This document shows, piece by piece, positions 1-64,000 of a stretch of 64,000 nucleotides of DNA. This DNA comes from Allolobophora icterica (lineage: Eukaryota; Annelida; Clitellata; Crassiclitellata; Lumbricidae). Position numbers and translations under genes: made by a program. Position 1 is the first letter of the stretch; each line of letters starts with the position of its first letter. Location of the stretch: assembly GCA_963556255.1 (NCBI GenBank), contig OY744610.1, forward strand, positions 17,016,457 to 17,080,456, written 5' to 3'. The notes under the pieces are model-generated. The model saw only the letters and a list, made by a program, of their open reading frames with translations. It ran no database searches and was not told the origin of the DNA.

Positions 1-669
1 AGGTTTATCGGTCATGTGGTTGGGTCTGGTAAGATAAAGATGAATCCAGACAGAATTGAAAGTTTGACTAATTTGAAGATCCCAGAAACTAAGAAGCAAG
101 TTAAGCAACTGCTTGGATTTTTTAATTATTACAGACAGTTTATTAAGGACTTTGCACAGATTGCGAAACCTTTATCTGATTTAACTAGTAAACGTGTTTC
201 TGATAAGATTGATTGGACTGTTGAACATCAGCAAGCATTTGATTTACTTAAAGAGGCTGTGCGATCCAAAGTAGTGTTATATGTTTTTGAAGTGGGAAAA
301 CCATTCAATTTGTACTGCGATAGTAGTGACTTTGCAGTCGGTGCTGTTTTAACACAGATGGACGACAAGGGAATAGAACGCCCTGTGTCATTTATCAGTC
401 AAAAATTAACTGATACCCAGAAGAGATGGGCTACTGTGGAAAAGGAAGCCTATGCTATTGTTTGGGCTCTAAACAAGTTAAAAGAAATTATAATTGGATC
501 AAAAATTTTCATTTTTACTGATCACAATCCTCTTACATATTTGACTGAGTCAATGTCTAAGTCTGCTAAACTTGTGCGTTGGGCGTTAGCCTTACAAACT
601 TTTGATGTTGAGGTGAAGTACAAGAAGGGCAGATTGAATATTATTGCTGATTGTTTGTCAAGGTTATAA
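1..669 (+). CDS. Gmr1-like retrotransposon copy C: RT end and RNase H (5' truncated by window edge)
   Basis: The frame is open from the first base and stops at 669, so the reading frame enters from outside the window. It encodes the end of the reverse transcriptase (thumb/connection) and the whole RNase H domain of a Ty3/gypsy-type element. RNase H acidic residues are visible in YCDSSDFAVGAV, EKEAYAIVWAL, TDHNPL and IADCLSRL. Over the shared stretch the protein is identical to copy A, while several silent bases differ (for example around 170) and agree with copy B. RT-RNase H copies the element RNA into cDNA inside virus-like particles. A 3' untranslated tail, polypurine tract and LTR follow. 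The rest of copy C is not in the window, so its intactness is unknown. Confidence 0.9.
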   Translation, partial: RFIGHVVGSGKIKMNPDRIESLTNLKIPETKKQVKQLLGFFNYYRQFIKDFAQIAKPLSDLTSKRVSDKIDWTVEHQQAFDLLKEAVRSKVVLYVFEVGKPFNLYCDSSDFAVGAVLTQMDDKGIERPVSFISQKLTDTQKRWATVEKEAYAIVWALNKLKEIIIGSKIFIFTDHNPLTYLTESMSKSAKLVRWALALQTFDVEVKYKKGRLNIIADCLSRL

Positions 670-765
670 GTAATCGTAAGACTGTTTATTAATTAGTTAG
701 ATATATATATGTTTCATGTATTTTGGTAATTTCGCAAATTTTGAAATTTAATTTGCTCAATTCCA

Positions 766-780
766 GAAAAAGGAAGGAGG
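766..780 (+). promoter_or_regulatory. Polypurine tract of copy C
   Basis: A run of A and G sits 3 bases before the LTR start (TGTGAACTG at 784). In LTR retrotransposons this RNase H-resistant purine run primes plus-strand DNA. The same run is found beside the 3' LTRs of copies A and B. Bases 670-765 are untranslated tail. Confidence 0.8.
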
Positions 781-783
781 TAA

Positions 784-1251
784 TGTGAACTGAGTTTTGT
801 GTACAGTCTTGTAGTGCGAGATATTTAGCGTATATATTAAGTGCGCTTACTTTAGTTTCACGTGTATATGTATATATGATAGATGTATAACGTTTAGTCT
901 TAGTGACACGCGCGGCCGGCCGATATCGGCAGCGGCGCGCTATATGTATATTATTAGAGTTCGTTTATGCGCACAGAAGACAGGTGTGTCAAGGGGCGCG
1001 AAGAATTATGCTGACTAGAAAAGTTTGAATTCGAAGGTGTTCGCTGTAGTAGTGTGGCTGACTAGTTGAGTTGTAATCGAATTGAGTTCTGTCTGTTTGT
1101 TTCTTATTAAACTAAAGGATATTAAACTGTGTTGCTGATTAGTTCAGGTTATACTTATACGTAGAATTAGTGTTCAAAAGGTGAACGTTAAATAGGCGTT
1201 AAGTACGAAGAGAACAAGGATTTAATCAGAAGGATTGTCAACGGAAGGATT
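784..1251 (+). mobile_element. 3' LTR of copy C, U5 end trimmed
   Basis: The LTR begins TGTGAACTGAG immediately after the polypurine tract. It lacks the last 9 bases expected from other copies (GGGTTGACA) and abuts the U5 end of copy A in inverted orientation. Its U3 variant (GCCGATATCGGCAGCGG near 920) matches copy B rather than copy A, so two LTR subtypes are present in this cluster. No polyadenylation signal was confidently assigned. Confidence 0.85.
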
Positions 1252-1281
1252 CAACCCAATCCTTCCGTTGACAATCCTTCT
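1228..1281. repeat. U5-U5 tail-to-tail junction with perfect hairpin
   Basis: The two oppositely oriented LTR ends meet here. The sequence ending GGAAGGATT (to 1,251), six bases CAACCC, then AATCCTTCC forms a perfect inverted repeat of at least 24 bp per arm with a 6-nt loop. The larger inverted repeat (1-1,251 against about 1,258-2,524) is imperfect, with scattered substitutions and indels, so the two sides are distinct element copies and not a simple sequencing fold-back. Confidence 0.85.
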
Positions 1282-1735
1282 GATTAAATCCTTGTTCTCT
1301 TCGTACTTAACGCCTATTTAACGTTCACCTTTTGAACACTAATTCTACGTATAAGTATAACCTGAATTAATCAGCAACACAGTTTAATATCTTTTCAGTT
1401 TAATAAGAAACAAACAGACAGAACTCAATTCGATTACAACTCAACTAGTCAGCCACACTACTACAGCGAACACACTCGAATTCAAACTTCTCCAGTCAGC
1501 ATAATTCTTCGCGCCTCTTGACACACCTGTCTTCTGTGCGCATAAGCGAACTCTAATAATATACATATAGGCCTAGCGCGCCCCTGCCGAGATCGGCCGG
1601 CCACGCGTGTCACTAAGTACAACTAAACGTTATACATCTATCATATATACATATACACGTGAAACTAAAGTAAGCGCACTAAATATATACGCTAATATCT
1701 CGCACTGCAAGACTGTACACAAAACTCAGTTCACA
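1252..1735 (-). mobile_element. 3' LTR of copy A
   Basis: On the minus strand this reads TGTGAACTGAG (from 1,735) to GGGTTG, losing the final ACA. It is nearly identical to the LTR at 7,681-8,164, including the diagnostic TAGGCCTAGCGCGCCCCTGC segment near 1,568. The near identity of the pair indicates a young element. A matching polypurine tract lies at 1,739-1,753. Confidence 0.9.
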
Positions 1736-1738
1736 TTA

Positions 1739-1753
1739 CCTCCTTCCTTTTTC
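1739..1753 (-). promoter_or_regulatory. Polypurine tract of copy A
   Basis: On the minus strand a purine run (GAAAAAGGAAGGAGG) lies 3 bases from the LTR start. It is the expected plus-strand primer site. Bases 1,754-1,853 are the 3' untranslated tail of the RT-RNase H frame. Confidence 0.8.
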
Positions 1754-1853
1754 TGGAATTGAGCAAATTAAATTTCAAAATTTGCGATATTACCAAAATA
1801 CATGAAACATATATATATATATCTAACTAATTAATGAACAGTCTTACGATTAC

Positions 1854-3359
1854 TTATAACCTTGACAAACAATCAGCAATAATATTCAATCTGCCCTTCT
1901 TGTACTTCACCTCAACATCAAAAGTTTGTAAGGCTAACGCCCAACGCACAAGTTTAGCAGACTTAGACATTGACTCAGTCAAATATGTAAGAGGATTGTG
2001 ATCAGTAAAAATGAAAATTTTTGATCCAATTATAATTTCTTTTAACTTGTTTAGAGCCCAAACAATAGCATAGGCTTCCTTTTCCACAGTAGCCCATCTC
2101 TTCTGGGTATCAGTTAACTTCTGACTGATAAATGACACAGGGCGCTCTATTCCCTTGTCGTCCATCTGTGTTAAAACAGCACCGACTGCAAAGTCACTAC
2201 TATCGCAGTACAAATTGAATGGTTTTCCCACTTCAAAAACATATAACACTACTTTGGATCGCACAGCCTCTTTAAGTAAATCAAATGCTTGCTGATGTTC
2301 AACAGTCCAATCAATCTTATCAGAAACACGTTTACTAGTTAAATCAGATAGCGGTTTCGCAATCTGTGCAAAGTCCTTAATAAACTGTCTGTAATAATTA
2401 AAAAATCCAAGCAGTTGCTTAACTTGCTTCTTAGTTTCTGGGATCTTCAAATTAGTCAAACTTTCAATTCTGTCTGGATTCATCTTTATCTTACCAGACC
2501 CAACCACATGACCGATAAACCTTACCTCACTCTTACCAAATATGCATTTTTTCAAATTCAAAGTAACGTTATGCAATCTCATTTGCATCAAAAATGCATC
2601 TAGATGCTGCAAGTGAACTTTCCAACTGTCAGAATGCACAGCAATGTCATCAACATACGGTTCTGCAAAGTCACTTATAGGCTGTAAAACTAAATTTATC
2701 GCCTTAACAAAAGTTCGGCCTGAATTTATCATTCCAAAAGGAACACGAGTAAATTCATACAGTCCATTATGTGTTACAAAAGCTGTCTTCCATTGATCAG
2801 ATTGTTTTACAGGACAAGTCCAATAAGCACTTCGACAGTCCAAAATAGAAATCACATTAGACTTTCCAACTTTGTTCAAAACGTCTCTGACAATCGGCAT
2901 CGGATATTTACAATCCACTGTGAATGAGTTAATGTATCTGTAGTCACAGGCAAGTCTTAAAGAACCGTCTTTCTTTTTAACAATAACCAAAGGACTTGCC
3001 ATTCTGCTCGATGATGGTTTAATAATGTTTGTTTTTAACATTTCTTTGATCTGACGTTCCACTTCTGCTCGATAAATCAAAGGAATTCGATATGCTGCAA
3101 ATTCCTTTTCACGAAATCCTGGTTTTAGTTCAATTTCATGTTCAACCAATGTACATAATCCGGGTTTTTCTGAAAATCTGTCACAGTATTTGTTCAAAAC
3201 GTTCAACAACTGTTCTTGCTGAGTTACTGTCAAATGGCTAATTTGTTCAGGATCGAGGTTAAGTGAATTCTTGTCATCTTGAACCTCATTCCTCATTGGT
3301 AATTCAACCACTGAACCAAAATCTTCATCTTCTTCAACGATTAGACCACAACTTAATGC
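1854..3359 (-). CDS. pol: Copy A reverse transcriptase-RNase H
   Basis: Reverse transcriptase and RNase H of a Ty3/gypsy-type element. From 3,311 downward the frame is 485 residues. RT shows the KKKDGSLRLACDYRYIN and YVDD (about residue 217) motifs. RNase H acidic residues lie near 368 (YCDSSD), 410 (KEAYAIV), 437 (TDHNPL) and 480 (IADCLS). All look intact. The frame is open from directly after a UGA at 3,360-3,362 and is in the same frame as the upstream gag-PR-IN. The first ATG is about 22 codons inside (3,296; position 3,311 is GTG). This fits UGA read-through rather than independent initiation, although a single nonsense mutation is equally possible. RT lies after integrase, the copia-like order known for Gmr1-group elements. 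Confidence 0.92.
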   Translation of the reverse strand, partial: ALSCGLIVEEDEDFGSVVELPMRNEVQDDKNSLNLDPEQISHLTVTQQEQLLNVLNKYCDRFSEKPGLCTLVEHEIELKPGFREKEFAAYRIPLIYRAEVERQIKEMLKTNIIKPSSSRMASPLVIVKKKDGSLRLACDYRYINSFTVDCKYPMPIVRDVLNKVGKSNVISILDCRSAYWTCPVKQSDQWKTAFVTHNGLYEFTRVPFGMINSGRTFVKAINLVLQPISDFAEPYVDDIAVHSDSWKVHLQHLDAFLMQMRLHNVTLNLKKCIFGKSEVRFIGHVVGSGKIKMNPDRIESLTNLKIPETKKQVKQLLGFFNYYRQFIKDFAQIAKPLSDLTSKRVSDKIDWTVEHQQAFDLLKEAVRSKVVLYVFEVGKPFNLYCDSSDFAVGAVLTQMDDKGIERPVSFISQKLTDTQKRWATVEKEAYAIVWALNKLKEIIIGSKIFIFTDHNPLTYLTESMSKSAKLVRWALALQTFDVEVKYKKGRLNIIADCLSRL

Positions 3360-6300
3360 TCAAGTAACATATTTTCTGATCTTGTTGGCGTGAATTATTT
3401 TTCGACCATTTTCACCCATATCGACTAAATAAGAGTACTTTGATCTTCGATGTATGATCGTACATGGACCATGCCATCGAGAAATAAGTTTGTTCGTTGA
3501 CGTTGGATACAAAACTATGACTTTCTCACCAGCTTCAAATTCTTTGTGCTTTGCTCTCTTGTTATACTGATTCGTGTATTGTAATTGCTTTTCTCGAGAG
3601 TAGGATTCTGCAAACAATAATGCTTTCTCCATATTTTCTTTGAGTTCTTTCAAATACTTTTCTGGTTTAACTCCAACATGAGGTGGTAAGTTTATTTCTC
3701 TAGTCCAACTCTCTTTTAATATTGCCAATGGTCCTCTCGGAATTTTCCCATAGACAAGCATATATGGTGATACTCCAGTAGTTGCATTCGGCACTTCTCG
3801 TAATGCCCACACTGTGAAAGGAATTATCTTGTGCCATTTCCTCGGGTTGTCTATTATCACATGATGGATCATCTTTTTAAATGTCTGATTCCATCTCTCT
3901 ACTAATCCAGCAGCTTCTGGGTGTCCTGGTGTGTCGAATCGTGGACTACAGCCCATTAAATCGAGAAATTCTCTTGTCAAACTGGCTGTGAAGTTCGTTC
4001 CTTGATCACTGGTGATCACGGACGGCACACCAACGTTCATGAACAGTTCCATCAACGCTTCACACACAGCCTTCGCTGTCAACGATTTCAATAAAAAGAT
4101 TGTAGGCCATCTGGTGCACGAGTCCACAATGCATAAACAATACTTGTGACCTGCAGCAGATACTGGATCGATCGGGCCAACGAGGTCCATCGTCATTCTC
4201 CTGAAGGCGACCTCTTCTCTTGAGACTGGAGTGATGGGCACTCTATCCATCACCAGACTCCTTGCCTTTAATTGACACTTCTCACAAGACTTACAAAATT
4301 TCACAATGTCTCTTCTCATCTTTGGCCATACAAAAGACAACTTTATTCGTTCTCTTGTTTTCTCTTCTCCTAGATGTCCTCCAAATACCGATTCATGCGC
4401 CAATTCCATCACTTTAATTCGTCTCTCTTTTGGTAACACTAGTTGATATATCGTCTGGTCTAATATCTGATATTTCTTATGCAATAAACCGTTGATCACA
4501 CAGAATTCAGATTCTTTCTCTTGTGCTAACTTCCACCACGGCTTCAACGATTCATTCTTTCTCTGTTGCTCTTCGAACTTCCTCGAATCGGCAATCTGCA
4601 CCTTTTGTTCTTCGTCCATTTCTTCATCTCTATACAAGTCTCCTATTCCCACATCACATTCATTGTCTTCTTCAGTTTCATTTAATGTGCCATTCTCGCA
4701 TGCAGCCATCTCTTGCTCGTTCATCTCTGCTGTTACACCATCTCGCGATAAGCTTCGTTGCTTATTACTTTCGTTTTCCTCATCACTTGAACTTTCAGTT
4801 TCACTCTTCTCATCAACATCTACCATTTCCTGTTTCCGACTCTGCGCTCTCGTCATTACATTTGCTCGTACACTCACATCTCCTTGTATCGTTTTAACTT
4901 TCATCTGTGGTACGGCTTTTAATTCGGCAATTATCTCTGGATGCAACAAGAATCTTTCTGTACTGCCCATCTTTGCAATACTAGCACACATCAAGGTGAC
5001 ATAAGGTGTAAGTGAACATTGGATTTTACGCGGAAATCCCTCTTCTTCCACGTCACTACCACACAGTCTAACATCGACTTTCACTAACTTCGCAGGAATG
5101 GCATCTCCTGCCACACATTGCAAATTCACTTTTCCAATTTGTTCCACCTTCATGCCTTCCAGTAATTTTTCACTAATCACCGGAATCTCTGCACCCGAGT
5201 CGCTCAGTGCTTTGACTTTCACTGGCTCTTTACCGTCTACTGCACGAATTTCAACCTCGACATATTGCAAGAACGATTTCTTCAATATTCGACTGTCATC
5301 TTTTCCTATGACTTCTCTCTGAATTTCAGCATCCAATAGAATTTCTTTTTGAATACCACATTTCATTACTGACTTTACTTCAGTCTCTTGGTTTTCTTGA
5401 CTCGCGGTTTGATTATCTGTATCACTAACCACTTGAATCAAATTCACCCTTGTGTGTTCTTGATTTCTGCTAGAACTAGCTGCTGCCACTGGAACTGGAC
5501 AAAATTTAACCAAATGTTTGTCTGAACCACAGTTGTGACAACGCTTCACAACCATGCCTCGTTGTTCATTTCCTTCATTTCTCTTATACTGCGTAAACGA
5601 TGTGTTGCCTTCCCTCTTGGCAAACGGCGCTGACGATTTGTTAAATCCCTGACGACCAAACGTCACTTCTCTGGTCTCATTGGGTACAGGGACACTAGCC
5701 TTGACTTCTTTACCAATAAACTGACTCCCTGTTTCTGGATTACTTTTCCACTTTCCACTCTGGCTTTGGTTTACGGAACGTTGAGAAGGATAACTGTTTA
5801 TATTTGGGACCGCAAACCCAATTCGATTGTTTACATGAATGTCTGCTAGGTCTGCCACTGCACTAGCTTGGAGACAGTCAGTTCCTTCCTTCGACAATAC
5901 AAACTGTAGTGGACCTGGCGGTAAACATTCTTTTAGCTTATCCGCTACCAGCAAATCAAAGAGCGTATCATACTCTCTGTTCACGTTTCGACTTCTCACG
6001 TAATAGTTTAGCAAGTTCTTCAGTCTTGCCGTAAACATCGTATAAGTCTCTTCTGTTGTCTTCTTAGCATCCACAAATCTGGCTCTGTATTCTCTCGAAG
6101 TCAATTTAAATTCTTTTAATAAGTGCTGCTTGACTCTATCATAATTGTCTAGATCATCGTATGACAATCTATTCAGAACGGTTCGAGCTTTCGGCGTCAT
6201 CAATGGTAGTAATAATTTCACCCAAAACGGCTTTTCCACAGCAAAACTACGAAACGCGTTCTCGACTGTTTCAAAATATAATGGCACCTCCATCATATCA

Positions 6301-7058
6301 GTTGGCATTTGAGGCAATACATGCTTCATTGCATCACCTATTTTCTTAATTTTTGACACCAAAGTTTCACTTTCTTGCTGTTTCCTTCTTTCTGCTTCCC
6401 GTTCTTCTCTCATTTGTGTTTCTTTCAATGTCAATTTTGATTTCTCTAGTTTCAGACGTTCCTGTCTTTCTGCCTCTGCCTTTTCCAAACTTTCTTTCTG
6501 AAATTTGAGTTCTTCTTGTCTGATCTGTTCGGCGCGTTCTAACTCTAACGTTCGCGCTTTTTCTTTTTCTTCTTCACGCATTCTCTTTGCTTCAATCTGT
6601 TGCTGACGAACCTCTTCATCACTTTTTCTAGCTTTTTCAAATTCAATCATCTGCTCCAATCTTCTTCTTTCAGCATCTTCCCTATCTCTTTCCAACTGTT
6701 CTAACTGAATCTCAAACTGATTCTTTTGCAATTCAAGTTCTGCCTTACGCACTTGTTCTGCTTTATCTTCTCTCTCTCTTTGCAGACGCAATTCCTCTTG
6801 CCTTGCAAGTTCCGCTTTCTCTTCTTTCTCTCTCTGCAGACGTTCTACTTTCTCTTCTTTCTCTCTCTGCAAGCGCAATTCGTCTTGTCTTACACGTTCT
6901 GCTTCTTGTCTCAGCTCTTTCTCTTCCTGTCTTCGTCTATCCTCTCTTTCTTTCTCTTCTTGTCTCCGTTTATCTTCTCTTTCTTTCTCTTCTTGTCTAC
7001 GTTTCTCCTCTCTATCTTCTTTCATCATCATCCACTGCATCAACATCTCCATAGACAT
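3360..7058 (-). CDS. gag-pol: Copy A Gag-protease-integrase polyprotein
   Basis: A frame of 1,232 residues counted from 7,058. Residues 1-250 are a highly charged Lys/Glu/Arg/Gln coiled coil. The Gag core follows (about 245-400). A CX2CX4HX4C zinc knuckle (CHNCGSDKHLVKFC) lies near 505. An aspartic protease DSGAE motif is near 620. An acidic linker follows. The integrase has an H-H-C-C zinc domain (HESVFGGH and CKSCEKC, about 886-922) and a DX59DX35E core (D near 956, D in TSDQGTNF near 1,016, E in GLVERWNQ near 1,052). All catalytic residues look present. It ends at UGA and the RT-RNase H frame continues in register. Integrase before RT is the copia-like arrangement; the RT family is gypsy-like. 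A further N-terminal Gag piece lies upstream in another frame. Confidence 0.93.
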   Translation of the reverse strand: MSMEMLMQWMMMKEDREEKRRQEEKEREDKRRQEEKEREDRRRQEEKELRQEAERVRQDELRLQREKEEKVERLQREKEEKAELARQEELRLQREREDKAEQVRKAELELQKNQFEIQLEQLERDREDAERRRLEQMIEFEKARKSDEEVRQQQIEAKRMREEEKEKARTLELERAEQIRQEELKFQKESLEKAEAERQERLKLEKSKLTLKETQMREEREAERRKQQESETLVSKIKKIGDAMKHVLPQMPTDMMEVPLYFETVENAFRSFAVEKPFWVKLLLPLMTPKARTVLNRLSYDDLDNYDRVKQHLLKEFKLTSREYRARFVDAKKTTEETYTMFTARLKNLLNYYVRSRNVNREYDTLFDLLVADKLKECLPPGPLQFVLSKEGTDCLQASAVADLADIHVNNRIGFAVPNINSYPSQRSVNQSQSGKWKSNPETGSQFIGKEVKASVPVPNETREVTFGRQGFNKSSAPFAKREGNTSFTQYKRNEGNEQRGMVVKRCHNCGSDKHLVKFCPVPVAAASSSRNQEHTRVNLIQVVSDTDNQTASQENQETEVKSVMKCGIQKEILLDAEIQREVIGKDDSRILKKSFLQYVEVEIRAVDGKEPVKVKALSDSGAEIPVISEKLLEGMKVEQIGKVNLQCVAGDAIPAKLVKVDVRLCGSDVEEEGFPRKIQCSLTPYVTLMCASIAKMGSTERFLLHPEIIAELKAVPQMKVKTIQGDVSVRANVMTRAQSRKQEMVDVDEKSETESSSDEENESNKQRSLSRDGVTAEMNEQEMAACENGTLNETEEDNECDVGIGDLYRDEEMDEEQKVQIADSRKFEEQQRKNESLKPWWKLAQEKESEFCVINGLLHKKYQILDQTIYQLVLPKERRIKVMELAHESVFGGHLGEEKTRERIKLSFVWPKMRRDIVKFCKSCEKCQLKARSLVMDRVPITPVSREEVAFRRMTMDLVGPIDPVSAAGHKYCLCIVDSCTRWPTIFLLKSLTAKAVCEALMELFMNVGVPSVITSDQGTNFTASLTREFLDLMGCSPRFDTPGHPEAAGLVERWNQTFKKMIHHVIIDNPRKWHKIIPFTVWALREVPNATTGVSPYMLVYGKIPRGPLAILKESWTREINLPPHVGVKPEKYLKELKENMEKALLFAESYSREKQLQYTNQYNKRAKHKEFEAGEKVIVLYPTSTNKLISRWHGPCTIIHRRSKYSYLVDMGENGRKIIHANKIRKYVT

Positions 7059-7087
7059 AGGCGCAGGTGGTTTTTCAATAGCCTTTT

Positions 7088-7282
7088 CTACGGCACCGCC
7101 AACGGCACCTTTTCTTCGACTTCTTCTTTAACCCACACATCGGCGAGTTCCTGCATCATGTCACCACGTGACATACCTTCTAATTGTTCTTCTTTAAAAC
7201 CGGCTTTCAACAAACGCTGTTTTAGCCTTTCCGTAGACATCTTCTTAATATCTGCTTGTCTTTCAGCACTTAGTTTCTCCAT
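7088..7282 (-). pseudogene. Copy A Gag N-terminal piece, out of frame
   Basis: A 64-codon frame starting with ATG at 7,282 is rich in charged residues (MEKLSAERQADIKKMSTERL, then LLKAGF and GMSRGDMMQELADVW) and resembles the helical start of Gag. It ends in TAG about 30 bases before the first ATG of the large Gag frame, which is open through this region in a different phase. A one-base indel near 7,098-7,110 (A-rich run before GGTGCC) would explain the break; programmed frameshifting is an alternative, but no classic slippery heptamer was recognised. Copy B is truncated before this point, so no internal control exists. Confidence 0.6.
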
Positions 7283-7667
7283 CTTACTTGTTTACTTTGG
7301 TGATTTCTCTTTTCAAAGAAGTCACGGTTTTTCTTGTTGTGTGAATCGATAAACAAACGGGATTTCTTTTATATTTGTTCGTGGAAAACAACGAAATTTT
7401 TATACCGTTTCTCGTGTTCCACCGTCGTTGATATCGTAAACACGTCACACAGCAACAACGCGTAGATTCTTTTAACACCGTCGTAGATTCTTCTAACACC
7501 GTTGTAAATTCTTTTATCACCGTCGTAGAGTCTTCTATCCGCCGAAGGAGGTGATAACGTGAATTTTAATCCACCGTGAGTTTATATCCACCGTGAGTAT
7601 TTATTCCACCGTGAGTATTTATTCCACACCGTAGCTGTTCCACCGTGAGTTTTTATCCACACCGTAA
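7283..7667 (-). repeat. Copy A 5' leader with short tandem repeats
   Basis: The untranslated leader between PBS and Gag. On the plus strand, 7,565-7,665 contains four to five imperfect copies of a roughly 20 bp unit (CCACCGTGAG followed by TTTATAT or TATTTATT), and 7,460-7,545 contains copies of a TAGATTCTT(T/C)TAACACCGTCG unit. No gene is seen. Leaders of this type often hold packaging signals, but nothing here shows that directly. Confidence 0.65.
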
Positions 7668-7676
7668 CTGCCACCA
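7668..7676 (-). promoter_or_regulatory. Primer binding site complementary to tRNA-Leu 3' end
   Basis: The minus-strand sequence TGGTGGCAG lies 4 bases (TTAT) inside the 5' LTR. It is the exact complement of a tRNA ending CTGCCA plus CCA, as in metazoan tRNA-Leu of the AAG/TAG type. After 9 bases the match becomes imperfect. The primer assignment is supported independently by the tRNA-Leu fragment fused to the neighbouring copy at 8,164-8,201. Confidence 0.75.
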
Positions 7677-7680
7677 ATAA

Positions 7681-8164
7681 TGTCAACCCAATCCTTCCGT
7701 TGACAATCCTTCTGATTAAATCCTTGTTCTCTTCGTACTTAACGCCTATTTAACGTTCACCTTTTGAACACTAATTCTACGTATAAGTATAACCTGAATT
7801 AATCAGCAACACAGTTTAATATCTTTTCAGTTTAATAAGAAACAAACAGACAGAACTCAATTCGATTACAACTCAACTAGTCAGCCACACTACTACAGCG
7901 AACACACTCGAATTCAAACTTCTCCAGTCAGCATAATTCTTCGCGCCTCTTGACACACCTGTCTTCTGTGCGCATAAGCGAACTCTAATAATATACATAT
8001 AGGCCTAGCGCGCCCCTGCCGAGATCGGCCGGCCACGCGTGTCACTAAGTACAACTAAACGTTATACATCTATCATATATACATATACACGTGAAACTAA
8101 AGTAAGCGCACTAAATATATACGCTAATATCTCGCACTGCAAGACTGTACACAAAACTCAGTTC
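7681..8164 (-). mobile_element. 5' LTR of copy A
   Basis: It is nearly identical to the LTR at 1,252-1,735. The U5 end (TGTCAACCC at 7,681 on the plus strand) is complete and adjoins the TTAT linker and PBS. The U3 end lacks only its terminal 3 bases (the plus-strand ACA after CTCAGTTC) before passing into tRNA sequence. It should carry the element promoter, but no TATA box or start site was assigned. Confidence 0.9.
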
Positions 8165-8201
8165 TTCGGGGGCGTGGGTTCGAATCCCACCGCTGCCACC
8201 A
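8164..8201 (+). tRNA. tRNA-Leu 3'-half fragment with CCA, fused between two LTRs
   Basis: The sequence matches the end of the variable arm, the full T-arm (GGTTCGAATCC) and the 3' acceptor strand of tRNA-Leu, and ends in CCA at 8,199-8,201. Animal nuclear tRNA genes do not encode CCA, so the source was mature tRNA. It is followed by the ATAA linker and the U5 end of copy B's 3' LTR, the exact arrangement of a minus-strand cDNA still carrying its primer. It extends well past the usual 18-base PBS and past the T-loop A58 position. It is not a functional tRNA gene because the 5' half is absent. Confidence 0.85.
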
Positions 8202-8205
8202 ATAA

Positions 8206-8682
8206 TGTCAACCCAATTCTTCTGTTGACAATCCTTCTGATTAAATCCTTGTTCTCTTCGTACTTAACGCCTATTTAACGTTCACCTTTTGAACACTAAT
8301 TCTACGTATAAGTATAACCTGAATTAATCAGCAACACAGTTTAATATCTTTTCGTTTAATAAGAAACAAACAGACAGAACTCAATTCGATTACAACTCAA
8401 CTAGTCAGCCACACTACTACAGCGAACACACTCGAATTCAAACTTCTCCAGTCAGCATAATTCTTCGCGCCCCTTGACACACCTGTCTTCTGTGCGCATA
8501 AACGAACTCTACTAATATACATATAGCGCGCCGCTGCCGATATCGGCCGGCCGCGCGTGTCACTAAGACTAAACGTTATACATCTATCATATATACATAT
8601 ACACGTGAAACTAAAGTAAGCGCACTAAATATATACGCTAAATATCTCGCACTGCAAAACTGTACACAAAACACAGTTCACA
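8206..8682 (-). mobile_element. 3' LTR of copy B
   Basis: On the minus strand this is a complete LTR from TGTGAACTG (8,682) to TTGACA (8,206), so neither end is trimmed. Beyond U5 it retains the 4-base TTAT linker and the tRNA copy. Its sequence (GCCGATATCGGCCGGCC near 8,540) belongs to the copy C subtype. A polypurine tract follows at 8,686-8,700 and 3' untranslated tail at 8,701-8,797. Confidence 0.9.
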
Positions 8683-8797
8683 TTACCTCCTTCCTTTTTC
8701 TGGAATTGAGCAAATTAAATTTCAAAATTTGCGAAATTACCAAAATACATGAAACAAATATATATATAACTAATCAATCAAACAGTCTTACGATTAC

Positions 8798-10053
8798 TTA
8801 TAATCTTGACAAACAATCAGCAATAATATTCAATCTGCCCTTCTTGTACTTCACCTCAACATCAAAAGTTTGTAAGGCTAACGCCCAACGCACAAGTTTA
8901 GCAGACTTAGACATTGACTCAGTCAAATATGTAAGAGGATTGTGATCAGTAAAAATGAAAATTTTTGATCCAATTATAATTTCTTTTAACTTGTTTAGAG
9001 CCCAAACAATAGCATAGGCTTCCTTTTCCACAGTAGCCCATCTCTTCTGGGTATCAGTTAACTTCTGACTGATAAATGACACAGGGCGTTCTATTCCCTT
9101 GTCGTCCATCTGTGTTAAAACAGCACCGACAGCAAAGTCACTACTATCGCAGTACAAATTGAATGGTTTTCCCACTTCAAAAACATATAACACTACTTTG
9201 GATCGCACAGCCTCTTTAAGTAAATCAAATGCTTGCTGATGTTCAACAGTCCAATCAATCTTATCAGAAACACGTTTACTAGTTAAATCAGATAAAGGTT
9301 TCGCAATCTGTGCAAAGTCCTTAATAAACTGTCTGTAATAATTAAAAAATCCAAGCAGTTGCTTAACTTGCTTCTTAGTTTCTGGGATCTTCAAATTAGT
9401 CAAACTTTCAATTCTGTCTGGATTCATCTTTATCTTACCAGACCCAACCACATGACCGATAAACCTTACCTCACTCTTACCAAATATGCATTTTTTCAAA
9501 TTCAAAGTAACGTTATGCAATCTCATTTGCATCAAAAATGCATCTAGATGCTGCAAGTGAACTTTCCAACTGTCAGAATGCACAGCAATGTCATCAACAT
9601 ACGGTTCTGCAAAGTCACTTATAGGCTGTAAAACTAAATTTATCGCCTTAACAAAAGTTCGGCCTGAATTTATCATTCCAAAAGGAACACGAGTAAATTC
9701 ATACAGTCCATTATGTGTTACAAAAGCTGTCTTCCATTGATCAGATTGTTTTACAGGACAAGTCCAATAAGCACTTCGACAGTCCAAGATGGAAATCACA
9801 TTAGACTTTCCAACTTTGTTCAAAACGTCTCTGACAATCGGCATCGGATATTTACAATCCACTGTGAATGAGTTAATGTATCTGTAGTCACAGGCAAGTC
9901 TTAAAGATCCGTCTTTCTTTTTAACAATAACCAAAGGACTTGCCATTCTGCTCGATGATGGTTTAATAATGTTTGTTTTTAACATTTCTTTGATCTGGCG
10001 TTCCACTTCTGCTCGATAAATCAAAGGAATTCGATAGGCTGCAAATTCCTTTG
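8798..10053 (-). pseudogene. Copy B RT-RNase H, N-terminally fused to integrase debris
   Basis: About 417 residues match copy A RT-RNase H almost exactly from EFAAYRIPL to the C-terminus, with YVDD and the RNase H acidic residues intact. The N-terminal part of the RT frame is lost. At about 10,042-10,053 the sequence jumps to the integrase C-terminus at a shared CAAATTC(C)TTT stretch, removing roughly 430 bp relative to copy A, including the UGA region. Microhomology at the breakpoint suggests template switching. Copy B could not make a complete polyprotein. Confidence 0.85.
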
Positions 10054-12765
10054 TGCCTTGCTCTCTTGTAATACTGATTTGTGTATTGTAATTGCTTTTC
10101 TTGAGAGTAAAATTCTGCAAACAATAATGCTTTCTCCGTATTTTCTTTGAGTTCTTTCAAATGCTTTTCATGGAAAGGAATTATTTTGTGCCATTTCCTC
10201 GGGTTGTCTATTAGGTCCATTGTCATTCTCTTGAAGGCGACCTCTTCTCTTGAGACTGGAGTGATAGGCACTCTATCCATCACCAGACTCCTTGCCTTTA
10301 ATTGACACTTTTCGCATGACTTACAAAATTTCACAATGTCTCTTCTCATCTTTGGCCATACAAAAGATAATTTTATTCGTTCTCTTGTTTTCTCTTCTCC
10401 TAGATGTCCTCCAAATACCGATTCATGCGCCAATTCCATCACTTTAATTCGTCTCTCTTTTGGTAACACTAGTTGATATATCGTCTGGTCTAATATCTGA
10501 TATTTCTTATGCAATAAACCGTTGATCACACAGAATTCAGATTCTTTCTCTTGTGCTAACTTCCACCACGGCTTCAACGATTCATCCTTACTCTGTTGCT
10601 CTTCGAACTTCTTCGAATCGGCAATCTGCACCTTTTGTTCTTCATCCATTTCTTCATCTCTATACAAGTCTCCTATCCCCACATCACATTCATTGTCTTC
10701 TTCCGTTTCATTTAATGTGCCATTCTCGCATGCAACCATCTCTTGCTCATTCATCTCTGATGTTACACCATCTCGCGATAAGCTTCGTTGCTCATTACTT
10801 TCGTTTTCCTCATTACTGGAACTTTCAGTTTCATTCTTCTCATCAACATCTACCATTTCCTGTTTCCGACTCTGCGCTCTCGTCATTACATTTGCTTGTA
10901 CACTCACATCTCCTTGTATCGTTTTGACCTTCATCTGTGGTACGGCTTTTAATTCGGCAATTATCTCTGGATGCAACAAGAATCTTTCTGTACTGCCCAT
11001 CTTTGCAATACTAGCACACATCAAGGTGACATAAGGTGTAAGTGAACACTGGATTTTACGCGGAAATCCCTCTTCTTCCACGTCACTATCACACAGTCTA
11101 ACATCGACTTTTACTAACTTCGCAGGAATGGCATCTCCTGCCACACATTGCAAATTAACTTTTCCAATTTGTTCCACCTTCATGCCTTCCAGTAATTCCT
11201 CACTAATCACCGGAATTTCTGCACCCGAGTCGCTCAGTGCTTTGACTTTCACTGGCTCTTTACCGTCTACTGCACGAATTTCAACCTCGACATATTGCAA
11301 GAACGATTTCTTCAATATTCGACTGTCATCTTTTCCTATGACTTCTCTCTGAATTTCAGCATCCAATAGAATTTCTTTTTGAATACCACATTTCATTACT
11401 GACTTTACTTCAGTCTCTTGGTTTTCTTGACTCGCGGTTTGATTATCTGTATCACTAACCACTTGAATCAAATTCACCCTTGTGTGTTCTTGATTTCTGC
11501 TAGAACTAGCTGCTGCCACTGGAACTGGACAAAATTTAACCAAATGTTTGTCTGAACCACAGTTGTGACAACGCTTCACCACTGTATGGTATGGTTGTGA
11601 AATACCTCGTTGTTCATTTCCTTCATATCTCTTATACTGCGTAAACGATCTGTTGCCTTCCCTTTTGGCAAACGGCGCTGACGATTTGTTAAATCCCTGA
11701 CGACCAAACGTCTCTTCTCTGGTCTCATTGGGTACAGGGACACTAGCCTTGACTTCTTTACCTTTAAACTGATTCCCTGTTCCTGGATTACTTTTCCACT
11801 TTCCACTCTGGCTTTGGTTTACGGAACGTTGAGAAGGATAACTGTTTATATTTGGGATCGCAAACCCAATTCGATTGTTTACATGAATGTCTGCTAAGTC
11901 TGCCACTGCACTAGCTTGGAGACAGTCAGTTCCTTCCTTCGACAATACAAACTGTAGTGGACCTGGCGGTAAACATTCTTTCAGCTTATCCGCTACCAGC
12001 AAATCAAAGAGCGTATCATACTCTCTGTTCACGTTTCGACTTCTCACGTAATAGTTTAGCAAGTTCTTCAGTCTTGCCGTAAACATCGTATAAGTCTCTT
12101 CTGTCGTCTTCTCAGCATCCACAAATCTGGCTCTGTATTCTCTCGAGGTCAATTTAAATTCTTTTAATAAGTGCTGCTTGACTTTATCGTAATTGTCTAG
12201 ATCATCGAATGACAATCTATTCAGAACAGTTCGAGCTTTCGGCGTCATCAATGGTAGTAATAATTTAACCCAAAACGGCTTCTCCACAGCAAAGCTACGA
12301 AACGCGTTCTCGACTGTTTCAAAATATAATGGCACCTCCATCATATCAGTTGGCATTTGAGGCAATACATGCTTCATTGCATCACCTATTTTCTTAATTT
12401 TTGACACCAAAGTTTCACTTTCTTGCTGCTTCCTTCTTTCTGCTTCCCGTTCTTCTCTCATTTGCGTTTCTTTCAATGTCAATTTTGATTTCTCCAGTTT
12501 CAGACGTTCCTGTCTTTCTGCCTCTGCCTTTTCCAAACTTTCTTTCTGAAATTTGAGTTCTTCTTGTCTTATCTGTTCTGCGCGTTCTAACTCTAACGTT
12601 CGCGCTTTTTCTTTTTCTTCCTCACGTATTCTCTTTGCTTCAATCTGTTGCTGACGAACCTCTTCATCACTTTTTCTAGCTCTTTCAAATTCAATCATCT
12701 GCTCCAGTCTTCTTCTTTCAGCATCTTCCCTATCTCTTTTCAACTGTTCTAACTGAATCTCAAAG
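10054..12765 (-). pseudogene. Copy B Gag-protease-integrase, internally deleted and 5' truncated
   Basis: Compared with copy A it retains part of the coiled coil, the Gag core, zinc knuckle (CHNCGSDKHLVKFC), protease DSGAE and the integrase zinc domain. It has lost two integrase segments: 109 residues starting just after the first catalytic Asp (junction near 10,213), which removes the second Asp and the Glu, and about 50 residues near 10,165-10,175. The frame survives both deletions. It has a 5-residue insertion before the zinc knuckle (ISQPYHT against M). It stops at about 12,765 inside the Gag coiled coil with no leader or 5' LTR, and non-element sequence begins. It is catalytically dead for integration. 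Confidence 0.88.
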
Positions 12766-12956
12766 TTTGCTTATGTTTTTCCAGTGAAAGTGTTAGCCAG
12801 TAGAGATTGCTTCGCAGAATCTCACTAATTGCGATGGATTACCTGGCTTTGTAATTGTATATTTTATTAAAGGCTACTTATCAATAAAGACGATTGTGAC
12901 CCGCAGTAGGCTATCAGAGTTACAAGCTTAAGACTGCAATCAAGTAGATGTTTAGC
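12766..12956. other. Flank between retroelement copy B and Mab-21-like locus
   Basis: No gene or recognised repeat is seen. No target-site duplication can be tested because copy B is truncated here. Confidence 0.5.
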
Positions 12957-13070
12957 TGAAAATGACGATCATGATTATTATTATTCAGGATTGAAATATC
13001 CATTTAGGATGATGGACTATGCAGGTAAATCGAATGAAGAAATGGCATCCTGGTTCATCACTGGCACGTG
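12957..13070 (+). repeat. 114 bp direct duplicate (first copy)
   Basis: Identical by eye to 13,337-13,450, offset 380 bp. It contains the end of the Asp-rich stretch and the first codons of the Mab-21-like frame (ending at CTGGCACGTG). The sequence then diverges into AAAGTCAACTG. The region between the copies (13,071-13,336) holds GAT-rich low-complexity DNA. Confidence 0.85.
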
Positions 13071-13239
13071 AAAGTCAACTGACTACTAAACACGATCGGT
13101 AGAAATTTGAATGATGAAGACTATTGTTATCATCTGATAGGGGTAATTACTAGATTTTGGAATTTTCTGCTAATAAACACTAATGATAATAATGATGATT
13201 GTGTTAATTATGGTAATGAATAATATGATGACTCTTATG

Positions 13240-15096
13240 ATTAAAAAAACGCTGACGCTGACTATTATGATGACGATTACGATGATCATGGTAATGATGA
13301 AGATGATGACTCAAGTGATAATGGTGATGATGAGGATGAAAATGACGATCATGATTATTATTATTCAGGATTGAAATATCCATTTAGGATGATGGACTAT
13401 GCAGGTAAATCGAATGAAGAAATGGCATCCTGGTTCATCACTGGCACGTGCCAATTGATTCCAAAATCGCTTCCTTTTGTTTCTGATCACATGCATGACA
13501 TATTCATGACACCGATCCCTGTACCAAAAGAGTATTCGATATTGTGTGGCAGCTCTGCGGAGTTTTACATCCGACCGCTGAAAACATGCATCAACGATAC
13601 TGATTTCTTGATATCCAAGGCCGATGAGCTGGCCTGTATTGGCGACTTTCCAGTGTTGCCAAGTGATATAAGTGGCCTAGCAGATACTATCAAGTGCTTT
13701 AAGATTGAACCATACCATAAATATCCAGGTTTTGTTCGATTACGAAGTTTGGGTGCAATGTGCTATAACTGGAAACACAAAAAGTACGAATTTAACCAAA
13801 CAGCTCATCCAGATCTCCACATCGGGCTAAATATAGCCTCCCTTGCAAGTTCATATCTTGTTCAGTCCAGTCGTGACTCGTTTCAATGGTGACAGCGCGT
13901 TTCTAAGCGTTGTTAGTGGTCCAGCAGTTAAATACCAAACAGAATCAAACTTAAGTTTGGCATTTGATATTGTCAGAAGCCTATTTTGCCCTCGGTGTTC
14001 TACGGAAGCCAAAATTGGCCTATTCGACTAAGAAAACACGGATGGCCGACGACTAATACAATTTTTGAGGTTGTAGAAAATGGTTGTCATGTTGTATACA
14101 TTCAGCATCGTTCTAGCAGAGACGATAAAGAACAGTGGAGATTATCATTTTCAGTGGCAGAAGTGATTTTAGTTCAGAGTTGTACTCAAGTTCAGCAGAT
14201 TGTCTATCATTTGCTGAGATTCTTCTGCAAGAGAGAATTGATACAAAAAGATTGTCCAAAGGAGGATGAGGTTCTCTGTACGTATCATATAAAGACGCTG
14301 ATGCTATGGACTTGTGAAGAGATGTCACCTGAATGGTGGAATTCCTCTTCTGTTATTGCGATCTGTTGTGAGTTATTGAAAAAGCTTTCAGAATGACTAA
14401 AGAGGAGATACTGTCCGAACTATTTTATTCCTGAGGCAAATTTATTTCGTGAACCATCGTCCTCGACCATGCGTTTCAATACTGAAAGACGATTAAATGA
14501 ATTCCAACATTCTGATATTCTTTGTCAATGGTTTTTAGAGAATTATATACTGCCAATCATTCGTACACAATTAACATTTTTGAGCGCAAGGAAAGTAGGC
14601 CTACTACCAGACTTCATCGACTATATGCCGACTCTTCTTGAATACCGGAAAGCAAATGAAACAAAATCTTTGGAATTAACGTTTTCTTTCATATTCTCAT
14701 TTTCTAATAAGATGTGTCGTCGCATAAATAAAAATGGGTTAAATTCAGGATTGCGTGGCAGTTTAAACATTAGACAATATACATTATACAACACACCTTA
14801 TTTCGAAAGTACATAGTACAATATACAATCTTCCAGCAACAGAGAAGGTCTTGTGTTTCAAGTACTATGGCATTCTACTGCATATTTTGCATACAGCATA
14901 TGGTTTACGTTACGGAGAGATTTCGTGGAATAGCAGTCTATTTGTGGATTTTGTCAAAGCAATGTCGTTGCAAACAAACATTGCAAGGTCTCAGTATCAT
15001 AACTTTCCGAAAATGTACACAGAACAAAGCAGTCGGTTTCACTTTCTGCGTGCTCAGAATCTCATGCAAAATTTAACTGGATCAAATAGACAGTAA
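13240..15096 (+). pseudogene. Mab-21/cGAS-like pseudogene
   Basis: Homologous along its length to the minus-strand gene at 37,312-40,101. An Asp-rich stretch (13,240-13,360) leads into a frame with the nucleotidyltransferase motif CGSSAEFYIRP plus INDTDF. A frameshift near 13,860-13,885 moves to a frame with the third acidic motif (AFDIVRSLFCPRC). A second shift near 14,000-14,020 leads to the helical half (HGWPTTN, GCHVV, EQWRLSFSVAEVIL, CTYHIKTLMLW, PEWWNSSSV). A TGA at 14,394-14,396 replaces the Trp of the functional paralogue. YFIPEANLF follows, then 14,580-14,816 is divergent. A last homologous piece (CFKYYGILLHILHTAYG to QNLMQNLTGSN) ends at 15,096. Several independent lesions make it a pseudogene. 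Confidence 0.8.
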
Positions 15097-15199
15097 TCAC
15101 AATTGAATTGTATCATGTCCGGTGACAGTTCTCACTCGCGGCCAACATACTGCCACAAATGGTATTAGTTGTCTATTCCCAAAACACAGGTTCATATTT

Positions 15200-15600
15200 C
15201 TATGGTTCAGAGTTCTATTGGTTTGCACCGGGCTTGTTATTTGTGATTCGATATAAGAAGGAAATGTCTTCTTCAGCAATCACTAGTCCCAATTTCTCTT
15301 TAAGAAAATGGATAAGCATCTCACCGTCCTCACGTTGCTGGTCTCGATGTACTTCAGGAGTGGGGCCCTCTTGGAAACCGGAGAAGACCAAAGAGAACCT
15401 GTCTGCCATGCAATCCGCTATCTCAACACGTTGTTTGAGCAAGTTGTTTTCTGCAGTAAGTTATCTTTTGCAGTTTTTGGGTCACTGATACCAGCTGTTT
15501 AGAGACCAAGGCAGATGAAGCGTCCTTTGCCGTCTGAATTAGTTTCTCCCTGAGTGGAGCAATCAGTGCTTTAACAATTAGTGAAAACTAAAATACTGTT
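15200..15600 (-). pseudogene. LINE ORF1-like relic
   Basis: On the minus strand, PLREKLIQTAKDASSALVSK, then (after a frame change) a coiled-coil segment NNLLKQRVEIADCMADRFSL and VFSGFQEG, then LIHFLKEKLGL and EEDISFLYRI. This order (leucine-rich coiled coil, EN..L..R.e, SRRN-like block, GIPE-like block) is typical of ORF1 nucleic-acid chaperones of CR1/L2/Jockey-type LINEs. It has at least one frameshift and no partner ORF2 nearby. The assignment rests on pattern memory only. Confidence 0.45.
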
Positions 15601-16331
<731 letters not shown>

Positions 16332-16542
16332 GTAACTAGGCAGGGAGGCAGGGAGAAGGAGGGAGGAGGAGGCAAAAAGAGTTTTAACTACAGGTTTCGT
16401 TTAGTTCGATAAACATTGGAAGGCGGAGGATCAGTTGAGTAAGGGTATGAATTCTTAGAGGTGAGACTTTAGTTATGGGTTGAAAATCTGAGAGGTGATA
16501 GATGGAGGAGACTGAGGCGGATGATGGAGGGTGAGTTGTAAT

Positions 16543-16856
16543 CAGAGGCGCGTTTACACGGAGGGGCACTAGGCGCGCGCCTAGGGCCCCAAATCTCGGA
16601 GGGCCCCCAAACGAATGAAAAAAATTATAAAAATAACAATATTTCAGTTTTGAATTATTTTAAATATAACCTATATTCTATTTTCTACAGTTTAGCATTC
16701 CCATGAAAACAGGTCCTATAGGCCTAGAATTGTAATTTATAATTGTTTTCTTCGTTTCGGATAATACAAGTTCAGAAGGTTCTCCGAGAATGTTTGCGCC
16801 TAAGGCCCCGTAAAATGTTTGCGCCTAAGGCCCCGTTTTCTGTAAACGCGCCTCTG
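16543..16856. mobile_element. hAT-type MITE, 314 bp
   Basis: Perfect 16 bp terminal inverted repeats (CAGAGGCGCGTTTACA and its complement) flanked by the 8 bp direct duplication GTTGTAAT (16,535-16,542 and 16,857-16,864). An 8 bp target duplication and CAG-initial termini are hallmarks of hAT elements. It has no coding capacity. Near the right end an internal 19 bp motif (GTTTGCGCCTAAGGCCCCG) occurs twice. It interrupts the second copy of the purine-rich block, so it is younger than that duplication. Confidence 0.9.
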
Positions 16857-16929
16857 GTTGTAATATTGGCGGACGAATTTGCGGAATTCAGGATTGTTCC
16901 AGAGTCAAGTGCAGTGTGGTAGCTGGGTC

Positions 16930-17342
16930 CAGTGGCGGCGCCAGGGGTGGGCTAGGGGGTGCTTAGCCCCCCCCCCAAATGTGGTTCAGCCCCCCAAAGC
17001 AAAAGCGAGAAATCTCTGAAACTGTGAATGCCCATCACTTATAAATAGCAGGCTCCATAGCACAAGAATTTCCCCAATTATTCTCAAAGAAATGATGCGT
17101 CAGAAACGTAGCTAGCTAGCCCACTGTGTTTTGGCCCCTGAGCCCCTCTGATATAGATGACTATAGCCTAGCACTCATCCATCATCCTGTTAGGGTTGTT
17201 CAGGCCATCGCAGTGTATGAGCTTCAAGGCTTGGCTCCCGCTTGACACATGACCTGGTATAGCAAGTTTTAAGGCCAGAAGAGCTGCGCTCGAGGTAGCT
17301 GGCCTCTGCACTATATGCCTCCTTCGTCCCGCTCTCCCCACA

Positions 17343-17343
<1 letters not shown>
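16930..17343. mobile_element. Fragment beginning with hAT-like CAGTGGCGGCGCCAGG end
   Basis: The 16-base terminus CAGTGGCGGCGCCAGG occurs here, at 20,356 and, inverted, at 28,127, 34,015 and 50,826. The adjoining sequence (GGGGTGGGCTAGGGGGTGC) differs from the other copies, so this may be a related subfamily. No matching right end was found. The rest, to 17,343, holds no gene. Confidence 0.45.
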
Positions 17344-17401
<58 letters not shown>

Positions 17402-17403
17402 GC
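17344..17403. repeat. (TGTC)n microsatellite
   Basis: About 15 tandem tetramers. A shorter degenerate version sits at the equivalent place in the paralogous block (about 48,013-48,050). Confidence 0.97.
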
Positions 17404-18390
17404 ATTTAGTAAACCAATACTGGTCGGTGGCCACGCACATAAGACCAATACAAGAAGACCAAGACCATTTTATAAATTTATATATATATATATATATATA
17501 TATTATAAATTTATATATTTATATTATTTATAAATTTATATATATTATTTATTAATATATATATTATTTATAAATTTATATATAATATTTTATATATGCC
17601 TACGTCTGAACAAAATAAGGAAATTGTCAAGCTATACCGAACTTTTTACTTATTTTAATTTTTACAACTCAATTACAAAAACGGGTAGTTGGAATTTAAC
17701 AATTATTGAATTACAGGATATGGGATTTCATTAAAGTGTAAAAAAATATTTTGTAATTGACATTAGACAGACAGAAAGAGAGAGGTCCTTAATTACTACA
17801 AACATTTCATACATTTACAAAACTAAATAGCCAGACATACGTTGGATGGCACGACTGCGAAAGGAGCCTTACAAAATTTATGGCTACAACCAGAGGCGTC
17901 TACCAAAGGTGTGGTTTGGAGATCGATCTTCACCGAACTTCAAAAGTGGGGGGGGTTGACATATTTTGGCCGAAAGTAAGGGTTTGCATTTTTTCATGAT
18001 ATCTCTTTTGTCCCGTGTGATAATACAGCCTACATTAAGCCATTATCGGTTAACGCCTTTTTGTTCTACATGGGATCGAAATCCACTTCTGTTTCCATAA
18101 CAGTAGACATCGGTACAACAGAATACATACTGCACAGCAGCTCGTCTCCACTGCCGTGCAGTATGTGATAACTACATTACCTCTTCTGCTGTACGAGCCT
18201 ACGACCAACGGGCCAACGGCTTACGTGATCTACCAGCCAAACAGTTGAGGAGGGGGGACCCCGGGGGTGAGGACCGTGAGTCTGCTACTTTTGTTAAATA
18301 ACTGTACACGTGTGTGTGTTTGTGTAGATGTGTGTGTAGGTGTGTGCGCGTGTCATCGCTCTGCTTGCCACACTTGCCTATCTCTGCCTA
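17404..18390. repeat. Dispersed block, copy 1 (paralogue of 48,053-49,050)
   Basis: Close similarity to 48,053-49,050 runs from GCATTTAGTAAACCAATAC through an AT-rich low-complexity tract (17,470-17,600), the GCGAAAGGAGCCTTACAAAA segment and GGGGGTGAGGACCGTGAG (18,265). After 18,283 this copy is joined to TTTTGTTAAATAACTG, whereas copy 2 continues into GGCGGCCTAGACTGGCAG, so copy 1 has an internal rearrangement. A CAGAGGCGTCTACC motif at 17,891 resembles hAT termini, but no partner end was identified. No gene is seen. Confidence 0.7.
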
Positions 18391-19363
18391 TTTCTTTAAT
18401 GACACATACAGTACAGACAATATATATTTCAAAATCTGAATTATTTCTTTGCCTCTGAGAAACAATTACAACTCGTCCCAATCACTTTAACCGGCTTACT
18501 TAGTTGCAATAAGACCAAATACAATACAAGTAACAACAAAACTCAACCCGTTCGTTTTCTGGCCTTACACTTCTCTACTCTTACCTCGTCTTTAATATTT
18601 CGAAACATAGTAGGAATCAACTAGGCCTATGACCTAAATTACGTCAGTTAGGCTATATGACTCATTCTAGCAGCTGCCCTGCTGATCTTACTTAAAACAA
18701 GCGGACTGTCCATCAGGCTAAGCATTCAGCTGCTCATGGTTATTACATGTTTATTCCTGCAATCAGAACTCCGCATTAGTCTTTCTTTCCGTCAATCTCA
18801 TTAGCGTCTGAAGACCAGTTGGGTTGATCCTCGTTTCCGACGTTAGGTCAGGAGCTCCTCTGATTAATATATCTGGAAGACGCGCCATAAAAATCTGTGA
18901 TTGCAATTGCAATGGTAAAACTAGGTGGCTGTCTAAGTGCATAACGGTGCCTAAAATTCCACTATGGGTTAGGAGGGAGGTAGAGGGAGAATGGGGGAAA
19001 GTGGAGATTCTATTAATTCTCGAACAGATTCCTATCGTGATTCCACCTCTTCTGCATATACTTCGTTGCTCAAATTCTACCAATACTTAGATCATGACCT
19101 AATTGTGCGTTCAGCTAAGCGGAAGACCTTCTACTGTTTTTTAAAGTCAGGTGAGATCGCTTGAATAGGCTCTCAAGCGGCATCCTGAGAATAAGATCTC
19201 AATGGAGTTCTATATAAAAAATTGAATATGAAAATACGATGATGCAAAGATGAGTAATAATGAAGCTTACTGACGATGATGTAATAGACATAGAGTAAAG
19301 AAGTAACTTAGTTAATCGAATAGTTAATAGCAACACACAGTGGTCTATATGCAGACTCACATA

Positions 19364-19734
19364 CAGGGGCGTCTATCCTCCCCGAAGTCATTGGAGCAAC
19401 TTCCCCTCCCATCCCTCCTCTTCCCCCTTCCCCTTCCTTCCCCTATCCCCCAATAATGATGGCACATACACTGACAGATCCCCTCCCTACTTTTTAGATG
19501 GAGCAATTGCTCCAAGGTTTCTATGGTGTAGAGTGGCGCATATTTTAACGGATTTGGACTACTGGGACAAAGTTGGTCACGACAATGCATTTTAAAACAT
19601 TTGCTGCCAAATAGAGCTTGTTTTAGCCACTTTACCTTGGACAAAACTACTGGGACAAATCTTAAAACTACTGGGACATTTGTCCCACTAGTTATATAGT
19701 TAAAATATGCACTGCTCGCAGGTGTAGACCCCTG
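19364..19734. mobile_element. hAT-type MITE, 371 bp
   Basis: Ends CAGGGGCGTCTATCC and GGTGTAGACCCCTG are imperfect inverted repeats. An exact 8 bp duplication CTCACATA flanks them (19,356-19,363 and 19,735-19,742). The interior contains repeated CTACTGGGACAAA phrases. The mirror copy lies at 34,637-35,007. Confidence 0.85.
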
Positions 19735-19835
19735 CTCACATACAGCTAAATCAGTCTGGTAAGAAATTATACTGGACTCCACCGGTTTATCAGCGTGGGA
19801 TAGCGCATATTATGACTGAGTAAATTATTATAATT

Positions 19836-19916
19836 CGGTCACCGCACACTTCTATCGCGCTCGCGGAACACTTGTGTGCCGCGGCACATAGGTTGGGAAG
19901 CACTGGCTTAAATTAT
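19836..19916 (-). mobile_element. hAT-like terminal fragment (CAGTGCTTCCCAACC)
   Basis: On the minus strand this begins CAGTGCTTCCCAACCTATG followed by the palindromic GTGCCGCGGCAC, a common hAT-type terminus. The opposite end was not found. The copy at 28,572-28,652 runs straight into the assembly gap and that at 34,464 continues. Confidence 0.5.
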
Positions 19917-20355
19917 TATCGTTGTTCTTCACTGTATAACCGTTGGATAGGTTTACGGATGTACAATGAGTCATAATAACCCTACTATTCAACAGCGTCA
20001 ACTTGTGTCAGTTTTGCTATAGGTAATGTCCGCACTAAAACTAAAGTGTGAAAGTATGGCACATGCGAATCTCCAACAGTTGTAGAGCGCAGCGGACACC
20101 GACCCAGCTGAGTCGAGAGTAGCTTAATCGACGATCGTTTAAAAGTCAAAGTAGTGAAATCGCAAACAGTTGAAGAAATCGAAATCTGTCAGAGAACCCA
20201 GAAAATTGAAACAGAAACATGCAATGACAACGCCTTACAATACTCGCACCCCATGTCTCTACGCGAACATCAACCATCCAGGCACTTCGCTCTATTCCGT
20301 TATCCCGTTATCTAACTCTCTCCCCTCACTGTTCAATCAACCCTTCCGACCCAGC

Positions 20356-20827
20356 CAGTGGCGGCGCCAGGATTACAGGTTTGGAGGGGCTAGAGCCCTA
20401 CGCTGAATATGTAATCGCGCGTGAGCGCGAAAAATTTTTTTGATCTCTTTTTTTGTGCACGAGAAATGCGTTTAAAAAGCAAGGGGCAAGCACTTTGTAA
20501 CGGCATGTATACATTATGCATTTTCATAAAATTGTATAATTACATTCAAACTAATTCAAATCTAAATTTAACTGATTTTTATTAGTTAGCTACTTATTGC
20601 GAAACAATATAAACAGAATTATATGTAAAAAAACTCATTAATTTTTGTTAGTTGCTGGTGACAACGTGTTGACGTGTCAGCTGCCTGGTCTAAGTTATCA
20701 AGTTCCCACTTGGCAGTTATTTAACAAAAGTAGCAATAAAAAAGTATCTTTAAACATCGGGCGACAACTGTATACTGCGTCACCTCACTGTTAAAGGTGG
20801 ACCCCTCCCCCACTATCGCCGCCTCTG
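20356..20827. mobile_element. Repeat element with CAG(T/A)GGCGGCG ends, 472 bp
   Basis: The left end CAGTGGCGGCGCCAGG and right end (read inward) CAGAGGCGGCGATAGTGG are partly matching inverted repeats. No 8 bp target duplication is found (GACCCAGC against AATAAATC). A related copy at 49,497-50,826 shares extra sequence beyond the right end, so this may be part of a larger unit. Mirror copies lie at 27,656-28,127 and 33,544-34,015. Confidence 0.55.
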
Positions 20828-21180
20828 AATAAATCATCAAAATAATCGAGTTTTAGTGACTCCAGTGATTGTACGATATAATCCTGCAGATGATTTACTA
20901 CACCTGTGATCTAAATCAACTCGCAACACGTTCATATATTCGCGAGTTCAACGTAGGCTATATTATTACTCCTATAGATGTACTCAATTGAAGTGTGTGC
21001 CACACACTGACAGTACTGACTGGACAGGTCAGAAATAGGCAAGTGTGGCAAGCAGAGCGATAACACGCACACATACCTACACACACACCTACACACATCT
21101 ACACAAACACACACACAAACACACACACACGTGCAGGTTGCAGCGGAGAACTCTGCCAGTCTAGGCCGCCGTGAGTAGTT

Positions 21181-21400
21181 AACGTATTGAGGTTGACCGT
21201 GCAGTAGATGACATCCAACTGAGGTTGACCGTGCAGTAGATGACATCCAACTGAGGTTGACCGTGCAGTAGATGACGTCCAACTGAGGTTGACCGTGCAG
21301 GCGATAACGTCCAACTGAGGTTGACCGTGCAGTCCATAACGTCCTACTGAGGTTGACAGTGCAATGCCCAAAACCGTACTGAGGTTGACAGTGCACCCCA
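21181..21400. repeat. 32 bp minisatellite, about 6.5 units
   Basis: The unit is approximately GGTTGACCGTGCAGTAGATG followed by ACATCCAACTGA. The three left units are almost identical and the outer ones diverge. Mirror copies lie at about 27,083-27,302 and 32,971-33,190. Frames of 100-154 codons across it are repeat artefacts. A GT-rich stretch (21,065-21,135) adjoins it. Confidence 0.9.
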
Positions 21401-21565
21401 TTCAGAGTAATTCTTTTAATTATATTTATTATAGTTTAATTATATTTTAATATATTTGAACCCTAATTTGTACTCTTACACGATTTAATTATGGGATTGA
21501 AACATTTCAGATGGTGAATAAACCTATTTCATGCAGCAATCTTTAAATATGTTAGATATTTTAAC

Positions 21566-21642
21566 ATGCTACATAGCGTAGTGGTTAGCGTGTTGGACTA
21601 TCAACCCAGAGGTCGGCGGTTCAAATCCCACCAAGGCGGAAA
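21566..21642 (+). mobile_element. tRNA-like SINE head
   Basis: An A-box-like TAGCGTAGTGGTTAGCG and B-box GGTTCAAATCC are spaced as in a tRNA. The anticodon-arm region reads TTGGACTATCAACCCAG. The acceptor ends do not pair, so it is not a functional tRNA gene. No obvious poly-A or short-repeat tail follows. Mirror copies lie at 26,841-26,917 and 32,729-32,805. Confidence 0.5.
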
Positions 21643-22179
21643 ATTTGAATCCAATCTTCTTTTCAACTCCAGTCAACTGACATATGTCGAATATGATTTT
21701 GAGATAGACCATCCCTCATATGCCGAGGCTAAGGAAATGAAGTCGCTATCACTTCATGGACTGCTCTGACAACCGAAATGCTGACGTGTGCACTAAAATT
21801 TTAAATGCAGATTACAAAAAGACGTATGCTATAAACCTAAGATGTGCATGTGCAAATTGAATGAGCATCAAACTTTTGGTTTTCTATATTGCAAAGACAT
21901 GCTGGGTGGACGTGGGACGAAATTTCTACAGTAAAATTATAATTTAGGTTGCTAAAATGGAAGATATAATGATTTGCATGATAAAATGTCAGATGGATTT
22001 GGACGCTCTGATGCTAAAACTACAACTTTCACACTCCTACGGAGTATGAAACATTGACTTGTATGATTAAGTTACAACAATTATTGTGAAACACCGATTC
22101 TTTTGAAGTTTTCTCTATCAACCTTCTGAAGTGTATATTCATAAGATGTTTGAAATACTGAACTATGCAGTAGAATTAC

Positions 22180-22330
22180 AAATCTTATGGTGAAACATTG
22201 CATAGTTTGAACCCTTGTACACTTATTTCTAAATTTTTCGATTCCTAAGTATTACAAATCTTATGGTGAAACATTGTATAGTTTGAAACCTTGTACACTA
22301 ATTTCTAAATTTTTCGATTCCTAAGTTGTA
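22180..22330. repeat. Tandem duplication, about 74 bp
   Basis: The phrase ATTACAAATCTTATGGTGAA through TTTTTCGATTCCTAAGT occurs twice in tandem with a few differences. It is mirrored at about 26,153-26,303 and 32,041-32,191. Confidence 0.8.
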
Positions 22331-22599
22331 CGAAATACTGACATGCATTGTAAAATTTCAACAAGTAAGTTGGAAAATAAGCCAGCGCGGAAGACTTGTA
22401 CACTAATTTGATTTGCATGGGACGATGAATTGCATGATTCAACTGCAACGCTTAGGATGAAACGTCGCACAGTTTTACATCTGACACACTAAATTCCGAA
22501 TTCTCGACTCTGAACATGTATGAAATACCAACCTGTGCAGTAAAAATTTAAACATTTAGATTACTGAGACGTGCACCATGAAGATTTGAACGATAAACT

Positions 22600-23276
22600 T
22601 AAAACATTTACAGTTTCAAAGACATAATGAATGAGAGTTTTAGTAGGACGCATACGAATTTTAGTTTGTAAGACTGTTGAGAGAGATAGAGAGAGCGAGG
22701 AAGAGCGAGAGAGAGAGAGAGAGAGAAGAGGTTTTAGAAGAGGGAGAGAGAGAGAGAGAAGAGGTTTTAGAAGAGGGAGAGAGAGAGAAGAGGTTTTAGA
22801 AGAGGGAGAGAGAGAGCGAGAGAGCGAGAGAGAGAGAGAGAGGTCGAGGAAGAGCCCGAGAGAGAGAGAGAGGAAGAGGGAGAGAGAAGAGATTTTATGG
22901 TAAAAATCTTACTTTCTATGATAGTTTGTTCACTAAAATGACAAATTTTAAGGTTGGCAGACACATGCAACGATAGCTTGAATGCTAAACATACAATTGA
23001 TACATTGCAAAGATTGTGATTGCAGTGGTTTTTACACCAGTTGACAACTTTAAGACTGTAAGGTTGTTGAAACGAAGATTTTTTAGTTTGAGAAGTTCAT
23101 TAACATGATAAAATTTTCTTTCGATAGATGTCTGAGACGAATGTTAGCTTATGAATTTTAGTTTGTAAGACTGTTGAGAGCGTGTGTGAGAGAGAGGAAG
23201 AGCACGAGAGATAGAGGAAGAGCGAGAGAGCGAGCGAGAGAGAGAGAAGTGGTGTTAGAAGAGGGCGAGAAGAAGG

Positions 23277-23318
<42 letters not shown>

Positions 23319-24127
23319 GAGCGCGAGAGGAAGAGGGAGAGAGAGCGAGAGCGAGAGGTTTTACAAGAGGGAGAGAAGAAGGGCGAGATAGAGAGAGAGA
23401 GGAAGAGCGCGAGAGAGAGGAAGTGGGAGAGATAGAAGAGGTTTTAGGGTAAAAGTCCAAATTTCTAAGGTGAAAAGCGCATAATGTTTGAGTCTATACT
23501 AAAATGGTACCGATTAAGTTGAAGAGATACATGCGACGACAACTTCTGCGATAAACTTAAGACTTTAAAGTTTCCAAATCCAAGTGGAATGAAAGTTTTA
23601 GTAGGAAGCTTGCGAATTTTAGTTTGCAAAGTCAGAATGAGTTGGATGTTCGAACGTTAAAACCACAACTTTCAGATTCCCAGTGTGCAGAGATGTTGAT
23701 TTGTATAACTAAGTTACAACTCTTATGAGGAAACATCGAAGCGTTTGGAGTTTTCTTTATCAAAATTCTGAATTTTCAATTCCTACGAGACTTGGAATAC
23801 AAACTTGTACGCTACAATTACAACTTTTTAATTATCAAGACTGTGCGCTGATGACTTTAGAGTTTCCAAATACGTATGGAATGAGAGTTTAAGTTTGCGA
23901 ATTTTAGTTTGTAAGACTTTTGAGAGAGCGAGAGAGCGCGAGAGAGAAGAGGTTTTAGAAGAGGGATAGAAGAAGGTCGAGAGAGAGAGGGAGAGCGTGA
24001 GAGAGAGAAAGAGAGGAAGAGCGCGAGAGAGCGAGAGAGAGAGGTAGAGAGAGAGAGGAAGAGTGAGAGAGAGAGAAAGAGTGCGAGAGAAGAGGTTTTA
24101 GGGGAAAAGGCATAATTTCCATGATAG
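22600..24127. repeat. Diverged tandem units with GA-rich runs
   Basis: Recurring phrases GAATTTTAGTTTG(T/C)AA, GAGGTTTTAG, ACACATGCAACGATAG and CAACTTTAAGACTGTAAGGT alternate with (GA)n-type runs (about 22,680-22,890, 23,175-23,440 and 23,925-24,090). The 24,128-24,343 spacer is a further copy, related to 22,915-23,125. Arg/Glu-rich or Ser/Leu-rich frames here are artefacts. No gene is supported. Confidence 0.75.
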
Positions 24128-24343
24128 TTTGTTCACTAAAACGTCAAATTGTAAGTTCGACAGACACATGCAACGATAGTTTGAATGCTAAACTTACAAT
24201 TGATACTTTGCAAAGACTGTGATTGCGATGGGTTTACAGGAGGTTTTACAGCAGGTTTTACCACAGTGGACAACTTTAAGACTGTAAGGTGGGAGAAACG
24301 AAGGTTTTTTAGTTTGAGAAGCTCCTTAACATGGTAAAATTTT
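24128..24343. other. Palindrome spacer, 216 bp
   Basis: The non-palindromic centre between G24127 and C24344, where inverted identity begins on each side. It contains GGTTTTACAGGAGGTTTTAC, GCAGGTTTTACC and a segment homologous to an internal arm unit. The same spacer recurs at 30,016-30,231. Confidence 0.85.
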
Positions 24344-25152
24344 CTATCATGGAAATTATGCCTTTTCCCCTAAAACCTCTTCTCTCGCACTCTTTCTCTC
24401 TCTCTCACTCTTCCTCTCTCTCTCTACCTCTCTCTCTCGCTCTCTCGCGCTCTTCCTCTCTTTCTCTCTCTCACGCTCTTCCTCTCTCTCTCGACCTTCT
24501 TCTATCCCTCTTCTAAAACCTCTTCTCTCTCGCGCTCTCTCGCTCTCTCAAAAGTCTTACAAACTAAAATTCGCAAACTTAAACTCTCATTCCATACGTA
24601 TTTGGAAACTCTAAAGTCATCAGCGCACAGTCTTGATAATTAAAAAGTTGTAATTGTAGCGTACAAGTTTGTATTCCAAGTCTCGTAGGAATTAAAAATT
24701 CAGAATTTTGATAAAGAAAACTCCAAACGCTTCGATGTTTCCTCATAAGAGTTGTAACTTAGTTATACAAATCAACATCTCTGCACACTGGGAATCTGAA
24801 AGTTGTGGTTTTAACGTTCGAACATCCAACTCATTCTGACTTTGCAAACTAAAATTCGCAAGCTTCCTACTAAAACTTTCATTCCACTTGGATTTGGAAA
24901 CTTTGAAGTCTTAAGTTTATCGCAGAAGTTGTCGTCGCATGTATCTCTTCAACTTAATCGGTACCATTTTAGTATAGACTCAAACATTATGCGCTTTTCA
25001 CCTTAGAAATTTGGACTTTTACCCTAAAACCTCTTCTATCTCTCCCACTTCCTCTCTCTCGCGCTCTTCCTCTCTCTCTCTCTATCTCGCCCTTCTTCTC
25101 TCCCTCTTGTAAAACCTCTCGCTCTCGCTCTCTCTCCCTCTTCCTCTCGCTC

Positions 25153-25206
<54 letters not shown>

Positions 25207-28200
25207 CCTTCTTCTCGCCCTCTTCTAACACCACTTCTCTCTCTCTCGCTCGCTCTCTCGCTCTTCCTCTATCTCTCGTGCTCTTCCTCTCTCTCACACA
25301 CGCTCTCAACAGTCTTACAAACTAAAATTCATAAGCTAACATTCGTCTCAGACATCTATCGAAAGAAAATTTTATCATGTTAATGAACTTCTCAAACTAA
25401 AAAATCTTCGTTTCAACAACCTTACAGTCTTAAAGTTGTCAACTGGTGTAAAAACCACTGCAATCACAATCTTTGCAATGTATCAATTGTATGTTTAGCA
25501 TTCAAGCTATCGTTGCATGTGTCTGCCAACCTTAAAATTTGTCATTTTAGTGAACAAACTATCATAGAAAGTAAGATTTTTACCATAAAATCTCTTCTCT
25601 CTCCCTCTTCCTCTCTCTCTCTCTCGGGCTCTTCCTCGACCTCTCTCTCTCTCTCTCGCTCTCTCGCTCTCTCTCTCCCTCTTCTAAAACCTCTTCTCTC
25701 TCTCTCCCTCTTCTAAAACCTCTTCTCTCTCTCTCTCTCCCTCTTCTAAAACCTCTTCTCTCTCTCTCTCTCTCTCGCTCTTCCTCGCTCTCTCTATCTC
25801 TCTCAACAGTCTTACAAACTAAAATTCGTATGCGTCCTACTAAAACTCTCATTCATTATGTCTTTGAAACTGTAAATGTTTTAAGTTTATCGTTCAAATC
25901 TTCATGGTGCACGTCTCAGTAATCTAAATGTTTAAATTTTTACTGCACAGGTTGGTATTTCATACATGTTCAGAGTCGAGAATTCGGAATTTAGTGTGTC
26001 AGATGTAAAACTGTGCGACGTTTCATCCTAAGCGTTGCAGTTGAATCATGCAATTCATCGTCCCATGCAAATCAAATTAGTGTACAAGTCTTCCGCGCTG
26101 GCTTATTTTCCAACTTACTTGTTGAAATTTTACAATGCATGTCAGTATTTCGTACAACTTAGGAATCGAAAAATTTAGAAATTAGTGTACAAGGTTTCAA
26201 ACTATACAATGTTTCACCATAAGATTTGTAATACTTAGGAATCGAAAAATTTAGAAATAAGTGTACAAGGGTTCAAACTATGCAATGTTTCACCATAAGA
26301 TTTGTAATTCTACTGCATAGTTCAGTATTTCAAACATCTTATGAATATACACTTCAGAAGGTTGATAGAGAAAACTTCAAAAGAATCGGTGTTTCACAAT
26401 AATTGTTGTAACTTAATCATACAAGTCAATGTTTCATACTCCGTAGGAGTGTGAAAGTTGTAGTTTTAGCATCAGAGCGTCCAAATCCATCTGACATTTT
26501 ATCATGCAAATCATTATATCTTCCATTTTAGCAACCTAAATTATAATTTTACTGTAGAAATTTCGTCCCACGTCCACCCAGCATGTCTTTGCAATATAGA
26601 AAACCAAAAGTTTGATGCTCATTCAATTTGCACATGCACATCTTAGGTTTATAGCATACGTCTTTTTGTAATCTGCATTTAAAATTTTAGTGCACACGTC
26701 AGCATTTCGGTTGTCAGAGCAGTCCATGAAGTGATAGCGACTTCATTTCCTTAGCCTCGGCATATGAGGGATGGTCTATCTCAAAATCATATTCGACATA
26801 TGTCAGTTGACTGGAGTTGAAAAGAAGATTGGATTCAAATTTTCCGCCTTGGTGGGATTTGAACCGCCGACCTCTGGGTTGATAGTCCAACACGCTAACC
26901 ACTACGCTATGTAGCATGTTAAAATATCTAACATATTTAAAGATTGCTGCATGAAATAGGTTTATTCACCATCTGAAATGTTTCAATCCCATAATTAAAT
27001 CGTGTAAGAGTACAAATTAGGGTTCAAATATATTAAAATATAATTAAACTATAATAAATATAATTAAAAGAATTACTCTGAATGGGGTGCACTGTCAACC
27101 TCAGTACGGTTTTGGGCATTGCACTGTCAACCTCAGTAGGACGTTATGGACTGCACGGTCAACCTCAGTTGGACGTTATCGCCTGCACGGTCAACCTCAG
27201 TTGGACGTCATCTACTGCACGGTCAACCTCAGTTGGATGTCATCTACTGCACGGTCAACCTCAGTTGGATGTCATCTACTGCACGGTCAACCTCAATACG
27301 TTAACTACTCACGGCGGCCTAGACTGGCAGAGTTCTCCGCTGCAACCTGCACGTGTGTGTGTGTTTGTGTGTGTGTTTGTGTAGATGTGTGTAGGTGTGT
27401 GTGTAGGTATGTGTGCGTGTTATCGCTCTGCTTGCCACACTTGCCTATTTCTGACCTGTCCAGTCAGTACTGTCAGTGTGTGGCACACACTTCAATTGAG
27501 TACATCTATAGGAGTAATAATATAGCCTACGTTGAACTCGCGAATATATGAACGTGTTGCGAGTTGATTTAGATCACAGGTGTAGTAAATCATCTGCAGG
27601 ATTATATCGTACAATCACTGGAGTCACTAAAACTCGATTATTTTGATGATTTATTCAGAGGCGGCGATAGTGGGGGAGGGGTCCACCTTTAACAGTGAGG
27701 TGACGCAGTATACAGTTGTCGCCCGATGTTTAAAGATACTTTTTTATTGCTACTTTTGTTAAATAACTGCCAAGTGGGAACTTGATAACTTAGACCAGGC
27801 AGCTGACACGTCAACACGTTGTCACCAGCAACTAACAAAAATTAATGAGTTTTTTTACATATAATTCTGTTTATATTGTTTCGCAATAAGTAGCTAACTA
27901 ATAAAAATCAGTTAAATTTAGATTTGAATTAGTTTGAATGTAATTATACAATTTTATGAAAATGCATAATGTATACATGCCGTTACAAAGTGCTTGCCCC
28001 TTGCTTTTTAAACGCATTTCTCGTGCACAAAAAAAGAGATCAAAAAAATTTTTCGCGCTCACGCGCGATTACATATTCAGCGTAGGGCTCTAGCCCCTCC
28101 AAACCTGTAATCCTGGCGCCGCCACTGGCTGGGTCGGAAGGGTTGATTGAACAGTGAGGGGAGAGAGTTAGATAACGGGATAACGGAATAGAGCGAAGTG

Positions 28201-28652
28201 CCTGGATGGTTGATGTTCGCGTAGAGACATGGGGTGCGAGTATTGTAAGGCGTTGTCATTGCATGTTTCTGTTTCAATTTTCTGGGTTCTCTGACAGATT
28301 TCGATTTCTTCAACTGTTTGCGATTTCACTACTTTGACTTTTAAACGATCGTCGATTAAGCTACTCTCGACTCAGCTGGGTCGGTGTCCGCTGCGCTCTA
28401 CAACTGTTGGAGATTCGCATGTGCCATACTTTCACACTTTAGTTTTAGTGCGGACATTACCTATAGCAAAACTGACACAAGTTGACGCTGTTGAATAGTA
28501 GGGTTATTATGACTCATTGTACATCCGTAAACCTATCCAACGGTTATACAGTGAAGAACAACGATAATAATTTAAGCCAGTGCTTCCCAACCTATGTGCC
28601 GCGGCACACAAGTGTTCCGCGAGCGCGATAGAAGTGTGCGGTGACCGAATTA
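24344..28652 (-). repeat. Palindrome right arm, truncated at gap
   Basis: Reverse complement of 19,831-24,127. It carries mirrored minisatellite, SINE head and repeat elements. It ends at the N run inside the CAGTGCTTCCCAACC fragment. Small differences from the left arm (for example TTAATTCCTACGAG against TCAATTCCTACGAG read in the same sense near 24,690, and a G/A change near 24,905) are shared with the copy at 30,232-35,964. Confidence 0.93.
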
Positions 28653-28852
28653 NNNNNNNNNNNNNNNNNNNNNNNNNNNNNNNNNNNNNNNNNNNNNNNN
28701 NNNNNNNNNNNNNNNNNNNNNNNNNNNNNNNNNNNNNNNNNNNNNNNNNNNNNNNNNNNNNNNNNNNNNNNNNNNNNNNNNNNNNNNNNNNNNNNNNNNN
28801 NNNNNNNNNNNNNNNNNNNNNNNNNNNNNNNNNNNNNNNNNNNNNNNNNNNN
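28653..28852. other. Assembly gap, exactly 200 N
   Basis: A run of 200 unknown bases. The round number suggests a fixed-size placeholder. Sequence on both sides belongs to the same palindrome, so the true content may be nothing. Confidence 0.98.
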
Positions 28853-29165
28853 CATGCAACGATAGCTTGAATGCTAAACATACAATTGATACATTGCAAA
28901 GATTGTGATTGCAGTGGTTTTTACACCAGTTGACAACTTTAAGACTGTAAGGTTGTTGAAACGAAGATTTTTTAGTTTGAGAAGTTCATTAACATGATAA
29001 AATTTTCTTTCGATAGATGTCTGAGACGAATGTTAGCTTATGAATTTTAGTTTGTAAGACTGTTGAGAGCGTGTGTGAGAGAGAGGAAGAGCACGAGAGA
29101 TAGAGGAAGAGCGAGAGAGCGAGCGAGAGAGAGAGAAGTGGTGTTAGAAGAGGGCGAGAAGAAGG

Positions 29166-29210
<45 letters not shown>

Positions 29211-30015
29211 GCGAGAGGAAGAGGGAGAGAGAGCGAGAGCGAGAGGTTTTACAAGAGGGAGAGAAGAAGGGCGAGATAGAGAGAGAGAGGAAGAGCGCGA
29301 GAGAGAGGAAGTGGGAGAGATAGAAGAGGTTTTAGGGTAAAAGTCCAAATTTCTAAGGTGAAAAGCGCATAATGTTTGAGTCTATACTAAAATGGTACCG
29401 ATTAAGTTGAAGAGATACATGCGACGACAACTTCTGCGATAAACTTAAGACTTTAAAGTTTCCAAATCCAAGTGGAATGAAAGTTTTAGTAGGAAGCTTG
29501 CGAATTTTAGTTTGCAAAGTCAGAATGAGTTGGATGTTCGAACGTTAAAACCACAACTTTCAGATTCCCAGTGTGCAGAGATGTTGATTTGTATAACTAA
29601 GTTACAACTCTTATGAGGAAACATCGAAGCGTTTGGAGTTTTCTTTATCAAAATTCTGAATTTTCAATTCCTACGAGACTTGGAATACAAACTTGTACGC
29701 TACAATTACAACTTTTTAATTATCAAGACTGTGCGCTGATGACTTTAGAGTTTCCAAATACGTATGGAATGAGAGTTTAAGTTTGCGAATTTTAGTTTGT
29801 AAGACTTTTGAGAGAGCGAGAGAGCGCGAGAGAGAAGAGGTTTTAGAAGAGGGATAGAAGAAGGTCGAGAGAGAGAGGGAGAGCGTGAGAGAGAGAAAGA
29901 GAGGAAGAGCGCGAGAGAGCGAGAGAGAGAGGTAGAGAGAGAGAGGAAGAGTGAGAGAGAGAGAAAGAGTGCGAGAGAAGAGGTTTTAGGGGAAAAGGCA
30001 TAATTTCCATGATAG
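28853..30015 (+). repeat. Second partial copy of palindrome left arm
   Basis: Matches 22,964-24,127 at an offset of 5,888-5,889 with only microsatellite-length differences. It begins abruptly after the gap at CATGCAACGATAGC. Confidence 0.93.
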
Positions 30016-30231
30016 TTTGTTCACTAAAACGTCAAATTGTAAGTTCGACAGACACATGCAACGATAGTTTGAATGCTAAACTTACAATTGATACTTTGCA
30101 AAGACTGTGATTGCGATGGGTTTACAGGAGGTTTTACAGCAGGTTTTACCACAGTGGACAACTTTAAGACTGTAAGGTGGGAGAAACGAAGGTTTTTTAG
30201 TTTGAGAAGCTCCTTAACATGGTAAAATTTT

Positions 30232-31042
30232 CTATCATGGAAATTATGCCTTTTCCCCTAAAACCTCTTCTCTCGCACTCTTTCTCTCTCTCTCACTCTT
30301 CCTCTCTCTCTCTACCTCTCTCTCTCGCTCTCTCGCGCTCTTCCTCTCTTTCTCTCTCTCACGCTCTTCCTCTCTCTCTCGACCTTCTTCTATCCCTCTT
30401 CTAAAACCTCTTCTCTCTCGCGCTCTCTCGCTCTCTCAAAAGTCTTACAAACTAAAATTCGCAAACTTAAACTCTCATTCCATACGTATTTGGAAACTCT
30501 AAAGTCATCAGCGCACAGTCTTGATAATTAAAAAGTTGTAATTGTAGCGTACAAGTTTGTATTCCAAGTCTCGTAGGAATTAAAAATTCAGAATTTTGAT
30601 AAAGAAAACTCCAAACGCTTCGATGTTTCCTCATAAGAGTTGTAACTTAGTTATACAAATCAACATCTCTGCACACTGGGAATCTGAAAGTTGTGGTTTT
30701 AACGTTCGAACATCCAACTCATTCTGACTTTGCAAACTAAAATTCGCAAGCTTCCTACTAAAACTTTCATTCCACTTGGATTTGGAAACTTTGAAGTCTT
30801 AAGTTTATCGCAGAAGTTGTCGTCGCATGTATCTCTTCAACTTAATCGGTACCATTTTAGTATAGACTCAAACATTATGCGCTTTTCACCTTAGAAATTT
30901 GGACTTTTACCCTAAAACCTCTTCTATCTCTCCCACTTCCTCTCTCTCGCGCTCTTCCTCTCTCTCTCTCTATCTCGCCCTTCTTCTCTCCCTCTTGTAA
31001 AACCTCTCGCTCTCGCTCTCTCTCCCTCTTCCTCTCGCGCTC

Positions 31043-31094
<52 letters not shown>

Positions 31095-34000
31095 CCTTCT
31101 TCTCGCCCTCTTCTAACACCACTTCTCTCTCTCTCGCTCGCTCTCTCGCTCTTCCTCTATCTCTCGTGCTCTTCCTCTCTCTCACACACGCTCTCAACAG
31201 TCTTACAAACTAAAATTCATAAGCTAACATTCGTCTCAGACATCTATCGAAAGAAAATTTTATCATGTTAATGAACTTCTCAAACTAAAAAATCTTCGTT
31301 TCAACAACCTTACAGTCTTAAAGTTGTCAACTGGTGTAAAAACCACTGCAATCACAATCTTTGCAATGTATCAATTGTATGTTTAGCATTCAAGCTATCG
31401 TTGCATGTGTCTGCCAACCTTAAAATTTGTCATTTTAGTGAACAAACTATCATAGAAAGTAAGATTTTTACCATAAAATCTCTTCTCTCTCCCTCTTCCT
31501 CTCTCTCTCTCTCGGGCTCTTCCTCGACCTCTCTCTCTCTCTCTCGCTCTCTCGCTCTCTCTCTCCCTCTTCTAAAACCTCTTCTCTCTCTCTCCCTCTT
31601 CTAAAACCTCTTCTCTCTCTCTCTCTCCCTCTTCTAAAACCTCTTCTCTCTCTCTCTCTCTCTCGCTCTTCCTCGCTCTCTCTATCTCTCTCAACAGTCT
31701 TACAAACTAAAATTCGTATGCGTCCTACTAAAACTCTCATTCATTATGTCTTTGAAACTGTAAATGTTTTAAGTTTATCGTTCAAATCTTCATGGTGCAC
31801 GTCTCAGTAATCTAAATGTTTAAATTTTTACTGCACAGGTTGGTATTTCATACATGTTCAGAGTCGAGAATTCGGAATTTAGTGTGTCAGATGTAAAACT
31901 GTGCGACGTTTCATCCTAAGCGTTGCAGTTGAATCATGCAATTCATCGTCCCATGCAAATCAAATTAGTGTACAAGTCTTCCGCGCTGGCTTATTTTCCA
32001 ACTTACTTGTTGAAATTTTACAATGCATGTCAGTATTTCGTACAACTTAGGAATCGAAAAATTTAGAAATTAGTGTACAAGGTTTCAAACTATACAATGT
32101 TTCACCATAAGATTTGTAATACTTAGGAATCGAAAAATTTAGAAATAAGTGTACAAGGGTTCAAACTATGCAATGTTTCACCATAAGATTTGTAATTCTA
32201 CTGCATAGTTCAGTATTTCAAACATCTTATGAATATACACTTCAGAAGGTTGATAGAGAAAACTTCAAAAGAATCGGTGTTTCACAATAATTGTTGTAAC
32301 TTAATCATACAAGTCAATGTTTCATACTCCGTAGGAGTGTGAAAGTTGTAGTTTTAGCATCAGAGCGTCCAAATCCATCTGACATTTTATCATGCAAATC
32401 ATTATATCTTCCATTTTAGCAACCTAAATTATAATTTTACTGTAGAAATTTCGTCCCACGTCCACCCAGCATGTCTTTGCAATATAGAAAACCAAAAGTT
32501 TGATGCTCATTCAATTTGCACATGCACATCTTAGGTTTATAGCATACGTCTTTTTGTAATCTGCATTTAAAATTTTAGTGCACACGTCAGCATTTCGGTT
32601 GTCAGAGCAGTCCATGAAGTGATAGCGACTTCATTTCCTTAGCCTCGGCATATGAGGGATGGTCTATCTCAAAATCATATTCGACATATGTCAGTTGACT
32701 GGAGTTGAAAAGAAGATTGGATTCAAATTTTCCGCCTTGGTGGGATTTGAACCGCCGACCTCTGGGTTGATAGTCCAACACGCTAACCACTACGCTATGT
32801 AGCATGTTAAAATATCTAACATATTTAAAGATTGCTGCATGAAATAGGTTTATTCACCATCTGAAATGTTTCAATCCCATAATTAAATCGTGTAAGAGTA
32901 CAAATTAGGGTTCAAATATATTAAAATATAATTAAACTATAATAAATATAATTAAAAGAATTACTCTGAATGGGGTGCACTGTCAACCTCAGTACGGTTT
33001 TGGGCATTGCACTGTCAACCTCAGTAGGACGTTATGGACTGCACGGTCAACCTCAGTTGGACGTTATCGCCTGCACGGTCAACCTCAGTTGGACGTCATC
33101 TACTGCACGGTCAACCTCAGTTGGATGTCATCTACTGCACGGTCAACCTCAGTTGGATGTCATCTACTGCACGGTCAACCTCAATACGTTAACTACTCAC
33201 GGCGGCCTAGACTGGCAGAGTTCTCCGCTGCAACCTGCACGTGTGTGTGTGTTTGTGTGTGTGTTTGTGTAGATGTGTGTAGGTGTGTGTGTAGGTATGT
33301 GTGCGTGTTATCGCTCTGCTTGCCACACTTGCCTATTTCTGACCTGTCCAGTCAGTACTGTCAGTGTGTGGCACACACTTCAATTGAGTACATCTATAGG
33401 AGTAATAATATAGCCTACGTTGAACTCGCGAATATATGAACGTGTTGCGAGTTGATTTAGATCACAGGTGTAGTAAATCATCTGCAGGATTATATCGTAC
33501 AATCACTGGAGTCACTAAAACTCGATTATTTTGATGATTTATTCAGAGGCGGCGATAGTGGGGGAGGGGTCCACCTTTAACAGTGAGGTGACGCAGTATA
33601 CAGTTGTCGCCCGATGTTTAAAGATACTTTTTTATTGCTACTTTTGTTAAATAACTGCCAAGTGGGAACTTGATAACTTAGACCAGGCAGCTGACACGTC
33701 AACACGTTGTCACCAGCAACTAACAAAAATTAATGAGTTTTTTTACATATAATTCTGTTTATATTGTTTCGCAATAAGTAGCTAACTAATAAAAATCAGT
33801 TAAATTTAGATTTGAATTAGTTTGAATGTAATTATACAATTTTATGAAAATGCATAATGTATACATGCCGTTACAAAGTGCTTGCCCCTTGCTTTTTAAA
33901 CGCATTTCTCGTGCACAAAAAAAGAGATCAAAAAAATTTTTCGCGCTCACGCGCGATTACATATTCAGCGTAGGGCTCTAGCCCCTCCAAACCTGTAATC

Positions 34001-35964
34001 CTGGCGCCGCCACTGGCTGGGTCGGAAGGGTTGATTGAACAGTGAGGGGAGAGAGTTAGATAACGGGATAACGGAATAGAGCGAAGTGCCTGGATGGTTG
34101 ATGTTCGCGTAGAGACATGGGGTGCGAGTATTGTAAGGCGTTGTCATTGCATGTTTCTGTTTCAATTTTCTGGGTTCTCTGACAGATTTCGATTTCTTCA
34201 ACTGTTTGCGATTTCACTACTTTGACTTTTAAACGATCGTCGATTAAGCTACTCTCGACTCAGCTGGGTCGGTGTCCGCTGCGCTCTACAACTGTTGGAG
34301 ATTCGCATGTGCCATACTTTCACACTTTAGTTTTAGTGCGGACATTACCTATAGCAAAACTGACACAAGTTGACGCTGTTGAATAGTAGGGTTATTATGA
34401 CTCATTGTACATCCGTAAACCTATCCAACGGTTATACAGTGAAGAACAACGATAATAATTTAAGCCAGTGCTTCCCAACCTATGTGCCGCGGCACACAAG
34501 TGTTCCGCGAGCGCGATAGAAGTGTGCGGTGACCGAATTATAATAATTTACTCAGTCATAATATGCGCTATCCCACGCTGATAAACCGGTGGAGTCCAGT
34601 ATAATTTCTTACCAGACTGATTTAGCTGTATGTGAGCAGGGGTCTACACCTGCGAGCAGTGCATATTTTAACTATATAACTAGTGGGACAAATGTCCCAG
34701 TAGTTTTAAGATTTGTCCCAGTAGTTTTGTCCAAGGTAAAGTGGCTAAAACAAGCTCTATTTGGCAGCAAATGTTTTAAAATGCATTGTCGTGACCAACT
34801 TTGTCCCAGTAGTCCAAATCCGTTAAAATATGCGCCACTCTACACCATAGAAACCTTGGAGCAATTGCTCCATCTAAAAAGTAGGGAGGGGATCTGTCAG
34901 TGTATGTGCCATCATTATTGGGGGATAGGGGAAGGAAGGGGAAGGGGGAAGAGGAGGGATGGGAGGGGAAGTTGCTCCAATGACTTCGGGGAGGATAGAC
35001 GCCCCTGTATGTGAGTCTGCATATAGACCACTGTGTGTTGCTATTAACTATTCGATTAACTAAGTTACTTCTTTACTCTATGTCTATTACATCATCGTCA
35101 GTAAGCTTCATTATTACTCATCTTTGCATCATCGTATTTTCATATTCAATTTTTTATATAGAACTCCATTGAGATCTTATTCTCAGGATGCCGCTTGAGA
35201 GCCTATTCAAGCGATCTCACCTGACTTTAAAAAACAGTAGAAGGTCTTCCGCTTAGCTGAACGCACAATTAGGTCATGATCTAAGTATTGGTAGAATTTG
35301 AGCAACGAAGTATATGCAGAAGAGGTGGAATCACGATAGGAATCTGTTCGAGAATTAATAGAATCTCCACTTTCCCCCATTCTCCCTCTACCTCCCTCCT
35401 AACCCATAGTGGAATTTTAGGCACCGTTATGCACTTAGACAGCCACCTAGTTTTACCATTGCAATTGCAATCACAGATTTTTATGGCGCGTCTTCCAGAT
35501 ATATTAATCAGAGGAGCTCCTGACCTAACGTCGGAAACGAGGATCAACCCAACTGGTCTTCAGACGCTAATGAGATTGACGGAAAGAAAGACTAATGCGG
35601 AGTTCTGATTGCAGGAATAAACATGTAATAACCATGAGCAGCTGAATGCTTAGCCTGATGGACAGTCCGCTTGTTTTAAGTAAGATCAGCAGGGCAGCTG
35701 CTAGAATGAGTCATATAGCCTAACTGACGTAATTTAGGTCATAGGCCTAGTTGATTCCTACTATGTTTCGAAATATTAAAGACGAGGTAAGAGTAGAGAA
35801 GTGTAAGGCCAGAAAACGAACGGGTTGAGTTTTGTTGTTACTTGTATTGTATTTGGTCTTATTGCAACTAAGTAAGCCGGTTAAAGTGATTGGGACGAGT
35901 TGTAATTGTTTCTCAGAGGCAAAGAAATAATTCAGATTTTGAAATATATATTGTCTGTACTGTA
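30232..35964 (-). repeat. Second, full-length palindrome right arm
   Basis: Reverse complement of the whole left arm 18,407-24,127, and a near-identical repeat of 24,344-28,652 over its first 4.3 kb. It contains mirrored minisatellite (about 32,971-33,190), SINE head (32,729-32,805), repeat element (33,544-34,015) and hAT MITE (34,637-35,007, flanked by TATGTGAG). It ends at GTCTGTACTGTA. No genes are seen in it. Confidence 0.93.
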
Positions 35965-36410
35965 CCAAACTGTTTTAGTGAAAACAGGATTGCTAGCCGC
36001 TTGCCGGGTATATTCAATAAATCACGAGCCATCAGTGACCTCTGACGCGATTTTTGTTCTGACTCAAAAAAATGTAGACATTGTTTATCCTGGCTTTGTA
36101 AAGTGGTGTACGGTACCTTAGTCCAACATCCCTCGTAAACCTAGAAAACTACGGTTAAGCCACAAACACAGCGTACGTCAAGGAACCTCTATGCATGAAG
36201 ATGACTGTTCGCATACCAATTGGGGCTTATTTCAGAAATTTAAATCTTGGGCTAGCAAGACCCTTACAAGGGGACCTTAAATGACGGTGTACCCAATAAA
36301 ACGGGCAGCGGTGGTGTAGGAAGACGTGCAAATTTACATTTTCATATTAATTGGCGTCTATCTAGAGTGCAAACAAGAGCTTTCCTACCTAGTTAAGACA
36401 ATATTACACT
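35965..36410. other. Flank right of palindrome
   Basis: Unique-looking DNA with no intact gene. The stretch after about 36,290 is probably decayed LINE sequence leading into the ORF2 end at 36,411. Confidence 0.45.
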
Positions 36411-36506
36411 CGACTCTGGAACGATCTCCCTTCTGAATGTTTCCCAGATCTCCTTACATTCAATCATTGTTTGAATCACATCTATGATCTGCTTTGCAAA
36501 GGATGA
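36411..36506 (+). pseudogene. LINE ORF2 C-terminal relic
   Basis: 32 codons starting RLWNDLPSECFPDLLTF and ending in TGA. This matches the pattern at the very end of many non-LTR retrotransposon reverse transcriptases (R.WN.LP.E). The frame upstream contains stops. Family not determined. Confidence 0.5.
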
Positions 36507-37311
36507 GTTTTAAACTGCATAGGCTGTCAAATAATGTTATCGAATATTTCTTACTGCATGGCGTATAGGTTATCGTATGATCAGTTAAATACTAATAAAT
36601 AGATTGAAAGCTGACCATTAGTAGCGAATTAAACTAATGTTCCATAGTTTTACACATATTTATTTCACAAAACCATGTCACAGCCAAAAGTACAGACATT
36701 GACACAGTTCCAAAAGAGCCTGACGAAAGCTACAGCATATACTAGACCCTTCTATTTATTTCTATACTGTTTCCACGCAGTTCTGCATTTGTGTCTAATA
36801 GACCGCTGAATACCATTGAACTCAATATTTTACCATTATTTTTATTTATGCCAAACTTGAAGTTAAAATGTAGAGTATTGTAGGCCCATTAGGTCATTCT
36901 TTGACTATAATAAACATCATCCTTTTCATGCAGTCCAATTCAACAGTCAGACGAGTGCTTAGCCTTTTACCTATCGTCTTAGATAACATGGTGGTTAACA
37001 ATTAGGTCCGTAAAGAATATTGTACGAGTTCGAGCGTCCTCTGAAACGAACAATGCACAGAAAGCTCGATCCTGTTTGTCTTCAAGTATGACTGTTAAAA
37101 TAAAGTCTTCACAGTGCAGAACAGTTGATAGTGCAAGTGTGTAGACTGATACAATAATATTATAACAAAAACTATAAGAAACTAGAAGTCATAGGCGTTC
37201 ACATTTGTAGTAGAATACGCTATAAATTATTAAGCTAAGCAATGTCGTTTAATTTTTGTACTTTGCAAACAAACATAATTAATATTTTTCGCCATTAGAA
37301 CAATAGAACAT
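36507..37311. other. Intergenic, downstream of the Mab-21-like gene
   Basis: No gene is established. On the minus strand a 49-codon open stretch (about 36,988-37,137; EDFILTVILEDKQDRAF, FVSEDART) lies about 170 bp past the gene end. It faintly resembles the frame at 63,563-63,856. It has no obvious start context. Confidence 0.35.
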
Positions 37312-37577
37312 ACGTTAACCTGAAGAGCATTTTGCATCAACAAATTGTCGAAGTTTCTGTTCAAGAAAGCAACGAATGATGCGTTCAAATGGACTACAAT
37401 CTTTGAGCTTGTTAAATTCTAACCTAACTTCTGAAAGTGAATGATTGCAATCGACCATGCATCTCACTTTCAAGTATCTAGCAAGGAAACGTCTTTCTAG
37501 AAAGTAATGGTATTTCATAAGAGACTGAGACTGAAGAAATGCTAGAGGAGAACACTTAAAATGGTTGATCTGTCGAG
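37312..37577 (-). CDS. Mab-21/cGAS-like protein, C-terminal segment (third frame)
   Basis: This frame continues the protein after a one-base break near 37,575-37,605: NHFKCSPLAFLQ, MKYHYFLERRFLARYLKVRC, then FERIIRCFLEQKLRQF, ending at 37,312-37,314. The frame of the preceding segment stops at 37,542-37,544 while this one is already open, so the two overlap. No domain is recognised; it looks helical and Cys-containing. It would bring the whole product to roughly 930 residues. Confidence 0.6.
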
Positions 37578-38957
37578 CGAAAAATGCTGGAAATTCGATT
37601 CAGTTGTGTCTTTTAGCTTGCATAAATATTCATTCAGAGGCGATAAATAGCAAAACAGTGTGTGAAATCCAAGCAAACACTGGACGTCTGTGTCGAAAAA
37701 TGAATCAAGCGGTGGCAAAACCACAACATTTGCAATTGCAAGTGTTTTCAAATCACTTCGCAAATCAGGCCCATTGAAAATTCGTTCATACAATTTCAAA
37801 ACTTCAGGATATTTACGACACCTGTATAGATACGCAGCACGGTAACAGTCAACTGTACTAGAGTCAATGTCAAAGTCTCTGCAAATCGCATCGTGAAATG
37901 ATGTCAATTTTTCTAATGCATATTCCATGAGCAATTGAATTATTCGGTCTTCATTGGGCGCTTTTAATTTATTCATTGGATCGGTTCTCAGATAAACGCG
38001 TAAAGATTTCTTTCTTTTCTTTGATATTCGTGAAAATATTTGCTTTGTAATAATGATTAAAATTAAATCCAAGGGGAATGTTGGAGTTTGTAAAATGTCA
38101 TTCAGTCCAGAAGCACAAGCTGTTCTTTCAGTTGATGCAATTGTTAAATAATGAGCGAACACCTTAGGTGTAAGACGTAGATCTAGAAAAAACGGTCTCC
38201 TAGTATGATGCAAAGAAGCGTCTCTAGTCATCCTGAAAATCAAATAAAATCCAATTATCTTAGAAATGTCTTCAATATACAACAAACAACCTGCGTTTAA
38301 CGTTTCTGTATCCTCTTTCTCAGGCTTTTCGTTCATAATCACTTTCGAGCAAAGATCTGTAACAATTTGATATTCTGAGGCGCCAAAATGAAGAGCCGCC
38401 ATGTAGGCCAAAGTCGCACTGGCGATTGTTTTTGTTTTAGAATCCTCACATTCCAAAGCTTTCCGGAGAAGCGCCTTTGATATTTCAGAAAAAGCTTTAA
38501 ATATATGGATTTTAGTATCATCATTTGATCCAGTCATATTTTCCATCAGATCCTGAGCCTTAATGAAATACAGTTGGCTTCTATTAATACCAGTGTTTAA
38601 TGGACTTGGTATGTTGTGGTGCTTGGATCTAAAAAATGTTGGTTTTATCGAGATTTGTCTGATTTCATCAAGAAACCATTCGCTGTCACAGCGCATGTCT
38701 TTACAGTCGAATAAATGGACAGCGTGCAATATACGCAGCATCGATTTATAAAATTCGAAGCATGATTCAATCTCTGCGTATCGCAGACAAATTAATCTCT
38801 TCTTATAAAGTCGATAAAAATCAATTTTGATGTGATGTTTTCCGATATCACGAGCTGCATCTCCACGTGCCCGTTTTACTGTGTCTTGTGCATATACAAG
38901 TTCCCTGGAACTTCGTGTCGAAACATAGAAGTCGACAGATTTAGGTTCATTTTCCCA
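37542..38957 (-). CDS. Mab-21/cGAS-like protein, middle segment (helical C-terminal region)
   Basis: Open from 38,957, directly overlapping the end of the nucleotidyltransferase segment in another phase, to a stop at 37,542. The first ATG (38,741) is deep inside, so this is a continuation of the same protein, not a separate gene. It is helical and repeat-like (ASATLAYMAALHFGASEYQI, YRAAYLYRCRKYPEVLKLYE), perhaps TPR-like, but no named domain is certain. The same region is conserved in the pseudogene at 14,850-15,096 (FIKAQDLMENMTGSN against FLRAQNLMQNLTGSN) and the relic at 61,265-61,520, so it is part of the ancestral gene. Confidence 0.65.
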   Translation of the reverse strand, partial: WENEPKSVDFYVSTRSSRELVYAQDTVKRARGDAARDIGKHHIKIDFYRLYKKRLICLRYAEIESCFEFYKSMLRILHAVHLFDCKDMRCDSEWFLDEIRQISIKPTFFRSKHHNIPSPLNTGINRSQLYFIKAQDLMENMTGSNDDTKIHIFKAFSEISKALLRKALECEDSKTKTIASATLAYMAALHFGASEYQIVTDLCSKVIMNEKPEKEDTETLNAGCLLYIEDISKIIGFYLIFRMTRDASLHHTRRPFFLDLRLTPKVFAHYLTIASTERTACASGLNDILQTPTFPLDLILIIITKQIFSRISKKRKKSLRVYLRTDPMNKLKAPNEDRIIQLLMEYALEKLTSFHDAICRDFDIDSSTVDCYRAAYLYRCRKYPEVLKLYERIFNGPDLRSDLKTLAIANVVVLPPLDSFFDTDVQCLLGFHTLFCYLSPLNEYLCKLKDTTESNFQHFSLDRSTILSVLL

Positions 38958-40101
38958 TCATTAACTCATTGACACTTCTTAAAATCATAAAAGTACGTCT
39001 TGTATGAGGAAACATTGACTGTATATAATGCTCCTCAAACCAACGGCACAGTGCATGGAAATAACTAAATTTTTCCAATGTTTTAACAGTTTCATCAACG
39101 ATCTTCCGGTTAAAGTGTTCACGAAACAAATTTGCTTGAGGAATAAAATAGTTTCGACATGTTGTCTCTTTAAGCCATTTTGCAAGTTCCTTTAATAAGC
39201 TGCAGCATATTTTAATAACAGATAGGGAATTCCACCATTCTGGAGACAACTCTTCACAAGACCACAGCACGAGCGTTTTGAAATGGTATGTACAGAGAAC
39301 TTCGTCTTCTTTTTGGCAATCCTTTTTTATTAGTTCTCTCTTGGCAAAGAATCTGAGCATATGGTAGACAATCTGCTGAATTGGGGTCCAGCTCTGAAGT
39401 AAAATGACTTCCGCAATTGAAAATGAGAGCCTCCACTGTTCTATATCACTTCTGCATGCAGGATGTGTTGCTTGCACCACATGACAACCATTCTGTACTA
39501 CCTCGTTTATGATGGCAGTCGTCGGCCATCCATACTTTCTTCTTCGAAAACGCCAGTCTTTTGATTCGTTTGGCCACTGTGGGCACCATATGCATTCAAC
39601 ATTATCGCTTGAAAATGTAGGGGATACCCTCTGCCTACGCGCAGGACCAACGATGATATTAACTTTATCTTTAACAGTTACGGTTTTTCTAAAAATTTCT
39701 CTGGCGTTATTTTGAATAAATTCAAAGGTTCTGAGTTCCCAGTTGTACCTCATTTGTCCCAAAACACGAAGTCGTACAAAAGCTGGATAATCAGGGTATG
39801 GTTCCATCAAGAAACAGCGTATTGGATCAGCAATACGACGGACATCGTATGGTAATACTGGCTTTTCATCTGTAAAGGCGAGAACAGATGATTGCGTTTG
39901 TAAGAAATCATAGTCGTCGATGCATGAATGTAACGGGTGAATGAAGAACTCAACACAACTGCCACATGCAATTCCATAATCTTTCAAAGGGATGGAACCG
40001 TGTACATGCATGGAATCAAAAACGTTAATTTTAGACTTTGGAAGCATTCGACACGCACGGACGATGATTTCCGAAACACTGTCGTCCTTTGCTGCAACCA
40101 T
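38947..40101 (-). CDS. Mab-21/cGAS-like nucleotidyltransferase domain
   Basis: 384 codons. The Mab-21 fold is recognised from KYGWPTT (about 189-195), GCHVV (205), IEQWRLSFSIAEVIL (220-234), CTYHFKTLVLWSCEE (270-284), EWWN (288-291) and NYFIPQANLF (317-326). Nucleotidyltransferase motifs look intact: CGS (46-48) then E51, DYD at 63-65, and a third acidic residue D166 in SSDNVECIWCPQWP. Their spacing resembles cGAS. Members of this family either make cyclic dinucleotide-like signals on sensing a ligand or act as inactive developmental regulators; which applies here is not known. It appears intronless. ATG at 40,101 is the first in frame, with a stop 14 codons upstream; the pseudogene paralogue has an acidic N-terminal stretch, so an upstream exon may be missing. 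A frame break near 38,947-38,957 separates it from the rest. Confidence 0.8.
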   Translation of the reverse strand: MVAAKDDSVSEIIVRACRMLPKSKINVFDSMHVHGSIPLKDYGIACGSCVEFFIHPLHSCIDDYDFLQTQSSVLAFTDEKPVLPYDVRRIADPIRCFLMEPYPDYPAFVRLRVLGQMRYNWELRTFEFIQNNAREIFRKTVTVKDKVNIIVGPARRQRVSPTFSSDNVECIWCPQWPNESKDWRFRRRKYGWPTTAIINEVVQNGCHVVQATHPACRSDIEQWRLSFSIAEVILLQSWTPIQQIVYHMLRFFAKRELIKKDCQKEDEVLCTYHFKTLVLWSCEELSPEWWNSLSVIKICCSLLKELAKWLKETTCRNYFIPQANLFREHFNRKIVDETVKTLEKFSYFHALCRWFEEHYIQSMFPHTRRTFMILRSVNELMMGK

Positions 40102-41290
40102 AGAAGAACAAACTAACCAGCATGATCATGACAAATCTTTATTGATCAAGTGTTATAATCATTCTGTATTTACTGAGAGCCGCTATCTGCCATCTGGTGA
40201 CAATGCATCAAGTGATGGCAAAGCGAAACTCTCCATGTACTGTTACCGTCTCATGAAGAAACTGAATCTCGAACATAAATCAAGTGGCTATAAATCAATG
40301 CTCATGCGTCTATATGTACAAATACATGTATGTATGCAAGAAGGTATGTGAATGAAGCAAATCTTCACCAATGGTCCCACCCCGGCAAGTTAGATCAATG
40401 AACTAACTCGCATCCACGAATAACAGTTAACACGCAAAATGCCATTAAGTCGAGGGAACCTGTATCGCTCACCAACCGATCACTCCACATTGCTGTATAT
40501 TTTATTAAATCTAGAACAACTAGAAAGGCTCAGTAGAGGTATGTTAAAGTATCTTAATTATTTCACTACAATGTACAATTAGAACTTCAAGTCGACAAGA
40601 ACTAACAGAGCGCCTCAACAGAAAGTCTTCAGGCTTGAAAAGACGAACAACTTGTCATTAAACTTAACCTATCAACAGTCATTTTATTCACCATTAAAGG
40701 CCCGTTGATATCGAAGATAACTTGAATATATTGAAGTGAATTTACCTATTCTTCTGCTCCGTGAAGAAGTTGAACAATAAAACACATTCATTCACTGTAA
40801 AGCACCATTCTTTGTTCGAAGCAGCAAAGTATCTTTGAAAATATCGTTTTACTGTCAGCTCACCAAGTAAACTTCACATTCACTTTGTTAAGGTCGCCCT
40901 GAACTTCACTTCCCTCACCGCCACCAGCTCAACTCACGACTCAGCCCTGACTGACCAAACCCTAAAAGAACGCATCTCTATTATTCAGGGAACCTTAACC
41001 ATACGACCAAACAACAAGTCTTCTCACGCACGCCTTCTTATTGCGTACTTGTCCTTTTCTGAGGACGTTTTCTGTAACATTCGGAGCCACTGTTATTAGG
41101 TTAAGTTAGGTCTCGAATTGTTCGATTGTCGAAGTTTTAAGACTTGTGACTCGGTTCTCGGTTCTACCGTCTTATCGACAAGAAGGTATAAGTGTACATT
41201 GTATTTACAAAACTAAACTGTTTTATCATATCTCTAGTGAGTCTTTCTAGTTGCACTAGATTTATTTGAGGGGACCTTCTAACCATGCAT
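40102..41290. other. Upstream region of the Mab-21-like gene
   Basis: AT-rich with no supported gene. Any promoter of the minus-strand gene would lie at its left side, but no core motif stands out. Confidence 0.4.
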
Positions 41291-41359
41291 ACAGAAACAG
41301 GATACTGCCAGAGGAATTCGTGCAGCGCCGATCGAAGAAGAAAACATACTATTATCCGG

Positions 41360-41480
41360 TTCTTTTTCTAGAAAAGAGGTTCGGAACCGAACAATTATGG
41401 AAGGGATAAATCGAGGCGAAGCCCGAGAAAAAAGGAGGTGAGGACCGTGAGGTTTGGGGAAGGTTCTCGGTGAGACCTCC
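41360..41480. repeat. Short dispersed repeat copy (with 52,940-53,080)
   Basis: TTCTAGAAAAGAGGTTCGG, GAACAAT and TCGAGGCGAAGCCCGAGAAA recur in the same order at 52,950-53,040. Element type unknown. The flanks 41,480-42,240 contain nothing recognisable. Confidence 0.5.
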
Positions 41481-42249
41481 AGAAAAAGCTTTTCATGTCG
41501 CATAATATTAAAATGACTAAATTAGTCCTTTATAAAAATAACTAAATCTTTAGCAGGTGAAAAAAAAGGTGCCGAAACGCCGTTCCAGAGCGTTCCAGCT
41601 GAAAAACCACTGCTATTATCCACAAAGGAGACTATGCCTATCTCGAATTTGAATTGTAGATGCGCAAAATTGTCTAGAAAATGGGAGCACCAATTTCGTC
41701 CTCTGTTCCCTATTTCGTGTGAAATTCTTGTTCGAGTAACATTGTATAAATTCAGGAAAATTTGCAAAGTTCATGAAAAATTTAATGTGCATCGCTTATT
41801 TACCATATCCAAAAGTGGAGGTGTGGAACTCCAATCCAAAACGTGGTTGTATTGGGGGTCTCTACGCTTGATATCATACGATAATTGATTTGTTCTTACT
41901 CTAGTCTCTGAAATCTCGTTGTTTCATCTTTGTATATAATTCTAAGCATTATGAATTTGGCTTAACAGCTAGCACTATGGCGAGTCTCAAGAACCTTGCG
42001 AAAGCGCTAAGTGTTGAGAGAGAGCAAAATGTTGGATGCTTTTCGTTTGTCTGCGTAACTTCTTCCGCAGCCATTTTGTTTTTTCAAGCGAGCATATAAT
42101 ATGATTATCGTCACTCTTATTTCTGAGGCGATCTCATTCAAAATTGTATCGCACTCATCTAATCCGTATATGACTTCAGAGTCATCATTTTCCTCCGTTC
42201 TTTACACCGGACGTTGTTACGATCGGATCGATCGAGTGAGCTCACGTGG

Positions 42250-42830
42250 TTGCTAATCTCGTCCAGTTTTCCCACAATATGTGTGAGCTCTTGCTTAATC
42301 TGTTGATTCTTACCTTTGGCATATTAGTCTTAGGCTTTGCCATCATGATTTCTTGTTTAAGAAAGCGCGGTCTCTATCTTAACATTGTTGTTAGAATATT
42401 TTCTTCGCACTTGACCTATAACTTACATTGAAGATTGAATCTACCTCCACTATTTTCTTCACAATGATTGACTTTCTGTAGAAATTCTTCTAAAACGTAT
42501 TTTAGGCCTTTCTTATTTAGATTTAGTTGTTCCGTTTGGACAGATTGCCTAGCCTGAGTTGAAAGCTGTTTTCCTTCAGCCAATTGGATCTAATAGAGCA
42601 AGTTTACCTCGTCTACGTCTGCTTCGAGTCATCATCCCCGAAAAGTTCTTTTCCTCTTCTTTCGTTGGTTGACCAACGTCCATTTTGTCTTCGTTTGACT
42701 CTTCTCTCGGTTCTTTCGTTCATCGATGTTTTTTTGTTACGTGCGTTTCGTCTTTAGAATCCACGTACACCACGGAATTCTCACCTTCTACGTTCGCCAT
42801 TCTCACCAGTACAACTAGATATATAAAACA
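42250..42830 (-). pseudogene. Unidentified element ORF, copy 1 (decayed)
   Basis: On the minus strand the sequence downstream of 42,810 encodes MANVEGENS, then DVGQPTKEEEKNF and MTRSRRRRGK, interrupted by a stop. It aligns with the copy at 46,620-47,370 over the start and again around the NKQEI-like stretch (42,340-42,370). Basic and disordered start; unrecognised family, probably a retroelement ORF1. Confidence 0.5.
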
Positions 42831-42965
42831 CAACTAGGTAATCGCTATAGAACATCTTTCCTCTTTGCCATATCTCTTATTATAGTTTCCAGCTCTGTGT
42901 GTCCATCGTAAGTCAATCCCTCTCGAATCCATTTGCATTTGCTAAGTGACAGCACAGTTATATAT

Positions 42966-43265
42966 GTTACAGGGAATGTGTATATTCAGGGAATATGTAT
43001 ATTCCCTGAAAATTTCAGGGAATGTGTATAGAAGCTGGATCTATGATGAAAATGTAAGTAAGACTATAGGAGCTGGATTAGCGATGAAAATGTAACTAAG
43101 GCTAGAAGCTGGATTAGCGATGAAAATGTAACTAAGGCTAGAAGCTGGATTAGCGATGAAAATCATATACATATTCCCTGAAATCTTCAAATGATTTCTA
43201 TACACATTCCCTGAAATTTTCAGGAAATATACATATTCCCTGAAAATACACATTCCCTGTAACAT
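42966..43265. repeat. Hairpin-rich repeats and 36 bp tandem units
   Basis: The phrase CAGGGAATATGTATATTCCC and variants recur in both orientations (42,972-43,020 and 43,165-43,265), making short hairpins. Between them a 36 bp unit (GAAGCTGGATTAGCGATGAA plus AATGTAACTAAGGCTA) occurs about three times (43,030-43,165). Confidence 0.8.
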
Positions 43266-43329
43266 ATATATTCCATATACAGAGCTAGGATAAACGTTAT
43301 AGAATGAAATGAATGTAACTGTGCTGCCA

Positions 43330-43760
43330 CCTAGCGAATGCAAATGAATAACGCTCTGGAATGTAACTGATTCTGTCTTGCCCGTGGCAGGCACAGGGCC
43401 ACTGCCACCTAGCGAATGCAGATGAATAACGCTCTGGAATGTAACTGATTCTGTATTGCCCGTGGCAGGCACAGGGCCACTGCCACCTAGCGAATGCAGA
43501 TGAATAACGCTCTGGAATGTAACTGATTTTGTCTTGCCCGTGGCAGGCACAGGGCCACTGCCATCTAGCGAATGCAGATGAATAACGCTCTGGAATGTAA
43601 CTGATTCTGTCTTGCCCGTGGCAGGCACAGGGCCACTGCCACCTAGCGAATGCAGATGAATAACGCTCTGGAATGTAACTGATTCTGTCTTGCCCGTGGC
43701 AGGCACAGGGCCACTGCCACCTAGCGAATGCAGATGAATAACGCTCTGGAATGTGTAGAA
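43330..43760. repeat. 78 bp minisatellite, about 5.5 units
   Basis: Unit containing TAACGCTCTGGAATGTAACTG, GCCCGTGGCAGGCACAGGGCC and CTAGCGAATGCAGATGAA (segments listed separately). Because 78 is divisible by three, a long minus-strand frame results (26-residue repeat with VIHLHSLGGSGPVPATGKT). Units differ by single bases. No evidence of a real protein. Confidence 0.85.
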
Positions 43761-45338
43761 TGTAACTGAAGCTGCCTCATCCGATGCAGACAAACTGCCG
43801 CTGCTAAACAAGCCTGACCTCCCTAAGGCCTGCATCGCGCGAACACCGACGTAATATCACACGGGCGCTGCTTACCAAGTCTTTCCTGTCTCCCTCTTCC
43901 TCCCCCCACCCCCGCTCTGTCCCTCCCGTCATAAAACGGGCAAATACTCTAGTATATACATATAACTGTATGTATAGAAAGGTATTGCCAATTAAAAGAA
44001 ATCCCTCTTCTATTTTTGTATGGTGTTTGACTTCAGTGGCGCCAGATCATCATTAGAAGGCATGCACTCAATAACATGGGTAATTGATGATGGAGGCAAG
44101 CACCCATGACCACACCGACTGACCATAAATTCCAGACCAGAAAGGCGCCACTTAGTCTGTAGTACGAGCCCACTGACTACAGTGTCATGTCTACAGTGCG
44201 AAACAGACATACAAGGACGAATACGGACATAGACAGAGAGAAATGAACAGACGTAGCTATGTTATTAAGCGACTGTCCAACCGAACCCAACCGACTGTCT
44301 TGACTGTATAAATAGAGGTTGAGCCTAACATACATGTATATAGGGAGATTTGTCACGAGCTATAGAAACTCCGCCACTGTTCGTACTCTGATAGTGCCAG
44401 TCCCAAGCCCCGATAAAGGAGGCGGGCGACGCTAATCATCTTTGTTATGACACAGCGTCGTTACATTCCTGGGGCCAAGCTGGTCATCGAGAACAAGAGA
44501 TGCTCCGCCCGGTATTCATAGCTTCATAGGGTCGCGCCGATAACGTTCTCTTCAGCTAAATTCGACACAAACCAATCTACTACATGACACAAGCGTCAAC
44601 TGCCTTACATGTGGAGTGCGCTACATACTTCCTACGACCTACCTCCAGCACCCAATCATCTAGCCACGCTAGAAGTTGGTGGAGAATAATTCGTTTTTTC
44701 CGTACTTATCCAGCCAGCGAGTTCCCCCACGGCAAAATCAGTCAACCGGCACGAAATCCGGTCAGAGTCACCACAACATCGCAAATCCTTGCTCGTCTAT
44801 CAACAGTTTGCAGTCGTAGACTTTCGCACATGCTTGCTTCTTCGTCCCTCGCTCACCGCCCATCAACATCAGTCCCTTCTCATCGTTGTACCGTTGTAGG
44901 CCTACGTCTACTCTCGAAATTACTGTCGCAGCGATGAAGGTAACACTTATAACTAACGTGTCACTGTGGCCACACTTTCAGCAGCCAGTATCAGCCATTC
45001 GTCGTTATGTAGCCACGAATATAGATTAATAGTAAACTCTGGCCTGAAGAGCATTAAATCTTGAAAAGTCGCGATTCGACCTAATGACCACTCACGGAAA
45101 CATTAATCGAGAGTATTGGAACCCGAAAGCTATTTTCCCTCGTCTCATCCAAAAACTTCATTCTCATCGGAACAATAATAGAACCTTTGGACTCAATTGA
45201 AAACTGATTGCCTTCGTCTCAACCAACGACTTCACTATCGTCATTATCAGAACACGCCTTCCTCGAAACCTGGATAATTTGTCCGTAGAATAATGTGTAT
45301 TGTTTGGACGCGATTAGTATTTGTCTTAACACATTAGC
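43761..45338. other. Intergenic, no supported gene
   Basis: Mixed DNA. A small inverted pair AGTGGCGCC / GGCGCCACT (44,035-44,152) may mark a tiny MITE but lacks a clear target duplication. Open frames at 44,584-44,937 have no recognisable content. Confidence 0.4.
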
Positions 45339-45600
45339 TGTGAACTGAGTTTTGTGTACAGTCTTGCAGTGCGAGATATTGCCGTGTATATTTAGTGCGT
45401 TACTTTAGATTCACGTGTATATATATATATATATATATATATATGATAGATGTATCACGTTCAGTTGTACTGTTTTAGCTAAGCGCCTGGCTGGCTGATT
45501 TCGGCAGCCGCGCGCTCTATGTGTATAATTACATTTCGCTTACGCGCACAGCACAGGTGCCTAAGAAGGGCGCGAAGATTTTATGCTGACTGTAAAGTAA
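45339..45600 (+). mobile_element. LTR fragment of the Gmr1-like family (fourth copy)
   Basis: Starts TGTGAACTGAGTTTTGTGTA and follows the LTRs at 784, 1,735, 8,164 and 8,682 through the AT microsatellite (45,418-45,446), TTCGGCAGCC, GCGCGCTCTATGTGTATAAT and GGGCGCGAAGATTTTATGCTGACT, then stops near 45,600. It is clearly more diverged than the cluster copies and has no internal region, so it is an older truncated or solo LTR. Confidence 0.8.
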
Positions 45601-45763
45601 ATTCAGTCCATATCCGCAAGTGGGACGTAGGTGAGGCGCTCATCTCCTTTTCTAAGCCATTGAGCCGGCAATGGACGAATCCCAAGGTACTGGACACGGG
45701 GCTTCGTGCATCGCAGGACTTGCCGTTTACTTCCCAGCTTACGCCGGTACCAAATTATACTGC

Positions 45764-45870
45764 TTGGTGTGCGCAAACAACTTGCCCAGGGTCGTTGTAC
45801 GGAGTCGAACCGGCGACCGCATGATCATTGACCAAACGCGTTACCGATAGCTCCACCGTGCCGCACCGTC
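45764..45870 (-). mobile_element. tRNA-derived SINE fragment
   Basis: On the minus strand GGTGGAGCTATCGGTAACGC and the B-box GGTTCGACTCC are spaced as in tRNA, followed by CCTGGGCAAGTTG, similar to the GGGCAAGT core that follows tRNA heads in CORE/Deu-type SINEs and in the SINE at 49,096. Outer limits uncertain. Confidence 0.5.
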
Positions 45871-46189
45871 TGCACATGTAGCTTCGTAAAAATGATAAAC
45901 CCAAAATTGGGCTATCTCGCGTCCTTCCGGTCAACATTCTCGACAAACTCGTAATTTTACAATCAAACCCGAAATAATATGGCGTATGAAACTGAGGTCG
46001 TTGATACGCAATTAAGTGGGGACAATTATTAGACAACGAAGACCAAAGATAGTCGATTAGGGCCTACATCGCGAATGGTATACGCGCAGCGTCTTCATCT
46101 CAACCGAAGTTTTCCAATGGATTGTGTTTGGAGCGCGTGCAATTTTACCGATATTCGCCTTCATTTCAACTTAAGCCCCACAAGAAGTA

Positions 46190-46375
46190 AAATTATTTTA
46201 GTTTTGAAAATAATTCCTAATTTCGTTCTTAATTTTAGTTCGGCATATAATTCATAATTCAATTCCTAATTTCGTTCTTGCTGCTTAAATAATTCCTACT
46301 TTTACTTCTAGTTTTCGTCAACGAAATCATTTATTTTTACTTCTGATTTTAGTTTTCGTTAACGAAAATATCACT
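46190..46375. mobile_element. hAT-like terminal fragment with GTTAACGAAAA motif
   Basis: T-rich repeats ending TTTTCGTTAACGAAAATATC and ACTGTG resemble the terminal part of the element at 62,848-63,406. Only one end is visible. The flanking stretches 45,871-46,190 and 46,376-46,610 hold no gene. Confidence 0.4.
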
Positions 46376-46619
46376 GTGTTATATACTTTCTAACTGTATC
46401 AATAGCAATTAGTTAATAAAGAATATACTTACTTACTTAATCAGGTGAAACTGTTCAATAGTGAGGAGATAAATAGGATTAATTACTTACTTTTAATGCT
46501 GCAGTTAGTTAGTTTGTATAAAATATACTGATACATTGTAGGTATAGGCAACATTTAATTTAATTTCGGCAGTGGTCGAAAGGCTGGCATTTTCAACAGC
46601 GCAGTCATAGGATATATTG

Positions 46620-47370
46620 TTTAAATTTGAATCGACATCCCCATCGATATTGAAGACTTCGGGCAGAATGGTATCTCTAGCCTATCCCACCATCTCTGAT
46701 TTGCTCTCGGTTTTCCCAAGTGTCGTATATACTTTCCTATCTCTTTGTCTTACGTTTTCGCCTGCCATTTGTATACTCTACGCTTCACATTTACTCGCTA
46801 TCAGGATTTCTTGTTTATTAGTGCGCAGTCTCAACCCAGACATTGTTCTTAGAAACCTTCCCTCGCCCTTTACGTATAGGGTTCCCCTAAATAATCAACT
46901 AAATCCGCTATTTTCTCTACAGTGATCTGCTGTCAGTATAAATTCTTCTTAGCACTTTAACGACGAGTCCCTTTTAGTACACGCTTATCGTTAAAGTGCT
47001 AAGCGTATTTTAAGGCTTGCTTTGATTCTGATTTAGTTGGTCCGTTTGGACAGAATGATTGCGCAGTTCGGACAACCGTCGGTGGGTTGAGAGTCGTTTG
47101 ACCTGATTCAAAAAGACCTAACAGAACACGCTTACCTCGTCTGCGTCTGCTTCGAGTCATAATCTCCGCAAAGCTGTTTTCCTGCTCTTTTGTTGGCTGG
47201 CCAACGTCCGTTCCGTCTTGCTTTGACTGCTTTCCTGGTTCTTCAGTTCGTCGCCGTTTTGTTGTTACGGGTATTTCGTCCTCCGACGAAATTGTTTCAG
47301 CTTCCGTTCGTCCCATAGAATTCTCTCCTTCTAAGTTCGCCATTCTCACCAGTACAGCTAGATATATAAA
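46620..47370 (-). pseudogene. Unidentified element ORF, copy 2
   Basis: A minus-strand frame of 116 codons (46,999-47,349) begins MRMANLEGENS, continues DEIPVTTKRRRTEEP, DVGQPTKEQENSFAEIMTRS, RRRRGKRV, and is basic and disordered. A second stretch (about 46,780-46,880; FLRTMSGLRLRTNKQEILIA) is out of frame. It aligns with 42,250-42,830. The two copies share MAN(V/L)EGEN, DVGQPTKE and MTRSRRRRGK, suggesting constraint before decay. Probably ORF1 of a retroelement; family not recognised. Confidence 0.5.
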
Positions 47371-48052
47371 ACAAGACTATAGTAGTCATTATAGCACATA
47401 TTTACTCTTCGCCGTCTAAGAAAAAACTATCGTATGCTTGTATACAGGATGTGAACGCTTCTTCTAAAGGCACTAACACTGATTTAAATTGAAGTTCATG
47501 TTTATTAAATTTAATTGGCAGTCGTGTCTGGACGTTTGATTGACAGTAGTGCTGTGTGTATGTATAGTAGGGTGCCCAGCAAACCAGTGATAAAAGATAG
47601 CTGACTAGCAACACAACAGTACTGATATTCAGTTACTGTTCTACTTAGGGTGCTGAACATTGAATTCTATCATAGCTAGGGCGTGTGCCTGTGAGTGTCA
47701 GTCAGCAGAACGAAAAACCACCAGTGCCCCGGCTCCAGTGTGACCAGTCAGTCACTGACGCAGCTTGCAGTTGCAACGAAACATGGCTAAAGTTTGGTAA
47801 CATTCACTTCGCGTTTTATCGTCCTCTGATTCTGAGTCAGGAACAGCCCACTACTCCCTCTCGACTGTGGTTTCTGTATTTTCGTCATGCAAATGCTCCC
47901 GAATGCGGGCAGAACAACCAATAAATCCCTTGTCACAAAAACAACATTGTAGGCTATTTTCAGATTATCCTTTTCTTTCTCCTCCAAAATCCCCACTCTC
48001 TCTCCACATCTCTCTGTCTGTCTCTCTCGGTCTGTCTGTCTGTCTGTCTCTC
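47371..48052. other. Intergenic with pyrimidine-rich and (TGTC) stretch
   Basis: No supported gene. The right part (47,975-48,050) is TCTC/TGTC-rich, equivalent to the microsatellite at 17,344. Confidence 0.45.
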
Positions 48053-49050
48053 TGCATTTAGTAAACCAATACCTTGTCGGTGGCCACACACATAAGATCA
48101 ATACAAGAAGACCAAGACCATTTTATAAATGTATATATATATAATATATTATTTATAAATTATTACATATATTATTTATAAATTTATATATATTATTTAT
48201 AAATATGTAAATATTATTTATAAATTTATATATAATATTTTATAGGCCTATGAACAAAATAAGGAAATTGTCAAGCTATAGCGACGTTTTTGCTTATTTT
48301 AATTTTCACAACTCAATTACAAGAATGGGTAGTAGGAATTTAACAATTATTGAATTACAGGATATGGGATTTCATTAAAGTGTAAAAAGTATTTTGTAAT
48401 TGACATTAGACAGACAGAAAGAGAGAGGTCCTTTATTACTGCAAACATTTCATACATTTACAAAACTAAATAGCAAGACACACGTTGGATGGCCCGACTG
48501 CGAAAGGAGCCTTACAAAACTTATGGCTACAACCAGAGGCGTCTATACCAAATGTGGGGTTGGGAGAACGATCTTCATCGAACTTCAAAAGTGGGGGGTT
48601 GACATATTTTGGCCGAAAGTAAAGGTTTGCATTTTTTTCATGATATCTCGTTTGTCCCGTGTGATAATACAGCCTACATTAAGCCATTATCGGTTAACGC
48701 CTTTTGTTCCACATGGGATCGAAATCCTCTTATGTTTCCATAACAGTAGCCAATGGTACAACAGGACACATACTGCACAGCAACTCGACTGCACGTCCGT
48801 GATATCTACATTATCTCGTCTGTTGTACGAGCCTACGACCAACGGGCCAACGGCTTACGTGATCTACCGGCCAAACAGTTGGGGAGGAGGACCACGGGGG
48901 TGAGGACCGTGAGTTTGCTTCTTGAATGACACGGCGGCCTAGACTGGCAGAGTTCTCCGCTGCAACCTGCACGTGTGTGTGTGTTTGTGTAGATGTGTGT
49001 GTAGGTGTGCGTGCGTGTCATCACTCTGCTTGCCACACTTGCCTATCTCT
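48053..49050. repeat. Dispersed block, copy 2 (paralogue of 17,404-18,390)
   Basis: Matches 17,404-18,283 closely, then continues into ACGGCGGCCTAGACTGGCAG (48,931) where it joins a block shared with the palindrome arm (27,308-28,127). It contains AT-rich low complexity at 48,130-48,240 and a GT-rich stretch at 48,972-49,018. Confidence 0.7.
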
Positions 49051-49095
49051 GACCTGTCCAGTCAGTGTGTGGCACACACTTCAATTGAGTACATC

Positions 49096-49350
49096 CTGTT
49101 GTGGGGCGTGGTGGCTCAGTGGTAAGTTCGGCGCCTTGTGACCGGATGGTTGCAGGTTCGAATCCCACTCTAGCCGCTGCGTACGGACCTTGGGCAAGTC
49201 CGTCACTCGCAATTACTCGTGGCGCTTCGGCGTGAAAACTCCGGCACAGTATCAATGCTGTAGTCGGGAGCGCCTCTGAGTGGAAGTAGTAGTTGACTTG
49301 AAGTGGCGCTATAGAAATATCCGGAATAAATAAATAAATAAATAAATAAA
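49096..49350 (+). mobile_element. tRNA-derived SINE, about 255 bp
   Basis: The tRNA-like head starts GGGGCGTGGTGGCTCAGTGG with B-box GGTTCGAATCC. A core (CCTTGGGCAAGTCCG) follows, then a tail GGCGCTATAGAAATATCCGG and (AAAT)n. The paralogous empty site reads GAGTACATCTATAGGAGTAA, which fixes both borders. No long target duplication is visible, as is usual for SINEs using an L2/CR1-type tail. Orientation plus. Confidence 0.85.
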
Positions 49351-49699
49351 TAGGAGTAATAATATAGCCTACGTTGAACTCGCGAATATATGAACGTGTT
49401 GCGAATTGATTTAGATCACAGGTGTAGTAAATCATCTGCAGGATTATATCGTACAATCACTGGAGTCACTAAAACTCGATTATTTTGATGATTTATTCAG
49501 GGGCGGCGATAGTGGGGGAGGAGTCTCAACCCTTAACAGTGAGGGGGACACAGTATACAGTTGTCGCCCGATGTTTAAAGAAACTATTTTATTGCTACTT
49601 TTGCTAAATAACTGCGAAGTGGAAACTTGATTACTGAGACCAGGCAGCTGACGTCAACACGTTGCCACCAGCAACTAACAAAAATTAATGAGTTTTTAC

Positions 49700-50566
49700 G
49701 GCACCCCGACAAAATAGCCCGGTCAAAATAGCCCCGACGAAATAGCCCCGTCAAAATGGCCCAGGACAAAATAGCTCAAGACGAAATAACCCCGACGAAA
49801 TAGCCCCAAAAATATCGCCCCGACAACGAACAGTGGCGAGAAGATTTATATTAATAAAAGCAACGAAACATGAATGGAAAAAAACGCGAGTAAGATATTA
49901 TAGAAATATTAATAATTGACAATGTCAAGGTTTAAAAAACTTCGAAACATGAAGGTAAAACAAGCTACTAAATCAAAATTTATAGGCGCAATGATCTAAA
50001 AGACGTAGGCCTAATAATTGATTTAAGTTGTCTTACAGTCTTAGAAATTGTCAATGTTAATGTATAGGCGTATATAAGCATCGAAATAAGCTACTAATTG
50101 AAAGTTCGTAGGCATAATCACCTAAAAATCGAGATTTAGAAATCGAAATCCTAATTGAGACTTCACCGTAAACTAATAATTAACATTTACTAATTTACAA
50201 ATTACGGTTTGATCTAAAGCATTCCCGACAAAGCATGCTATGGTTTTTTAAATATTTACGTAACTGAGACTTCACCGTCAACTAATAATTAACATTTACT
50301 AATTGACAAATAACGGCTTGATCTAAAACATTCCCGACAAAGCACGCCGAACTTGATTCAAGATATAGGTAACGTCTATCGTTACCCTTTCATACTAATT
50401 AGCAACTAATTAGGCAGTTCTAATATTTACGTTTTAAACAAGGCTCTTCGAACGGTACGGGGCTATTTTGTCGGGGCTATTTCGTCTGGAGCTATTTTGT
50501 CCTGGGCTATTTTGACGGGGCTATTTCGTCGGGGCTATTTTGACCGGGCTATTTTGACTGGATACC
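49700..50566. mobile_element. Fold-back transposon, 867 bp, 9 bp target duplication
   Basis: The left arm (49,700-49,825) and right arm (50,455-50,566) are inverted arrays of a 16-18 bp unit (GGGGCTATTTTGTC / GGGGCTATTTCGTC). Outer ends are GGCACCCCGAC and (inward) GGTATCCAGTC. The flanking duplication is AGTTTTTAC (49,691-49,699 and 50,567-50,575); the uninterrupted paralogues have a single copy. Nine bases is typical of Mutator-like elements. The interior has no ORF but contains a roughly 80 bp phrase twice (50,155-50,235 and 50,265-50,345; GAGACTTCACCGT...CATTCCCGACAAAGCA). Non-autonomous. Confidence 0.85.
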
Positions 50567-51102
50567 AGTTTTTACATATGATTCGGTTTATATTGTTTCG
50601 CAATAAGTAACTAACTAATAAAAATCAGTTAAGTTTAGATTTGAATTAGTTTGAATGTAATTATGCAATTTTATGAAAATGCATAATCTACATGCCGTTA
50701 CAAAGTGCTTGCCCCTTGCTTTTTACACGCATTTTTCGTGCACAAAAAAAAGATAAACAATTTTTTATTCAATATTCGGCGTAGGGCTCCAGCCCCTCCA
50801 AACCTAAAATCCTGGCGCCGCCACTGACTATTTTGTCGGCTGGATCTGCGATCGTTGCCTTTTTCAGCCAGTGGAGACATGCAGGTGTCACGCTGTCGCA
50901 ATTCAACTCGAGCCCATTGTGCCCTCTCTTGTGGTGGACAGTCCCCGTGGAACAGTCTGCCACTACACTTACGAACTGTTGACTCTGTCCAACATGCATT
51001 TGCTGTCTTTAAATGCACTTTGTAGATCTGTTCTATAGTCATAGGTTCGGCGCTTTTGTGATGTACTTCAAAATACACTATAGTAATTTTTCTGAAAAAT
51101 CT

Positions 51103-51372
51103 CTATTTTGTAATCATCGTAGTTGGCCCGCCGTCATCAATAACTACTTCAAAAACAACACCTTTGTCATCATCAATATCGTAGTCAATGCCACCTTTAC
51201 AATCATCGCACTCGTCGTCATCGTATACGCCATTATCGTTATCTACTGTTATTACTTCTATAGCACCGTTGTCATTATGGTTCAAGGCAAACCGACATAA
51301 CGTTATCACGTCATTAGTATCCTGTTCAGGATGAATTTCATCATCAAAATAATCTCGACTATGTTGTATCAA
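51103..51372 (-). CDS. Hypothetical acidic open frame
   Basis: 89 codons, strongly acidic (DNDNGVYDDDECDDC, DYDIDDDKG) with FDDEIHPEQDTNDVITLCRF at the start. It is not recognised. The Mab-21-like pseudogene also has an Asp-rich stretch upstream of its domain, so an upstream exon of such a gene is conceivable, but simple GAT-repeat composition explains it equally well. The neighbouring 51,373-52,015 holds no gene. Confidence 0.25.
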   Translation of the reverse strand: MIQHSRDYFDDEIHPEQDTNDVITLCRFALNHNDNGAIEVITVDNDNGVYDDDECDDCKGGIDYDIDDDKGVVFEVVIDDGGPTTMITK

Positions 51373-52330
51373 ATCAAACCGATCTCTTCTGTGACAGCGC
51401 CTTTGAGGCAGGGCCTAAAATAATGTTTTCTCACATAAAGTGGGCCGTTGATATTGTCGCGTGTGCCAGTCTGGTGTGTGCAGGGCAACTACACACGATT
51501 TCAGTCTAATACCTGAATTTTTGCTTACCAGTTCAAGTAGAGTTTGATAGCTTTAGGAAGAGTATGCAGTTTACATTTCTCAGTATTTTAGGAAATGCTT
51601 TGAGACGGAGATGCTGAAAATATTGCACGACTCCAAATGACCTATTCTAGTCGGTCAATGGTTCTCAACGTTTCCTGGGCCTAACTCTGTTCTTCGTAAG
51701 AGATCACTGACAATATCAGTTCTTTTGTAATGAATGGAAACGCCTGTCGTTGGCCTAACTGAATCGATAACTGCATTGTAAAGCATTATCTGGTGTCAGG
51801 CAGTATTAAGCGTAAGTTACATAATGTTGCTAAACAAAACTAACATAATCGAGCATTAACCTACACCGAAGATTGAATGGCATGTGAATGGTCCATTTGC
51901 AATTCATGCCCCTGCATATAAATCAATTTGTCGGAATGTAGTAGGATGTGGTTTAGGAAGAAGCTTTATCCCTACAAATGAGACCCAGTTGGAACGTTAT
52001 ATGTTGTTAAACATGATTTGAGGACGTTTCGTCCCCGGACGATTCGTCCCGGACGATTCGTCCCAGGACGATTCGTCCCCGGACGATTCGTCACGAGGAC
52101 GTTTCGTCCCAGGACGATTCAAAAGGGCGAAAAGCAAAAGGGCGCATGTTTAAAAGGGCGAATGTAAATAAAGCGCATGTTTACGAAGATAAGTGCGAAA
52201 TGTATGAAAGCGCACCTTTATATATTATAGGCCATAGACTCATTGGAAATATGCAGAGTATCGCTTTATGTATCATTCGCTTTATTGATTTTCGCCCTTT
52301 TGATTTTCGTCCCTTTGATAGGATACCGCA

Positions 52331-52450
52331 GGGGTGGGCAAACTACGGCCCGCGGGCTGGGACCGGCCCCCAACACTTTTTATCCGGCCCCCGCAATTCT
52401 TCAGAAATTAAAAAAAATTCAGACCACGTGAAGTTTTCTTCATTTTACTC
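52331..52450 (+). mobile_element. hAT-like terminal fragment (CAGGGGTGGGCAAAC)
   Basis: Begins CAGGGGTGGGCAAACTACGG followed by CCCGCGGGC and a second CGGCCCCC motif, a widespread hAT-type terminus. No matching right end was found downstream, so the rest is lost or diverged. Confidence 0.5.
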
Positions 52451-53290
52451 ACGTGTGACACCTCTCTCTTACTTACTATTCCGGACTCGTCTTTTATAAT
52501 CACTCTGTGTCTGAACTCTGCCGTCCTGCCCCACTTCCCCACAGAGGTTGTCCCACGATATGTACGCAGTGAATTAATGTTGCTTTCAAAGCAGATGAAA
52601 GAACAAAACCACGGACACTTATCTATCCTCCACTACAGTTGCAAACTGCCACAGCAGAGTATGCAGAAAAATATAGCCTTCAGTTGTCAAATTAGACAGA
52701 ATTTAGATCGAGTTCTCCAGATGATCTACGGATTTTAAATCATTGAGACTGAATTTGCTTTGCTTGCTATACCGTTCACAATAATTTTGACATTGACAAT
52801 TAGTTCTTTCTTTCAACTGTATTTAATTGACCCACAAAGAGACATTGTTCTCAAAGAGCAGACCTGATGACATTCTTTTGTTAATTCATGCTCAAAATGC
52901 CTGCATCTCACTAGTAACAGCCAAAGTATATTTTAATATTAGTGCCTTTTTCTAGGAAAAAGATTCCGGAACTTAAACAATAGGTTCGGGAATAGAACAA
53001 TATTATGGTCAGACTAAAGTCGAGGGCAAAGCCCGAGAAACCGGAATTGGGGTTGGGAGGGGTCTCAATGAACACTGAAAACAGTGACTGTTGACAACAC
53101 TGGAATTAAAAGGGGTGCGCCAAATAAACTGGTAAAGAAGGTTCTAGCAGGAAGTGGCGCGAAATGAACCAATAGAAATGAAACGGAAGGGCATGGTAGG
53201 CTTACAAAGCTTTGTCAGTCATACGTTGTCTTGTGTTAGGTCTAGCCGGCCGTCTACGTAGCTTATAATTTTGTAATTTACGCATGAACA

Positions 53291-54032
53291 ATGGCAACAA
53301 TATTTGGGATTTCGAAGCGCGGCAAAAGGACACTCATTCATAACAACTACGAATATTGGAGAAAATGTGAAAACGAAATAGGAGAAACAAAGTGGCGTTG
53401 CTCCAGGTATACGAAAGTTTCAACTGTAAAGCAAGAATTGTAACATTTAATGATGTAGTTATCGGCGAACAGTCCCCTGAACATACACATAGTGGCAACA
53501 TTGCTACAGCAATAGCACGTAAGGCTGTTGGGGACATGAAAATAAAAATGACCGAAACTGTAGCAACACCAAGTTCGTCTTCTGGGGCCGTCATGGCAGA
53601 TCTCGAATCTCACGTTCTGATGGCTCTGCCAAAACGTTCATCTCTTCGCCGAGTCCTTCGTCGTCATCGTCAGACTAAATTCTCCTCTCCTCTGAACAAG
53701 ATGACATTGCCCCCGGCGCCGGTAGATCTGAACTTTGACTTTCCACCACGGTTTCATTCGATGCTACTGTTCGATTCCGGTCCAGGAGTCGACAGACTAC
53801 AGTACTCATGTTAGGTGACATGACAGTCCTGGACGGTTTAGCCAGATCAAACATATGGCTCGCTGATGGAACGTTTAAGATCGTACCATCTCTATACTTT
53901 CAGTTACTCTACAGCATACACTTTCAGTTTGTCGGCGGAATAAACCCTGCGGCGATATACTGCTTGTTGACGAACAAAACTCGCAATACCGTAATACGTA
54001 TAATCGTCTTGTTGTGGAACTTAAGAAGCTGA
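53291..54032 (+). pseudogene. FLYWCH-MULE transposase, frameshifted and truncated
   Basis: Transposase of a Mutator-like element. The first frame (53,291-53,443) starts MATIFGISKRGKR and encodes HNNYEYWRKCE and TKWRC. It then needs a shift to a second frame (from about 53,392) with CKARIVTFNDVVI and EHTHSGN. Together these give the aromatic, W-C, C and H-x-H pattern of a FLYWCH zinc finger. A third frame (53,808-54,032) carries the start of the MULE catalytic domain: NIWLADGTFKIVP (first catalytic Asp), FQLLYSIHFQFVGG and IYCLLTNKT. The remaining acidic residues and the C-terminus are missing. At least two frameshifts plus truncation make it inactive. Confidence 0.7.
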
Positions 54033-54222
54033 TACCGCTAGGAGGGAACCCCATATACCAAATTAAAATAACTCCTTAAATAGACAATCATCACCAATCA
54101 CAAATCACTATACACCAGTCGCAAACACAAAAATTAAGATTCACGAAATGATAGCCTCGGACGATTCGTCCTGGGACGAATCGTCCGGGACGAATCGTCC
54201 GGGGACGAAACGTCCGCATACC

Positions 54223-55990
54223 CATATAAAACAGCATTTGATTCAGCATTCATTTCTGACAAGAAATAGCCTTTGCTAGGCGAGCGACCAAGAAGAGCGA
54301 TCGATCGCTCGCCTTAAATCAGACGCTCTTGTTGTTTATTGTTTATTGCGTTCAGAAAAAACATGACAAAACATCTCAATCACTGCGCAACAGGAAGCCA
54401 GGAAAAGCTAAAAGCTTATACCACCCTGACCCCTAGTACCTGATTCACATTTCAGTCAACGTTTAGAGTGTCACACAGATCTTAACTAAGTTATGCTAAT
54501 CAGTGGCTTCTATCCCCCCCCTAAACCACCGGGCTCAAACACTGTCCTTCCCCCCTCTTTCACAGAACCCCCTGTAAGCTGGAAGCAATCCCCCTTATTG
54601 TAAAGCCCTTCCATACCTCGCCTCCCCTTCCTCCCCTACCCCTCCCCTCCCCACCCTCACACCTTATCCCCTCCCCTCTCCCTTTACCACTCTACGTACT
54701 ATTCCTGCCTTCCCCTTCCTTCCCCTTGAAGCGGAGGTGTTCGGGGTCCTCCCCGAAGATTTTTTGGATTTCTACATTGCCGTAGATGAGTTTTAGCGCA
54801 TTTTTGGAGAAAGAAAACTGGTTTGGAAAACTATACATTTTAGTTCAACTGAACTGTTGAATTAATTTCTTAGGGCTCTCAGGGCACTGTAAAAATGTTA
54901 TGGGACAGACTGCAATATATATGGGGAAAAATTTCCAAAATATGGGACGCATGTTAAAATACTGGGAAATATGGGACACTGCTTAGCAAATATATGGGGA
55001 TTTTAAAGACTGCATTATGAATGGTTTAATGCAGTGGCAACAGGCTCCATCCCTGCCTATTGCAGTGTTACCCAGCCGACAATTATTTTTTGCTGGAATA
55101 TTTCATGACCTGATAATCCCATTTTCACTGCACTACACGACAATAATTGTAGCACTGACCAACTAGTACCCTTACCCCCACTTTTTGGACTGGGGGACCG
55201 TACCCCACTATTTAAATAATGCCAATCAATATTTTATTATTACTGCAATTAAAAGATGGCTTGTTTTTACTGACACAAAAATTAATGAGAATACTGGCAG
55301 GTTAATATGTCCGCAATGGTCTCCATGCGAAAAGCGAAAGTGAAGAATAAATTGGTACCCCCACTTTTTAGACCAAAGTGTATACGCCCCTGAACCTAAG
55401 CAAATATTGCATGGCCCATAATACTGATACAAATAATAACGACAATCTATAACACTGCTTAGACACTGTAACCTAAGCAAACATTTGCATGGCCAATAAT
55501 AGTAGGCCTAATACATAAAAATACGATGTTGCAAAATGGCGTTCGAAGATCTTCGCAACCAAGCAAAAATGGCCAAAAGCAATGATTAATCTAAAATGTT
55601 CAGTTCCTGGATGTTGCAGGACAAAGCATTTTGCAGTGGAACAAAAACATCCATTTCACTGGAGGGGAACTTTTCCTCTGGCACAAATTGGAAGCAGTCT
55701 GCTTCTTCCCCCCCCCCATGTAGTAGGCCCTGCACAGAACTGTGAGCAAAGACTCTGTAAGACTGTAACTTGTGATAAAAATTGAAAAGAAAAACTTCCC
55801 CCCTGTTTTTCACTGGGCTCAACTTGCGCCCACCCTGAATAGGGATAGAAGACCCTGATGCTAATGAGATGCAGTTGCGACCAAACAGTTTTGACAGTAT
55901 TCCTTAGTCAAATAATTATCAAAGTCAAGAAACAGAGTAATCAGAACCGAAGTATACAAACAAAAGCAATTTTATGATGAAAAGAAAATT
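54223..55990. other. Repeat-derived DNA, no gene
   Basis: 54,501 begins CAGTGGCTTCTATCC and 55,392 ends GTATACGCCCCTG, hAT-like termini that could bracket one element, but the flanking 8-mers (ATGCTAAT and AACCTAAG) do not match. 54,520-54,740 is C-rich. A phrase AACCTAAGCAAA(T/C)ATT is duplicated at 55,393 and 55,470. Short frames at 55,582-55,822 have no recognisable content. Confidence 0.4.
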
Positions 55991-56036
55991 ATGACAAAAT
56001 ATGACAAAACATGACAAAATATGACAAAACATGACA
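55987..56036. repeat. 10 bp tandem repeat
   Basis: ATGACAAAAT / ATGACAAAAC units repeated about 4.5 times. Confidence 0.9.
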
Positions 56037-56038
56037 GA

Positions 56039-56204
56039 TTAAGTTACTTCCATTGGTTTGTGTGAATGCTTCTTGCAAATTGGCTTCTTGAACACTTCAC
56101 AGCACTGCTTTACTTTGTTAGCATTCTGCTTCGACTGTATGTAGCCCTTCCCCAGACCCAACCATATCGGTTTACGTTGTGATGTTGCATCAGTGATTTT
56201 CACA
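56039..56204 (-). CDS. Candidate terminal exon, Cys/Lys-rich tail
   Basis: On the minus strand a polypyrimidine run and AG (TTTTTCAG) precede an open stretch of about 55 codons (VKITDATSQRKPIWLGLGKG, then VKQCCEVFKKPICKKHSHKP) ending in TAA. The CC...C..H pattern is reminiscent of the Cys-rich tails of PiggyBac-like transposases, but the match is weak. Upstream exons were not found. It could be a host terminal exon, a domesticated transposase tail or chance. Confidence 0.35.
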
Positions 56205-56348
56205 CTGAAAAAGCGTATTATTATTTATTATGATCACTTCCGGTTTTCTAAAGGCAAGTTACTAAGCAAGCAAATATAGCCCTACGTTCCCTCTAAAGAA
56301 TGGCATAGTTGTTTCTCTTCCAGAAAGAATAATGAATACCTTTATAGT

Positions 56349-56935
56349 CAGTGTTGGGTATGAGTTAACTCAGATGAGTTTAAACTCACGAGTTAACTCA
56401 CTTGCTGTGATTTATGAATTTGAGTTAACTCACCTTAAAGAGTGTGAGTTATGAGTTTGAGTTAACTCATATTTTCTGTGAGTTTGAGTTGTAACTGTCA
56501 ATTATTTTAAAACTCAACTCACTCTTTGGCACTCGGCACATAAATATTATGTTGAAACAAGCCTTTTTTTATATCGTCGGCTTTCCATACTGGTGAGTGG
56601 TGACGGCAGGGAGGGTCGTAAACACTGCTAGCGGACAGTGTTTAAGCACTGCATATTTTGTATATTGTGAACAGTTAAGAACAACATGGCTGAAGTACCG
56701 TGTATTCTTGATGGAAAATATTTTTCTGTTACAAGTAGGCGTGATGGAAAAATTGTTGCTCGATTAGAACGTGCTGGTATGAAACGTGTGAGTTTATGAG
56801 TTAACTCATTTAACAACTGAGTTTGAGTTAACTCATTTCACTTAGGATGAGTTGAGTTTGAGTTTAAACTCATTTTGAGGTGCATGAGTTGAGTTTTGAT
56901 TTAACTCATTTCTTGTGTGAGTTTACTCAACACTG
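56349..56935. mobile_element. hAT element, 587 bp, with transposase N-terminal remnant
   Basis: Ends CAGTGTTGGGTATGAG and (inward) CAGTGTTGAGTAAACTC are inverted repeats, followed inward by many GAGTTAACTC motifs. Flanking 8-mers TTTATAGT (56,341-56,348) and TTTATTGT (56,936-56,943) match at 7 of 8. A 37-codon frame inside (56,686-56,799; MAEVPCILDGKYFSVTS, GKIVARLER) looks like the first exon of a hAT transposase, whose remainder is deleted. Confidence 0.8.
56686..56799 (+). pseudogene. hAT transposase N-terminal remnant
   Basis: 37 codons from ATG to TGA inside the hAT element, with the LDGKYF.V.S....GKIVA pattern seen at the start of BED-finger hAT transposases. The zinc ligands are replaced (ARLERAG where CxxC would be expected) and the frame runs into the right terminal repeat. 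Confidence 0.4.
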
Positions 56936-56943
56936 TTTATTGT

Positions 56944-57815
56944 CGCCAACGGCTAACAGCTGACGAGAGAAATTCCTAATTCCAAAACGTGGTACCTAGG
57001 CTATATCGGGTATAACTTTTTTATGGCGTGGGATATCATCACGACATTTACCTCAAAATGTGTGCAAATGGACCCCCTACAGCTACTTAAAATGTCAAAA
57101 TTATATTCCAGGTGCTACAAATTTATTTGCAGAAAAACGTGGGGGTGTTAACCACCACCTTGGTAGCCCGAGGGTTAAACCGTTACGTAATAAACTTTTA
57201 TATTGAATTTAATATTAGATTCTAAGCAGAAGCTTTACACAACAAATCATGATGTCATCACATTTGTTATTGCTGCGTGCGCTGCTTTTTGCAAAACCCC
57301 ACTGTCAATGTAAAAGAGGCCCAACAATGGCCTAACTAATTTTTACGAATTTTAAAATTTGCCAAAAGTCACGAATTCTCGAACTATAGAGTAGCCTGAT
57401 CTAGATCCAGAACTCAGTTGGAGTGGGATGCCTGCAAATGGGATAAGGTAGGGTAACGCTGTATGTGGCCGAAATCAGACAAAGGGTGGAGTCAAAAGTA
57501 GGTCATATTTATCGGACGTTTTTTCGACGACCTCACAGAAATAGCTTGATCTTTCTAATCCACCCCTTTCCATTTCGCTGAACCCAAACATGTATCTTCT
57601 CGATGTTCTCTAATTAACAGGATTCTGCTCTTTGCATGACCCTTCCGATTTGATTATATCTTCGTTTATTCATAAATTCCCAATGACAGAACGCAATGAG
57701 GTACAATTCACTTGGGTACTGATTATGCCAATTAACACGTTTTTAAAACGTCATGCAAGTCAAAATGATTACCATCAGTAACTGTTTTTATACGTCATCC
57801 GAGCCAGAAAGTTCC
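56944..57815. other. Intergenic, no supported gene
   Basis: No recognisable coding or repeat structure. Confidence 0.4.
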
Positions 57816-58516
57816 TATTGATAGGAAGGGCAAACGGATGCAATCTGGGTCTCAAAGTGTGCCCTGTGTCCTCCCTTTCAGTGCATAGCGATCGCAAAAC
57901 ATGCTGCTTGTTGGATATTATAGCCCTAAAGAGAGTTTCGTCTGCTGCGTCAGCGAAAGGGCATCAGCAGGAAGAAACCCAGCCCGCACCATCCGACCAA
58001 GGAACCGCTCCAGTCGAGCATGTTCAGTAGAACTCAGAAGTACCCACCATGCCGGTGACGCATACATTAATTTGGCTATTCTGGCACGCGAGACCGCATG
58101 TAAGGCTCTTTTCTGCATTCCATGATCCCGAAACGTTCTTAGTGCGCATAGTGAAGATGAACAAGATCTTAGAATTCCATCTACATGCGCAGCGACCGAG
58201 AGTTTCTCTCATATGTCGACGTATATCGTTACACCCAAGATCTTAATTGTTGTTGCTCTTTTAACTCCAGTCACTGAAGCCTGAGATGCGAGAGAGGCAC
58301 TCCGAGGGACGACGACGACTATTTCCCTGGTTTTTGAATGGTTTATTTTTAGGTTCTTGTTTGCAGCCCATTTGGATGATGTGGTCCAATTCAACCCGAG
58401 CCGTTCCGATGGATCGAGATCCAATAAATAAATGTGTATCGTCGGCATATTTAAGTAGACGGTTTTGGGTATTAACCGAGTGAAGGTCTGATGCGGCATT
58501 TTTGAAAAAACCAATA
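57816..58516 (-). pseudogene. LINE reverse transcriptase C-terminal relic (CR1/L2-like)
   Basis: On the minus strand: WAANKNLKINHSKTREIVVV, KRATTIKILGVTI, then in shifted frames LRTFRDHGMQKRALH, RIAKLMYASPAWWVLLSS, RLERFLGRMVRAGF, and finally TLRPRLHPFALP near 57,830. These are the standard late motifs of CR1/Jockey-like RTs (LN..KT.E, LGV.I, ALR.LR.HG, AK..YA.PAWWG, LRPR.H.F.LP). At least two frameshifts; the upstream catalytic FADD region is not present. Confidence 0.75.
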
Positions 58517-58631
58517 TCCTACACTTGATTATTAAGTAGGCCTAGCGCTTTAGAAATTTAGAAATTTAGGGCTTGTTGTCACGAATGTACGAATCGTGCT
58601 GCAATTCTGAACTCTCAGACACAGGAGGAAT

Positions 58632-59044
58632 GGTATGCGGACGATTCGTCCCCGGACGATTCGTCCCGAGGACGTTTCGTTCCAGGACGATTCGTCGCAG
58701 GACGAATCGTCCGAGGCTATCATTTCGTGAATCTTATTATTTTAGTGTTTGCGACTGGTGTATAGTGATTTGTGATTGCGCCTTATTTATCATTCGCTTT
58801 ATTGATTTTCACCCTTTTGATTTCGCCCGTTTGATTTCGCCCTTTTGATTTTCTCCCCTTTAATAATAAACCCATTTACACAACCATCGTGACGAACAGT
58901 CCGTGACGAATAGACCCGAGTTGAGTTTTATCCTCTTACGAATCGTCCTGGGACGAATCGTCCTGGGACAAAACGTCCTCGTGACGAATCGTCCGGGGAC
59001 GAATCGTCCTGGGACGAATCGTCCGGGTCGAATCGTCCTCAAAT
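58632..59044. mobile_element. 413 bp deletion derivative of the fold-back MULE
   Basis: Starts GGTATGCGGACGATTCGTCC and ends GGTCGAATCGTCCTCAAAT, inverted relative to 52,016-54,222. It shares the sub-terminal AGGCTATCATTTCGTGAATC and TGCGACTGGTGTATAGTG segments and the CGCCCTTTTGATTT repeats. The transposase region is absent. No clear target duplication (AGGAGGAAT against CCATTTTCC). Confidence 0.8.
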
Positions 59045-59592
59045 CCATTTTCCTGCCAGATATGAGGATTTTCAATACAACCCGGTCTGCGTAATCTCAA
59101 GCAGCATGTGGATTAACAAAACGTGCTGTAAATACGGGTACTTTCACATTTACAGTTCATGCGATTGCTTGCCTTATATCACGGGGATCAAAATTGTCAC
59201 GTATAGGGTGACATCCGGTGTGCGTAATTGTAATTGTAATTGCAAATAATTTATATAGCTCCACTTGAACACAACTGGTTTACATTTTACCTCCACATTG
59301 CACTCAATCACTGTTTATAAATTAATTCACTCCGAAACTAAATATCTTGAATTGTAAGGCTCCACAAGGTTCTTTGCTTTTTCCGCTCCCGTTTACAATG
59401 TATGCCAGACGACTCGTAATCTTCAAACTTCTTAAGTGCCACTTGATATACAAGCGCAGGGCACCAGCCTATTCAATACTCAGCTCACTTCTCACTAGAA
59501 GTTCTATAGACTACCATTTACGTGCAGTTGGTACGAATCTCTTTCATTCATTCGACAGCTCCTTATGTAGTTCAGCTTCCCAATAATTGAAA
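59045..59592. other. Intergenic, no supported gene
   Basis: No recognisable gene; includes a short TAATTG-repeated stretch near 59,225. Confidence 0.4.
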
Positions 59593-59667
59593 CAAAACTG
59601 AACATAACGGTAAAACAGAAGCAAGTAATTATTACTTGCTTCTGTTTTACCGTTATGTTCAGTTTTG
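59593..59667. repeat. Perfect 37 bp inverted repeat with 1-nt loop
   Basis: Arms 59,593-59,629 and 59,631-59,667 are exact reverse complements centred on T59630 (GCAAGTAATTATTACTTGC at the centre). Identity stops abruptly at both outer ends. Confidence 0.9.
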
Positions 59668-60633
59668 AGAAGTCAAAACAAAGTTGGGATCTCAGTGGCT
59701 GATCTGAGGCTTTGGAATGAAAGGTCCAGTGTTTTTCGTTTTGCCAGTTCTCAAAACTAAGCTGTAAACTCACTTGCTTCATCTTCATCTTCGTTGGTTG
59801 AAATAATCGCAGGAGTGTCTCTGATTCCATTTGTCTCTCTCAGTATAGTCTGTTCCATCGTTCTTTGTGTAACTGACTGAGTGCATTGGATCCACCTGCA
59901 GTGACAATCTACCACCGTGAGTCTCACTAGCTAAGAGACTATAAATAATAATGAAGACAACGATCATTTGCGGACAATGACCAAAATTAGCTGTGGGTGA
60001 GTTAGGATATTTTGAAAACAGGATAACGTTACATCAGCTTATCATGTGAACTGTAATAGCGTTGTTTGCAAGAAATACGTTTGCGAAACGAATGTTCGTT
60101 TTAAGTGATATTTTGGAAACAAGCAATTTTATAAGAACAACCAGAGGAACCCCTGGGATTATAAGATCAAAAAATAATACATACAGGATTGTCTTCGTTA
60201 TAGCTTCGACCGTCAAACCGTACATTTGTATCAGCGTTCTAACTGCATCATAGCCTGCAGAAACTGGGAATTATTGCTGCTATAATTGCAATAATTACTT
60301 AAAAATTAATAAGCTTTTGCGAAACAGAAAGCGACATTCTATTCTAGCAGTGGGCTTAAAAGTGAACATTTCAAACAGACACTATTAAATATTTATACCG
60401 AGAATTCGCAGGAAATGGATAATGACTGATAACGTTAGAATATCTATAATGACTGCTGTTCATGTGGGAAAGTGCATGCGATAGTCCAGGCCCTAAAGTA
60501 AAACTAGGCGAACATTTTATAATTGTGCGCCTAGGCTGAAAACATCAGAGTAGTTTAGCTTAGCTAAAATGTCTTTAATTGAATATTTTAGGACCTTTAC
60601 TAATTTCACTTGGGAATATCAGGTCAGGCCAGG
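59668..60633. other. Intergenic, no supported gene
   Basis: AT-rich DNA. Short frames around 59,785-60,253 on both strands have no recognisable content. Confidence 0.4.
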
Positions 60634-60827
60634 GTGATAATTATCGAGGGGTTGGAGTTCAATACCCTAGTCTTTCTTAAGACCCCCACTTAAGTCTTCA
60701 TTGCACACCTCAGAGGGTCGTTTCCAACCGGTGATAATTATCGAGGGGTTGGAGTTCAATACCCTAGTCTTTCTTAAGACCTCCACTCAAGTCTTCATTG
60801 CACACCTCAGAGGGTCGTTTCCAACCG
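60634..60827. repeat. 97 bp tandem duplication
   Basis: Two consecutive copies (60,634-60,730 and 60,731-60,827) start GTGATAATTATCGAGGGGTT and end GTCGTTTCCAACCG, with about two substitutions. 60,828-61,260 has no gene. Confidence 0.92.
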
Positions 60828-61264
60828 CCTCAGTTGTGCTAGCGTCATTATATTGTAGGCCCCTACATATATTTTTTTACATTTTCTTTCACAATTCACT
60901 TTGTGTTACTAATAAAACAGTGGTCTGTTTTATTGTGAGATTTGTGATCGTGTGAATTGTATGCTAATAAATTTGATGATGTCGTTACTTTAAGGAGTTT
61001 CAGCTTTCTAATGCTTATTTGAAGTTTCTCAGTTTGCAAAATACTGATGAAATATTTAACTCCACGTGGATCAAACTCATCAAAGTCTAACCCCCCAGTC
61101 TTTTTTTAAATTCTCACACTGCTGTTACCAGTAACACTTATTTTTTAGTCTATGGAATATTACATTTATTGCAGTCTACTTTATGACTTTTTTTTATATA
61201 AGATTAACTTTCTAAGGTTCTAATGGAAGATTACATTTCAGTTTCTTAAACTGTCGTATTCATT

Positions 61265-61520
61265 TGCACTAGTATAGAAAAGCAGCACGGTAACAAGCAG
61301 CTGCATTGCAATGAATACGTAAAGCAGGTACTTTTCTAAAATGATGTCATATTTAGTAAGGAATATTCCAAGAACAATTGAATAATGTCGAATTCATTTG
61401 CAAAAAGTTTCTATTTGAGCGCTTCTGAATCGTTTATTGGATCGGCTCTTCGATCAACGCGTACAACACTGCCTGTAACTGTTGAAAATGCAGAAGATTT
61501 TCGATTTATTTCTTGTGTTG
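61265..61520 (-). pseudogene. Third Mab-21/cGAS-like relic (C-terminal region)
   Basis: On the minus strand VDRRADPINDSEALK, a stop, then EFDIIQLFLEYSLLNMTSF and AACYRAAFLY align in order with RTDPMNKLKAPNEDRIIQLL, MEYALEKLTSF and VDCYRAAYLY of the gene at 37,542-38,957. Stops and shifts show decay. The nucleotidyltransferase half is not seen nearby. Confidence 0.65.
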
Positions 61521-61570
61521 AATACCAGTAATTAATACAGACAATAAATTATCTAGCTATTTGGTGAATT

Positions 61571-61757
61571 TCAGTGCACCTTAACATTACTTTAGAAAAG
61601 AAGTTTGAAAAGTAGTTACCTGCTAAACTGGTAGTTACCAAAACTAGCTATAGCTACTTGTCATCCAAGGTAGTTAAACAGTAGTTATAACTACCTATTT
61701 CGAAAGTAGTTAGGAAGTAGTTTTAACCACTAGTTAAGTAGTTGGTGCCCATCACTG
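61571..61757. mobile_element. hAT-like remnant with CTACTTAACTAGT motifs
   Basis: The right end, read inward, is CAGTGATGGGCACCAACTAC followed by repeated TAGTTA/AACTAC phrases, typical of a hAT terminus. The left end (CAGTGCACC at 61,571) matches poorly, and no target duplication was confirmed. The region 61,758-62,839 has no supported gene. Confidence 0.45.
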
Positions 61758-62847
61758 ATAAAGATAACACATTTATTAAGGCGCCTAAACAGAAACCTAC
61801 CAGAAGCACGATGCCATAGAAATGTTGATGCAAGAGATTATAGAATTTAGAAACTTTGTGACTAATTTTTAAAATAATTCGTTGAAGATTTTTAGTATTT
61901 TTATTCTGAGACATAATTATTTTAGGAAGAAGATTAAAGTTTGCCCATCTGATTTTTACATTTGAAGAGATTTTATACGCCTCTGAATTCCCTTCGCATG
62001 AGTTTAAATTTGAAAGATGCTCATGGCTGCGATTAGCTGTCAGATGTACGTGCTCAGCAAAAATGATTATTACTTGGATGATAGTGGGATGATTAATTTT
62101 GAGCGCTGCTGTTTGCTCCTCTTAAAGTTTTGATGTTACGTAAGTATTGACTTTATGAATCCTCATTTTATGAGCACAATAATGATTTTAGGAGCTATGC
62201 ACATGCGCAGTGGTGAGCTCCACGTCATTACTGGTTGTGTGTGTAATAATGCTAACAGATAACACTAACTATACTCCGGCTCTGCTGAGCTATACTACTC
62301 ACTACTCATCCTATAGTAAGTTTTCACAAATATCGTCTGAAGACGACTAACCTTATGCTAACGAAAGCTAGCTTTGTCGATTATTAATTTTGATCACGGA
62401 AGGTCAGATGCTGAAGATCCTTGTATGGCTTAGTGTCTGTAGAAATAAACAAAGTGAAAAATATACATAGACACAGTAATAAAAGTCTTATGATGTCGTG
62501 GAAAGGTAAAGCAATTGTCGGAAATTGCATTCATAGAAGTGTTATAAATCGCAAATAGCTACGTGATAATGTGTTACCTCAATGAAAAAATTAATCCTAA
62601 TTGAAAACACTGATGAATAATGTCGACGACAATGATGAGTTTCTCATTGGCTCAATTGTATTCTATTTACCAATTTTCACAAGCTGGCGTCCTAATCTGC
62701 TTCTTGAATGAACCCGCAAACTTCATGCATATCAATATCTTCCGCCATCTAGTAGCTATGTGCCTTTCAAGTTTTCAGCTGATCTTGTATGGGTTTCAAA
62801 ACTGATAGAATTTGACATGGATGCTGTTCTCTATTTTTCCATCTGAA

Positions 62848-63406
62848 CGGTGTGATTCTCCAAACAGAATTTATTTTAGTTTCAGTTACAGTTATAGTGA
62901 ATTGTTTTCATTTGAATTATATTTAACGTTATAGTTAGCATTATTTTTAGTCATAGTTATAGTTATAATTACTTTATTTTTATTTTAGTTAGTACTTAGT
63001 TACAATAGGGCTAAGCGAAATTGTCGACATGGCCGGCAGGAGCTGTGCGCATTAAGACGCGTAACACAATTTGCTGTAGAAACGTTTACAAAATAAGTAA
63101 ATAACTGAATTTTATTTTTTTAAATGCGCCACTACTACTGGGTTAATTCACATATCCAAAAATCCGGGGCGAACCTAGACTATTAGTTGTAGCGCATTTT
63201 CACGTTCCTCCTAATTTTTGTCGGTAGTGCACTTTTCATTTTTTGCAAGGGAAATAACGATGAATTTTAGTTAGTGATATTTTCGTTATAGTCATTGTCA
63301 TAGTTAATTAAATTTTTAAGTTGCAGTTATAGTTATTGTTAACGAAATAATTTATTTTCGTTATCGAAGATTTTCATTACCGTCATCGATAACGAGAATC
63401 ACACTG
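62848..63406. mobile_element. hAT-type non-autonomous element, 559 bp
   Basis: Ends CGGTGTGATTCTC and (inward) CAGTGTGATTCTCGTTATCG are inverted. Flanking 8-mers CATCTGAA (62,840-62,847) and CATTTGAA (63,407-63,414) match at 7 of 8. The interior is composed of AGTTATAGTTA-type repeats, with no coding capacity. Confidence 0.8.
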
Positions 63407-63562
63407 CATTTGAATAAGTTTCTATGAATTATATTATTATAACCACATCACCACATTTCGGATTGAGGTACCAAACCCATTTAATAATGCCGATCAAAAT
63501 CAGAATCATACTGGCGTTATGTGAGAAATGTTCAACATATTTGTCGAACCGAAAACATTATG

Positions 63563-63856
63563 TTATAGGGAGAAGATAGGGAAAGAAATTGTAGATCCTG
63601 TATTTTGTAGACCAAAACAACGTCTCAATAAAATTACAGCCTTCTGGAAAGCATCGTTTTGAATCTGTTCTCGATCGGGTGAGACACGAATTTGCCGGAA
63701 TGCATCTGGACTTTCGGTTGCGCTGAACTCAACAGTTAAAATCGATTTGTTCCGTCGCTGAAAGTAATCAGTTGCATCAAGTGCTATTTTATAGTCGGTG
63801 CCATTCGGCTGTCTATTCTGAATGCATGTTCCTTGGTTCATTTTCTTTGTCTGCAT
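63563..63856 (-). CDS. Hypothetical open frame, possible exon
   Basis: 97 codons, MQTKKMNQGTCIQN then DATDYFQRRNKSILTVEF, FRQIRVSPDREQIQNDAF, KAVILLRRCFG. Balanced amino-acid composition suggests real coding descent, but no family is recognised. ILTV..AF..VS.D faintly resembles the 49-codon stretch downstream of the Mab-21-like gene at about 37,000-37,130. It lies near the window edge. 63,857-64,000 shows nothing further. Confidence 0.35.
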   Translation of the reverse strand: MQTKKMNQGTCIQNRQPNGTDYKIALDATDYFQRRNKSILTVEFSATESPDAFRQIRVSPDREQIQNDAFQKAVILLRRCFGLQNTGSTISFPIFSL

Positions 63857-64000
63857 GAGAATTCCCCCTTATAGACACAATCCAAACCTAACAATATACA
63901 CTGTGTCCCAATTGAACTGATACCCTTTTTGTTTTGGCAATAAATCTGTCAATTCTAAATATAAGTCAATAAAATTTCATACATTGAAAGAGTGATAAAT

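Follow-up and report, generated by a model that had tools for sequence, protein, structure and literature searches.

How did part of a mature transfer RNA come to lie between two long terminal repeats (LTRs) in the genome of Allolobophora icterica? In the stretch of DNA analysed here, which is 64,000 nucleotides long and is referred to as the window, a 3' portion of tRNA-Leu(AAG) occupies positions 8163–8201 of the plus strand, with CCA at 8199–8201 and the T-loop A58 at 8183; the piece itself is 37 nt long (8165–8201), or 39 nt when the TC at 8163–8164, common to the LTR of the adjacent retrotransposon copy A, is counted. It is followed by the linker ATAA, which leads from primer to U5 (8202–8205, plus strand), and by the LTR of copy B, which begins TGTCAACCC at 8206. 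On the other side, the U3 end of the copy A 5' LTR lies at 8164, where the first 3 nt of this minus-strand LTR, read here as a final ACA, are absent. Copy A carries the same linker in its own leader (7677–7680) and leaves the tRNA after 9 nt (7668–7676), linker and primer-binding core TTAT-TGGTGGCAG together occupying 7668–7680 on the minus strand, with 9 nt pairing with the tRNA. Since CCAATAATGT is present at just two places in the window, the leader of copy A and the junction, chance is excluded. The initial annotation had seen in this insert a tRNA-Leu 3' piece ending in CCA and had assigned it a primer role; the piece is real, at 37–39 nt, and the 4-nt linker of copy A indeed sits between it and U5. 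The piece also runs beyond A58 and stops in the variable arm, which bears out the further claim that copying passed A58 and exceeded 18 nt.

A pattern search of the host's own genome returned nine places that match the tRNA-Leu pattern, two of which (L101 and L102) were read and were identified as tRNA-Leu(AAG) genes by both ARAGORN and Rfam. Both contain G36 G37 C38 A39 C40 C41 A42 G43, and they differ as isodecoders in T50-A64 versus C50-G64. Alignment to these genes, which had been suggested as a check, revealed that the fragment equals L101 exactly up to the CCA, and the CCA is encoded in neither of these two of the nine places, in keeping with the mature tRNA source claimed earlier. A tRNA gene or a tRNA-derived SINE was rejected as an explanation of the junction on account of the CCA, the element's own linker and the LTR end, the two genes read being without CCA. 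Rfam gave no match at the gathering score across the whole window, and in 8050–8400 three weak matches under that score, one of them tmRNA-like and partial over the tRNA fragment. Among viral contigs, no relative was found by RT protein, and the 22-nt junction pattern had 0 matches.

The junction belongs to an array of three copies of one LTR retrotransposon, which occupy window 1–12764 in the order C, A, tRNA piece, B. Copy A (1251–8164, minus strand) contains a gag-PR-IN frame (3360–7127) and an RT-RH frame (1854–3359), separated by an in-frame stop at 3360–3362, and is bounded by a 5' LTR (7681–8164, minus strand) and a 3' LTR (1251–1735, minus strand) that are identical over 482 nt. The 3' LTR is 2–3 nt short at its U5 end and meets copy C tail-to-tail. 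Copy C is present in part (1–1251, plus strand), as the RT-RH end, the PPT and an LTR without its last 9 nt, and 1 nt at the C-A join is common to both copies. Copy B (8206–12764, minus strand) consists of an LTR, a PPT, the RT-RH region, a shortened integrase region and part of gag; its LTR (8206–8682, minus strand) is a 3' LTR, with PPT and pol beyond it, and no 5' LTR was seen within 8206–12764. Around the A-B-C array, no target duplication was seen. About 190 bp from the truncated end of copy B, beside a Mab-21-like gene, there is an exact 114-bp duplication (12957–13070 and 13337–13450), which is possibly a templated insertion.

The element encodes gag with a protease motif (recognized by eye), an integrase (H2C2, rve), and then RT with RNase H. 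Integrase thus lies upstream of RT in pol, with H2C2/rve in the upstream frame and RT/RNase H in the downstream frame, and in the homologue P0002 the rve family also precedes RVT in the domain listing. Codon differences in the RT-RH region are all synonymous, namely 10/10 between A and B in 418 codons, and 5/5 between A and C and 4/4 between C and B in 223 codons each, suggesting that these differences arose in active lineages and that copies A, B and C look young. The comparison of A with B over the 843 codons of gag and the remainder of that frame gave 38 substitutions in synonymous codons and 26 in nonsynonymous ones. The three pol deletions of copy B recur with all breakpoints at another locus, L038, and its outer breakpoints recur in L029, L040 and L045, with an unlisted 44-nt piece between them; these deletions therefore look inherited, and copy B seems, from its breakpoints, to be part of a subfamily with these four loci that has common integrase-region deletions. 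On the same grounds, we rejected the idea that copy B is a minus strand whose synthesis was aborted and whose deletions are new. Spliced RNA was likewise dismissed as the source of the deletions, as their borders share short sequence and are not GT-AG (by eye).

Several further features were observed elsewhere in the window. A near-perfect inverted repeat (18407–24127 and 30232–35964) has arms of about 5.7 kb that are 99.7% alike and a 217-bp spacer (24127/24344). A gap of 200 N at 28653–28852 looks false, with 22964–28652 repeated as 28853–34540 at 99.9%. The tRNA-like box-B sequence GGTTCAAATCC occurs within the large palindrome at 21590–21640 and 26840–26900 and is perhaps a SINE. A related LTR fragment, about 78% alike, lies at 45339–45592, and at 43297–43776 there is a minisatellite whose repeat of about 78 bp preserves an open frame. 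Open frames are found at 37542–40125, one of which resembles the Mab-21-like gene near 14 kb (74.6% DNA identity, 39117–39606).

We were curious to know whether the junction in the window is a single case. The 86-bp window junction was used as a query, and 40 of 487 candidates were scored, all of which were read. Thirty-five of these loci run past A58, comprising 34 recognized by pattern and L054, which carries two further substitutions and was recognized by eye, and in the remaining five (L056–L060) the tail stops at 18 nt. An exact pattern with positions 58 and 64 free identified 34 places in the genome, the same 34 loci; it demands a full match outside 58 and 64, and mutated tails such as L054 are missed. 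With a nested pattern for a tRNA-derived primer site of at least 18 nt, 830 genome places were obtained, 34 of which (about 4%) continue past A58, while at least one of the other 796, again L054, is a mutated read-through. A separate, non-nested pattern of core plus LTR end gave 1515 genome places, and the first 40 of these in contig order comprised 32 with 9–11 nt, eight with 18 nt and none past A58, implying that over-copied tails are a minority and not the normal leader. That a long primer site forms the usual leader of the family, the finding that the annotation had named as fatal to its reading, was thus rejected at 0/40 sampled primer sites. On the other hand, the genome search that it had proposed for the same type of junction disclosed 34 LTR-linker-tRNA places, the window included, so that the junction is not unique. 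A side observation concerns L055, which belongs to a different LTR family and has this linker and the 47-nt tRNA tail as well.

The lengths of the 35 tails are far from even: 26 measure 46–47 nt, six measure 40–45 nt and three, including that of the window, measure 39 nt, although at many loci the element itself has the final 2–6 bases of the tail ahead of the landing, which makes those ends upper limits. The 26 longest tails end at tRNA nt 38–39, just short of G37, and this end is unambiguous within a base at L006, L008, L010, L025 and L051 only. L015, counted as 43 nt, could instead be a 47-nt tail with one changed base. Within the first 37 positions of the 34 pattern-matched tails, only positions 58 (T>A, seven loci), 64 (T>C, five loci) and 50 (A>G, nine loci) vary. 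Positions 50 and 64 vary as the host isodecoders L101 and L102 do, with the two changes together in L049, L050 and L053 and separate in the others, and we infer from this split a primer site of which the first 18 nt would come from the template and the rest from the tRNA. Position 58, read in the sense of the tRNA, is A in 27 of the 34 tails, T in seven, and G or C in none. When the two extra changes of L054 are included, seven of nine changes unrelated to the isodecoders fall on one position of 37 (binomial 3.6e-10, assuming independent loci). A58 is, to our knowledge, universal in tRNAs, and by this general rule a host tRNA gene with T58 is discounted; the T>A change in the tails is hence best read as misincorporation at m1A58 during read-through.

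Where the tails lead was then compared with the element itself. When the landing is judged from the bases that directly follow the tail, element-sense position 3915 is used by ten loci, 1512 by three and 4258 by two. Position 3915 corresponds to window 4250, and its native counterpart lies in the integrase region of copy A (4241–4260, minus strand), with GAGTCTGGTG at 4260–4251 and the landing from 4250; the wrong junction itself is absent from the window. At this site the element reads GAGTCTGGTG as against GAGACTGGTG in the tail. Mapping placed five loci in the leader region (including L053, which was unconfirmed in the landing-identity scoring) and the others elsewhere, on either strand. 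Of about 13,800 element sites on both strands, 3915 sense and 3933 antisense best fit the last ten bases of the tail (9/10). Landings occur at each of these two, with L010 at the latter. A landing test was carried out on 19 of the 34 loci, about one per landing class, and 16 of these had a confident site, L003, L012 and L053 being the three that had none. Identity to the tail end averaged 4.0 of 8 nt over the 16 confident landings, as against 1.91 at random, and 0 of 20,000 draws reached the observed mean. A stricter test, which omits the last two, possibly common, bases and uses as controls sites ending in the same dinucleotide, yielded 4.27 versus 1.95 for 11 confident landings with 46–47-nt tails (0/50,000). 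L001, L006, L014 and L028 show scant or no match at the landing, and L027, L052 and L055 have no element match after the tail. The last but one base of the tail agrees with the tRNA, and not with copy A at that site, in L008, L010 and L025.

One and the same landing is associated with several tail variants: 3915 has four, 1512 three and 4258 two. When an LTR tree was built from 28 loci, leaving out L003, L016, L020, L026, L052 and L055, seven changes for seven loci were needed for the 3915 landing and five for five for 58A. This tree is weak, with 14 of its 25 inner branches open and long branches for L023 and L019. Shorter tails were observed as well: L071, L072, L079, L080, L083, L085, L091 and L093 have 18-nt tails that stop before A58 and continue into the leader, mostly at CGGTGGATAA-type repeats, which resemble the tail end CGGTGGGAT, with L079 differing. 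Leader repeats of the CGGTGGATAA type may act as landing pads for 18-nt tails.

The genomic setting was inspected by reading 20 of the 33 non-window loci in ten-kilobase stretches. In 15 of the 20, the tail stands behind an LTR that starts in non-element sequence, i.e., a 5' LTR. Both LTR ends were in view in ten copies, nine of which have identical 5-bp flanks, whereas L035 is without target duplication, and the ten LTR pairs differ by 0–4 substitutions in 476–505 nt, with two gaps in L038. The 5-bp duplications together with the near-identical LTR pairs imply that the scorable products, bar one, integrated ordinarily and recently. The copies show the hallmarks of LTR retrotransposons (TG...CA LTRs, PBS, PPT and a short target duplication), the duplication being present in 9/10 scorable tailed copies. 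Tails mostly behind 5' LTRs, target duplications in nine of ten scorable copies and many landing positions are hard to reconcile with a lone fossil; from the annotation's end-joined, unintegrated cDNA there remains the joining of two different cDNAs, and its singularity is lost among 34 genome places. The LTR-tail-LTR arrangement of the window was also found at L002, where the tail has its full 47 nt and the match is 3 nt. A further array occurs at L029, where LTR-tail-LTR-element precedes an inverted copy, in a layout with some likeness to B-A-C in the window. Short U5 ends of about 12–25 nt fused to gag at common short homologies were noted in L030 and L047 (gag 2282) and L043 (2350), and also in L003, L016 and L020; they look like premature first-strand transfer.

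The tail sequences, end points, landing preference and target duplications observed at these loci are, in our opinion, probably the work of plus-strand strong-stop DNA that is extended too far into its primer tRNA and, during second-strand transfer, lands at a wrong site. The plus-strand strong-stop DNA of this Ty3/gypsy element would copy the attached tRNA-Leu primer and usually stop at A58, giving 18 nt, while at about 4% of the tRNA-derived primer sites still present in the genome copying would have passed A58, at times with an A inserted opposite it. Most over-copying would halt directly ahead of G37 (47 nt), and stops at 39–45 nt would be less common. Because the 3' end of the long tail, GAGACTGGTG, fits the leader badly, it would anneal at matching element DNA during second-strand transfer, be it in the integrase region, in gag, in the leader, at the U3 end of another LTR or on the opposite strand. 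Synthesis may then go on from the landing, and the shortened, inverted or concatenated product would be inserted by integrase. We infer that the modifications m1A58 and m1G37 are the stops, that second-strand transfer is the step concerned and that copies A and B shared one particle. In the window, a 37–39-nt tail on the 3' LTR of copy B would have been transferred to copy A at its U3 end, resulting in the head-to-tail order B-LTR-tRNA-LTR-A; compared with the other cases read, this tail is set apart by its 37–39 nt, by only 2 common nt and by its position on a 3' LTR.

An alternative for the window is that ligation, e.g., during double-strand-break repair, joined a linear unintegrated cDNA B with attached tRNA to A at its trimmed U3 end and likewise joined C to A. 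Capture of Ty1 cDNA at yeast double-strand breaks was reportedly described by Moore and Haber in 1996, Teng in 1996, and Yu and Gabriel in 1999. In a further study, 3' LTR ends of Ty1 inserted at yeast breaks often carry extra nucleotides found only in cDNA (40/56 in wild type; PMC10802722). The outer ends of copy A without 2–3 nt, the overlaps of 1–2 nt, the array unaccompanied by any target duplication seen, the tail-to-tail C-A join, the exact 114-bp local duplication about 190 bp from the truncated end of copy B, and L014 with its similar 39-nt join without match all agree with such ligation. L002, however, has the same LTR-tail-LTR layout, its tail being complete at 47 nt and its match 3 nt, and 9/10 scorable tailed copies elsewhere bear target duplications. 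Ligation is hence a possible account that we hold to be clearly the less likely, while for the short-tailed junction of the window, for L014 and for the C-A join, end joining stays a fair rival. An artefact of assembly or library would be highly surprising, as 34 separate places, nine of them with target duplications, would need to be explained and a junction of 2-nt overlap cannot arise from read overlap, even though a scaffold gap with an unmerged contig overlap lies 20 kb off.

The common end of the tails could also reflect the primer instead of a stop. The Drosophila element copia primes with a tRNA fragment, and a primer consisting of the 3' half of a tRNA cleaved in its anticodon loop would make tails end at nt 38, where the primer ends; this precedent and the common end of 26/35 tails at nt 38–39 speak for such a half. 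Nine of the 35 tails nevertheless end at 39–45 nt (of which L015 is perhaps a 47-nt tail with one changed base), the common end lies one base before G37, the stop expected at m1G37, and just 34 of 830 sites of at least 18 nt match through the T loop, which leaves a tRNA half as primer unlikely. Doubtful to a somewhat greater degree is a single ancestral captured 47-nt primer site from which all long tails were inherited through copying and recombination. Such a site is heritable, ten loci have the 3915 landing, and the weak LTR tree leaves room for LTR recombination, so some of the 34 loci may well be related by descent. The many landing classes, the differing isodecoder and position-58 variants at one landing, the seven changes for seven loci that the 3915 landing takes on the weak LTR tree, and L055, with the same tail on a different LTR family, argue against one origin for all.

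A wider reading, for and against which we find the balance about even, is that the genome is a readable record of reverse transcription at tRNA modifications, with a main stop at A58, rare read-through with an A inserted opposite m1A58 and a second stop at m1G37, and that the last ten tail bases choose the landing. On this reading, each event would give rise to a new deletion, inversion or concatemer able to integrate, and the 47-nt primer site may allow non-autonomous multiplication. The 18-nt tail may likewise target the leader tandem repeats CGGTGGAT, in which case second-strand transfer in this family would rest on microhomology at the 3' end more than on a conserved primer site. The mechanism predicts landing sites, the element's two best matches both being used, and it would make testable from the genome alone the modifications of the host primer tRNA and the frequency with which RT passes them, as well as the birth of non-autonomous LTR elements from mis-aimed second-strand transfer. 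Errors of strong-stop synthesis are known from HIV in vitro and in cell culture, whereas here about 35 natural cases, with many different landings and with legible start, stop and landing, are found in one genome. Among the literature matches listed, in a search whose coverage excludes most subscription journals, none surveyed a genome for tRNA read-through at LTR primer sites.

With regard to known systems, integrase upstream of RT marks Gmr1-type Ty3/gypsy elements, as stated in the available text of PMC8220671, and the window element, a putative member of that type, has the same order. Non-classical HERV-K insertions are similar in having truncated copies and junction microhomology, but unlike the copies here they lack target duplications and, in the available part of their description, no tRNA tail is mentioned (PMC3625200). 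Ty1 cDNA at yeast double-strand breaks likewise consists of replication intermediates with extra cDNA-only nucleotides beyond the 3' LTR, yet that study concerns induced breaks and end joining, whereas here 9/10 scorable copies are integrase-type insertions (PMC10802722). Two-LTR junctions of HIV-1 that contain primer-site or tRNA inserts have the same LTR-primer sequence-LTR layout; in the excerpted text these are junctions of unintegrated circles, in contrast to the chromosomal location, many landings and target duplications seen here (PMC5618025). A parallel in mechanism is given by HIV-1 plus-strand strong-stop DNA, whose normal end, according to the available sections of PMC13191261, is m1A58, with a minor product at nt 37 and synthesis extending past A58 when the methyltransferase is mutated. 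HIV-1 products beyond nt 54 are said there to be unusable in the second transfer, so that the use of long tails by microhomology in A. icterica would be an exception (PMC13191261). The two systems seem to have in common the major stop at A58, the read-through and the minor stop at nt 37, and they differ in that the HIV-1 data in those sections come from in vitro and cell culture work, whereas here the products are fixed in a genome and would have gone on to transfer to microhomologous sites (PMC13191261).
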